A stretch of 39,740 nt of DNA from Deltaproteobacteria bacterium. Lineage in GTDB: Bacteria > Desulfobacterota > Syntrophia > Syntrophales > JAIPED01. The stretch covers positions 1 to 39,740 of the forward strand of contig JAIPED010000012.1 in NCBI GenBank assembly GCA_021737325.1, given 5' to 3'. The translations under genes were made by a program, and so were the position numbers. How positions within the stretch are numbered: position 1 is the stretch's first letter; each line of letters begins with the position of its first letter. This document shows positions 1 to 39,740 of the stretch, one piece after another. A model generated the notes under the pieces. It did no database searches and was not told the DNA's origin. It worked only from the letters and a program-made list of their open reading frames with translations.

Positions 1-1303
1 ATACGGCAAACGATTGCCAAAGCTTACGGTAAAACCCCGCTAAGCGAATTTCTTCGTCAACAATGGCATCGGCTTGCCGGAGGATAGCCAACCTCTTGGG
101 CGAAACAGTGCCGATAATGCGCACCGCCAAGCCAGGTCCAGGAAATGGCTGACGCCAAACCAAGGTTTCGGGCAATCCCAACTCTTTACCCAGTAATCGT
201 ACCTCATCCTTGAAGAGGTGCTTAAGCGGTTCAACAAGCTTCAACTTCATGCGCTTAGGCAACCCACCGACATTGTGATGAGATTTGATAACGACGCTGG
301 GGCCGCCAAAGGCGGATTGGGATTCGATGATATCGGGATAGAGGGTTCCCTGCGCTAGAAACTCCCCATTTTTGATTTTTAGCGCTTCTCTTTCAAAGAC
401 CTTGATAAAGGTTTTCCCGATGATTTTGCGTTTTTTTTCTGGGTCTTCCACTCCCTTGAGGTTAGTTAAAAATTCCTTCCCCGCCCGCGCCACCTTCAGT
501 TTTATACGATAGTGGTTCTGAAACAGATCCTGCACCTGTGCTAGCTCTCCTGCGCGGAGCAACCCGTTATCCACAAAAACGCAGGTGAGCTTGTTGCCAA
601 TGGCTCGTTGTAGCAAAACGGCGGCAACGGATGAATCCACCCCGCCGCTGAGTCCCAGAATAACACCCTTATCGCCAACGGTGTGGCGAATTTCCTCCAC
701 CTCGCTCTTGATGAACGATTTCATTGTCCAATCACGCTGGCAGGCACAGATAGCAAAGAGAAAATTTTTGATGATTTGTTTGCCTTCAGGGGTATGCACA
801 ACCTCGGGATGAAACTGTAACCCGTAGAGCTTCCTTTTTGTATCCGCCATTGCCGCCACGGCGGTGTTGGCGCTTTTCGCCGTAGTCATAAAGCCTGCGG
901 GCAGCTTTGCGATGGAATCTCCATGACTCATCCAACAGCTTGTCTTTGCGGGAACATTGGCAAATACTGGACATTCGCCAAGTAGCTCCAAATCGGCAAA
1001 TCCAAATTCCCTCTTTTGCGAACGGGAAACCTTTCCGCCAAGAGAATGCACCATAAACTGCATCCCGTAGCATATCCCCAAAACGGGTACGCCCAGCGCA
1101 AAGATCCCCTTATCCACCATGGGGCTATTTTTTGCATAAACACTGGCAGGGCCACCAGAAAGGATGATGCCCTCAACAGGTAGCTCTTTAATTTTTTCCA
1201 AAGAAATCGTGGGGGCTTCAATTTGGCAGTAAACGCTGTTTTCACGAACCCTACGGGCGATGAGTTGGTTGTACTGTGAACCAAAATCAATAATTAAAAT
1301 CAC
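1..1303 (-). CDS. guaA: GMP synthase (glutamine-hydrolysing), C-terminus cut by window edge
   Basis: GuaA converts XMP, ATP and glutamine to GMP in the cytoplasm, the last step of guanine nucleotide synthesis. I read it from a GTG at 1303, preceded by AGAGGTG at a good distance; it runs open to the window edge, giving 434 codons of a family of about 510-520. The N-terminal class I amidotransferase domain shows the nucleophile Cys78 in GICYGMQF and an HPEVV catalytic motif. The ATP pyrophosphatase loop LGLSGGVDSS follows. The C-terminal dimerisation domain is only partly present (GGLPKRMKLKLVEPL is seen). The missing end lies outside the window and is not a truncation of the gene. It sits 47 nt downstream of the bestrophin-like gene on the same strand. 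Identification is secure. Confidence 0.96.
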   Translation of the reverse strand, partial: MILIIDFGSQYNQLIARRVRENSVYCQIEAPTISLEKIKELPVEGIILSGGPASVYAKNSPMVDKGIFALGVPVLGICYGMQFMVHSLGGKVSRSQKREFGFADLELLGECPVFANVPAKTSCWMSHGDSIAKLPAGFMTTAKSANTAVAAMADTKRKLYGLQFHPEVVHTPEGKQIIKNFLFAICACQRDWTMKSFIKSEVEEIRHTVGDKGVILGLSGGVDSSVAAVLLQRAIGNKLTCVFVDNGLLRAGELAQVQDLFQNHYRIKLKVARAGKEFLTNLKGVEDPEKKRKIIGKTFIKVFEREALKIKNGEFLAQGTLYPDIIESQSAFGGPSVVIKSHHNVGGLPKRMKLKLVEPLKHLFKDEVRLLGKELGLPETLVWRQPFPGPGLAVRIIGTVSPKRLAILRQADAIVDEEIRLAGFYRKLWQSFAV

Positions 1304-1350
1304 CTGTTAGCACCTCTTTTTTATTTCCGTAAATGACTCTCCCGCGCCCA

Positions 1351-2154
1351 CTACTCCAACCCTAAGTCGCTTTTCTTTTGTTCAAAGCGTAGCTGAAAGT
1401 CCCGTATCGGTTTTAGCGACACCTCGGTGCCCTGTTCCTTACCATCAACATAATCAAAGGGATTGTCCATGTCTTTAATGAGCAAAATCATATAAATGAC
1501 CACGAATGAAACCATCAAGGTAAAGAAAATTGCTTCGTAGAACGGTTCTATCTTAATCAACAACATCCCCAAAATTAAGAAAACCGCTAGAATTTCCAGA
1601 ATGACATAGGCCGAGACAATAAAATCGGTTTCCCTAACGGTATGAATGCGCCCGATTATTTTTCTGATACTGTTCTGCTCAACTTTCATCTTGGCAATAA
1701 ACGGCACCTGAGTAAATTCTTCCAGGGAGGTAAAATGTTCCGTTAGCGCAGAAATTTTATCCATTAAGGCGCGAGTGCGTTCCTTGCGGTTAAACCAGTT
1801 CAAAAGAGAATCTAAGAAATCGCTATAGAAAAGGATAAAATTTTTCACCGCCAACTGGCATTCTGGGGAAGCAAATTTTTTGCCCTTGATGATCGTATTT
1901 ACCTCATCTTGGATGGATTCCAACGCAGAGGCGATTTCTGTAGGAAGTTTTTCACTCTCCTTATAGTCGCTCATTACCCCCGAGGAAAGAAAGCCAATGA
2001 GAAAAATCGTGGCAGCAACAATGCTGGTAAAGAAGGGGTTGATTCCCAGCGGCTCAAAATGGCAAAAATGTAAAGCCAGCTTGATTGTTCCCACCAAAAT
2101 AAGAAACGGTAACACTTTTATCGTTAACGCCCACTTGTTGTTCGCCATAGCCAT
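1351..2154 (-). CDS. Bestrophin-like (DUF4239-type) four-helix membrane protein
   Basis: This 267-residue protein has two hydrophobic helices near the N-terminus (about residues 11-30 and 40-60), a charged central region of about 110 residues, and two more helices (about 180-200 and 205-227). It ends in a soluble tail. The segment after helix 2 (GFLSSGVMSDYKESEKLP) and the segment LIKDMDNPF after helix 4 resemble bestrophin and DUF4239 channel-like proteins, where a D-x-D-N-P-F type motif follows a helix. That assignment is from memory of the family and is moderate; an anion-channel role would be inference. Translation starts at ATG 2154 behind GGCGGAG. The gene is followed directly by guaA on the same strand, with no visible functional link. 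Confidence 0.6.
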   Translation of the reverse strand: MAMANNKWALTIKVLPFLILVGTIKLALHFCHFEPLGINPFFTSIVAATIFLIGFLSSGVMSDYKESEKLPTEIASALESIQDEVNTIIKGKKFASPECQLAVKNFILFYSDFLDSLLNWFNRKERTRALMDKISALTEHFTSLEEFTQVPFIAKMKVEQNSIRKIIGRIHTVRETDFIVSAYVILEILAVFLILGMLLIKIEPFYEAIFFTLMVSFVVIYMILLIKDMDNPFDYVDGKEQGTEVSLKPIRDFQLRFEQKKSDLGLE

Positions 2155-2177
2155 ATATACTCCGCCTTATTTAATTA

Positions 2178-2350
2178 TAGAGACTTTTGCACAACCTATT
2201 CTTCCAAACAGTAACGGAAGCAGGATCTTGTTTGCTTGTTCAAATAACCGAATTACTTCAGACACATCTGGATTCCCGCTGGAGCCTGCACTCGTGAAAA
2301 CGGGTGCGGGAATGACCGTCGAAAACAAGGCGGCGCAATTGTGCAAGCAT
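2178..2350. repeat. Degraded MITE-like inverted-repeat element, copy A
   Basis: The segment begins with GAGACTTTTGCACAACC and ends with AATTGTGCAAG, so its ends are imperfect inverted repeats (TTGCACAA against TTGTGCAA). Inside lie TCTGGATTCCCGCT and GCGGGAATGACCGTCGAAAA, a palindromic ATTCCCGC...GCGGGAAT core with about 24 extra nt in the loop compared with copy B. The core, the GTCGAAAACAAGGC block and the GTGCAAG end recur at 28471-28531. The termini look like those of IS5-group elements; that origin is inference. Confidence 0.6.
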
Positions 2351-2549
2351 CTTCTATCTATTGTGTGTCCACGCGGCGGTGGAATACATAAAAGCAGGGT
2401 TTTAGGGAACTATTTTTTGAGGTTATTTTGGCGGGAATTACAGAAAGAAGCAGGGGTAATGCGGGTTTTGGTTTGTTTCTCGCAAGGAGCGCTAAGAGCG
2501 CCAAGGCATCTGTTCTCGTTTTTCTTGGCGGGCTCTGCGAACAGCAAAG

Positions 2550-2580
2550 CGGGGGGCATCCTCATGGAGGATACCCCCCG
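2550..2580 (-). terminator. Strong GC hairpin downstream of the bcd operon
   Basis: Six G residues and ATCCTC pair with GAGGAT and six C residues across a 3-nt loop, with one C/A mismatch. It lies 13 nt after the stop codon of the acyl-CoA dehydrogenase gene, where an operon terminator is expected. No T-tract follows on the minus strand, so this is either an atypical intrinsic terminator or an mRNA 3-prime stabilising stem. Confidence 0.5.
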
Positions 2581-2593
2581 TAGATGGTGGATC

Positions 2594-3742
2594 TTAGCGC
2601 ATTTCTAAAAGCTTGCGGGCAATGACCACTCGCTGAATTTCGTTGGTCCCTTCGTATATCTGGCAAATTTTGGCATCGCGCATATGTCTCTCGGCGGGGT
2701 ACTCTTTACAATATCCATAGCCGCCAAAAATTTGGACACCTTCAATTGCCGCTTGCATCGCCACATCGGAGGCATACATCTTCGCCATGGCAGATTCCTT
2801 TTCAAAATCAAGGTGGTTATCCTCCAACCATGCCGCCCGTAAGAGCAACAGTTCGGCAGCGTCTAATTCCGTTGCCATGTCGGCAAGTTTGAATTGAATT
2901 GCTTGGAAGGTGGCAATGGGTTTGCCAAACTGCACCCGTTCCTTGGCATAGTTTAGCGCATCCTCTAAAGCGGCTTTACCAATGCCGCAAGCCTGAGAGC
3001 CGATGCCAATTCTGCCCGCATCCAAGGAAGACAGCATTTGCTTAAATCCCTGTCCTTCCTTCCCCAAGAGGTTGGCCACAGGAACTTCAGCATCTTCAAA
3101 CACCAATTCCGAAGTACCGGAAGCGAGAATTCCCATCTTTTCTTCAATTTTACCTACCGAAAATCCCTTGGTATTTTTCAAATCCACCACCAGATTGATA
3201 ACTCCCTTGTAGCCCTTGCTGGGATCCGTAGTTGCTGCCAAAACGCAGTAGCTAGCTACATTGCCATTGGTGATGAAGGTTTTGGTGCCGTTGACGATAT
3301 ATTTATCGCCCTTTAATTCCGCCCGGCATTTCAGTGCGGCAGCGTCGGAACCTGCGGAAGCTTCCGTTAAGCCGTAGCATCCCTCCGCCTTACCACCAGC
3401 AACAGGTGCCAGAAATTGGAGTTTTTGTTCGTGGGTGCCGTAGGTGTTGAGCGGATAGCCATAGAGCGAATTATTCACGGAAACGATAACTCCTGTACTC
3501 GCGCAAGCCTTAGAAATAGCAATCATGCAGTGCACATAGGTAACCGTATCCATGCCCGCACCGCCATATTCCACAGGGGTAGAAACACCCATAATTCCCA
3601 TTGCGCCCAGTTTACGGCAAATCTCCTCGGGGTGTCGATGGGTATGATCAAGCTCTGCGGCAATGGGTTTAATCTCCGCTTCGGCAAATTTGGTTACCAT
3701 GTCCTTTACCATTTGTTGTTCATCGGTAAGTGCAAAATTCAT
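2594..3742 (-). CDS. bcd: Short-chain (butyryl-CoA type) acyl-CoA dehydrogenase
   Basis: This flavoenzyme oxidises butyryl-CoA-like thioesters to enoyl-CoA, or runs in reverse with an electron-transfer flavoprotein partner. The 382 residues match the family length. Visible motifs are ACASTGVIVSVNNS in the N-terminal helical domain, YGLTEASAGSD at the flavin-binding beta domain, GRIGIGSQACGI, RVQFGKP, and the catalytic base Glu364 in IYEGTNEIQ near the C-terminus. The start at 3742 follows AAAGGA. It is the last gene of a minus-strand run ligase-thiolase-crotonase-dehydrogenase, with 40 nt to crotonase. No etfAB lies in the window. The exact chain length is not readable from sequence alone, but the neighbours favour C4. 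Confidence 0.9.
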   Translation of the reverse strand: MNFALTDEQQMVKDMVTKFAEAEIKPIAAELDHTHRHPEEICRKLGAMGIMGVSTPVEYGGAGMDTVTYVHCMIAISKACASTGVIVSVNNSLYGYPLNTYGTHEQKLQFLAPVAGGKAEGCYGLTEASAGSDAAALKCRAELKGDKYIVNGTKTFITNGNVASYCVLAATTDPSKGYKGVINLVVDLKNTKGFSVGKIEEKMGILASGTSELVFEDAEVPVANLLGKEGQGFKQMLSSLDAGRIGIGSQACGIGKAALEDALNYAKERVQFGKPIATFQAIQFKLADMATELDAAELLLLRAAWLEDNHLDFEKESAMAKMYASDVAMQAAIEGVQIFGGYGYCKEYPAERHMRDAKICQIYEGTNEIQRVVIARKLLEMR

Positions 3743-3782
3743 AGTCTGATCCTTTCACCTAGTTTTTAATTTTTTTGTAGTG

Positions 3783-4562
3783 TTAACAACCCTTAAATGT
3801 TGGTCGGCGTTTCTCCAAAAAGGCTTTCATGCCTTCCTTCTGATCGTCGGTGCTAAAACATTGTGCGCAGGATTTAACCTCCAGCCTGATGGCGTTATCC
3901 AAGCCGATATCGTAGCCGTAGTTGATGGAATGCTTCGCCATTTTCAACGCAAAACTCGGCAAAGCCGCCATTTTACTGGCCACCTTTCGTGCTTCTTCCA
4001 CAAGCTGGTCAGCAGGATAGAGCCTGTTTACCAAGCCAATTTCGTAGGCTCGTTGCGCGGTGATTTGATCTCCCGTCATGATGATTTCTTTAGCCCTGCC
4101 AAAACCAATGAGGCGGGAAAGCCTTTGTGTTCCTCCCCATCCGGGAATCAGGCCGATTAAAATTTCGGGCTGGCCAAAGCGAGCTTTCTCGGAAGCGAAG
4201 CGCATATCGCAGGCCATTGCTATTTCCGTTCCCCCGCCGAGAGCGAAGCCATTAACCGCCGCGATGGAAGGTTTCGCCAGGGTTTCCAATGTTCTTAGCG
4301 TCTCGTTGCCCAACTCCATAAATTCCATTGCCTCTTGCGGGCGCATGTTTTGCATTTCCGAGATATCCGCCCCCGCGATAAAAGCCTTATCGCCCGCCCC
4401 TGTAAGCAACAAGACCTTAACACCTTCGTCATGCTTACAAATGCGGACTATTTCCGCCAGTTCCTTCATCGTCTCCGAGTTCATCGCATTAAGCGCCTGC
4501 GGGCGGTTGAAGGTAATTGTTGCCACACCATCGGCAACGCTAAAAATTATGTTCTTGAACAT
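3783..4562 (-). CDS. crt: Enoyl-CoA hydratase / crotonase
   Basis: It hydrates crotonyl-CoA to 3-hydroxybutyryl-CoA, or the reverse, in the cytoplasm. The 259 residues have typical crotonase architecture. The oxyanion hole is built by AFIAGADISEM (about 60-70) and GFALGGGTE (105-113). The two catalytic glutamates are Glu113 in GGGTEIA and Glu133 in GQPEI. GWGGTQRL follows as in the family. The start at 4562 has a strong AAAGGAGG site. It lies between the thiolase (91 nt upstream) and the butyryl-CoA dehydrogenase (40 nt downstream), so one operon is likely. No 3-hydroxyacyl-CoA dehydrogenase is present here, so the pathway needs one encoded elsewhere. Confidence 0.92.
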   Translation of the reverse strand: MFKNIIFSVADGVATITFNRPQALNAMNSETMKELAEIVRICKHDEGVKVLLLTGAGDKAFIAGADISEMQNMRPQEAMEFMELGNETLRTLETLAKPSIAAVNGFALGGGTEIAMACDMRFASEKARFGQPEILIGLIPGWGGTQRLSRLIGFGRAKEIIMTGDQITAQRAYEIGLVNRLYPADQLVEEARKVASKMAALPSFALKMAKHSINYGYDIGLDNAIRLEVKSCAQCFSTDDQKEGMKAFLEKRRPTFKGC

Positions 4563-4653
4563 CCGCTCCTCCTTTACTTTTTTTTGTTTTCCCCCACCAT
4601 CCGATGGTTACGGGTTGATTTTTCCCCTCTCCTAGCCACCAAACAATATGAAC

Positions 4654-5943
4654 CTAGAGCGCTTCTAAAGCCATGCTCATTCCCATGCCACCGCCAATAC
4701 AAAGTGATGCCAAACCATATTTAACATTGCGTTTTTTCATCTGCATTGCCAGCGTGTAGGTGATGCGAGCTCCTGTACAGCCAATCGGATGCCCAATGGA
4801 AACGCCACTGCCATTTACATTGCAAATGTCTTGGCTAATTCCCAGTTCCTGCATACAAGCTAGCGCCTGTACCGCAAAGGCTTCATTTAGTTCAAAAAGA
4901 CCAAAATCGGCGATGCTCATTCCCAGCTTTTTAAGGAGCTTGCGCGTTGCGGGGATTGGCCCCAATCCCATATAGGCGGGATCAACGCCGCCCGAGGCGT
5001 AGCCAATAATTTTCGCCAAAGGTTTAATGCCTAGTTCTTTCGCTTTGTCCGCGCTCATTACCACCACGGCACAGGCCGCATCGTTAATCCCCGAGGCGTT
5101 GCCTGCGGTAACTGAGCCGTCTTTTTTGAAAACCGTTGCTAATTTTGCCATTTTTTCTGGCGAGGTATCCATGGGGCGTTCGTCAACGGCAAAGGACAGA
5201 GGATCTCCCTTTTTCTGCGGGATGACAACAGGAACAATCTCCTCGGCGATGGTCCCATCAGCAATAGCCTTACGGGCACGGAGATGCGAGTTATAAGCCA
5301 ACTCATCTTGCTCCGTACGGGAAATGTTATACAGTGCGGCAATATTTTCGGCCGTCATACCCATGTGATAACCATTGAAAATCTCGTAGAGACCGTCATG
5401 CACCATCAAGTCGGTAATTTTGCCAAAGGGCATGGACATCCGATAACCCCATCGCGCATCGGTCAACGCAAAGGGAATGTTGCTCATGTTCTCCATCCCT
5501 CCTGCGATGATGATCTCCGCATTGTCCGCCATGATGGCATCTGTCGCCATACCGATGGCCTTCATTCCCGAAGCGCACACCTTGTTGATGGTTACCGCCG
5601 CCGTTTCTTCGGGAAGACCAGCAAAGATAGTTGCCTGTCTGCCAGGGTTTTGCCCCTGCGCGGCACCGACAACATTCCCCATGATTACCTCATCAAAATA
5701 AGCGGGCTTCAAGGCTTGATCGTATTTGTAGTACTTCTTTTGGATTTCCGTCATTTCAAACTCGCCCAACGCGTTACAGCGACATTTTTTTAAAGCATCG
5801 CTGATGGCGGGACGCAAACCCGCCCGCTTGATTGCTTCCGCAATGACAAGAGCGCCCATTGAAACAACACTTACGCCTTTGAGCGATCCGCCAAACTCAC
5901 CGACCGCCGTCCTGGCCCCACTAACGATAACAACATCTTTCAT
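4654..5943 (-). CDS. Thiolase (acetyl-CoA C-acetyltransferase type) with an N-terminal insertion
   Basis: It catalyses thiolytic cleavage of acetoacetyl-CoA or its formation from two acetyl-CoA. The catalytic residues are visible: Cys123 in KVCASGMKA, His385 in GHPIGCTGAR, Cys415 in SLCIGGGMG, and the NEAFAVQ loop. At 429 residues it is about 35 longer than the common 392-residue enzyme. The extra stretch lies between AGLRPAI (about 42) and DEVIMGNV (about 84) and contains Cys54 and Cys56 and a charged EIQKKYYKYDQ helix. The start follows AAGGGAGGGG. It belongs to the same minus-strand operon as crotonase and the dehydrogenase, and its ATG overlaps a possible shifted stop of the upstream ligase. 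Confidence 0.92.
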   Translation of the reverse strand: MKDVVIVSGARTAVGEFGGSLKGVSVVSMGALVIAEAIKRAGLRPAISDALKKCRCNALGEFEMTEIQKKYYKYDQALKPAYFDEVIMGNVVGAAQGQNPGRQATIFAGLPEETAAVTINKVCASGMKAIGMATDAIMADNAEIIIAGGMENMSNIPFALTDARWGYRMSMPFGKITDLMVHDGLYEIFNGYHMGMTAENIAALYNISRTEQDELAYNSHLRARKAIADGTIAEEIVPVVIPQKKGDPLSFAVDERPMDTSPEKMAKLATVFKKDGSVTAGNASGINDAACAVVVMSADKAKELGIKPLAKIIGYASGGVDPAYMGLGPIPATRKLLKKLGMSIADFGLFELNEAFAVQALACMQELGISQDICNVNGSGVSIGHPIGCTGARITYTLAMQMKKRNVKYGLASLCIGGGMGMSMALEAL

Positions 5944-5994
5944 TTTTCCCCTCCCTTGATGGATTTTTCTGTTAAAATTTTGCTTAAGTAAGCC

Positions 5995-7422
5995 CTATGA
6001 AAAAAATTCAAACTCTCGTGGCACCTTGTAGGGGGAAAGTTGTTTCCGCGCAAAGCGTAACAACTCCCGCTCATCGACGGTAGAACCGTCGGCTACGGTC
6101 AGCTTGGCACACACGATTTCGCCCCGCAGAGGATCGCTCTTACCAAACACGACCGCCTCTTTCACCCCTGGAAACGATGACAAGACATCTTCCACTTCCT
6201 GTGGATAGACATTAAACCCGCTGGTAATCACCATGCGTTTTTTTAAGCCTTCAAAGAAATAATAGCCTTCTTCATCAATGCGCACCAAATCACCCGTGCG
6301 TAACCACCCATCGGCAGAAAGAACCTCCGCTGTAGCCTCGGGAGCGTTATGGTACCCCCTCATTACATTGGGGCCTTTAATGAGTAGCTCTCCGATCTGC
6401 CCAACGGTCAGCACCGTGCCACCATCTCCGACTATCTTGGCCTCCACAGCAGCAATGGGGGTGCCGAAAGAGCCCGGCTTATAGGCTCCGTGGATTTTGG
6501 AGGAGATAGATACCGGAGAAGCCTCAGTTAAGCCATATCCCTCCCACAGGCGAAAACCAAATCTTTGTTCAAAAGCAATGAGCAAATCTTTGGGAGCCGC
6601 GCAACCACCTGTTATCCCAAATCTGAGAGAGCTAATATCAAACTCTTCAATCCTCTCCTGAAAGAGCATTCCCCAGAAGAGACGGGGGACTCCGGCGATG
6701 TAGGTTACCTTTTCCCGAGTGATGGTCGCAAAAATCCCCACCAGGGTAAATGTCTCCATAATGACGACACTGCCGCCCACATTCAGGATGGAGAGGAGGT
6801 TGGCGACAATACCAAAGGCGTGGAAAAAGGGGATGACCGCTATTGCCCTATCTGTGGGCTGGGCATTGAAGCATTCCGCAAGCAATGGGGTTTGCGAAAG
6901 CAGATTGCCATGGGTTAGCTGTGCTCCCAGGGCTTTACCGGACAGCCCTGCGGTATAAATCATCACCGCCGTATCTTCTCTTCCGATATCCGGTGGGACA
7001 AATTTTTTATGGTTTTGGGGAATTGTCCCGACGGAGCTCAAGGATAAACATGTTGGGCAAGGGGGAAATATCTCACGGAGATCGCTAACTTTTTTTTCCT
7101 GATCGGGGCGAGCGATAATAAGTTTCGCGCCGCTATCCTCGGCGATATGACGCAATTCGCGGGGGGTGGAAACTGTGGACACCTTCACCGCTGTGGCTCC
7201 ACAGGCGATGATGGCAAAGTAGGAAACAACAAACTCCAGACAATTGGGGAGCATCAGGATCACCTTGTCTCCCTTTTTTATCCCCTGCGTCTGGAGATGC
7301 CCAGCAAAGCCAAAGACTAGCTCTGCGAGCTCCTGGTAGGTCAATCTTTCTTCTTCTTGTATCAGGGCAACGCTCTTGGCGTATTCACCACAACGCTTCT
7401 GAAACCACACTACTAAGTTCAT
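5995..7422 (-). CDS. AMP-forming acyl-CoA ligase, lacking the C-terminal A10 motif
   Basis: The family activates carboxylic acids to acyl-adenylates and then acyl-CoA. I chose the ATG at 7422 (protein begins MNLVVWFQKRC) because AAAGGACGGC precedes it; the frame opens 14 codons earlier. Visible motifs are a degenerate phosphate loop TAGLSGKALG (residues 157-166), EGYGLTEASP, GWLRTGDL, the hinge GLKKRMVITSGFNVYP, and SPYKVPREFEF. Translation then stops at TAG 5995-5997, just before the place of the conserved P-x-x-x-x-G-K motif whose lysine catalyses adenylation. A run of seven T precedes the stop; removing one T extends the frame 19 codons and ends it at a TGA overlapping the thiolase ATG. 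So this is a shortened, frameshifted or inactive ligase. It is the first gene of the beta-oxidation run, 88 nt after purQ. Confidence 0.8.
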   Translation of the reverse strand: MNLVVWFQKRCGEYAKSVALIQEEERLTYQELAELVFGFAGHLQTQGIKKGDKVILMLPNCLEFVVSYFAIIACGATAVKVSTVSTPRELRHIAEDSGAKLIIARPDQEKKVSDLREIFPPCPTCLSLSSVGTIPQNHKKFVPPDIGREDTAVMIYTAGLSGKALGAQLTHGNLLSQTPLLAECFNAQPTDRAIAVIPFFHAFGIVANLLSILNVGGSVVIMETFTLVGIFATITREKVTYIAGVPRLFWGMLFQERIEEFDISSLRFGITGGCAAPKDLLIAFEQRFGFRLWEGYGLTEASPVSISSKIHGAYKPGSFGTPIAAVEAKIVGDGGTVLTVGQIGELLIKGPNVMRGYHNAPEATAEVLSADGWLRTGDLVRIDEEGYYFFEGLKKRMVITSGFNVYPQEVEDVLSSFPGVKEAVVFGKSDPLRGEIVCAKLTVADGSTVDERELLRFARKQLSPYKVPREFEFFS

Positions 7423-7510
7423 GCCGTCCTTTTTCTCCTTCCCCCTTGGTGGTACACCTTCCATACCAATCTACAAACACCGATATGCATCCGTCTGCTG
7501 GCAAACATTG

Positions 7511-8326
7511 TTATAACTCGGTCCGCGCAAAGGCCACGGCGTTCTTGAAAAGCAATAATCCCATCCCCTCTTCGGGCAAACGCTCTCGCGTCCACCGAGG
7601 ATGGTTGGTGTAGTGCAAATAAGCCTCGGGGTGGGGCATCAACCCTAGGATCCTTCCCGAAGGACTGCAAATCCCCGCAATGGCATTTACCGCTCCATTC
7701 GGATTGTAAGGATACTCCATCGTGGGCGAGAGAAAATCGGCACGGCTGTAACGAAGGGCAACCAAATTATTCTTTTCTATCCCCTCTAGACTTTCTGCAT
7801 CGCGAGTAACAAACTTTCCTTCCCCGTGCCGCACTGGCAAATAAAGACCCGCAAGCCCACGGGTAAAAATGCAGGGAGAGGAGCTGTTCACCTGAAGGGA
7901 CACCCAACGATCTTCAAATTTGCCCGAATCGTTGTTCGTGAGCGTAGCTATCTGGTCATAACTACCGTTTAGTAAAGGTAAAAATCCTAATTTCACCAAC
8001 AGTTGAAATCCGTTGCAGACAGCGAGGATCAATTTCCCCGCCGCGATAAATCGGGTAAATTGCTCTAATAATAGTTCCTGAGTTCCAAAAACACTACTAT
8101 GGCGGATTCTGTTTGCCGCCGCTTTGGCCGCGCCCAGATCATCACCATCCAAAAAGCCGCCCGGCAGGTTAAGAAAATTATAATCGTCAAGGCGCACCTC
8201 CCCATGAAGGAGCGAGCTTATGTGTACAATATCCGCTTTATCCGCGCCCGCCAGGATGCAAGCCTGGCGCATCTCAACCTCGCAGTTGGTTCCATTGCCG
8301 GTAATAATTATCGCTTTTACTGCCAC
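7511..8326 (-). CDS. purQ: Phosphoribosylformylglycinamidine synthase, glutaminase subunit
   Basis: It supplies ammonia from glutamine to PurL for conversion of FGAR to FGAM, step four of purine synthesis. The 271 residues form a class I amidotransferase: catalytic Cys104 in LAVCNGFQLL, PGGF oxyanion-strand region at about 55, and the His-Glu pair in MPHPEAYLH. The start is a GTG at 8326 with AAGGCGG six bases upstream; the site overlaps the purL stop region. Only 11 nt separate it from purL, so the subunits are co-translated. At 271 residues it is longer than the roughly 230-residue Bacillus form and resembles the type paired with large PurL proteins. Confidence 0.94.
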   Translation of the reverse strand: MAVKAIIITGNGTNCEVEMRQACILAGADKADIVHISSLLHGEVRLDDYNFLNLPGGFLDGDDLGAAKAAANRIRHSSVFGTQELLLEQFTRFIAAGKLILAVCNGFQLLVKLGFLPLLNGSYDQIATLTNNDSGKFEDRWVSLQVNSSSPCIFTRGLAGLYLPVRHGEGKFVTRDAESLEGIEKNNLVALRYSRADFLSPTMEYPYNPNGAVNAIAGICSPSGRILGLMPHPEAYLHYTNHPRWTRERLPEEGMGLLLFKNAVAFARTEL

Positions 8327-8337
8327 TTTAATCCGCC

Positions 8338-11322
8338 TTAAAATGTTAGCGTTGCTTGCCAGATGCGTTTCAATTCTGCCGTTGATTCCATGATCAGGGG
8401 CTTATCCGCGAGCCCATATATTTGCAGCATTTTTTCCTCGGTAACAACACCTACCTCGCCAAAGGAGCAACCCTGGAGAGCAACTTCAAACCTGTCCTTA
8501 TTTTCGGGTGCAACGCTAATCACAAAACGGCTGGCGCTTTCGCTAAACAATAAAGCCTCTTCTGGCAGCGCCACTAGTTGCGGCACCGCTGTTAGGTAAA
8601 TATTCGCTCCGAGTCCTCCCGCAAAAACGCTTTCCGCCAGCGCCACCGCCAAGCCGCCATCGGAACAATCATGGGCTGAGGCAACAAGCCCAGCGCTGAT
8701 TGCCCCATGCAGGGCGTTGTACATTTTTTTCGCCTTGGTGGCGTTAACGACGGGAACCTTGTTGCCGATGTATCCCCTGAGGGCATACCATTCGGAACCG
8801 CCCAGCTCCTCATGGGTTTCCCCAAGGATATAAATAATATCCCCCGCTTTTTTGAAATCCATCGTTACTGATAGTCGGACATCAACCATCTTTCCGATTA
8901 CCGAAAAAAGAAGGGTTGGAGGAATGGATATCTTTTTTGTGCCTATCTGATAATCGTTCTTCATGCTGTCTTTTCCCGAAATGCAGGGTGTTCCGAAGGC
9001 AACGGTATAATCGTAAAGCGCTTGGTTGGCACGCACCAGTTGCGCCAGCTTGTACTCTCCATCGGGATTGCGCTCGCTAACAACGGGATCACACCAACAG
9101 AAATTGTCCAGACAGGCAAGGTGTTCTAATGATGCGCCCACGGCAACTGCGTTGCGAATGGCTTCATCAAGGGCGCAAGCGGCCATGTGATAGGTGTCAA
9201 TATCGCTATAGCGAGGACAAATACCGTTGCTCACCACAACCCCAGCATAGGAATCCAACAAGGGGCGAATCACCGCGGCATCACTGGGACCATCGTTGTT
9301 CTCCCCCGTGAAGGGCTTGATAACCGAACCTCCCTGCACCTCATGATCATACCGCCTGACTGTGGATTCCTTGGAGCAGATATTTTGTCGCGCCAAGAGT
9401 CGTTTTAAGCCGCTTGCCAATTCATCCCTGCTGGCAGGAGGAGGCTCTTTGTGGCTGGGTTGCTGCCAGAGCGCTCGCAAACGCATCTGCGGCAGCCCTT
9501 CGTGCAGAAAATCCATGGCGATGAAGACAACCGTTTTCTTGCCGTAGCGGATATGAAAATAGCCGCTGTCTGTGTAATGACCTATCGCTGTTGCCTCAAC
9601 ATCCATTTTTTTTGCCAACGAAAGAAAATTTTCTAACTTGCTTACTTCTACGGCAAGAGTCATGCGTTCCTGCGATTCAGAAATTAGAATCTCCCAAGGA
9701 TTAAGCCCGTGATACTTAAGAGGAGCGAGAAGCAAATCCAAATCGCATCCTCCCGCTAACCTGGCAGTTTCCCCTACGGATGATGAAAGTCCGCCCGCGC
9801 CATTGTCGGTTATACAGCGATAAAGTTCTTTATCGCGGGCAACAAGCAAGAAATCCGTCATTTTCTTTTGTGTTATTGGATCTCCGATTTGTACCGCACT
9901 TACCGGTGAGCCTTCGTGCAGTTCTTCCGAAGAAAATGTTGCCCCATGAATACCGTCCTTGCCAATACGACCGCCGACCATAACAACAACATCGCCAGGA
10001 TAGATTTCTTTTCCGTGAGTGTCCTTGCCGTTGATCCTCTTGGGCATTATGCCACCCGTTCCGCAATAGACCAAGGGCTTTCCCAAAAATCTCTCATCAA
10101 ACACTATGCAACCGTTAATCGTGGGAATGCCGCTCTTGTTGCCACCGTGCTCGACTCCTTCACGAACACCTTCAAAAATGCGGCGAGGATGCAAAATTCG
10201 TTCGGGAAGTGTTTGCTGATAATCCGGCGGGGCAAAACAAAAAACATCGGTGTTGAAGATAAGCTTGGCGCCGATTCCCGTGCCAAAAGGATCCCGATTT
10301 ACCCCAACAATGCCAGTCAATGCGCCGCCATATGGATCGAGAGCTGAAGGAGAATTGTGGGTTTCTACTTTAAAAACGATATTATATTCTTCATCAAACG
10401 AGATGATGCCCGCATTATCCACAAACACCGAAAGACAAAAATCCCTCTCTCCCTTTTCCTCGCGGACCCTTTGTGTTGCTCCTTTGATGAAAGTGGCAAA
10501 GAGTGAGTTTATCTCATGACGCATCTTGCCGTCATGATAATCAATAACGGCATTGAATATTTTATGCTTGCAGTGTTCTGACCAAGTTTGTGCGAGGCAC
10601 TCCAATTCCGCATCCGTGATGTTCTTCCCAAGGCCAAACTGGGCACGACGCTCAATGACTGCGGGCAAGCGTAAGTGTTCTTGCAGAATTTTCATTTCTT
10701 CCAGCGAGAGGGAAAGTAGCCGTTTACGGCTAAGCGCCACTAAGTCAGCATCGCTAATTTCCAGCGATATCTCTTCCACCAGCGGAGCTTTGTTCTCACT
10801 CACCAAGGGGATGTATGGCTTGTTGCCACCCTTTTCCCGATACTCCTCCAAGGAGAAGATGCCATACTTCTCGACCAGTTTATTAGCGAGCAACCCCGAT
10901 GCTATGTGTGCAACATCGGAACGCCCGATGTTACCCTGCAGGAGGTACTGCTTGGAAGTGAAAACCCTAAACAGTTGATCGTCACTTTTTTTGAGCGCGG
11001 TGAGCAAAGCCTCACTAGCGGTTTTGCCTACATTATCGGTAACTCCAGGCAAGAAGCCCACTTCAATTATCCACGAAAAATTATCTTTCCGTAAAGCAAG
11101 CGGTGCATCAATGGTGTAGGTATGAATAACGGGGTCGGAGAAAACTGAGGAAGCAAGATACTCCAACTCATGGGGGGAAAGCTCTCCGACAATAGAATAG
11201 ACATCAACGACACGGACGGCAACAACGCTAATCCCCAAATGCTCGTTGATTCTGCGCTTCACACCTTCGCCGAGAACATCGCCGATTTTATCCTGAAAAC
11301 CTATCTCAATACGGTGAGCCAT
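8338..11322 (-). CDS. purL: Phosphoribosylformylglycinamidine synthase large subunit with fused PurS-like N-terminus
   Basis: The ATP-dependent FGAM synthetase subunit. I place the start at ATG 11322 (MAHRIEIGFQ), giving 994 residues. The frame is open for 65 more codons upstream, but those resemble nothing and overlap the divergent gene; no strong ribosome site precedes either ATG. Residues about 3-75 and 84-150 look like two PurS-type repeats (the second reads EVGFLPGVTDNVGKTASEAL). The first AIR-synthase-like half carries TWSEHCKHK (246-254), FKVETHNSPSALDPYGG, DPFGTGIGAK and YCGTGG. The second half carries ISGKDSM, SAHDCSDGG and GGLGANIYL. No separate purS gene is nearby, which agrees with the fusion. 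It is paired with purQ and is divergent from the gene at 11501. Confidence 0.93.
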   Translation of the reverse strand: MAHRIEIGFQDKIGDVLGEGVKRRINEHLGISVVAVRVVDVYSIVGELSPHELEYLASSVFSDPVIHTYTIDAPLALRKDNFSWIIEVGFLPGVTDNVGKTASEALLTALKKSDDQLFRVFTSKQYLLQGNIGRSDVAHIASGLLANKLVEKYGIFSLEEYREKGGNKPYIPLVSENKAPLVEEISLEISDADLVALSRKRLLSLSLEEMKILQEHLRLPAVIERRAQFGLGKNITDAELECLAQTWSEHCKHKIFNAVIDYHDGKMRHEINSLFATFIKGATQRVREEKGERDFCLSVFVDNAGIISFDEEYNIVFKVETHNSPSALDPYGGALTGIVGVNRDPFGTGIGAKLIFNTDVFCFAPPDYQQTLPERILHPRRIFEGVREGVEHGGNKSGIPTINGCIVFDERFLGKPLVYCGTGGIMPKRINGKDTHGKEIYPGDVVVMVGGRIGKDGIHGATFSSEELHEGSPVSAVQIGDPITQKKMTDFLLVARDKELYRCITDNGAGGLSSSVGETARLAGGCDLDLLLAPLKYHGLNPWEILISESQERMTLAVEVSKLENFLSLAKKMDVEATAIGHYTDSGYFHIRYGKKTVVFIAMDFLHEGLPQMRLRALWQQPSHKEPPPASRDELASGLKRLLARQNICSKESTVRRYDHEVQGGSVIKPFTGENNDGPSDAAVIRPLLDSYAGVVVSNGICPRYSDIDTYHMAACALDEAIRNAVAVGASLEHLACLDNFCWCDPVVSERNPDGEYKLAQLVRANQALYDYTVAFGTPCISGKDSMKNDYQIGTKKISIPPTLLFSVIGKMVDVRLSVTMDFKKAGDIIYILGETHEELGGSEWYALRGYIGNKVPVVNATKAKKMYNALHGAISAGLVASAHDCSDGGLAVALAESVFAGGLGANIYLTAVPQLVALPEEALLFSESASRFVISVAPENKDRFEVALQGCSFGEVGVVTEEKMLQIYGLADKPLIMESTAELKRIWQATLTF

Positions 11323-11500
11323 TAGCAGTGTTGGTAGGATTCCCTTCAATACTTTTGGAACAAAAGCGGCAACCCGCATAGCAAAAGAAGTATGACAAGG
11401 CAACCGCCGAGATGAAATTGTTCGCAATGCGAAAAAGTCCTTGCTTATATTCGGTTTTTTTTTTAGTTGCTCTCCCTTAGACACTAGGGGGTTGCGGACC

Positions 11501-11782
11501 ATGGCAAAGATTAGCAAGGGCGATTATCTCAGTTGTGAAATATGCGGCTTGTCTCTCATCGTTGATGAAACCAATGCCTATGGCAAAGCGGAGGTTATGT
11601 GTTGTGATTTCCCCATGGCGAGCGGAAAAGCTTCTGCGGCGCGTGCCAGGAAAAGGGCAAAATTACTGAGAGCGAAAATAGAGGAAAGCAAATCGCAAAG
11701 GGCTCTCTCAGATGGGGACAAAAAGGTAGTCAAAAGCAAGGGTACTCAAAACGGTGGCAAGAATGAAGCCCCGTCTAAGTAG
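11501..11782 (+). CDS. Desulforedoxin-like metal-binding domain with basic C-terminal tail
   Basis: I start at ATG 11501 (MAKISKGDYL), giving 93 residues; the frame is open for 20 codons upstream without a better site. Residues 7-38 read YLSCEICGLSL...VMCCDFPM, which follows the desulforedoxin / desulfoferrodoxin N-terminal pattern of C-x2-C and a later C-C pair ligating one iron or zinc. The spacer between the pairs is slightly longer than in desulforedoxin. The remaining 55 residues are rich in Lys, Arg, Ala, Ser and Gly, like a nucleic-acid-binding tail. It sits 73 nt before the histone-like repeat gene on the same strand. A redox or zinc-ribbon role is possible; function is not known to me. 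Confidence 0.65.
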   Translation: MAKISKGDYLSCEICGLSLIVDETNAYGKAEVMCCDFPMASGKASAARARKRAKLLRAKIEESKSQRALSDGDKKVVKSKGTQNGGKNEAPSK

Positions 11783-11855
11783 TACAGTTTTTATGGGTAG
11801 GGGTTTAGCTTCACAACGGCACTAAAAAGAATAACGAGAGAGAGGGAAGGGCACT

Positions 11856-12290
11856 ATGTTCGCGGACGACATTCAGGTTGTAGGTTTAGACACGGAGGCG
11901 GTTGTGTCTGAAGCGTCTCCTAAAGAAAGCAAGCTATCAGAAAAAAAACCGTTAGCCAAGAAGCCCGTTGTTAAAAAAGCAACGGAAAAGAAAGCGGCGA
12001 TTAAAAAACCGGCGGAGAAGAAGCCCGTTGTCAAAAAAGCCGCAGTGAAAAAGGTCGTGGCTAAGAAGCCCGTAGTCAAGAAAGCCGTAGCTAAAAAGGT
12101 CGTAGCTAAGAAACCCGTAGTCAAGAAAGCCGTAGCTAAAAAGGTCGTAGCCAAGAAACCCGCCGTCAAGAAAGCCGTAGCTAAAAAGGTCGTGGCCAAA
12201 AAACCCGTCGTCAAGAAAGCCGCGGTTAAAAAGGTCGTAGCCAAGAAGCCTGTAGTGAAAAAAACATCCACAAAAACAAAGAAAGTTTAA
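11856..12290 (+). CDS. Histone H1-like Lys/Ala/Val/Pro repeat protein
   Basis: The 144-residue protein has an acidic start (MFADDIQVVGLDTEAVVSEA) followed by about 115 residues of extremely basic low-complexity sequence. From residue 57 it consists of five copies of a 15-residue unit of the type VVAKKPVVKKAVAKK, the last partial, ending KKTSTKTKKV. This resembles the C-terminal tail of histone H1 and bacterial H1-like proteins that bind DNA non-specifically and compact the nucleoid. That role is inference from composition. The start has GGAAGGG seven bases upstream, and a strong bidirectional terminator follows. The open frame on the other strand is a shadow of the repeat. Confidence 0.8.
   Translation: MFADDIQVVGLDTEAVVSEASPKESKLSEKKPLAKKPVVKKATEKKAAIKKPAEKKPVVKKAAVKKVVAKKPVVKKAVAKKVVAKKPVVKKAVAKKVVAKKPAVKKAVAKKVVAKKPVVKKAAVKKVVAKKPVVKKTSTKTKKV
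12024..12263 (+). repeat. 45-bp tandem coding repeat in the histone-like gene
   Basis: About five near-identical 45-bp units (aagaaagccgtagctaaaaa and gtcgtagctaagaaacccgt blocks) encode the 15-residue VVAKKPVVKKAVAKK unit. Units differ mostly at third positions and at gcc/gta for the Pro-Val/Ala positions. Tandem identity of this length predicts copy-number variation by slippage. Confidence 0.85.
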
Positions 12291-12312
12291 GTTTTTGTTT
12301 GGTCAACTAGCT

Positions 12313-12350
12313 AAAAAAGCACGGCCCTGCTCCTAGGGTCGTGCTTTTTT
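12313..12350. terminator. Bidirectional rho-independent terminator
   Basis: AAAAAAGCACG and CCCT pair with AGGG and CGTGCTTTTTT around a 6-nt loop, with one mismatch. A T6 run follows on each strand. It ends the histone-like transcription unit. Confidence 0.9.
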
Positions 12351-12491
12351 CATCCGCCTGCCACCAGCAAGATGGTAAAATTTACTTTGCTAGTATTCTG
12401 TTTGATACCAGTAGCGCCATAGGTGGCACAAGACCGTTGGGTTGTCTGGGAAAGCAAATAAAAAACTCCCTACGATAAACGAGAGGTGAAA

Positions 12492-13280
12492 ATGGAAAGA
12501 ACGGATACCCTTTTGCTTGCAGCGAAGAATGCGGCGCTACTTGCGGGAACAATGCTAAGGGAGCGGATGTTAGAAACGCATAAAATTACCTACAAAGGAG
12601 AAATTGACATCGTTACCGAGGCGGATAAAGCCGCGGAGGAGTTGATTATTGCAAAGCTGCAGAAGACAACAAACGATTTTGAATTTCTGGCGGAAGAATC
12701 GGCGTCTTCAAACTCTATTCCCCAAAGCTGTTGGGTAATAGATCCACTTGACGGTACAACAAACTATTCGCGAGGTTATCCCGTTTTTTGTGTCTCCATC
12801 GCCTTGCGCATAGAAGGACAAGAAATTTTGGGTGTTATCTACAATCCCATGCTGGAAGAATTATTTTATGCTACCAGAGGAAAAGGTGCTTTTCTCAACG
12901 AAAAACGGGTGCGTTGCTCTCAAGTAAGTGTGTTAGGAAAAAGTCTTCTGGCCACAGGTTTTCCCTACGACATCCGCACCAATCCAGACAACAACCTGAA
13001 TCATTTTTCTGTACTAGCTAAAAAGGTACAAGCGATAAGAAGAGCGGGGGCGGCGGCTCTGGATTTAGCATATTTAGCAATGGGGCGCTTTGACGGATTC
13101 TGGGAGTTGCGCCTCAAACCATGGGATACTGCCGCGGGAGCGCTATTGGTAACAGAAGCGGGGGGAAAGGTAACAACCCTGCACGGGGAGGCGTTTGTGC
13201 TTGACGCGCCGCATATTCTTGCCAGCAATGGAATGATTCACGCTGATTTAATCAGGGCGATTGCCACTGATAACGGATAA
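12492..13280 (+). CDS. Inositol monophosphatase family phosphatase
   Basis: A Mg-dependent, Li-sensitive-type phosphatase of sugar or inositol phosphates (SuhB / CysQ / IMPase superfamily). I choose the ATG at 12492 over a GTG two codons earlier because GAGAGG lies five bases upstream of it. Metal ligands are visible: Glu68-Glu69 in LAEES, the signature Asp84-Pro-Leu-Asp87-Gly-Thr-Thr, and the second motif W-D-T-A-A-G near residue 215. The 262-residue length is typical. Downstream, the Cys-rich gene begins 58 nt later. Substrate cannot be told from sequence; SuhB-like or fructose-1,6-bisphosphatase-like activity are both possible. Confidence 0.9.
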   Translation: MERTDTLLLAAKNAALLAGTMLRERMLETHKITYKGEIDIVTEADKAAEELIIAKLQKTTNDFEFLAEESASSNSIPQSCWVIDPLDGTTNYSRGYPVFCVSIALRIEGQEILGVIYNPMLEELFYATRGKGAFLNEKRVRCSQVSVLGKSLLATGFPYDIRTNPDNNLNHFSVLAKKVQAIRRAGAAALDLAYLAMGRFDGFWELRLKPWDTAAGALLVTEAGGKVTTLHGEAFVLDAPHILASNGMIHADLIRAIATDNG

Positions 13281-13338
13281 GTTCCCTTGCGCGAATTTCT
13301 TTGCCGGCTGGGGGTATGCCTGGGTAGGATTTGGTGTG

Positions 13339-13548
13339 ATGAGAATAGTTAATGAAGAAATTCTTTGCGGAGTTTGCCAGAACGAACGGGCAATAATTTT
13401 TTGTGATGGTTGCGATTTACCCCTCTGCGCTAACTGCCGTTTTTTTGATTTATGGGGATACGGTTGCGGCCATGTGGACACAAAAGTATTTTGTCAGAAG
13501 TGTAACGACGATATAAAGAAGAACCCGTATGGCGGAGCGATTAAATGA
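13339..13548 (+). CDS. Cys-rich zinc-binding mini-protein
   Basis: I start at ATG 13339 (MRIVNEEILC), giving 69 residues; the frame is open 26 codons further upstream with no good site. Four C-x2-C pairs (CGVC, CDGC, CANC, CQKC) plus C-G-H suggest two cross-braced zinc sites of B-box or treble-clef type. Its stop overlaps the start of the next gene as ATGA, so the two are translationally coupled. The function is not known to me; the coupling suggests it acts with, or on the same membrane target as, the YihY-cNMP protein. Confidence 0.7.
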   Translation: MRIVNEEILCGVCQNERAIIFCDGCDLPLCANCRFFDLWGYGCGHVDTKVFCQKCNDDIKKNPYGGAIK

Positions 13549-14813
13549 AGCCGTGTAGAAATCAGTTTAATCTTGGTGAGTTTATTGAACAAACCGCGCT
13601 TGAAATTAAAAACACGATCTGGGGCGCCATCAATAACTTTCAAACCAACGGAAACACCAACCATGCTGGTGCCATAGCCTTTTATTCACTGCTCTCCATC
13701 GTTCCCTTATCCTTGCTTACCGTCTTCGTGGCGGGTAACCTTTTTGATAACAACACAAAAATCTATGAAGATCTGATTTGGTGGGTTGATTATTATTACC
13801 CTGAAGTCTCGCCAAAACTTTTTTCACGGGTGTTGGAGAGGGTCGGGCAAAATACGCAAATCATCGGCTGGATTGCGCTGGCCACTTCCATCTGGTTCTC
13901 GTCATTTGTTTTTGGTGCAATTGAAACGGCTTTCAATACCATCTTCCGCTCGCGCAGAATCCGCGGCTATTTGTTATCAAAAGCATTCGCCACGGCAATG
14001 ATCCCACTATGCTGGTTAATTGCCATTTTTTCCATGGTTGCCCATCTGCTCCTGGAGAAAATTATTACTGGGACTGCCATCAGCAATTTGTTTCCTCCCG
14101 TTATGCAGACATGGATGCTTCCCAATATTCTCCCTTTTGCCGTTGGTTGGGTATTTTTTGCGATAGTTTATAAGATAGTTCCCACAAGCAAAATAAGCTG
14201 GATAGGGGCGCTGACGGGTAGCTTTATCTTTTGCTTATTGTTAGGTGCGGCAAAAATGTTTTTCTCTTGGTATATAAGCACATTTGGCTCCTACGACATC
14301 ATTTTTGGTAGTTTGGAAAAGATGATAATCTTGTTAATCTGGATGTTCTATGTGGCTTTTATTTTTCTCTTTTGTGCCGAGCTGATAGCTTCTTATGAAA
14401 GACGCAACCTTTTGCTGATAGAAAAAACCCTGCAAAAAGGGACGGATAACGCCATGCTGGAAAAAATTCTATTTCGCCGTTTCGGCATTTTTCAGCCGAA
14501 GGGTTCTTTCATTTTCAAGGAAGGGGAAGATGGAACGGATATTTTTTACATCTTGGCAGGTGAAGTTACGCTCTTGCGAGGCGAAGGGGAGGTAGTGGAT
14601 ATTTTAGGGGCAGGTAAATTTTTTGGCGAAATTGCCGCGATTACAAGCCGTATGCGCAACTGCTCCGCCTATGCCTCTGCCGATAGCGATATCGCTCGCA
14701 TAGATGCTGCCACATTGCGTAAATTGTTTAGAAACAGCGACGATTTTGCCTTCAACTTTGTGCGCGAACTGGCATATAAACTTTCCCAACAAGGAGAGAA
14801 TAAATCCTCTTAA
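13545..14813 (+). CDS. YihY/BrkB-type membrane protein fused to a cyclic-nucleotide-binding domain
   Basis: Residues 1-285 form a YihY (formerly called RNase BN) family membrane protein with about six helices; HAGAIAFYSLLSIVPL (40-55) is the family signature. Residues about 305-415 form a cNMP-binding beta-roll: FIFKEGEDGTDIFYILAGEV, then the phosphate-binding cassette FGEIAAITSRMRNC with Gly361, Glu362 and Arg371 in the positions that bind ribose and phosphate in CRP-like domains. Because those residues are kept, nucleotide binding is plausible. The 422-residue length equals YihY (about 290) plus one cNMP domain. It overlaps the Cys-rich gene by 4 nt. The role, perhaps ligand-gated transport, is inference. 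Confidence 0.87.
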   Translation: MKPCRNQFNLGEFIEQTALEIKNTIWGAINNFQTNGNTNHAGAIAFYSLLSIVPLSLLTVFVAGNLFDNNTKIYEDLIWWVDYYYPEVSPKLFSRVLERVGQNTQIIGWIALATSIWFSSFVFGAIETAFNTIFRSRRIRGYLLSKAFATAMIPLCWLIAIFSMVAHLLLEKIITGTAISNLFPPVMQTWMLPNILPFAVGWVFFAIVYKIVPTSKISWIGALTGSFIFCLLLGAAKMFFSWYISTFGSYDIIFGSLEKMIILLIWMFYVAFIFLFCAELIASYERRNLLLIEKTLQKGTDNAMLEKILFRRFGIFQPKGSFIFKEGEDGTDIFYILAGEVTLLRGEGEVVDILGAGKFFGEIAAITSRMRNCSAYASADSDIARIDAATLRKLFRNSDDFAFNFVRELAYKLSQQGENKSS

Positions 14814-14893
14814 TCGCTGTATTTTCTCTTAAGTGCCGAGAGTTTCCTAACAAACGCCTTGACAAGCTGGCATAAAGTCACTACCCGCTTCGG

Positions 14894-14970
14894 CGCGGGG
14901 TGGAGCAGTCAGGTAGCTTGCTGGGCTCATAACCCAGAGGTCGGTGGTTCGAATCCACCCCCCGCTACCA
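14894..14970 (+). tRNA. Initiator tRNA-fMet (CAU)
   Basis: A 77-nt cloverleaf with encoded CCA. The anticodon CAT is at 14928-14930. The anticodon stem ends in three consecutive G-C pairs (CTGGG/CCCAG) and the first acceptor position is unpaired (C1 opposite U72), both marks of bacterial initiator tRNA. GGTTCGAATCC is the T-arm. An open frame on the other strand here is spurious. Confidence 0.97.
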
Positions 14971-15316
14971 ATCAGGTTTTTCTCTTTTCTTCCAAGTGTT
15001 TTCATAGGTGGGCTCCATCTGCGAGCTCTTTTGGTTTGACATCCCAAGAAAGTCTGATGTAGCCGCCGCCAATATGTTTTCGGTGTGCATCTTTTGCTGA
15101 AGCGCAGATTTGCGTTGGAGATGGACTCTGGGGGGTGCAGGGGGCGGTGTAGATGGGGTATTACTTTTCTTTATTTTCTAGGAATTTCCTCTTTTTATTG
15201 TACCGTTTTGCTTCTCAGGAGAGGTGCGCCCGCATGAAAGGGGGTAGATAAAAAGATTATTTCCAGTTTTACAAAGCCAATTTAGTGTAACTACCTAAAA
15301 AAGGAGAGGAGTAGCT
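14971..15316. other. 346-nt non-coding region before the CoA-transferase operon
   Basis: Stops occur in all frames. It holds T/C-rich segments and a ribosome site AAGGAGAGGAG just before 15317. It probably contains the promoter of the CoA-transferase operon, but I see no clear -35/-10 pair or terminator. Confidence 0.6.
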
Positions 15317-16372
15317 ATGGCAAGAATTCGCGACAAACGAAAAAAAGCAGAGATAATAAGCTTGGAACAGGCTGTGAAAACCTTCATGCACGATGGTATC
15401 GTGTGTGCTTTTAGTGGGTTTACGGGTTTTAACCGCAATCCCTTTGCCTTTGCTTGGGAAACCGCAAGACAGGGGGTTAAAAATCTACATGTGCTGGATC
15501 GTCATGGAAGTCAGTGTACTTGGCTACTCAATGCGGTTGAAGCGATCAAAATTTTTGAGACTAATTGGATGGGGTGGGGTGAAATGGCAGGGAAGTTGGA
15601 TATGAACCTGCAACGGAATTACAAGGCTGGCAAAATGATCCTTGAGGATTATTCCCACGGTGCTACCGCCATGCGTTTTCTCGCCGGCGCCGTTGGTGCT
15701 CCCTTTATTCCTTACTATGCTCCACTCGGTTCCGACTTGTACAACCCCAAGTATGATTCCTTGGGGAAGGCAGGACTTAGAGATGGAAAAAATCCCCGCA
15801 TCGCCAAGAAAAAATTTATCCAAATGGAAGACCCCTTTTATGGTGATGGAGATGTTATTTTAGTCCCTGCCGCCAGGCCTGAATTGGCGATCATCCATGT
15901 CGCTCAGTGTGGAGAAAAAGGAACTGCCCGCTGGCGCGGTGTTAGTACAATAGATAAGGAAATTGCCTTTGCTTCGGATAAGGTGATCATCCTTGCCGAG
16001 GAAGTTGTTTCTGAAGCGGAATTGAGGAAAACCCCCGAAGCGAACCAAATTCCCTTCTTTACGGTCGATGCCATCGTTGAGTGCCCTTGGGGTGCTTTTC
16101 CCAGCTCGGTACCTTTCTATTATGACTACGACGCGCCTTTCATGAGAGAAATGGATAAGGCATCTAGAACCCCCGAAGACATCAAAAAATGGTTGGATGA
16201 ATGGGTTTTTGGTCCTGCCAATTGGGAAGATTTTGTCATTAAGCTAGGCGCAAAGCGTCTGCTGGACTTGAAGGCTGACAGCGTTAGCGGTTACAGCTCT
16301 CGCATGTTGCGAGGAAAGGTTCCGCCTCCAAGAATGACTCTGCCGTTGTCCGTTATCAGAAGCGGCTACTAA
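15317..16372 (+). CDS. CoA-transferase family I, alpha subunit (glutaconate CoA-transferase A-like)
   Basis: The alpha subunit of a heteromeric enzyme that moves CoA between acyl donors and acids. The 351 residues fit the GctA-type subunit. Visible features are the N-terminal strand ISLEQAVKTFMHDG, the glycine-rich GFTGFNRNPFAFAWE loop, ILEDYSHGATAMRFLAGA, and the region AARPELAIIHVAQCGEKG. The catalytic glutamate resides in the beta subunit, encoded 19 nt downstream. A strong AAGGAGAGG site precedes the ATG. With the acyl-CoA dehydrogenase downstream, it may activate a short-chain or dicarboxylic acid. The acid cannot be named from sequence; glutaconate is only the nearest named family. Confidence 0.85.
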   Translation: MARIRDKRKKAEIISLEQAVKTFMHDGIVCAFSGFTGFNRNPFAFAWETARQGVKNLHVLDRHGSQCTWLLNAVEAIKIFETNWMGWGEMAGKLDMNLQRNYKAGKMILEDYSHGATAMRFLAGAVGAPFIPYYAPLGSDLYNPKYDSLGKAGLRDGKNPRIAKKKFIQMEDPFYGDGDVILVPAARPELAIIHVAQCGEKGTARWRGVSTIDKEIAFASDKVIILAEEVVSEAELRKTPEANQIPFFTVDAIVECPWGAFPSSVPFYYDYDAPFMREMDKASRTPEDIKKWLDEWVFGPANWEDFVIKLGAKRLLDLKADSVSGYSSRMLRGKVPPPRMTLPLSVIRSGY

Positions 16373-16391
16373 GAAAGGAGGAAGATAAGCA

Positions 16392-17297
16392 ATGGCGAAA
16401 AAGAATATGGAACAGTTGATGGGACTTATTGATAAAATGCCTACGGTCCCTGCCAAGGTTGGTGAATTTATATTGATGGAATTGATGGCAATTGCGGTTG
16501 CACGGGAAGTCCGCAATGACGACATTGTTTTTGCTGGCACTGGTTTACCCATGGTGGGTATCATGGCTGCAAACCTGTTGGATACCCCTAACGCAACCTT
16601 GATTTATGAATCGGGGATTTGCGACGGGAAGACCATGCATGTTCCCCTTTCGGTTGGAGATCAACGAGCAGCGAATCTGAGTTCAACCCTCGGTGGCCTG
16701 GTGGATACCTTCGGGTACTATTTGCAACAGGGTTTTGTTAGCCTTGGCTTTCTCGGAGGAGCGGCGATTGATAAGTATGGCGGGGTGAATGTTACTTCCA
16801 TCGGCGACTATTTTTCACCTTCTCACCGCTTTACGGGTTCAGGGGGCAATTCCGATATCGGAACAATGGCGCGACGAACCGCCTTCATCATTCTGCAAGA
16901 AAAGCGAAGATTTTTGGAGCGCAACGAATATACCACCACGCCCGGTTGGTGGTGCTGGGATTTCAAGACGAATGAATGGAAGCCCAAACGGGAGGTTTGG
17001 AAAAACACCCCCTATGCCAGCAGTGGTCCTGTGGCGGTTGTTACCAATATGGGGGTGTACCGCTTTGATGAAAATGGTGAAATCTATCTGGAAACCGTTC
17101 ACCCAGGTGTGACTGTAGCGCAGGTAAAGGAGAATTGTGGTTTTGACCTCAATGTTTCGCTCGTTAAAGGGGAGACGCTAGCGCCGAATTATAAGGAGCT
17201 TTTTGTTCTGCGCGAGTTTGTTGATCCTGAGCTGATATTCCTGCCGCAGAAGGTGGAATACACCAAAGCGATTCAGAGCATTATTGACGCAGGTTAA
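16392..17297 (+). CDS. CoA-transferase family I, beta subunit with catalytic Glu
   Basis: The catalytic partner of the preceding gene. Glu73 in LIYESGICDGK matches the nucleophilic glutamate of family I CoA-transferases, which forms a glutamyl-CoA thioester. GTGLPMVGIMAANLL (49-63) and FLGGAAIDKYGGVNV are further family marks. The 301 residues are slightly longer than the roughly 265 of the Acidaminococcus GctB; the extra length includes a Trp-rich segment TPGWWCWDF. The ribosome site AAAGGAGG is strong. A rho-independent terminator follows at 17308, separating this pair partly from the dehydrogenase gene. Confidence 0.87.
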   Translation: MAKKNMEQLMGLIDKMPTVPAKVGEFILMELMAIAVAREVRNDDIVFAGTGLPMVGIMAANLLDTPNATLIYESGICDGKTMHVPLSVGDQRAANLSSTLGGLVDTFGYYLQQGFVSLGFLGGAAIDKYGGVNVTSIGDYFSPSHRFTGSGGNSDIGTMARRTAFIILQEKRRFLERNEYTTTPGWWCWDFKTNEWKPKREVWKNTPYASSGPVAVVTNMGVYRFDENGEIYLETVHPGVTVAQVKENCGFDLNVSLVKGETLAPNYKELFVLREFVDPELIFLPQKVEYTKAIQSIIDAG

Positions 17298-17307
17298 ATA
17301 AGACTTG

Positions 17308-17339
17308 TGGGGAGGGGCTAACGCCGCTCCCCATTTTTT
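17308..17339 (+). terminator. Rho-independent terminator after the CoA-transferase genes
   Basis: TGGGGAG pairs with CTCCCCA, extended inside by GGC/GCC around TAAC, and is followed by T6. The next gene starts only 15 nt after it, so partial read-through is likely. Confidence 0.9.
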
Positions 17340-17354
17340 ATCTAGGAGGGATAA

Positions 17355-18515
17355 ATGATACTGGATTTAACCGAAGACCAAAGAATGATACAAGAAACGG
17401 CGAGGAATTTCGCCAAGAGTGAGTTGGAGCCCGTGGCGGGGAAACTTGACGAAGAAGGGGATCGGGCAACTTTTCTCAAAAATATCCGCTCATTGGCAGA
17501 TTTAGGGCTGATGGGGATCAACATCAAATCCGAGTACGGTGGTTCCGAAGCGGGAAGCATCGCCTTTTCCCTTGCCATCACCGAACTTGGTAAAGCTTGC
17601 GCCTCCACGGGGGTTACCGTATCCGTTAACAATATGTGCTGCGAAGTAATTCAAGCTATCGGTAATGAGGAACAAAAAAAGAAGTACATCGCCAAGATAT
17701 GCTCGGGGGAATACCCCGCGGGCGGGTTTGGCTTGACCGAAACAATGGCGGGATCAGATCCCGCGGGCATGCGTTGTAGCGCAGTGCTTGATGGCAACGA
17801 ATGGGTGCTTAACGGAAATAAAATTTTTATTACCAGCGCAGAATATGCGGGCGTGTTTGTTGTTTGGGCCGTAACGGACAAAAAAGCTCCTCGTGGCAAG
17901 GGGATTACCACTTTCTTGGTGGAAAATGGCATTAAGGGGCTCACCATTGGCAGAGCCGAGCACAAAATGGGGCAACATGCATCCAGTACCAATGAGCTGA
18001 TCTTTGAAGATTGTCGTATCCCCAAGGATGCCATGATGGGTGGCATAAACCAAGGATTTCGCACGGCTATAGGTGAATTGGCAGGTGGTCGTATAGGGAT
18101 TGGCTCGTTGGGATTGGGAATAGGGTTGGCGGCAATCGAATACGCAGCCAAGTATGCACAAGAACGGCGACAATTTGGCAAGCCTATTGCTGAATTTCAA
18201 GCAATCCAGTGGATGATAGCAGAGTCCTGCACGGAGTTAGAAGCGGCAAGATTGTTACTGATGAATGCCGCGTATCAAAAAGATCAAGGCCGTCACTTCG
18301 CCCGACAGGCATCCATGGCAAAATACTATGCTACAGAAGCGGCGGAGCGCGCCTGTTACAACGCGATACAAATTCTGGGCGGCTACGGATACACGAAAGA
18401 GTTTCCCATTGAGCGCTATGCCCGCGATGTTAGGGTAACTTCCATCTATGAGGGCACCAATCAAGTACAGCGGCACATCATCGCAATGGATATCCTTTCT
18501 TCACTGAAAAGATAA
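17355..18515 (+). CDS. Acyl-CoA dehydrogenase (short-chain type), second copy
   Basis: A 386-residue FAD-dependent dehydrogenase. Motifs run in family order: ACASTGVTVSVNNM, FGLTETMAGSDPAG at the flavin site, GQHASSTNELIFEDC, RRQFGKP, ILGGYGYTKEFP, and the catalytic Glu366 in IYEGTNQVQ. It resembles the copy at 2594-3742 but clearly diverges in sequence and in context, so it probably serves a different substrate, perhaps the acyl-CoA made by the upstream CoA-transferase. AGGAGGG precedes the ATG. A non-decarboxylating glutaryl-CoA dehydrogenase role was considered because of the glutaconate-type transferase, but no residue pattern that I can see decides it. Confidence 0.9.
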   Translation: MILDLTEDQRMIQETARNFAKSELEPVAGKLDEEGDRATFLKNIRSLADLGLMGINIKSEYGGSEAGSIAFSLAITELGKACASTGVTVSVNNMCCEVIQAIGNEEQKKKYIAKICSGEYPAGGFGLTETMAGSDPAGMRCSAVLDGNEWVLNGNKIFITSAEYAGVFVVWAVTDKKAPRGKGITTFLVENGIKGLTIGRAEHKMGQHASSTNELIFEDCRIPKDAMMGGINQGFRTAIGELAGGRIGIGSLGLGIGLAAIEYAAKYAQERRQFGKPIAEFQAIQWMIAESCTELEAARLLLMNAAYQKDQGRHFARQASMAKYYATEAAERACYNAIQILGGYGYTKEFPIERYARDVRVTSIYEGTNQVQRHIIAMDILSSLKR

Positions 18516-18603
18516 TAAGCGGAGCTTGTATTTTTCTGCCTCCGTGCCGGAAAATCTTGATGTTCTTATATCTCGGTACAACCTTTTAGGGGGGTAAACA
18601 AAA

Positions 18604-19170
18604 ATGAATAACGATGAACTGATAAATCAGATTAAACAGCGGGCGCGGAAAAATTTTTCTCTGGGGTTCAACTGCGCCGAATGTGTTTTTGAAGCAGTCA
18701 TTAGCACTATTGATACCAAGCTTCCCCCAGAAGCCCTGAAGGTAATGACGGGCTTCGGCGGTGGCATAGGTCTTTATGGAGACACCTGCGGCGCGCTTAC
18801 GGGGGCAGTTGCTGCCGTTGGTGCGGCACATGGCAGAAGCGGACTCCCCACCGCTATCGATGTAAAAGCAGTGGCAAAAGAAGCGGGGGAACAGCTATAT
18901 GGAAAGCCAGGATTATATCGTCTTTTTAATCAACTGCCCAACCGCTTTGGAGCCAAGTACGGCGGAACACTCTGCCGAGAGTTAACCATCAAATGGCAAA
19001 ATGATTGGCTATGTCGCGAACATGCACTTACCTGTCGCGAATTTATTACCGAAGCGGCGGGGATAGCGGCAGAGCTCATTTTGGCGCCCGTACAAGAAAC
19101 CTGTTCCCTACCGTGGGGAAGCAATGTCGAGAACATCAGTGATGATGACGAATGTGGCAATAAGGGGTGA
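18604..19170 (+). CDS. C_GCAxxG_C_C family probable redox protein
   Basis: A 188-residue protein with the conserved elements of the C_GCAxxG_C_C family: FNCAECVFEAV near residue 25, GFGGGIGLYGDTCGALTGA at about 50-65, and a C-terminal CREHALTCREFITEAA. The family is widespread in anaerobes and is thought to carry a redox or metal site through its cysteines; the reaction is unknown. The start follows AGGGGGG at a rather long distance. It lies alone between the acyl-CoA dehydrogenase and the pilin gene. Cys at about 121 and 137 are extra to the core motif. Confidence 0.85.
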   Translation: MNNDELINQIKQRARKNFSLGFNCAECVFEAVISTIDTKLPPEALKVMTGFGGGIGLYGDTCGALTGAVAAVGAAHGRSGLPTAIDVKAVAKEAGEQLYGKPGLYRLFNQLPNRFGAKYGGTLCRELTIKWQNDWLCREHALTCREFITEAAGIAAELILAPVQETCSLPWGSNVENISDDDECGNKG

Positions 19171-19311
19171 GGCTTAAAACCATAGAAGCCGTCGGCTTGC
19201 TAAACAGATTTGGTGGTGCTTAGTTTTCGGGATCATATGCTTCAATTTCCTTTATATGCAAAAATGACGGGGGAAATCCCCTCTATGGTTTGCCGATAGC
19301 CAAAAACGGTT

Positions 19312-19340
19312 TGACAATATGAGCAAACCTTTTGTACCAT
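19312..19340 (+). promoter_or_regulatory. Putative sigma70 promoter of pilA
   Basis: TTGACA is spaced 17 nt from TACCAT (4 of 6 matches to TATAAT), 31 nt upstream of the pilA ATG. I see no sigma54 -24/-12 pair, although pilA genes in related bacteria often use one. Confidence 0.6.
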
Positions 19341-19370
19341 GGCGCACAATGTATCGAGAGGGGGGAGTAA

Positions 19371-19733
19371 ATGCTTATTACAACCGATAAAAAAAAGGGG
19401 TTCACGCTGGTAGAATTGTTGGTCGTTATTGCTATAATTGGCATCCTTGCCGCTATAGCAGTCCCCAACTACTTATCGTACAAGAGACGAGGCGCCGACG
19501 CGGCGGCAAAGGCGGATTTGGGGAACTTACGAGTGTCCAAAATTGCCTATTTTAGCAATAACACTGCAGCCGTGGCAGAGGTTGCTACCTTAGCAAGTTA
19601 TGGCTTCGTCCCGAGTGCGGCGGTGGTAATTACCATAGCTAACGGTACAGATACCGGTTTTTCGGCAACGGCCAAGCATAACGATGGCGATACAACCTAC
19701 AACCTGTACGCTAACGGGTCGATTACGCCATAG
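19371..19733 (+). CDS. pilA: Type IV major pilin
   Basis: The structural pilin. It has a class III leader of 10 residues (MLITTDKKKG) cut before Phe, and the mature chain begins FTLVELLVVIAIIGILAAIA with the conserved Glu5. The mature protein is about 110 residues with a small globular part and no cysteine pair, so the usual disulphide loop is absent. A GGGGGAG site precedes the ATG. It has its own promoter (19312) and a terminator (19750), expected for a highly expressed gene upstream of the assembly genes. Short pilins are typical of Geobacter-like bacteria, but this one is longer than the 61-residue conductive form. Confidence 0.92.
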   Translation: MLITTDKKKGFTLVELLVVIAIIGILAAIAVPNYLSYKRRGADAAAKADLGNLRVSKIAYFSNNTAAVAEVATLASYGFVPSAAVVITIANGTDTGFSATAKHNDGDTTYNLYANGSITP

Positions 19734-19749
19734 CGGATATGAACGAATC

Positions 19750-19787
19750 AAGGGCGAGGCATTGTTATCGTCCCGCCCTTTCTTTTT
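19750..19787 (+). terminator. Rho-independent terminator after pilA
   Basis: AAGGGCG pairs with CGCCCTT over a 17-nt loop and is followed by TCTTTTT. It would let pilA be made in excess over the assembly genes downstream. Confidence 0.8.
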
Positions 19788-19802
19788 GGGAGAGATGTTT
19801 TT

Positions 19803-20099
19803 ATGTCCGTACAGAAAGTCTTTATTGCTGTTATTTGCGTAGTAGCCGTACTATTTTTAGTGGCTATTTTTTTGGGCAATAGGGGCATTCTTGATAACTA
19901 TTACCTAACGGAAAAGCTTTCTAGTAAGGAACTGGAAGCCAAAAAATTGGAGAACACGGTTGCGAAGAAGCGTGAAGAATTGCACCTTCTGAAAACGGAT
20001 CCCCGTTATATCGAGATGATTGCTCGCGCAGAGCACAACCTAGTCAAGCCGGGGGAAAAGGTGTTTTTTATAAATTGTACTCCCAGCAATGACAAATAG
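19803..20099 (+). CDS. ftsB: FtsB/DivIC-like septum formation initiator
   Basis: A 98-residue bitopic protein: a transmembrane helix at about residues 6-25, a coiled coil at about 33-66 (KLSSKELEAKKLENTVAKKREE), and the family motif DPRYIEMIARAEHNLVKPGEKVFF. FtsB with FtsL and FtsQ recruits septal peptidoglycan synthesis. It lies between pilA and pilM, 69 nt after pilA and 123 nt before pilM, an unusual site for a division gene. Ribosome site GGGAGAG. The symbol is by similarity only; a pilus-specific coiled-coil role is possible. Confidence 0.8.
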   Translation: MSVQKVFIAVICVVAVLFLVAIFLGNRGILDNYYLTEKLSSKELEAKKLENTVAKKREELHLLKTDPRYIEMIARAEHNLVKPGEKVFFINCTPSNDK

Positions 20100-20222
20100 T
20101 GTGCCAACTTTCATTCTGCGTTTCCTGAAACATATATCGGTGCCGTTGAGGCTGCGTTTTGTTGGTCATGGCTAAGGTTCCACTGTGCTGTTTTCGGTAA
20201 GCAATGGCAACAGTGTGGTGAA

Positions 20223-21182
20223 ATGAAGTTCCGCCTACCAAAAATAAATTATGATACTTCAGCGCTGGGGATTGCTCTCAAGGAGCGTTCTCTGGAGATG
20301 GCGCAGGTCGCAAAAACACCCACGGGCTATGCTGTTGAGCGACTTGTTTTTGCCGCAATTCCTCCCCAGACGATCATTGATGGAATGCTTGTAGATGAGA
20401 AGGTTTTTTCTGCCATTTTTGATCGGTTAATCGCCCAGATAGCAAGCAATAACCATCACAATGTAGTGCTTTGCATTCCTGGTTCATCTGCTTTTGTTAA
20501 GCGAATTCTCTTTCCCGCTCCTTCTCGGGAGGAGGTTACCAAGATTCTCCGCGAAGACTTCAACATGTATTTTCCCTTTTCCAGCCATAGTGAAGTCTAT
20601 TTTGATATTGCCGAGATGGGAAAGGGACCTTCAGACCATTTGGAAGTCCTTGTCGTTGCTTGCAAAAAACGAACGATTGATAGCTACTTGGAGGTAATAC
20701 AAGATCTCGGCATTAACCCTATGGCTGTTGATGTCGCTTTTTTTGCCCTCCAAAATCTTTTTGAAACGGTAAATGGGAGGACTGATGTTATTAATATGCT
20801 TGTGGATATCGGATACCCTGAAGTTAACATCAATGTCGTAAAACACGGCATTTCTTTGTTTACCCAGGATATCTTCTTGCCGGAGAGCGTCAATCCCGCC
20901 CATTTTTTAGGAGAGGAAATAGAGCGCGCCATAGTTTACTACGATTCACTAGCCAAGGGGCTCGGTATAGAATGTGGGATCCTAAGCGGCGAGATGGCCT
21001 CGCAAGCTTTATTGGAACATTTGCAAGAAAGGCTACCAGTTCCCCTTCGCCTACTAGAAACATTTCACCATCGGGTGTTGCGGAAAAAAGAAGCCTTTTG
21101 CAAAGCAACAAACACGGAGCTGGCGGGGAAAATGGCTTTGTGTATTGGTGCTGCCATCGGGTTGCTGGAAGCAAATGATTAA
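20223..21182 (+). CDS. pilM: Type IV pilus inner-membrane platform protein PilM
   Basis: PilM is an actin-like cytoplasmic protein that binds the N-terminal tail of PilN and forms the inner-membrane alignment complex. The 319 residues begin with the beta-strand LGIALKERSLEMAQVAKTP and contain the pilM-type VVLCIPGSSAFVKRILFPAPSREEV, MLVDIGYPEVNINVVKHG and a C-terminal CIGAAIGLLE. It is at the short end of the family (about 320-350). Its stop overlaps the ATG of the interrupted pilN by 8 nt. Order pilM-N-O-P-Q is canonical. Confidence 0.9.
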   Translation: MKFRLPKINYDTSALGIALKERSLEMAQVAKTPTGYAVERLVFAAIPPQTIIDGMLVDEKVFSAIFDRLIAQIASNNHHNVVLCIPGSSAFVKRILFPAPSREEVTKILREDFNMYFPFSSHSEVYFDIAEMGKGPSDHLEVLVVACKKRTIDSYLEVIQDLGINPMAVDVAFFALQNLFETVNGRTDVINMLVDIGYPEVNINVVKHGISLFTQDIFLPESVNPAHFLGEEIERAIVYYDSLAKGLGIECGILSGEMASQALLEHLQERLPVPLRLLETFHHRVLRKKEAFCKATNTELAGKMALCIGAAIGLLEAND

Positions 21183-21738
21183 AATTAACCTGTTAAGGGA
21201 TCATTAAAAAAAGAAAAAAGCTCGCCCTGCGCCTAAGAAGAGCTCGTCGCGGGTCCTGGTTTATCTTCCCTATGTCGTTCTGTCTTTGGCAGCGCTCTTA
21301 TACGGGATCTCCTCATGGGAATTGGATTACCGAAAAAGAACCATAGAGTTGCTAAATGAAAGAATCGCTTTTCTGGATAGCACAAATAAAAAAATTCTTA
21401 TTGCTAAGCGGGTCGAGATGAAATTCCAGATAGCGGAATTCGTTAAAGAAGTGCTTGTGCGCAAATCCTCGGGAACGATTGAGACGACAAGAAGGATTGT
21501 GGCTGCGCTAGAACCAACCACGATATGGCTGGAAAGAGTCAGCGTTGGTCCTCAAGAGGTCATCATTTCTGGATTTGCCCACAAAGCACAAGAAATACCC
21601 ACCTACATAAAAAATCTGAAAAGAAACGAAGACTTATTCAAGCAAGTTACCCTCGTGTCTATCAAGCAAGCCGCCAGTAAGGATGGTAAAATCCACGGGT
21701 TGTTAATAAAATGTGAGAGAAGAGGCCCCTCCAGATGA
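21175..21738 (+). pseudogene. pilN: pilN interrupted by an in-frame TAA at codon 11
   Basis: PilN links PilM to PilO in the inner membrane. An ATG at 21175, overlapping the pilM stop, opens MIKINLLRDH, the canonical PilN N-terminus. The next codon is TAA (21205-21207). The very same frame then continues KKKKARPAPKK, a transmembrane helix (VLVYLPYVVLSLAALLYG) and the PilN periplasmic domain to 21738, giving 188 codons, the normal length. No frameshift is needed, only one base change in a Lys, Gln or Glu-type codon. Downstream starts (TTG 21286) lack a ribosome site and would lose the INLL motif that binds PilM. It ends in an ATGA overlap with pilO. Confidence 0.85.
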
Positions 21739-22310
21739 AGGTGACCTTCAAAAATATTAAGGAAAAGCATGCGGGGAAGTTTTTACCAGGGGGGGTACTT
21801 CTCCTCGCGCTGTACATCGCTTGTCTTGCCGCAGATAATTTTTGGAAGGCACAATCGCTTGGTCAAGACATCGCCTCGCGGCAACAAATTATTTTGATGG
21901 GAGAAAGAAAGATTGCCCAAACAGCCGTTGCTTCCTTGTTGCAGGAGGAAGGTTCCCTGCGCATTGCCCAGGTTGAAGAAATACCCTCTTTGCAGAAGGG
22001 CTTACTTAACGCTCTTTCCGCAATAGGTGATCTGGAGTTGCGTTCTTGGGAGACAATTCCGCCAGTAAATCCCAAATCGCTACTTGCCTTGGGAGACAGC
22101 ACTGTTGTGGAAAATTATTTGCGCATTACCACCGTAGGTAGTTTTGAAAAAAACAAAGCATTTTGGGAAGTTATTGATACAATCAGCCTGGCTCATGAGG
22201 TTGAATCCCTTCTTTTGGAGGGTGTTGTAGCAGAAGGGAATAGGGTGGATATTGGGATGACGCTGGTTCTCAAGTTATTTGTTTTGATGGAGAATAAAAA
22301 TGGTTCGTAA
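21735..22310 (+). CDS. pilO: Type IV pilus inner-membrane protein PilO
   Basis: PilO pairs with PilN through periplasmic coiled coils and a ferredoxin-like fold. The 191 residues have a short cytoplasmic start, one transmembrane helix at about 17-36 (LPGGVLLLALYIACLAADNF), a coiled region at about 40-70, and an alpha/beta domain ending VLKLFVLMENKN. Sequence identity in this family is low; position between pilN and pilP and the topology carry the assignment. It overlaps pilN by 4 nt and pilP by 11 nt. Confidence 0.82.
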   Translation: MKVTFKNIKEKHAGKFLPGGVLLLALYIACLAADNFWKAQSLGQDIASRQQIILMGERKIAQTAVASLLQEEGSLRIAQVEEIPSLQKGLLNALSAIGDLELRSWETIPPVNPKSLLALGDSTVVENYLRITTVGSFEKNKAFWEVIDTISLAHEVESLLLEGVVAEGNRVDIGMTLVLKLFVLMENKNGS

Positions 22311-22698
22311 CAGATTGTGGTTCCCGCTGTTAGTTGTAGTTGTTTCATTTATTATCGCTTTTTCTGCCCTCGCCCGTGATCCCTTCGCACCCCAACTAAA
22401 AACTCAATCAGCCAAGGATTATACGGCGGCTAACCATAACGCTTCGCTAAGAGATTTTGACATTCAACATACCGCCGTTTTGGGGATTGCGATACGAGAG
22501 AATAACACGGTTGTGATGCTACACGATAACATAACAGGAGCCTCTCTTCCTGCCCGGCGAGGGAGTTTGATCGGGACCAAGGGGCATAGGATTACGGAAA
22601 TTCACGATAATCAAGTTGTGATTAGCGCCGAAAAACCTGCGAGACAGGGAAAAAACACCTTCGTGCTGTCGATAGGAAAGAAAGGGGATAACCCATGA
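22300..22698 (+). CDS. pilP: Type IV pilus assembly protein PilP
   Basis: PilP connects PilN/O to the secretin. The 132 residues have an N-terminal hydrophobic helix (8-26), then the family hallmark RDPFAPQ directly after it, and a beta-rich domain whose core reads TAVLGIAIRENNTVVMLHD and GSLIGTKGHRITEIHDNQVVIS, the HQ-domain pattern. There is no lipobox cysteine, so it is not the usual lipoprotein and is probably anchored by its uncleaved or cleaved signal helix. The order and the overlap with pilQ (ATGA) support the call. Confidence 0.87.
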   Translation: MVRNRLWFPLLVVVVSFIIAFSALARDPFAPQLKTQSAKDYTAANHNASLRDFDIQHTAVLGIAIRENNTVVMLHDNITGASLPARRGSLIGTKGHRITEIHDNQVVISAEKPARQGKNTFVLSIGKKGDNP

Positions 22699-24020
22699 AA
22701 AACCATCACGCAAAAAAAATTGCTCCCCATTTTATCCTCTGTTTGTTGACGGTGCTCTTTTTTCACCATAGCGCCTTGCACGCGGAATCGGAGAATATCG
22801 CCAAAAATGCAACCCACCCAAGGGTGGAGTTTTCTAGTTCCGAGAATATTTCTTTAGATATTAGCAACATGGACATCAAATCAGCAATTTGGCTAATTGC
22901 GGAAATAAGCCAGCAAAACATCGTTTATAATAATGAAATCGGGGGAACCGTTTCCGCCAAGCTTACTGATGTCCATTGGCGCTCGGCGCTCAAAACCGTT
23001 GCGAAGCTCGTCGGCTTAGTTGTCGTGGAGGGGGAAGGAGTCACTTCCGTAACCACAGTTGACCGATTGCTAAAGAGTAATGAGGAAAAACGGCACCTTG
23101 AAAAAGGACTCTGGGAAGCGGAGGTTGCTAAAAAGGAAAGGGAACAAGGAGTGCTTGCCGCAAGAGGCAAGCTACAACAGGTAACGATAGAAGCCAAGAT
23201 CGTGGAGGTTTCCGACGATTTTGCCCGCTCGCTAGGAATTCGTTGGGGAGGCTCATTAAGGGGTACGGGGCAATACCCCTCTCAGCTTGTCGCGGGCACA
23301 AACCCCCCAACAAACCGTTTAGTTAGCGCGGCGTATCCCGATGGAATTGCGTTTGTTGATGCCTCAGGAAAATCCCTCTCAATGGCGCCCGTTAACTTTC
23401 CCTCCTCTCTTGCTTCTCCCACCTTGGGGTTTGTCATCGGCGGCTCCAACGCCGTTTTAGAAGCACAGCTACAAGCTTTGGAAACTAACAGCCAAGGCAG
23501 AATAATATCCTCTCCGCGAATTACAACCATTGACAATGTTAAGGCCACCATTTCGCAGGGGGAAGAAATTCCGTATGTAACTCCCGGCACTTCAACAACC
23601 CCTGCCTCGGTTAACTTCAAGCAAGCGCTATTAAAGCTGGAGGTAAAACCGTCAATAACGGCGGAAGGAAAGATAGCCCTAGAGGTATTGGCAACCAACG
23701 ATTGGCCAAACTACAGCAAGGCAACAGCGCTAACGAACTATGTTCCGCCAATAAGCACCAGCATGATAGAATCGAAGGTTGTTATCAACGATGGCGATAC
23801 GCTGGTAATCGGAGGAATACATAAAAGTAGCAATTCGACAGGAGTTAGCGGTGTTCCCTTCCTCCAAAAAATTCCCCTGATCGGCTGGTTCTTCAAATCC
23901 GAAGATGTAAGCAATGCACATAAACAGCTACTTGTCTTTGTTACTCCTCGTATCGTTCCCGAAGAAAAATCGGTGCTGACTAAGGAAGAAGAGCGATTAT
24001 GGAAAATGAATGCCCGCTAA
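22695..24020 (+). CDS. pilQ: Type IV pilus secretin PilQ, compact form
   Basis: PilQ forms the outer-membrane pore. The 441 residues are far shorter than the usual 600-900. After a signal peptide (about 1-30) comes one STN/N0-like domain at about 50-125 (ISLDISNMDIKSAIWLIAEIS), a charged linker at about 130-155, then the secretin domain from about 157 (VTIEAKIVEVSDDFARSLGI). It ends with the signature VIGGIHKSSN...VPFLQKIPLIGWFF and LLVFVTPRIV. The N-terminal AMIN domains that bind peptidoglycan in most PilQ proteins are absent, as are extra N1 repeats. It ends 12 nt from the convergent pilX-like gene. Confidence 0.9.
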   Translation: MKNHHAKKIAPHFILCLLTVLFFHHSALHAESENIAKNATHPRVEFSSSENISLDISNMDIKSAIWLIAEISQQNIVYNNEIGGTVSAKLTDVHWRSALKTVAKLVGLVVVEGEGVTSVTTVDRLLKSNEEKRHLEKGLWEAEVAKKEREQGVLAARGKLQQVTIEAKIVEVSDDFARSLGIRWGGSLRGTGQYPSQLVAGTNPPTNRLVSAAYPDGIAFVDASGKSLSMAPVNFPSSLASPTLGFVIGGSNAVLEAQLQALETNSQGRIISSPRITTIDNVKATISQGEEIPYVTPGTSTTPASVNFKQALLKLEVKPSITAEGKIALEVLATNDWPNYSKATALTNYVPPISTSMIESKVVINDGDTLVIGGIHKSSNSTGVSGVPFLQKIPLIGWFFKSEDVSNAHKQLLVFVTPRIVPEEKSVLTKEEERLWKMNAR

Positions 24021-24032
24021 TTGTGCTTAACT

Positions 24033-25091
24033 CTAAAGATTGCGGGTTAGATACACGGCTAATACCTTTGTCAGAAATCTGTTTATCCTTTTGAGGTTGG
24101 CAAAAGCCTCTGAGCTATAAACGATGTTAGGCTTGGTTCCATTAAGAATGATGGTACTGCCCGCGGGAGGGCTCACAAAAATCACCGTGCCATAGATATG
24201 GTTGTTGGTCCCGCCACTGATATTGGCGTTGCCCATGAGAAGCACCAACCCCTCAAAATGCACGCCAGCGGCAAAGCTCGCCTGCGAGTTATTCCCTACG
24301 ATTAAGAGACCAGCTCCATCCGCGTCTATCACCAGCGATTGTCCATCAGGTATGCGGGTGATTAGGGGTTCTTCGCGAGTGCCAACCTGTGTTGCTGAAA
24401 TCGGGATACCTTGGGTTGCGATGTAACTGTTCAGCATCAATAAATCTTGCTGGTTGTTAATAACACCACCGCTGGAGGAATTGTATATTGATGGAACGGA
24501 ATTAAAGGTTGCCAGCTCAACAGGAGCACATCCGCTATGCCTACAGGAAAACAAGGAGGGGAGTTTGTAATCGTTACCCAAAACGGAAGAAACGCCGACA
24601 ACCACCGCAGGGGAAGAGCCGCTGGAATATACGCAAACAGCTCCATCGGTGCCATGGGGGCTGGGCAACGAAGCAAAAATAATATCACCAACACCTCGCG
24701 CAACAAGACCTCCAAAACCTACAACCTGCGCACGATAACGGTTGGCTCCGATGTTCGTAACCGTAACCGAGCTGTTGTACGCAAACCCCTCCTCAACATC
24801 CACGCCTAAAACAATAACAGCACCAGGGAATGGAGGTAGGGAGAGATTTTCGGAGCGAATTTTGGCGATTAACTGCGCCATTCCCGCTTCTGTTTGATAG
24901 CGAGCGTCCACACTGTCAAAAAAGTTATATCCCGTTTTCAGGGCTGGTTGGATTATGATGTATAAATAAAAAATGAAGGTGAAAATAAGGAGCAACACGA
25001 CAAGCACCGCGACTAGGGCAAAACCCTCTGTGCCGCTTTTGCTCCCGCTCGTTTGCCTGAATTTAACTCGTCGCATTTTACATTGTTCCAT
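24033..25091 (-). CDS. PilX/GspK-like minor pilin with long passenger region
   Basis: The protein has a prepilin-like start: EG followed by FALVAVLVVLLLIFTFIFYLY, but without Glu5, as in GspK/PilX tip pilins. I place the start at ATG 25091 (MEQCKMRRV), overlapping the pilW-like gene by 14 nt; ATG 25076 is also possible. The frame is open to 25142. The passenger (about 300 residues) is rich in Ser, Gly, Val and Asn and has a Cys pair (LFSCRHSGCAP), with a C-terminal beta-helix-like stretch (LLIVGNNSQASFAAGVHFEGLVLL). A tip-adhesin or tip-complex role is inference. It is the last gene of the pal-cpoB-minor pilin operon. Confidence 0.75.
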   Translation of the reverse strand: MEQCKMRRVKFRQTSGSKSGTEGFALVAVLVVLLLIFTFIFYLYIIIQPALKTGYNFFDSVDARYQTEAGMAQLIAKIRSENLSLPPFPGAVIVLGVDVEEGFAYNSSVTVTNIGANRYRAQVVGFGGLVARGVGDIIFASLPSPHGTDGAVCVYSSGSSPAVVVGVSSVLGNDYKLPSLFSCRHSGCAPVELATFNSVPSIYNSSSGGVINNQQDLLMLNSYIATQGIPISATQVGTREEPLITRIPDGQSLVIDADGAGLLIVGNNSQASFAAGVHFEGLVLLMGNANISGGTNNHIYGTVIFVSPPAGSTIILNGTKPNIVYSSEAFANLKRINRFLTKVLAVYLTRNL

Positions 25092-25737
25092 GCCCAATGT
25101 TTTTGGTGGCGATTTCAAAGGTGTAGTCATGACGGGAATCATCCTTCCAAAATACCGACAAATCCACTTTTACCCTGCGAATGCTTTCTAGGCTTGTTGC
25201 TACCGTGCCGTTTTCATTGAAGTATGAAAAGCGAAGATACCTTGCTAAAGCCAAGTCAGCTCCCCGTAATGCTATCAGAGGGCTATGGGAGGCATTGCCA
25301 ACCGCTCTACCCAGCACGATGGTATTCCAGTTTTCGGATGCACTTTTGTAAACATCATAACCAATACGCTCGGCGGTTCCTGTAAACTCGCCATCAGAAG
25401 CAACGATTATCTTGTGAGGACTGGCAAACTCCACTCCCACGCAGGGAGCGTTTGTCGCCTGCGCTGTGTCATCGAGAAATTGGCCATGGCAGAGGGGGAG
25501 CAGACCTGTTTGCGTTAAGTTGTTCCCGAATCCTGCTAGGCTAATTTCACTCTGCATCAGGGAAATTGCGGTAATGATATCGGTGTTTAGCGAGACATAT
25601 CTTTCGGTTGTGCGCTTAGTATTATAAAAGGAGTTGAAAATCCCGTATAATGCAAAGATGACCAGCATCCCTATGGCCGTGGCAATCAAGACCTCCATGA
25701 GGGTAAAACCCGCTTGTTGTTTTTGTTGCTGTAGCAT
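25078..25737 (-). CDS. PilW-like minor pilin
   Basis: A 219-residue prepilin: leader MLQQQKQQAG, then FTLMEVLIATAIGMLVIFAL with Glu5, then FNSFYNTKRTTERYVSLNTDIITAISLMQSEISLAGFGNN, a pattern typical of PilW / GspJ-type minor pilins (a long alpha helix leading to a GFGN turn). Cys residues at about 89 and 104 could pair. It is packed 2 nt from the pilV-like gene. It probably helps prime pilus assembly with the other minor pilins. Confidence 0.83.
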   Translation of the reverse strand: MLQQQKQQAGFTLMEVLIATAIGMLVIFALYGIFNSFYNTKRTTERYVSLNTDIITAISLMQSEISLAGFGNNLTQTGLLPLCHGQFLDDTAQATNAPCVGVEFASPHKIIVASDGEFTGTAERIGYDVYKSASENWNTIVLGRAVGNASHSPLIALRGADLALARYLRFSYFNENGTVATSLESIRRVKVDLSVFWKDDSRHDYTFEIATKNIGHGTM

Positions 25738-25739
25738 TG

Positions 25740-26117
25740 TTAGGGAAGAAGGATGGTTTTTAATGCAACGCTTCTTGTAGGTGCGGAGGGACAGGAAGCG
25801 TTTACGAAGATCTTTGCCCTATTCTCCTCCTTCACAATCCTCCAAGATAACAGGCAATCACTCCCCGCAACCGTGCTATTGGTAGTGGTAACAAGGTTTT
25901 TAAAGGGAATGCTCTTTATTTCCTCAATTTTTGTTGTAGCAAGCATCACGATTTTAGTCTCTTCATAGGCGATGGAACTCCTATTGATGAATACAGCAAG
26001 CAGATTAACCACTGGAGGAACAAATAAAGCGATAATTACCATCGCGATAAGAACCTCAACAATGGTGTGCCCAGACTGGCTGTTGATAGAATCAGGCAGA
26101 ATTTGTCTTTGTTTCAT
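25740..26117 (-). CDS. PilV-like minor pilin with His at the cleavage site
   Basis: A 125-residue prepilin with a 16-residue leader ending NSQSG, followed by HTIVEVLIAMVIIALFVPPVVNLL with Glu5. The +1 residue is His rather than the usual Phe or Met. The mature sequence contains TKIVMLATTKIEEIKSIPF, the ATxxIEEIKS pattern of PilV / GspI proteins, and two cysteines near the end. It lies 7 nt downstream of the fimT-like gene. Confidence 0.8.
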   Translation of the reverse strand: MKQRQILPDSINSQSGHTIVEVLIAMVIIALFVPPVVNLLAVFINRSSIAYEETKIVMLATTKIEEIKSIPFKNLVTTTNSTVAGSDCLLSWRIVKEENRAKIFVNASCPSAPTRSVALKTILLP

Positions 26118-26124
26118 CCAGCGA

Positions 26125-26601
26125 TTAAAAATAAGTTATCGTCGTTCCCTGCCCCAAATTGATGCTCACCTTTGCGGATTTCCCCGTGCTCTTTTGGGTA
26201 AAAATCATGGAGCGTGATTGTATTCCTTCTCCATTAGCCTTGAACAAAAAGGGCTGCGAGTAAGAACTAATAACGATGTTGCCACTGTATGACGATAGGT
26301 CACGGGTGAGAAATATCTCTTCCTCCGCATCGTAAGCTTGATTGTTATTAGCATCAACAAAGGCATAATAACCAGTATCGGCAGAAGCAAATATTCGGGT
26401 TCTTTGGTTGAGAGCTATTGCTTTGGTACGAGCTAACTCCAAATCCATCTTAAGAGCTTCGCCAACATTGCGTAGCCCTGATTCAAGCGCCGTATCTCGG
26501 AAAAAATTCAAAGAAAGCCCAGCAATAAGAAACATTATGGCAATAACTATAAGCAACTCAACAAGCGAAAAACCTTTTTGATAGCGCACCACTACCAACA
26601 C
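26125..26601 (-). CDS. FimT/GspH-like minor pilin
   Basis: A 158-residue prepilin with leader MLVVVRYQKG, then FSLVELLIVIAIMFLIAGLSL and Glu5. The mature part shows the GspH/FimT pattern: LKMDLELARTKAIALNQRTRIF followed by strands with DANNNQAYDAEEEIF. Together with the pilV-, pilW- and pilX-like genes downstream it completes a minor-pilin priming set. It follows cpoB after 8 nt in the same operon. Confidence 0.83.
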   Translation of the reverse strand: MLVVVRYQKGFSLVELLIVIAIMFLIAGLSLNFFRDTALESGLRNVGEALKMDLELARTKAIALNQRTRIFASADTGYYAFVDANNNQAYDAEEEIFLTRDLSSYSGNIVISSYSQPFLFKANGEGIQSRSMIFTQKSTGKSAKVSINLGQGTTITYF

Positions 26602-26609
26602 TCCCCACC

Positions 26610-27488
26610 CTACTTTAGCGATTTCAAATGCTGCTCGGCGCTCTTGGCTTGTGGGGTGTTAGGAAAAAGCAGTGCGGTCTGGCGGAAAATGATAGTCGCG
26701 TTGGGTTTGTCCTCCATCCCCAAAAACGACATCCCCTGTTTCAACATCGCACTTGCCACCCTGGTACTCTTGGGGAAATCCTTGATAACGCTTTCGTACT
26801 CCAGAATTGCTTTTTCATATTGCTTTTCCAAAAAATATGATTCCGCCATCCAGAATGTCGCATCCGCAGAGTATTCCGAGTTAGGGAATCTCTTTAATAG
26901 CTCCGTAAATTCCGCACGAGAGCGGTCAAACTTACGGTTTTTGAAGAGGGAATAAGCCTTGTCATAGAGCTTGCGCCCCTCCTCGCGGGGTAAATTTTTG
27001 CCAATCGCCTCCAGGGTAGCATTGCCTGTTTGTGTAAGAATAACTCCGCTATTTTGTTTTATCGCCGCTTGCTGTACAACCATGCCAGCAATGTTGCTCT
27101 CAGAAATGGAAAGGCGATTATGAAATTGATTCAATTTATCGCCAAGAACACCAACTTCTGTCTTAAGTTCGCGGTAAGCGGACACTTCATCATTAATACC
27201 AGCCAGCGCCCCCCGTAGCTCGCGCATCTTGCCTTTTAAGGAATCCAATTCCGCGCCTTGTTCGGCGAGCATTCTTCGTAATTCCTGTACAGTTGCCGTT
27301 CTCTCTTTTTGCTGTTCGGCAAGAGACTTTTCCAAATCTTCAATACGGTTAACGGCATTGGATTCAACACGGTAAAGATCCCCAGAGCTAACGCATGCAA
27401 AATTGGCAACCAGGCAAACCAGTAACAGTAATGACGCTTTCAGCGGCCCTTTCCATTCCTGCAGGATTATTTTGGTCACGATTTTCAC
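26610..27488 (-). CDS. cpoB: Tol-Pal system TPR protein CpoB (YbgF)
   Basis: CpoB coordinates peptidoglycan synthesis with outer-membrane constriction. The 292 residues have a signal helix with a likely lipobox (VANFAC, Cys32), a coiled-coil region at about 45-150, and C-terminal tetratricopeptide repeats at about 170-290 (LYDKAYSLFKNRKFDRSRAEF, AESYFLEKQYEKAILEYE). E. coli CpoB is not a lipoprotein; lipidation here would be like the deltaproteobacterial forms. It lies between pal (79 nt upstream) and the fimT-like gene. No tolQRAB is in the window. Confidence 0.85.
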   Translation of the reverse strand: MKIVTKIILQEWKGPLKASLLLLVCLVANFACVSSGDLYRVESNAVNRIEDLEKSLAEQQKERTATVQELRRMLAEQGAELDSLKGKMRELRGALAGINDEVSAYRELKTEVGVLGDKLNQFHNRLSISESNIAGMVVQQAAIKQNSGVILTQTGNATLEAIGKNLPREEGRKLYDKAYSLFKNRKFDRSRAEFTELLKRFPNSEYSADATFWMAESYFLEKQYEKAILEYESVIKDFPKSTRVASAMLKQGMSFLGMEDKPNATIIFRQTALLFPNTPQAKSAEQHLKSLK

Positions 27489-27567
27489 GAGTTTATTCTC
27501 CTCTTTTCACAAGATCACTACCTGCGTCCGTATTGCGGAGCGGTGCACCGCTTAGTCCTTTTAGTCC

Positions 27568-28188
27568 TTATTTAACTACAAACTGGGCACGGCGATTCTT
27601 CGACCAAGCCTCTTCCGTAGAAGCCTTTTCCAGCGGTCTTTCAATACCATAGCTTACCGTGGAAAGTTTTTCCTTTGCTACGCCGAGAGCCTGTAAATAA
27701 TTGGCAACGGCTTCGGCTCTTCTTTGCCCTAGCGCCAGATTGTATTCCGCAGAACCTCTCTCGTCGCAGTGTCCTTCAACGATAACCCCTTTAATCCCCA
27801 CCGCCTTGAAAACCTCTGCATATTTTTGCAACAATAATTGATCTCCAGCGCTAATAACAGCTTCGTCTAACGCAAAATGAATATTTGTGAATGTTGTGAT
27901 GGCCACAACGGGGGGTTGCTTGGCGACAGGCTGCTTTGCAAGAGACTGCTCCACCGCTTGCTGTTGGGTTTGCGCCTTTTCCAGCGTTACTGGTACTGCC
28001 CCCTCTTTGGCTTCTGCAACAACAGGCTGCTCTACTTCAATTGGTACGGTGCTAAAAGTAACGCCAGATGGCACCACTTCTTGGCTCGTTAATTGTTTCG
28101 TGCCAGCGCATCCGAAAGACAGCAATCCTACACAAAATCCCAGTGTGAGCAACAGAACCAACTTGTTTGATCCTCTCATAGTCAACAT
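27568..28188 (-). CDS. pal: Peptidoglycan-associated lipoprotein
   Basis: Pal tethers the outer membrane to peptidoglycan. I prefer the ATG at 28188 (MLTMRGSNKL) behind AAAGAGG; ATG 28179 is also possible, and 13 further codons are open upstream. The lipobox LSFGC gives Cys27. A Pro/Val/Gln-rich linker of about 70 residues precedes the OmpA-like domain: NIHFALDEAVI, then VEGHCDERGSAEYNLALGQRRAEAV, holding the Asp and Arg that grip diaminopimelate, and SYGIERPL. It is the first gene of an operon with cpoB and four minor pilins, driven by the promoter at 28265-28293. Confidence 0.93.
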   Translation of the reverse strand: MLTMRGSNKLVLLLTLGFCVGLLSFGCAGTKQLTSQEVVPSGVTFSTVPIEVEQPVVAEAKEGAVPVTLEKAQTQQQAVEQSLAKQPVAKQPPVVAITTFTNIHFALDEAVISAGDQLLLQKYAEVFKAVGIKGVIVEGHCDERGSAEYNLALGQRRAEAVANYLQALGVAKEKLSTVSYGIERPLEKASTEEAWSKNRRAQFVVK

Positions 28189-28264
28189 ACCCCCTCTTTT
28201 GTTACTTTCTAATTCCCTCATGGTCAATTTTCTCCTCCCTTGCTATCCGATAGCCTTCCGAGGC

Positions 28265-28293
28265 TTTATAAATAAAGAATACCCCATTGTCAA
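28265..28293 (-). promoter_or_regulatory. Near-consensus sigma70 promoter of the pal operon
   Basis: On the minus strand TTGACA (28293-28288) is 17 nt from TATAAA (28270-28265). The predicted transcription start is about 70 nt upstream of pal. This is the best promoter in the window. Confidence 0.85.
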
Positions 28294-28388
28294 TACTGGC
28301 AAGCTATCTCTTTACCATGCCCGAGGAAACAAAGTGCTCGTTTCGCCAACATGCCGATAGCACCCGCACAGACTGTCTGGACAAGACC

Positions 28389-28531
28389 ATTGCACGACCC
28401 CATCCCTCAGCCAATAGCAATGCGCATCAGTGGGAAACCGACAAAAAATACCATAAATATTAAAGCAGTTTCTGGATTCCCGCTTGCGCGGGAATGACGG
28501 TCGAAAACAAGGCAGTGCGGTTGTGCAAGAA
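28389..28531. repeat. Degraded MITE-like inverted-repeat element, copy B
   Basis: TCTGGATTCCCGCTTGCGCG and GGAATGACGGTCGAAAACAA are shared with copy A at 2267-2330; ATTCCCGC...GCGGGAAT is a perfect palindromic core. The right end GGTTGTGCAAG matches the inverted left end of copy A (CTTTTGCACAACC). A weak left end, ATTGCACGACC, lies at 28389. Similar ATTCCC...GGGAAT repeats are scattered in many genomes. Confidence 0.55.
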
Positions 28532-28639
28532 TCCCTGGACAGCTATACCAGCGCTCTACCCCGCCCTATTCGTCGTTGTTTTGGGCAAGGATAGCAGAAA
28601 AACAGCAAGCAACTAATAGGACTCTCTAGGCGGGACTTG

Positions 28640-29596
28640 TCAGCGGGTATCGTAACGATGGCAGGCAAGGAAGTGCCCATCCGCCACCTGTCTCAAACTT
28701 GGTGCAGCCACAGCGCAGAGATCCAAGACGCTGGGGCAAGAGCCATAAAAGGGGCATGCGCCTTGCCCTTCTCTTGCCACTCTTGCCTTTAGCGGTATGC
28801 AGGAAGACATTTGTCCCATCTGAGGGAGGGAATCGAGAAGTAGCCTGGTGTAGGGATGCCTTGGGGCGCGAAAAAGATCCTCACTATTAGCCTGCTCAAC
28901 AATGGTTCCTGCATACATCACGGCGATGGTATCGCTCATAAAGCGCACCACCGCAAGGTCGTGGCTGATGAAAAGCGAAGAAAGAGAAAACTTCTCTTGA
29001 ATATCTTTTAGCAGATTCAGTATCTGGGCGCGGACGGAAACATCCAAGGAAGAGACGGGCTCGTCAGCCACTAGTAGCTTGGGTTGCATGGCGATGGCAC
29101 GGGCAATTCCCACCCTTTGGCGTTGCCCCCCGCTTAGCTCATGGGGATAAGAATCCATGATATCCGCGGGTAATCCTACCGCGGCTAAGAGGTTCAGCAC
29201 CCTTGTCGTCCTTTCCTTGCGGCAATGCGCACTATGTATCAAAAACGGTTCGGCCAAGGTTTCCTCCACGGTATGGCGCGGATTGATTGAGGACAAAGGG
29301 TCCTGAAAGATCATCCCTAGCTGGCGGCGGTATTTTGCTATTTCCTTGCCCCGTAGTTGAAAAATATCCTGTCCCTCAAAAAAAACGCTACCTTGGGTGG
29401 GATACTCTAAACGCATGATAATTTTTGCCAGGGTAGATTTTCCGCAGCCAGACTCGCCTACCAAACCCAAGGTCTTCCCTGCTTCCACCTGCAGATTGAT
29501 TTGTTGCAGGGCGCGTACCCGCATCGCCCCCTCCCAGAAACCTCCCTGTAAAAACTCTTTTCCCAAGTTTTTTACTTCAATAAGATAGTTATTCAT
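28640..29596 (-). CDS. oppF: Oligopeptide/dipeptide ABC transporter ATPase (OppF type)
   Basis: One of two cytoplasmic ATPases powering peptide or nickel import. I start at ATG 29596 ([11 protein letters not shown]), overlapping oppD by 8 nt; the frame is open 11 more codons. Walker [10 protein letters not shown] (47-55), Q-loop [13 protein letters not shown], signature [14 protein letters not shown], Walker [13 protein letters not shown] and the H-loop SHDLAVV are intact. The C-terminal oligopeptide-transporter extension with [12 protein letters not shown] and a Cys cluster ([14 protein letters not shown]) is present. Cys in that extension is typical of Opp/Dpp ATPases, some of which bind an iron-sulphur cluster. 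No permease or binding-protein gene is in the window. Confidence 0.9.
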
Positions 29597-30563
29597 ACCG
29601 CCAACAAGCGCAAAGGTGCTGTTCATCAAGTATTCTCAATGTCGGTGTCTGCTGTTCACAAAAGGCGTTTGCCTCTGAACAGCGCGGGGCAAAGGCGCAT
29701 CCTGGTTGGTTGCCATCCCGTCTGGGAACAGTACCCGCGATGGTAGGAAGGCGCAAGGGAAGCCTGGCGTCCTTGCCTGTTATAGGAAGGCTTGCCAATA
29801 GGCCCTTGGTATATGGGTGCAGGGGATGCAACAGAATATCCTTACTCTTACCTACCTCTACGATTTTCCCCGCGTACATTATCGCGGCGCTATCCGCTTC
29901 TTGTGCGACAACGGCAAGATCATGGGTGATAAACAAAAACCCAACACCCTCTTGCGTCCGTAGCTTCTTTAGAAGGGAAAGTATCTGCGCTTGGACGGTA
30001 ACATCCAGCGCCGTTGTTGGTTCATCGGCGATAATAACCTGCGGATGGCAGGAAAAGGCAATGGCAATCATTACCCGCTGGCGCATGCCGCCGCTAAGTT
30101 GATGGGGATAGCTACGAAAAATAATCTCGGCACGGTCAATACCGACCATATCCAGTAACTCTAACGCTCGTTGCCGTGCCGCCTTGGGCTCCATTCGCAA
30201 ATGTTGCCGCAGTCCTTCGGTTATCTGTTCTCCAATGGCAATTACAGGGTTAAGAGAGCTGAGCGGTTCCTGAAAGATCATCGCGATTTTTTTCCCCCGC
30301 AGGGATTGCAGACTCAGGGTTTTCTCTAGGAGCAAAGGCTCTCCCAGAAAGCTAGCACCGCTACATGATATGCGGGCAGGTGGTGTTGCCAATAATCCCA
30401 TCAAGGCAAGAGCCAGAGTTGTTTTTCCGCAGGCTGATTCTCCAACAAGTGCGAGCATCTCTCCCTGGGATAAAGAAAGTGAAACGCCAGCGACTGCCAC
30501 GGTTTTGCGTTCGCCATTGACAAACTCAACGCGAAGATTGTCCACAGTCAATATGGCAGACAT
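29589..30563 (-). CDS. oppD: Oligopeptide/dipeptide ABC transporter ATPase (OppD type)
   Basis: The partner ATPase. I start at ATG 30563 ([10 protein letters not shown]), preceded by a perfect AAGGAG at 5 nt; 28 more codons upstream are open but unsupported. Walker A is GESACGKTT (41-49), with Ala for the usual Gly and Thr for Ser, both compatible with function. [38 protein letters not shown] and ITHDLAVVA are all present. The C-terminal domain has [12 protein letters not shown] and a Cys motif ([14 protein letters not shown]). The order oppD-oppF is usual, but the permease genes that normally precede them are replaced by a 142-nt gap to nadD. Confidence 0.9.
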
Positions 30564-30705
30564 GATTCTCCTTGAAGAAGGGATAAAGACACCGCTATTA
30601 ATATCCGAGGCATCGGGGGCACTCGTAATCGTATCTGCGGCGGGCACAAGGCAAGCAACACAATGCCACCCCCTGCCGCTTCACACATCCTTTTAGCAAG
30701 GATGG

Positions 30706-31350
30706 TTAAGCATAAATACCCTGCTGCAGGATATACTGGCGGACATCTTTAGGCACCAGATAGGAAATGGACTGCCCTGCCTGCACGCGGCGACGAATAT
30801 CGCTGGAAGAGATATCCAAAAAGGTTACCCCTCTGAAATAAATCGTATTGCCCGCCTCGCCAACAAACCCATCGGTCTCTTCGTCATAGGCAAACCGTCG
30901 GGCATACGCCTCGGGCAAAATCTCTTGGAAGCCTTTATTCTCATAGTTTGGTCGAGTCATGACCACAAAATTACACATGGTTAGCAGTTGTTCCCAATCT
31001 TTCCATGTTGTAATTGCGTGAAAGGCATCCTGCCCAAGGATGAAATACAATTCCATCTTTTTGGGAAACCGACTCTTCATATCGGCAACGGTGGTAACAG
31101 AATAAGATTTTTCGTCCTTCCTGTTTTCAATATCGCTAAAGGAAAAGTGGTTGTTGCTCCCAATGGCCAGTTTCACCATCTCTTCGCGGTGTTTAAAGGG
31201 GGTGATCTCCGCCGCAATTTTGTGCGGCGGTGTTGCCGCGGGCACAAAGAACACTCGGTTAAGATTGAACATCTCCAACACCTCTTCGGCACACCGTAAA
31301 TGCCCAAAGTGGACGGGGTCAAATGTCCCGCCAAAAAGTCCCCATTTCAT
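30706..31350 (-). CDS. nadD: Nicotinate-nucleotide adenylyltransferase
   Basis: NadD makes deamido-NAD from nicotinate mononucleotide and ATP. The 214 residues start with [16 protein letters not shown] (4-19), containing the HxGH nucleotidyltransferase motif, and include TPPHK and, near the end, [21 protein letters not shown]. The ATG overlaps the proA stop (ATGA), so the genes are translationally coupled. The proA-nadD order is common in Geobacter-like bacteria. Confidence 0.95.
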
Positions 31351-32603
31351 TTTCGCACCTGCCCATTTCCATAGATTATAAACTTGCTTGTCGTTAATTC
31401 TTCCAGCCCCATTGGTCCAAAAGCGTGTAGCTTGGAAGTGCTAATGCCTATCTCCGCGCCCAACCCCAACTCAAAACCATCGCTGAAACGGGTTGAGGCA
31501 TTAACAACAACAGTTGAAGAGTTTACCTCATGAAGAAATTTTTGCGCCTGCTGGTAAGAATTGGTTATGATTGCCTCGGTGTGTAGGGATCCGTATTTTT
31601 CAATATGCGCGATGGCCTCATCAATGCTCTCGACCACTCGCACCGCCAAAATCAGCGCCAGATATTCTTCATACCAATCCGCTTCTGTCGCCATCTGAGC
31701 ATCGGCAATAAATTCAGATGTTTTACTGCATCCTCTTATTACTACACCTGCATCCCGCATTGGGGGTGCCAAGAGTGCAAAAAACTCTGCGGCAATATTA
31801 CGATGCACCAGCAGAGTTTCCAGCGCATTACAAACCCCCACGCGTTGAGTCTTGGCATTCATAACGATGGATAGAGCCATTGATAGATCACAATCTTCGT
31901 CAACATAGATGTGGCAGACGCCTTTATAATGTTTAATAACGGGGATTTTAGACTGTGCAACAACGGCGCGGATGAGAGCCTCCCCACCGCGGGGAATGAC
32001 AAGGTCAATGTATTCTTCTAACTGTAATAGCTCATAAATAGCTTGCCTATCAGTGGTGGTTATTACTTGGATGCTGTCAGCGGGAATGCCCTCTTCCTCT
32101 AGGACGGAACCAATGATCTTTCCCATAGCCATGTTGGAGTTTATCGCTTCCGAACCGCCACGGAGAATTACCGCGTTCCCCGCCTTAAAGCAGAGTGCCG
32201 CCGCATCCACGGTTACATTCGGACGAGCTTCATAGATGATGGCTATGACCCCTAGGGGAATGCGCATCTTCCCGACCAGCAAACCATTCGGACGGCGCCA
32301 CATCCTACCAACTTCACCAACAGGATCAGGGAGATTGGCAACTTCTCTAACCCCGGCAGCCATCGTATGGATGGACGCCTTGGTCATGGTGAGGCGTTCT
32401 AACATCGCACCCGCAATCCCCGTAGCGCGAGAGTGTTGCAAGTCTCGGTTATTTTCGGAGATTAATAAAACGGTGTTAGCTTCAAGCGCGTCGGCTATTT
32501 TTCGCAAAACGGCGTTTTTGGGGGATGAACCAAGGCGAGCTACAACTCCACTGGTCTTTTTGGCGGCGGCGGCAATCTGCGCCATCTGCTCCTTTATATC
32601 CAC
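31347..32603 (-). CDS. proA: Gamma-glutamyl phosphate reductase
   Basis: ProA reduces gamma-glutamyl phosphate to glutamate semialdehyde in proline synthesis. I prefer the GTG at 32603, which has AGGTGGAG six bases upstream; a GTG at 32615 is open four codons earlier and lacks a site. The aldehyde-dehydrogenase fold is seen in [40 protein letters not shown], the catalytic Cys at about 258 in [14 protein letters not shown], and [29 protein letters not shown]. Length is normal. No proB is in the window; it may lie elsewhere. Confidence 0.95.
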
Positions 32604-33338
32604 GGGCAACTCCACCTGTTTTATTGACAGCGGTTAACGGCTTTTGCACTACAAGCCAGTTACTAAGATAAGTTGGAACGGGCTAACCTATAGTGCAGAA
32701 CACTGTCAAGGGAAGAGTGAAACTATCAACAATAACAAGTTCTTTTCCCTATTTCCTTTAGCTATAGTTAGGATCGTGGCAGTTGTTGGCACACACGAAT
32801 GATCACAAATAATTTCCAGGAACGGCTGCGACAAGGGCGATCAGGTCTTTTTTGTGCATTCAAAATATGATTTTAGTTTGGTGGTCCTATTTTGATGGCC
32901 AACCAACCGCATGCAGCCATGATAGCTTATTGTTACCCCATGACCTGCGGCGCCCTGCAGGAGCTTACAATTCTAAATGGTGATAGCCTAGATAAATACA
33001 GCGCGCCTCATTGGGGGGAGCTTTGCGACCGCAACGGCCAAGTGCTTGTGGAATACCCCGTAAAAAGCCGCATCAGATTGGTTTTATCGTCCAGCCGTGG
33101 CTCTTAGCATCAGGATAATGCTAAAAATTCCAAGGTTGTTAAGGTTGACAAACCACAAGGCGGATTAGTAGCAACCACTCGCAGGGGATGATCGCCATGT
33201 TGGGCGGATCACAATGCTGTTGGGCGTCACAATTTTCGACAAGTAATTTGTGGCTTTTGGCGCATATAGAGGGGGAATTGGTCGCATGAATCAAAGGGGC
33301 GCAAGTTTCGTCAAGAACAAAAGTAGAGGGGCGCTGGA
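32604..33338. other. 735-nt junction between core genes and the accessory island
   Basis: No recognisable gene. A weak 71-codon plus-strand frame at 32892-33107 resembles nothing that I know. An inverted repeat TGCACTA...TAGTGCA lies at 32645-32697. Around 33180-33240 short near-repeats (GTTGGGCGGATCACAATG, GTTGGGCGTCACAAT) look like the eroded end of a mobile element. The proA promoter must lie in the first part but is not clear. Confidence 0.5.
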
Positions 33339-34060
33339 ATGTTGAAGAAAGTTGGCCTGGCATTAGCCGCAATCCTTAGCGTTGGAGTCATCGCTTTCTG
33401 TATTTTTGTTTTGCCGTTTGTGATGACGGTAAGGGATTTCAAACCGTCGGAAACCGGAAGAGTTGCCGATGAAATCTACGCTGTAACCGACAACAGATTT
33501 GTTTCAATGTTTGTTCTGAAGTCAGGCGATGATCTCATTGGGTTTGACGCCGGGAATGATATTGAGAATATTGAAGCCGGTTTCAAAGAACTGAATCTTG
33601 ATCCCCTGAAAATCAAGGCGATCTTTCTAACGCACAGTGATGAAGACCATGTTCGTTCCCTCCCTCTGTTCAAGAACGCAACGGTATATCTGCCGCAAAA
33701 GGAAGAGCCTCTTGTTACCGGGAAGGAAAAGCGGAAGTTCCTGATTTTCACGAGAATCAACGCTCTGCCAGTGAGTAACTACACATGTTGATTGCAGACG
33801 GGAAGGAATTCAATTTTGACGGAGCAACCGTGAAGGCGTATCTCACGCCAGGACATACGATTGGTTCAACCTCGTACTTGATCAATGGCAAGTATCTTGT
33901 CGTGGGGGATTTGGCCTTGGTGGAAGATGGAAAGCTGGTTCCCATGCCTAAACCACCTTCCGAGAATATTGAGGTCCTTAAGGAATCATTGGTCAAGATC
34001 GTAGAAATGAAGGGTGTTGAAATGGTTCTGACAGCACATACAGGAGTCTTTAGGAGGTAG
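33339..34060 (+). pseudogene. Frameshifted metallo-beta-lactamase-fold hydrolase
   Basis: The first frame (33339-33791) encodes an N-terminal membrane helix and the start of an MBL-fold domain with AIFLTHSDEDHVRSLPLFKN, the zinc-binding H-x-D-x-D-H variant. It stops at TGA 33789. A second frame (33785-34060) continues the same fold without loss: LIADGKEFNF, YLTPGHTIGSTSYLI, VVGDLALV, and VLTAHTGVF with the last His ligands. One missing base near ACACATGTTG (about 33781-33790) explains the break; restoring it gives about 240 residues. So it is a recent pseudogene or a sequencing error. The first gene of the island, immediately before an attC-like site. Confidence 0.8.
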
Positions 34061-34085
34061 ATTGGGGAGCGTTGAGCAACATGAC

Positions 34086-34120
34086 GCCCAACCCTGCGGT
34101 GCAGCGACGGTCCGTTATGC
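34086..34120 (+). repeat. Degenerate integron attC-like site
   Basis: GCCCAAC (34086-34092) fits the attC R-double-prime consensus RYYYAAC and GTTATGC (34114-34120) fits the core GTTRRRY. Between them the spacer CCTGC and the box GGTGCAGC are as in many attC sites, but the central stem and the L-prime box are missing, so it is an internally deleted site. The methyltransferase ATG lies 22 nt after it, the usual spacing for cassette genes. Confidence 0.5.
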
Positions 34121-34142
34121 GTAAGAACTGAGAGGACAATAA

Positions 34143-35096
34143 ATGCCTGTTAAAAAACTGAAACCTGAAATATTTGAACCACTCCTTTTTAAGTTGCCGA
34201 TGAGTGGAGAGCGATTGCAGATTCAGAATACTGTCTCTTTTTCTCCTGTCTACAAGAACAAAGAGAATATTTTGTATGAAGGAGATAGTATCAAGTGGTT
34301 AAAAAGTCTTACAAGTGAATCTGTTGATCTCATTTTTGCGGACCCACCATACAACATAAAAAAAGCCGATTGGGATAAATTCGAGAGCCAAGAAAAATAT
34401 ATTGAATGGTCTATGCAGTGGATCAGTGAGTCATCCCGTGTCTTAAAAAAAACAGGCACACTTTATATCTGTGGTTTTTCCGAGATTCTGGCTGACCTTA
34501 AACATCCTTCGATGAAATATTTCAAGGGGTGCAAGTGGATAATATGGTATTACAAGAATAAAGCCAACCTAGGTAAAGACTGGGGGCGGTCACATGAGAG
34601 TATTCTTCATCTCAGAAAAAGCGGACATTTTACCATGAATATAAATGATGTCAGAATCCCTTATGGAAAGCATACATTAAAATATCCGTCTCATCCTCAG
34701 GCTGAAACAAGTCAGTATGGCAACGGAGGCAAACGAAATGATATTTGGACACCACACCCAAAAGGAGCGAAGCCAAAAGATATTATCGAAGTGCCCACAA
34801 TCTGTAATGGAATGGAAGAAAAGACACCGCATCCGACTCAAAAACCAGAAGAACTGTTACGAAAATTAGTATTAGCCTCTTCTAATCCAAACGACTTAGT
34901 TGTTGATCCGTTTTCGGGTTCTGGCACAACCCTTGTTGTTGCCGAACAATTAGGGCGCAGATGGCTCGGTTGTGATTTGTCTCATGAATATAATGAATGG
35001 GCTATGCGGCGCTTAGAAAGTATCCCACACAAAACAAAAGAGGAATGGATAGCCCTCGACCGAGAAAATAAAAACAGAAGGAACTCAATTCGATGA
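34143..35096 (+). CDS. Type II DNA methyltransferase (beta class, N4-cytosine or N6-adenine)
   Basis: The modification half of a restriction-modification pair. The 317 residues carry the catalytic ADPPYNIKKADWD (DPPY at 67-70) before the AdoMet-binding VVDPFSGSGTT (F at 257), so motif IV precedes motif I, as in beta-class amino-methyltransferases. TPHPTQKPEELLRKLV precedes motif I as in the family. DPPY with this order fits m6A or m4C; sequence cannot say which. The codon use is AT-richer than the core genes. It overlaps the endonuclease gene by 4 nt (ATGA). Confidence 0.9.
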   Translation: MPVKKLKPEIFEPLLFKLPMSGERLQIQNTVSFSPVYKNKENILYEGDSIKWLKSLTSESVDLIFADPPYNIKKADWDKFESQEKYIEWSMQWISESSRVLKKTGTLYICGFSEILADLKHPSMKYFKGCKWIIWYYKNKANLGKDWGRSHESILHLRKSGHFTMNINDVRIPYGKHTLKYPSHPQAETSQYGNGGKRNDIWTPHPKGAKPKDIIEVPTICNGMEEKTPHPTQKPEELLRKLVLASSNPNDLVVDPFSGSGTTLVVAEQLGRRWLGCDLSHEYNEWAMRRLESIPHKTKEEWIALDRENKNRRNSIR

Positions 35097-35995
35097 AGTT
35101 AAAAGATGTTGTAGACATAGCAACCGATAAAGATAATTTCCTTACCATATCGGATTATACAAATTTTTGTTTGATGTATTTAGAGTTTATAAAAACAGAA
35201 TTACAGGCAGTGATTGTTTCGAAAAACGAAACTCATTACAGGTTCTTTCAATATAAGCAGGATGGAACATATAATGTTACCAGACCAATAAATAGCAACC
35301 TGATGCTGTCATTAGAGCATTTTGAATCTTGTCAAAAAACATTCAAAGACATTTTAGCTAACATCAAGAGTAAAGAGGCAAAGCAGGAAGAAAACAGGAA
35401 ATTGTTGAATGATTATATTTATACCTGTCAGCAATCAATAGGTGCAGCATTAGACGCACTTCCATCCAACAGATCAAACACTGCCAGAAAGATTAACGGA
35501 GACCTTTTTGAACGGTATATCCGGCTAATTATTAAAGAAGTAGGGGTTGATGTTTCTTCCGGGACTATTTGTGTTCCCGTCAAAGTTAATGGCAATGTAG
35601 CATTTTCCATGAGCTATCAGCATGATTTGATAATTAAGGTTGATGATGCAACTAAGGCTATTGGCTCTGTTAAGACATCAAGCAAAGATCGACTTGATAA
35701 AATATTCATCGATAAATTTCTTCACAACAAGCTAACCGACACAGAGACACCTCACTTTGCTATTTTTCTTAATGATGTCCAAAGAACAGGGAAAGAAGGC
35801 AAATATGGAATCAACTCTACATTTTTGCCCGGGCATTTTAAGGGATACACAATCAAACTGAACCCATTGGATGGGGTTTATTACTTTGATATTCGTCCTA
35901 ATATGACAAGCGAAAATATACTTAAAGACCAAATTAAGACCTTTGACAATTTCCTAATTCATGATGTGTGGAAATTTCACGGATATGAGAAATAA
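35093..35995 (+). CDS. Probable type II restriction endonuclease, PD-(D/E)xK type
   Basis: A 300-residue protein translationally coupled to the methyltransferase. A PD-(D/E)xK-like core is visible: Glu140 in GDLFERYIRLIIKEVGVD, Asp178 in YQHDLIIKVDD, and S192-V-K194 in GSVKTSSKDRLDKI. The K-T-S-S-K-D-R string resembles the K-T-T/S-x-K-D-R segment of several type II endonucleases. An attC-like site follows its stop codon within 4 nt. I do not recognise its specificity. The identification rests on gene coupling plus this motif. Confidence 0.78.
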   Translation: MKLKDVVDIATDKDNFLTISDYTNFCLMYLEFIKTELQAVIVSKNETHYRFFQYKQDGTYNVTRPINSNLMLSLEHFESCQKTFKDILANIKSKEAKQEENRKLLNDYIYTCQQSIGAALDALPSNRSNTARKINGDLFERYIRLIIKEVGVDVSSGTICVPVKVNGNVAFSMSYQHDLIIKVDDATKAIGSVKTSSKDRLDKIFIDKFLHNKLTDTETPHFAIFLNDVQRTGKEGKYGINSTFLPGHFKGYTIKLNPLDGVYYFDIRPNMTSENILKDQIKTFDNFLIHDVWKFHGYEK

Positions 35996-35998
35996 AAC

Positions 35999-36069
35999 AC
36001 ATAGCAAACCGTTGCACCTGATATTTTTCCGCTCCGCTCCAAAAATGCAGGTGAACTCAAACATTAGTG
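35999..36069 (+). repeat. Integron attC-like site after the endonuclease gene
   Basis: CACCTG..ATTTTT (36015-36028) pairs with AAAAAT.CAGGTG (36041-36053), flanked by TT and AA with a single extrahelical G, the layout of attC L boxes. Outside lie ACATAGCAAACC and CTCAAACATTAGTG, which correspond to the common ACATAACAAACC...CTCAAACGTTAGTG with both core triplets changed (AAC to AGC, GTT to ATT). So the fold is intact but the core boxes have decayed. Confidence 0.6.
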
Positions 36070-36149
36070 CGTGATGCCGCGCCGGACTCAGCAACAGCAT
36101 AGCACGGCTCCGTCGGTACATTATGGGCACACAAAATAGAGGGGTAAAA

Positions 36150-38090
36150 GTGAAACTATACGAAGCATTAAAGAAACAACTCCAACAAGAACCCACCTTG
36201 GTTACAGACAACGGAGAGCTGAAAAAATGGGTGGTGCTGAACAGAGCACAAAATTTTGATGAGGCACTCATCGGGCTATTGCTCAAAGATGACCTGCTCA
36301 AAGAAAAATTCTTTAAGCAGGTGGCAGGCGTTTTGGTCTTTAACCAAAACTTGTTTGTGCAGTTTTTGGAGCAGAAAAACTACTTGAACGACAGCTACAC
36401 CCAATACAAAAACAAGGTTGGACTGACCATTGACGGCAAATACCTGAAACAACGCAACGAAGTGTCTTTGGTTTGGCCTTTTAAAGACTGCATTTTGGAA
36501 GGCGGACAGAGCCGCGAAGAGGACAAGCGAGAAGAAATTTTCTTCAACGAAATTTTAGCTCAAGATGAAATTACTCAACTATTAGAGCCGAAGGTTTTGA
36601 CCAACGCCAAACGCATCAATGCCGCAGGCGAAAAGCCGCTTGAACAGTTTAAGCGCAATGAAAACGGAACTATAACCGACAACCTTATTATTAAAGGCAA
36701 CAACCTTCTAGCCTTACATACTTTGAAAGAAGAATTTGCAGGGAAAATAAAGCTGATTTACATAGACCCGCCGTATAATACGGGTAAAGATTCGTTTGGC
36801 TACAATGACAGCTTTAACCATTCGACTTGGCTAACATTTATGAAAAATAGATTAACGCTCTCAAAGCATTTTCTGTCAAAGACAGGAGTAATATTCATTC
36901 ACTGCGACAATAATGAACAAGCGATGCTAAGAATTTTATTGGATGAAATTTTTGGCAAAGAACAATTTATTGAAACGATAACTGTAGTGAATAACCCACG
37001 GGGCAGGGATTATGGTGGTATAGCGAACATGCACGAATATATTCACATATTTTCAAAAAGTCAGTTTGATTATGAAATGTTTAGAATAGTTGATGAGGGG
37101 AAAAAATTTCCGTTTACTGATAAAATTGGTGGCTTTGAAACTAGAGAGCTTAGAAACAGAAACACAGCGTTCAACGATAAAAATCGACCAAATCTTTGCT
37201 ATCCGTTCTATGTAAATCCAAATAAAGAACTTGATAACGGATTTCTTGAATTGTCTTTGGAACCCCAGAAAGGCTTTATTGAAGTTTGGCCAGCAAAATC
37301 GCAATATATTCAAACCGTCTGGCGCTGGGGAAAGGAAAAAGCACGCGAAAATCTAAACGTAAATATTGCAGGCAAGGTAATGCACGAAAATGGACGATTT
37401 ATGGTCATTGAAAAGTACAGAGATAATTCAAGATTAGCAAGGTCTGTATGGTGGGATAAGGAAGTTAATTCTGAAAGAGGAACCGTTCATTTAAGAGAAT
37501 TATTGGGTAGCAAGGTTTTTAATTTCCCCAAACCTGAAACATTGTTGAGTCGGATAATCCAAATATCCACTATCGAAGGTAATGTTGTTATGGATTATCA
37601 TTTGGGCAGTGGGACCACTGCCGCAGTAGCCCACAAAATGAATCGTCAATATATTGGAATAGAACAAATGGATTACATCGAAACCGTGGCAGTACAAAGG
37701 CTTAAAAAAGTTATTAAAGGAGAACAGGGTGGAATTTCAAAATCCCTCAATTGGCAAGGCGGTGGGGAGTTTGTTTATCTTGAACTCAAAAAATACAACC
37801 AAACTTGCATGGAGCAAATTGAAGCAGCCCAAGACACCGAAACCCTTTTACAGATATGGGAACAGATGAAAGCCAAGAGCTTCCTGAATTACAATGTGGA
37901 CATAAAGAAGCACGATGAACACCTTGAAGAATTTAAAGTCCTAAGTCTCAAAGAGCAAAAACAACACCTTGGCCAAATACTGGACAAAAACCAATTGTAT
38001 GTAAATCTTTCTTCGCTCAATGATAAAGACTTTGCCTGCACAAAAGATGAAAACAAAGTAACCAAAGATTTTTACCAAATAAAAAAGTAA
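36150..38090 (+). CDS. mod: Type III restriction-modification methyltransferase (Mod)
   Basis: Mod recognises and methylates adenine in an asymmetric site and is needed by Res for cleavage. I start at GTG 36150 (VKLYEALKKQLQQEP), which has GAGGGG at 5 nt; the frame is open to an ATG at 36123. The 646 residues have the type III layout: an N-terminal region, IYIDPPYNTGKDSF (DPPY at 206-209), a large target-recognition region at about 280-440, then motif I as YHLGSGTTAAVAHKMNRQYIGIEQ near residue 485. No long simple-sequence tract for phase variation is seen. It is coupled to res (4-nt gap). Composition is AT-rich relative to core genes. Confidence 0.92.
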   Translation: MKLYEALKKQLQQEPTLVTDNGELKKWVVLNRAQNFDEALIGLLLKDDLLKEKFFKQVAGVLVFNQNLFVQFLEQKNYLNDSYTQYKNKVGLTIDGKYLKQRNEVSLVWPFKDCILEGGQSREEDKREEIFFNEILAQDEITQLLEPKVLTNAKRINAAGEKPLEQFKRNENGTITDNLIIKGNNLLALHTLKEEFAGKIKLIYIDPPYNTGKDSFGYNDSFNHSTWLTFMKNRLTLSKHFLSKTGVIFIHCDNNEQAMLRILLDEIFGKEQFIETITVVNNPRGRDYGGIANMHEYIHIFSKSQFDYEMFRIVDEGKKFPFTDKIGGFETRELRNRNTAFNDKNRPNLCYPFYVNPNKELDNGFLELSLEPQKGFIEVWPAKSQYIQTVWRWGKEKARENLNVNIAGKVMHENGRFMVIEKYRDNSRLARSVWWDKEVNSERGTVHLRELLGSKVFNFPKPETLLSRIIQISTIEGNVVMDYHLGSGTTAAVAHKMNRQYIGIEQMDYIETVAVQRLKKVIKGEQGGISKSLNWQGGGEFVYLELKKYNQTCMEQIEAAQDTETLLQIWEQMKAKSFLNYNVDIKKHDEHLEEFKVLSLKEQKQHLGQILDKNQLYVNLSSLNDKDFACTKDENKVTKDFYQIKK

Positions 38091-38094
38091 GCAA

Positions 38095-39612
38095 ATGGCG
38101 TTTTTATATGACATTCTTTTAAAAGAATTTGGCAAAAGAGCCATTGCCCAAGTTACCGTTCCCCCTCACATCACCGATAATCTAAAGCCCAGATTCGGTC
38201 GGCGAGATTATCAGCAAGAAGCATTCCAGCGCTTTATCCTGTGCCATTCCGAAGAATTTAGCGACAAGCCTCGCAAACCGTTGCACTTGCTGTACAATAT
38301 GGCAACGGGAAGCGGAAAGACTTTGATAATGGCAGGTTTGATGTTGCACCTTTATCAAAAAGGTTATCGCAACTTTTTGTTTTTCGTAAACAGCAACAAT
38401 ATCATTCAGAAGACCAAGGATAATTTTCTTAATCCTCAGGCTTCAAAATACCTGTTCAACAACAAAATTGTGATTGACGGAAAAGAAGTGCTCATCAAAG
38501 AGATTGATAATTTTGAAGAAGCCGACAATCGGAATATCAATTTGAAGTTTACCACCATTCAACAGCTTCATACTGACCTGAACAACACCAAGGAAAACAG
38601 CGTAACCTACGAAGATTTTAGGGACAAGAAATTGATATTGATTGCAGACGAAGCGCACCACTTTGTGGCAGGAACAAAATCAGGGAATTGGCTGGGCAGT
38701 TGGGAAGATACGGTAAGGCAAATACACGATGCCAATGTTGACAACATCCTGCTTCAATTTACGGCAACCATTGGCACCGATACCGCCGCTTTACGCGACC
38801 ACTATCAGGACAAAATAGTTTTCAAATACGACCTTGCTGAGTTTCGTAAGGACAAATATTCTAAAGAAATTAACCTTATCCGTTCTTTGTATGACGAGCA
38901 AGACAGAATCATTCAGGCTTTGATTTTAAACTTGTATCGTCAGGAATTGGCTACTTCAAACAATATCAATTTGAAGCCTGTAATTCTTTTTAAAGCCAAA
39001 AAGACAATCAAAAAATCAGAACAGAACAAAGAGAACTTTCACAGATTGATTGATGATTTCTCGGTGGCAATGTTGGAAAAAATTGAAAAAACTTCCACCG
39101 TTCCCATTGTGCAAAAGGCTTTTCAATTTTTTGCAGCCAAGGGCATTTCAGCCCGCGAAATTGTCCAACGCCTACAAGCGAATTTCCGATGGGAAAATTG
39201 CCTAAGTGCCAACAATGATGCAGAAGCCGAGCAAAACCAAATCTTGCTCAACACCTTGGAAGACGAAAACAATCCAATCCGTGCTGTTTTTGCCGTTCAG
39301 AAACTGAATGAAGGTTGGGATGTATTGAATTTGTTTGATATTGTTCGCCTGTACGAAGACCGCGACGGAAGAGACGGCAAGCCGGGCAAAACAACACTCG
39401 CCGAAGCCCAGTTAATTGGTCGTGGCGCAAGATATTACCCATTCGCTTTAGAAGAAGGACAAGACAAATATACCCGAAAGTTTGATGATGATATATCCAA
39501 CGATCTGAAAATTTTGGAAGATCTGTATTATCATACCAAAGAAGATAGCCGTTACATTTCAGAATTGAAAAGAGCCCTCGTGGATTCAGGTATTTATGAA
39601 GATGAGGCATAA
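38095..39612 (+). CDS. res: Type III restriction enzyme Res, C-terminally truncated
   Basis: The ATP-dependent helicase subunit. Walker A ATGSGKT (70-76), DEAH at 185-188 followed by HF, TATIG (motif III-like), and motif VI QLIGRGARYYPF near residue 450 are present, so the motor is complete. The protein stops after 505 residues at GIYEDEA-TAA, whereas Res proteins run to roughly 850-1000 residues and end in a PD-(D/E)xK nuclease. The nuclease is thus missing. The stop lies at a sudden change to unrelated sequence. No ribosome site precedes the ATG; it is probably coupled to mod. As encoded it should not cleave DNA. Confidence 0.88.
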   Translation: MAFLYDILLKEFGKRAIAQVTVPPHITDNLKPRFGRRDYQQEAFQRFILCHSEEFSDKPRKPLHLLYNMATGSGKTLIMAGLMLHLYQKGYRNFLFFVNSNNIIQKTKDNFLNPQASKYLFNNKIVIDGKEVLIKEIDNFEEADNRNINLKFTTIQQLHTDLNNTKENSVTYEDFRDKKLILIADEAHHFVAGTKSGNWLGSWEDTVRQIHDANVDNILLQFTATIGTDTAALRDHYQDKIVFKYDLAEFRKDKYSKEINLIRSLYDEQDRIIQALILNLYRQELATSNNINLKPVILFKAKKTIKKSEQNKENFHRLIDDFSVAMLEKIEKTSTVPIVQKAFQFFAAKGISAREIVQRLQANFRWENCLSANNDAEAEQNQILLNTLEDENNPIRAVFAVQKLNEGWDVLNLFDIVRLYEDRDGRDGKPGKTTLAEAQLIGRGARYYPFALEEGQDKYTRKFDDDISNDLKILEDLYYHTKEDSRYISELKRALVDSGIYEDEA

Positions 39613-39740
39613 TGCGGATTTTGGGAGGTTAAAATAGTGTTTAAATGTAGTGCAGTATTGAGATAGCGGGTGATTATTTACAGGAGGCTGTAAATAATGG
39701 CTAAAAAAGTGTCCGAGTTGTGCCTCGGTTAGCGTCATAA
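39613..39740. other. Unassigned sequence after the truncated res gene
   Basis: It starts TGCGGATTTTGGGAGGTTAA and shows no similarity to Res. It carries a perfect inverted repeat (39673-39698) and then ATG 39697 opening a very short peptide (MAKKVSELCLG). It could be the left end of an insertion sequence running out of the window; this is inference. Confidence 0.4.
39673..39698. promoter_or_regulatory. Perfect 11-bp inverted repeat enclosing a ribosome-binding site
   Basis: ATTATTTACAG pairs with CTGTAAATAAT around the loop GAGG. The loop is part of CAGGAGG, a Shine-Dalgarno sequence, and the right arm ends in the ATG at 39697, so the stem would mask the start of translation. As DNA it could equally be a dyad operator or a transposase-gene leader. 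Confidence 0.6.

Follow-up and report, generated by a model that had tools for sequence, protein, structure and literature searches.

Proteins of the YihY/BrkB family are widespread, and we know of no biochemical activity that is generally accepted for them; a role as transporters is putative. The family includes Escherichia coli YihY and, presumably, E. coli YhjD. Excerpts of one study report that YhjD binds LPS and co-purifies with LptB (PMC3219608). YihY is also listed among families with predicted structures in excerpts of a second source (PMC4602095), and a YihY-family gene has a modest positive CRISPRi score in those of a third (PMC13108547); neither observation bears on mechanism. In PRK04214 (NCBIfam 'ribonuclease BN/unknown domain fusion'), YihY is followed by a cytosolic C-terminal domain. 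Cyclic-nucleotide-binding domains (CNBDs) are part of Crp/Fnr regulators such as CAP, MtbCRP, GlxR and T. thermophilus Crp, which combine the CNBD and C-helix with a winged helix, and of cyclic-nucleotide-gated channels and transporters (SthK, MlotiK1, HCN and SLC9C1), in which the CNBD lies C-terminal to a membrane domain. A literature search found no work joining YihY, ribonuclease BN or BrkB with cyclic nucleotides or their binding, and broader searches contributed nothing about function.

The gene described here joins a YihY/BrkB membrane domain to a CNBD. It is located in a 39,740-nucleotide stretch of DNA from a bacterium of the order Syntrophales (hereafter the window), which is contig C8 of a 1.49-Mb genome in 72 contigs that is 89% complete. 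The locus contains the following features:

12486..13280, + strand: inositol-monophosphatase-family gene upstream of the mini-protein gene (PF00459, E 3.4e-70)
13339..13548, + strand: gene of a Cys-rich mini-protein, 69 aa plus stop (zf-B_box match, family alignment, distribution)
13545..13548, + strand: ATGA stop/start overlap of the mini-protein and fusion genes (sequence)
13545..14813, + strand: YihY-CNBD fusion gene, 422 aa plus stop (Pfam BrkB and cNMP_binding, relatives, predicted structure)
13656..14405, + strand: YihY/BrkB membrane domain, residues 38-287 (PF03631, TIGR00765)
14496..14735, + strand: cyclic-nucleotide-binding domain, residues 318-397 (PF00027, model match to MtbCRP)
14625..14657, + strand: phosphate-binding cassette, G361-E362 to R371 (alignment of 58 sequences)
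14739..14801, + strand: last helix, residues 399-419, at the position of the Crp C-helix (DSSP of the model)
14894..14970, + strand: tRNA-Met(CAT), 80 bases downstream of the fusion gene (ARAGORN)

Re-reading of the sequence bore out the open reading frames with their starts and stops, as well as the ATGA overlap with a four-CxxC mini-protein, as given in a preliminary description of this DNA. Four-base overlaps occur in 5 of the 33 co-directional neighbour pairs of the window, this pair included, as counted from a gene list compiled by hand from the open reading frames, and the overlap is therefore unremarkable here. Elsewhere in the window, a gene at 11856-12290 (+) encodes a 144-aa Lys/Ala/Val repeat protein with a match to histone H1-like HC2 (PF07382, E 1.4e-17). 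Just upstream of it is an open reading frame of at most 113 aa (11441-11782) whose weak likeness to the N-terminal domain of desulfoferrodoxin falls short of the cut-off (E 0.01). Downstream of the fusion are genes of a CoA-transferase-like protein (weak matches) and an acyl-CoA dehydrogenase (15317-18515), PilM-, PilN- and secretin-family genes forming part of a type IV pilus-like cluster (20223-24020, +), and a DNA methylase gene followed by a type III restriction-modification-like pair of methylation subunit and ResIII (34143-39612, +).

The fusion of YihY to a CNBD, which the preliminary description had read from the letters, was confirmed by two Pfam matches well above their cut-offs. Virul_fac_BrkB (PF03631) matches with an E-value of 2.9e-38 and 132.4 bits against a cut-off of 33.7, over profile positions 6-258 of 259, and cNMP_binding (PF00027) with an E-value of 1.3e-15 and 57.6 bits against a cut-off of 27.5. 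The family profile TIGR00765 gives 84.5 bits against 73.15, so that the membrane domain shared with E. coli YihY and YhjD lies above both curated cut-offs; what the window protein adds to that family is the C-terminal CNBD. With PRK04214 it scores 63.9 bits against a cut-off of 500. YihY paralogues of about 450 aa from the same genomes have a C-terminal domain that looks winged-helix-like by eye and differ from the window protein in that no CNBD was seen in the ten compared (L144-L153).

The predicted structure of the fusion protein (mean pLDDT 82, pTM 0.79) has a helical YihY part, followed by the CNBD and a last helix. The YihY part has six long helices, formed by residues 40-67, 104-133, 142-176, 185-211, 219-247, and 250-285. 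A phmmer search with the YihY part alone had a designed protein as its sole match, and structure searches with the full model were filled by matches to the CNBD, because of which we make no statement on the fold of the membrane domain. The CNBD model superimposes on MtbCRP with cAMP with a Z-score of 16.2 and an rmsd of 2.2 over 118 residues. The window protein thus has the CNBD and C-helix in common with Crp/Fnr regulators; in contrast to them, its CNBD is attached to a membrane domain and is not accompanied by a winged helix. Foldseek also finds cyclic-nucleotide-gated channels and transporters with the window model, with good alignment over the CNBD. These proteins embody the same mechanistic idea of a membrane domain with a C-terminal CNBD, but the membrane domain of the window protein is YihY, and Pfam finds no channel domain in it.

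The cassette that binds the phosphate of the nucleotide in CNBDs was compared in an alignment of the window protein with 57 relatives chosen as full length. G361, E362, and R371 are identical in all 58 sequences, in agreement with the earlier reading that the Gly-Glu and the Arg are kept. Equally invariant is G339 (58/58), which we place as the beta2-beta3 glycine. This glycine co-evolves with the cassette Arg according to excerpts of Kannan et al. (PMC2246266). The residues following the Arg differ from those of most relatives: position 372 is Asn in the window protein (Thr in 43, Ser in 10, Ala in 3, and Asn in 2 of the 58), and position 373 is Cys (Ala in 54 of the 58). The window protein therefore lacks the Ser/Thr after the Arg that is usual in the fusion family, though not defining for CNB domains. 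This Asn-Cys pair, where most relatives have Thr/Ser-Ala, speaks against cyclic-nucleotide control of the window protein.

The profile of the fusion family matches 84 of the 155 genomes of the order, the window's own included, at an E-value of 1e-60 or better. According to our sorting of the profile matches, 71 of these have the fusion as a single open reading frame, 4 as two genes, 6 have it partial or interrupted, and 3 carry another subfamily or YihY alone. Besides the window's own, the genomes listed with a match all come from the same order and from other families. Among named genomes, related loci occur in records such as those of Syntrophaceae, Smithella, Syntrophus, and Deltaproteobacteria. 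Two full-length fusions come from records labelled Holophagaceae, a family that we take to belong to the Acidobacteriota, and reflect either a binning error or gene transfer across phyla. Family f6 contains a YihY-CNBD type of greater distance, with 24-27% identity to the window protein (six listed genomes, two of them read).

The two halves also occur as separate, neighbouring genes. Four genomes of the order encode YihY and the CNBD in genes that overlap by ATGA (three genomes) or TAATG (one), and these four split forms group together in the tree. The ATGA arrangement recurs at locus L129, where the CNBD gene has 134 codons' worth of residues (134 aa) and no tail of the kind described below. 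Family f59 of the phylum has four genomes (L166-L169) in which the YihY stop codon is followed by a 6-base gap and a CNBD gene without the tail; a fifth f59 genome has a shortened CNBD frame. Stop codons differ between the f59 genomes (TGA, TAA, or both TAG and TAA within the joined match), in support of real gene ends. At L166 and L139, the CNBD encoded by its own gene scores above the PF00027 cut-off. At two f59 loci (L166 and L167), the YihY and CNBD genes lie between nadA-like and mfd-like genes, as named by eye. Our strongest evidence for a joint function of the two parts is that some lineages have them fused and others as coupled neighbours. The YihY-CNBD fusion is a real, recurrent architecture without a description in the literature searched.

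The neighbourhood of the fusion was compared among loci L061-L128. An SBP_bac_5-like gene is positioned upstream on the other strand at 33 of the 58 loci with at least 1.5 kb of upstream sequence, at a distance of 35-224 bp in 22 of these. At 33 of 68 loci, the strand opposite the fusion carries a radical SAM gene, in most cases downstream; one member of each group was checked with Pfam. Neither gene adjoins the fusion of the window.

Most relatives continue beyond the CNBD. A tail, recorded as a match to profile position 506 or beyond, is present in 70 of the 71 single-frame fusions, and the window protein is the sole exception. The first alignment had likewise shown it in all 28 relatives included (the 30 best loci comprised 29 relatives, of which one near-duplicate was dropped). 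The mean length of the tail is 88 aa in the 57 full-length relatives, which are about 90 residues longer than the window protein. The tRNA-Met(CAT) gene of the window lies inside the stretch where the tail of the relatives would be encoded. A frameshifted tail was rejected, as the six frames of 14601-15400 contain no significant match to the tail profile (best 2.0 bits).

One full-length relative was modelled (L067, 510 aa, mean pLDDT 79). In its predicted tail, a long helix is followed by two short ones, two strands and a final helix, a layout that resembles the winged helix of the Crp type. Foldseek places T. thermophilus Crp (4ev0) first for this model, with a TM-score of 0.70 by target length over 220 columns, so that, unlike the window protein, L067 also matches the winged-helix half of Crp/Fnr regulators. 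With the profile of the fusion family, the alignment to Crp proteins extends across the tail (positions 323-500). Searches with the tail sequence by itself gave a different picture. Pfam finds no consistent helix-turn-helix in the tails of 29 members (TrmB in two, HTH_27 in one, HTH_IclR in one, all at E 0.01 or worse), and phmmer with a hand-composed tail consensus found no regulator. A tail-only profile found no significant regulator in the PDB: designed armadillo repeats came first (E 0.022), and regulators followed at E 0.2-1.7, with Crp 4ev0 at 1.5. Since the tail sequence alone has no significant match to a regulator, the winged-helix reading draws on one predicted model and the longer profile. 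Because the tail after the CNBD is modelled as a winged helix in that relative, a whole Crp-like protein would be attached to YihY in the relatives. Tail-less forms exist in the window, in family f59, and at L129, which suggests that the tail is dispensable. The window protein is positioned on a very long branch of the tree (2.64), and this, together with the loss of the tail, indicates that it may have drifted in function.

We propose, with moderate confidence, that the fusion is a cyclic-nucleotide-regulated inner-membrane protein of the YihY/BrkB type, the activity of which is set by a cytosolic Crp-like sensor. The domains, the cassette and its conservation, the split forms, and the predicted fold provide the basis for this putative control of YihY. 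A cyclic nucleotide, most likely cAMP, would bind to the CNBD. Movements of the hinge and C-helix like those of Crp and of cyclic-nucleotide-gated channels would follow, and these may open, close or dimerise the membrane part. A role of YihY in the handling of envelope lipids or LPS would be a guess from E. coli YhjD. In the lineage of the window, the output would most likely pass through the membrane domain and not through DNA, because the tail is gone.

The mini-protein encoded upstream of the fusion has four CxxC pairs (C10/13, C22/25, C30/33, and C52/55) and additionally C43 and H45. An alignment of 30 family members, taken from the 30 best loci, has the nine Cys residues and His45 without variation in all 30, and its consensus is FDLWGYGCGHVDTKVFC. 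The protein passes the Pfam cut-off of the B-box-type zinc fingers (zf-B_box, PF00643; E 2.7e-6, 27.9 bits against 24.1). The match is limited to residues 5-33 and the matches in the PDB are weak (best E 0.0035), and an assignment as an ordinary zinc finger was rejected on these grounds. It differs from B-box zinc fingers in being a bacterial family with a conserved block of its own. The mini-protein is probably a separate small family, predicted to be zinc-finger-like, that shares a transcript with the fusion here. It occurs in 59 of the 155 genomes of the order at E 1e-14 (own genome included); in a sample of 297 genomes from the phylum, it was found in 16 at E 1e-10 (own genome and some members of the order included). 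A second, distant paralogue, 33% identical, is encoded in the window's own genome (contig C59, about 1050-1253), flanked by genes of an NlpC/P60-like lipoprotein and a Ski2-like helicase. More distant relatives of the mini-protein are fused to a CoA-transferase-like protein (L184, 1014-2036) or lie on the minus strand of L185, in the last part of 1190-2428, after an acyl-CoA dehydrogenase-like gene; the names of all these neighbours were given by eye.

The preliminary description had combined the mini-protein and the fusion into a dedicated two-part membrane system sensing a nucleotide together with metal or redox state, which we now regard as very unlikely. It is favoured by the ATGA overlap in the window and by near-contact in two further genomes, G003 and G022, where the next ATG follows the mini-protein gene at 4 and 16 bases, respectively. 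G003 and G022 are of one genus, and the adjacent cases thus span two families. A crude placement model, which ignores operon structure and shared ancestry, gives a probability of about 1e-6 for adjacency in two of nine families by chance, and a loose functional link may exist on this account. These three genomes are set against 28 others, among the 31 with both genes, in which the genes are on different contigs, where a contig break could hide a few adjacent cases. Twenty-eight genomes have the mini-protein without a single-frame fusion, and 40 have the reverse. In the named genomes, the mini-protein is near 1 of 75 fusion-aligned loci, again that of G022; some of these loci are partial or YihY-only, with flanks of up to 6 kb. 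The commonest downstream neighbour of the mini-protein is a 290-aa radical SAM gene (9 of 30 loci, in families f2, f6, f13, and f16), and the fusion follows it in 2 of the 30. In both trees that were computed, long branches leave the window without a clear placement, and hence neither tree supports common ancestry with the G003/G022 pair (g4). Judged by co-location and by its other neighbours, the mini-protein is probably not a dedicated partner of the fusion, and the coupling is mostly local. The co-occurrence check proposed earlier thus found the mini-protein largely not conserved beside the fusion; of the original interpretation, the link of YihY to a CNBD with an intact cassette holds and is extended by the split forms, and the system with the mini-protein is not supported.

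Two further explanations concern the CNBD itself. At least in the lineage of the window, it could be a structural module that serves to dimerise YihY, or one that responds to a different ligand in place of a cyclic nucleotide, which we consider unlikely but worth weighing. CooA has the same fold and another ligand, as do FNR and CprK. The Asn-Cys following the Arg of the window protein fits such a module. By eye, the fusion is the only one of three CNBD proteins in its genome that keeps the Gly-Glu...Arg set, and the other two, which lack the full set, point in the same direction. Excerpts of Kannan et al. 2007 (PMC2246266) describe CNB domains in which the cassette is non-canonical and the ligand a different one. 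Unlike those families, the fusion family keeps the Gly, Glu, Arg, and G339 in all 58 aligned sequences. Cyclases of class III (PF00211), class I (PF01295), and the CYTH type (PF01928) were not found in the window's genome, so that no cAMP source is in sight there, which favours another ligand; as about 11% of this genome is missing, we do not count the missing cyclase as contrary to cyclic-nucleotide control. A single GGDEF match in this genome extends over part of the model. Class III cyclases are present in most relatives (93 of 100 genomes searched, own genome included in the 100), which agrees with a cyclic nucleotide as the signal, but PF00211 is too common for a comparison of cyclase and fusion occurrence to be informative. 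Alternatively, the full-length relatives could be membrane-tethered Crp-like transcription factors, in principle similar to ToxR, with the window protein as a derivative without DNA binding. The predicted winged helix of L067, the match of whole Crp by Foldseek and by the family profile, and the SBP_bac_5-like gene on the other strand would suit such a regulator. Its recognition helix, with the consensus TGKExxEIxEVL, is acidic, however, and the tail has a mean net charge of -4.2; the 22 shared upstream regions contain no enrichment of Crp-like sites or palindromes relative to shuffles. Together with the lack of a significant PDB regulator for the tail-only profile and the tail-less forms in the window, f59, and L129, this makes a tethered regulator improbable.

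Cyclic-nucleotide control of a YihY/BrkB-type protein remains our preferred reading of the fusion. Tentatively, the fusion and split forms could represent an unreported class of second-messenger-gated YihY proteins in Syntrophales-like bacteria and their relatives, with a Crp-like receptor, either attached or translationally coupled, as the switch. The DNA-binding half of Crp would then have taken on a structural role, and some lineages, including that of the window, lack it. Because YihY occurs in natural fusions and split forms with a receptor domain that has an intact cassette, its activity is predicted to be switchable. If so, this would provide a handle for assays, in which cAMP or cGMP is added or depleted and an activity is looked for. 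If the CNBD does not bind nucleotides, the family would be another case of the fold being reused for a new ligand. If the proposed control is correct, the outputs known for cyclic nucleotides in bacteria would gain a membrane-attached Crp-like module.

Follow-up and report, generated by a model that had tools for sequence, protein, structure and literature searches.

Codon 11 of pilN is an in-frame TAA in a Syntrophales draft genome, probably through a recent nonsense mutation under relaxed constraint on the pilus

Does the TAA at codon 11 of a Syntrophales pilN gene reflect a real loss of function, a stop that is bypassed during translation, or an error in the assembled sequence? The gene is encoded in a window of 39,740 nucleotides, i.e., the whole stretch of DNA that was analysed, which corresponds to bases 1-39740 of its contig in a 1.49 Mb draft genome (72 contigs, 89% complete). 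Elsewhere, the window encodes a histone H1-like protein of 144 aa built of Lys/Ala/Val repeats with KKPVVKKAVAKK units (11856-12290).

The pilN reading frame and its eleventh codon

pilN is located between pilM and pilO and overlaps both genes. At the upstream overlap, the start ATG (21175-21177) and the pilM stop TAA (21180-21182) lie as the original prediction had stated. The features of this part of the operon are:

20223 to 21182, plus strand: pilM, an open frame of 319 aa that has neither GLDIGS nor the 2B-like segment of about 57 aa (PF11104, alignment, tree, Foldseek)
21175 to 21738, plus strand: pilN, with an in-frame TAA at codon 11
21175 to 21204, plus strand: pilN codons 1-10, MIKINLLRDH, comprising the start and the PilM-binding INLL motif (sequence, aligned with 91 relatives)
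21205 to 21207, plus strand: TAA, pilN codon 11; 89 of 91 relatives have Glu in this column (sequence, alignment)
21206 to 21212, plus strand: run of seven A, immediately 3' of the T of the pilN stop (sequence)
21208 to 21738, plus strand: remainder of pilN, i.e., Lys-rich linker, membrane/coiled-coil helix, periplasmic PilN domain and TGA (PF05137, AlphaFold, Foldseek)

Downstream of the TAA, the same frame continues with KKKKARPAPKK and stays open for 176 codons up to the TGA at 21736-21738, with coding-like codon use. Searched alone, this post-stop part matches Pfam family PF05137 with an E-value of 3.6e-8 (33.8 bits compared to a curated cut-off of 22.8; residues 103-156), and it is the only PF05137 match in the genome. 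pilN is thus not one uninterrupted frame, and the earlier description of a frame that is intact apart from a TAA at codon 11 and leads into the whole PilN domain is borne out.

The AlphaFold model of PilN (pLDDT 82.9) consists of a helix spanning residues 13-85, followed by a strand-strand-helix-strand-strand domain with a pLDDT of about 90. In Foldseek, the best matches go to PilO and to XcpY, EpsL and PulL/PulM periplasmic domains (GspL/GspM homologues), all of them weak (E 1e-3 to 1e-2). Together, both methods yield an architecture of membrane helix, coiled coil and ferredoxin-like periplasmic domain. The protein hence resembles PilN of type IVa pili (PF05137; PilMNOPQ operons) in its gene order pilM-N-O-P-Q, its INLL start motif, its single membrane helix with subsequent coiled coil and its periplasmic domain matching PF05137. 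In contrast to these proteins, it carries the stop at codon 11, shares only 13-21% identity with its relatives and has Arg-Asp in place of the Pro-Tyr that follows INLL. Residues 8-10 read RDH here and PYR in relatives, position 8 being Pro in 90 of 91 of them. The INLL motif itself is kept, but the stop severs it from the remainder. Three papers establish that this tail binds PilM, in line with the original prediction (PMC5805733, PMC13039148, PMC3724824), and the structures cited in two of them provide the structural basis (PMC5805733, PMC13039148). Thermus pilN mutants are described as lacking pili (PMC13039148).

For comparison, PilN N-termini were gathered beside PilM from 115 loci, representing 91 distinct Syntrophales sequences, the nearest of which share only the order with this genome. 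All 91 start with MI[KR]INLL or a motif near it. Column 11 is occupied by Glu (89), Asp (1) or Val (1), and none of the 91 N-termini contains an internal stop. Among further loci sampled from the phylum, Glu is likewise frequent at this column (five of the seven read). Judging from the alignment, the position of the TAA is not a matter of chance, since it falls on a column that is Glu in nearly all distinct relatives. The near-invariant Glu and the lack of stops in relatives therefore identify the TAA as a single substitution of a sense codon, and the commonest codon of relatives at this column is one base away from TAA. Hence, the proposal that one substitution explains the stop withstands the codon comparison suggested for sister genomes, which was run here on order-level relatives.

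Other searches yielded no close relative of the locus. A scan of public genomes with the single PilM sequence gave no match, an alignment-based scan recovered 80 more distant Syntrophales-type loci, and PilN had two weak matches in 155 genomes of the order. Among the matches listed for 395 genomes across the phylum, no PilM exceeded 34% identity; lateral acquisition from any relative in the sample is thus not indicated.

Bypass of the stop during expression

In a sample of about 434 kb of this genome, 256 ORFs reach 200 codons or more, and 124 of them end in TAA, the commonest stop; pilM itself ends in TAA as well. Reassignment of the codon was rejected on these grounds. All 39 tRNAs found with Rfam in the 89% complete genome have sense anticodons and none reads UAA. 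A stimulatory RNA structure 3' of the stop was not detected either (z 0.89 over 116 nt, no better than shuffles). Transcriptional slippage on the A7 run was likewise rejected: the T of the stop is located 5' of the run, and slippage there cannot remove the TAA.

Candidate in-frame restarts are codon 28 (CTG) and, as the first canonical start, the TTG of codon 38 (21286), which lies within the membrane helix. A Shine-Dalgarno-like sequence is absent at both, which agrees with the earlier statement that no good restart site exists. Any restart product would be devoid of the INLL tail and, if initiated at the TTG, also of half the helix.

As TAA is an ordinary stop with no tRNA to read it, no restart and no structure, the stop is unlikely to be read through, and we expect no PilN. 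The read-through originally offered as one option thus finds no support, and no relative carries a stop at the same place. There is accordingly little chance that PilN is produced at a low level via read-through or re-initiation. The open, coding-like frame downstream would fit such production, and a small amount might be enough for a low-copy platform. Yet the missing suppressor tRNA, the wide use of TAA as a stop, the lack of a stable structure, the intact relatives and a truncated restart product all speak against it.

Base error compared to real lesion

The pilN of the organism would be intact if the TAA were a base error of the consensus, or if the assembler had picked a variant from a minority strain in this metagenome-type draft. 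We regard this as possible but doubtful. The fragmented and incomplete state of the draft is compatible with it, as are the open remainder of pilN, which folds well in prediction, and the intact frame in all 91 comparable relatives. Moreover, drafts of this type do contain errors or genuine lesions. In another Syntrophales draft (G026; L022, contig 15), a single-base change in the pilM/pilN ATGA overlap extends pilM and removes the pilN start, which is either an independent lesion or an error. Within the window, an MBL-fold hydrolase gene (33339-34060) is frameshifted near 33785, with two frames matching complementary parts of PF00753.

To the contrary, when 443 kb of this genome was surveyed for lesions against 1.17 Mb of another Syntrophales genome, none of the 169 conserved regions (166 kb) held a convincing one, so conserved genes here seldom carry errors. 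Three regions were flagged, two of them through apparently spurious alignments. The third is a CopA-like metal P-type ATPase (L166:6960-9152, minus strand, contig C41) in which TGA stands in place of the first Cys codon of GMTCxxC. This TGA perhaps encodes selenocysteine, which is possible because SelB is encoded in the genome (C47:6871-8742); a clear tRNA-Sec was not found in the assembly.

The type of change also bears on the question. The pilN frame is identical on either side of the stop, so a single homopolymer indel, a common type of error, cannot be its cause. A stop that is only apparent could also result from two compensating indels that shift the frame locally, and the A-rich stretch and the RDH at residues 8-10 would suit them. 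However, two events would be required, and the Lys tract is read in frame after the same number of codons as in relatives, with no gap, which makes this reading extremely improbable. The altered residues 8-10 and a degenerate PilM furthermore point to real relaxation rather than to a base error.

State of the pilus system and origin of the lesion

PilM is clearly recognised by PF11104 (E 4.5e-24; 85.4 bits, cut-off 27) but stays below the cut-off of TIGR01175 (98.7 vs 133 bits). Foldseek matches to PilM structures (5EOY, 5EOU, 2YCH) indicate that the fold is kept. Identity to Syntrophales PilM is 26-31%, whereas these share 44-89% among themselves, and the PilM branch in the tree is extreme (7.9 changes per column). 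Genome-wide, the 158 reciprocal best hits with a reference genome have a median identity of 48.8%. In the alignment, GIALKE stands in place of GLDIGS, and this PilM has a gap of about 57 columns after FT[RQ]D; we take the missing segment to be subdomain 2B of PilM structures. Based on these sequence differences, ATP binding by PilM may be lost. Alternatively, the divergence could represent rebuilding rather than decay.

The remaining pilus genes of the window are:

19371 to 19733, plus strand: pilin-like gene with a GFTLVELLVV signal (sequence)
21735 to 22310, plus strand: pilO-like frame, assigned by position, starting within the pilN stop (ATGA), no Pfam match
22300 to 22698, plus strand: pilP-like frame with a weak match (PF04351, E 0.0074, under the cut-off)
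22695 to 24020, plus strand: pilQ secretin (PF00263, E 8.7e-47; TIGR02515, 280.3 bits compared to a cut-off of 284.35)
24033 to 26601, minus strand: minor pilin-like block of four ORFs, two with N_methyl/GspH matches

Genome-wide, a single T2SSE ATPase scores over the cut-off, a PilB-like protein with an N-terminal extension that contains a GAF-like region (C62), compared to 2-12 T2SSE matches in each of 60 relatives. PilT was not found in the 89% complete genome, which also carries one PilC and one prepilin peptidase (PilD). The original prediction considered all other pilus genes intact. This holds for the frames of pilO, pilP, pilQ, PilB, PilC and PilD, which are open, but not for the system as a whole, as PilM is strongly degenerate and PilT was not detected.

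Judged from sequence, the degenerate PilM and the missing PilT favour a real pilN lesion over a base error. We therefore consider it probable that the nonsense mutation is real and recent, and that constraint on the pilus system is relaxed. There are also points against this reading. A single substitution such as this TAA can be a consensus error, and the open remainder of pilN together with the open pilO, pilP, pilQ, PilB, PilC and PilD frames is not predicted by an old loss. The open frames after the stop argue for recency and at the same time leave room for a consensus error.

If the mutation is real, it would be fixed or at least present in the sampled strain. Ribosomes would initiate at the pilM/pilN overlap, synthesise a peptide of 10 residues and terminate. 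Membrane-anchored PilN would then not be made and the tether for PilM would be lost. Translation of pilO is probably coupled to that of pilN, because pilO starts in the pilN stop (ATGA). Early termination may hence lower PilO too, as this coupling would be lost, and presumably no pilus would be assembled. The lesion most likely arose because constraint on the pilus was already relaxed in a reduced lineage, as suggested by the degenerate PilM, the altered PilN motif and the lack of PilT. Like pseudogenes in reduced genomes, it occurs in a small genome with fast-evolving genes and a missing partner (PilT); unlike them, it is the only lesion in the pil operon, in which the other frames are open.

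Selection by pilus-binding phages is another possible cause, by analogy to Pseudomonas aeruginosa. Under such selection, P. aeruginosa commonly loses alignment proteins, and the null mutations obtained in their genes include a frameshift in pilN and a nonsense change in pilO (PMC13170266). The likeness lies in lone nonsense or frameshift lesions in pilM, pilN, pilO, pilP or pilQ, which abolish assembly in P. aeruginosa. However, those mutants stem from laboratory selection (PMC13170266), whereas the present case is an unselected draft genome. It is very improbable that the platform has instead been rebuilt into a stripped-down, secretion-like pilus, with a PilM lacking the nucleotide site and 2B, one ATPase and a PilN made by weak re-initiation or read-through without the PilM tether.

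The stop is ordinary in kind, and most likely an ordinary loss of function in a pilus that was already degenerating. Should it prove to be an error, it would be wrong to call this genome pilus-negative. A real stop would date the point at which a syntroph with a small genome lost pilus assembly, and would suggest an order of losses in which the retraction ATPase and the PilM nucleotide site preceded PilN. It would also bear on whether the bacterium is capable of twitching, DNA uptake and pilus contacts with partners.
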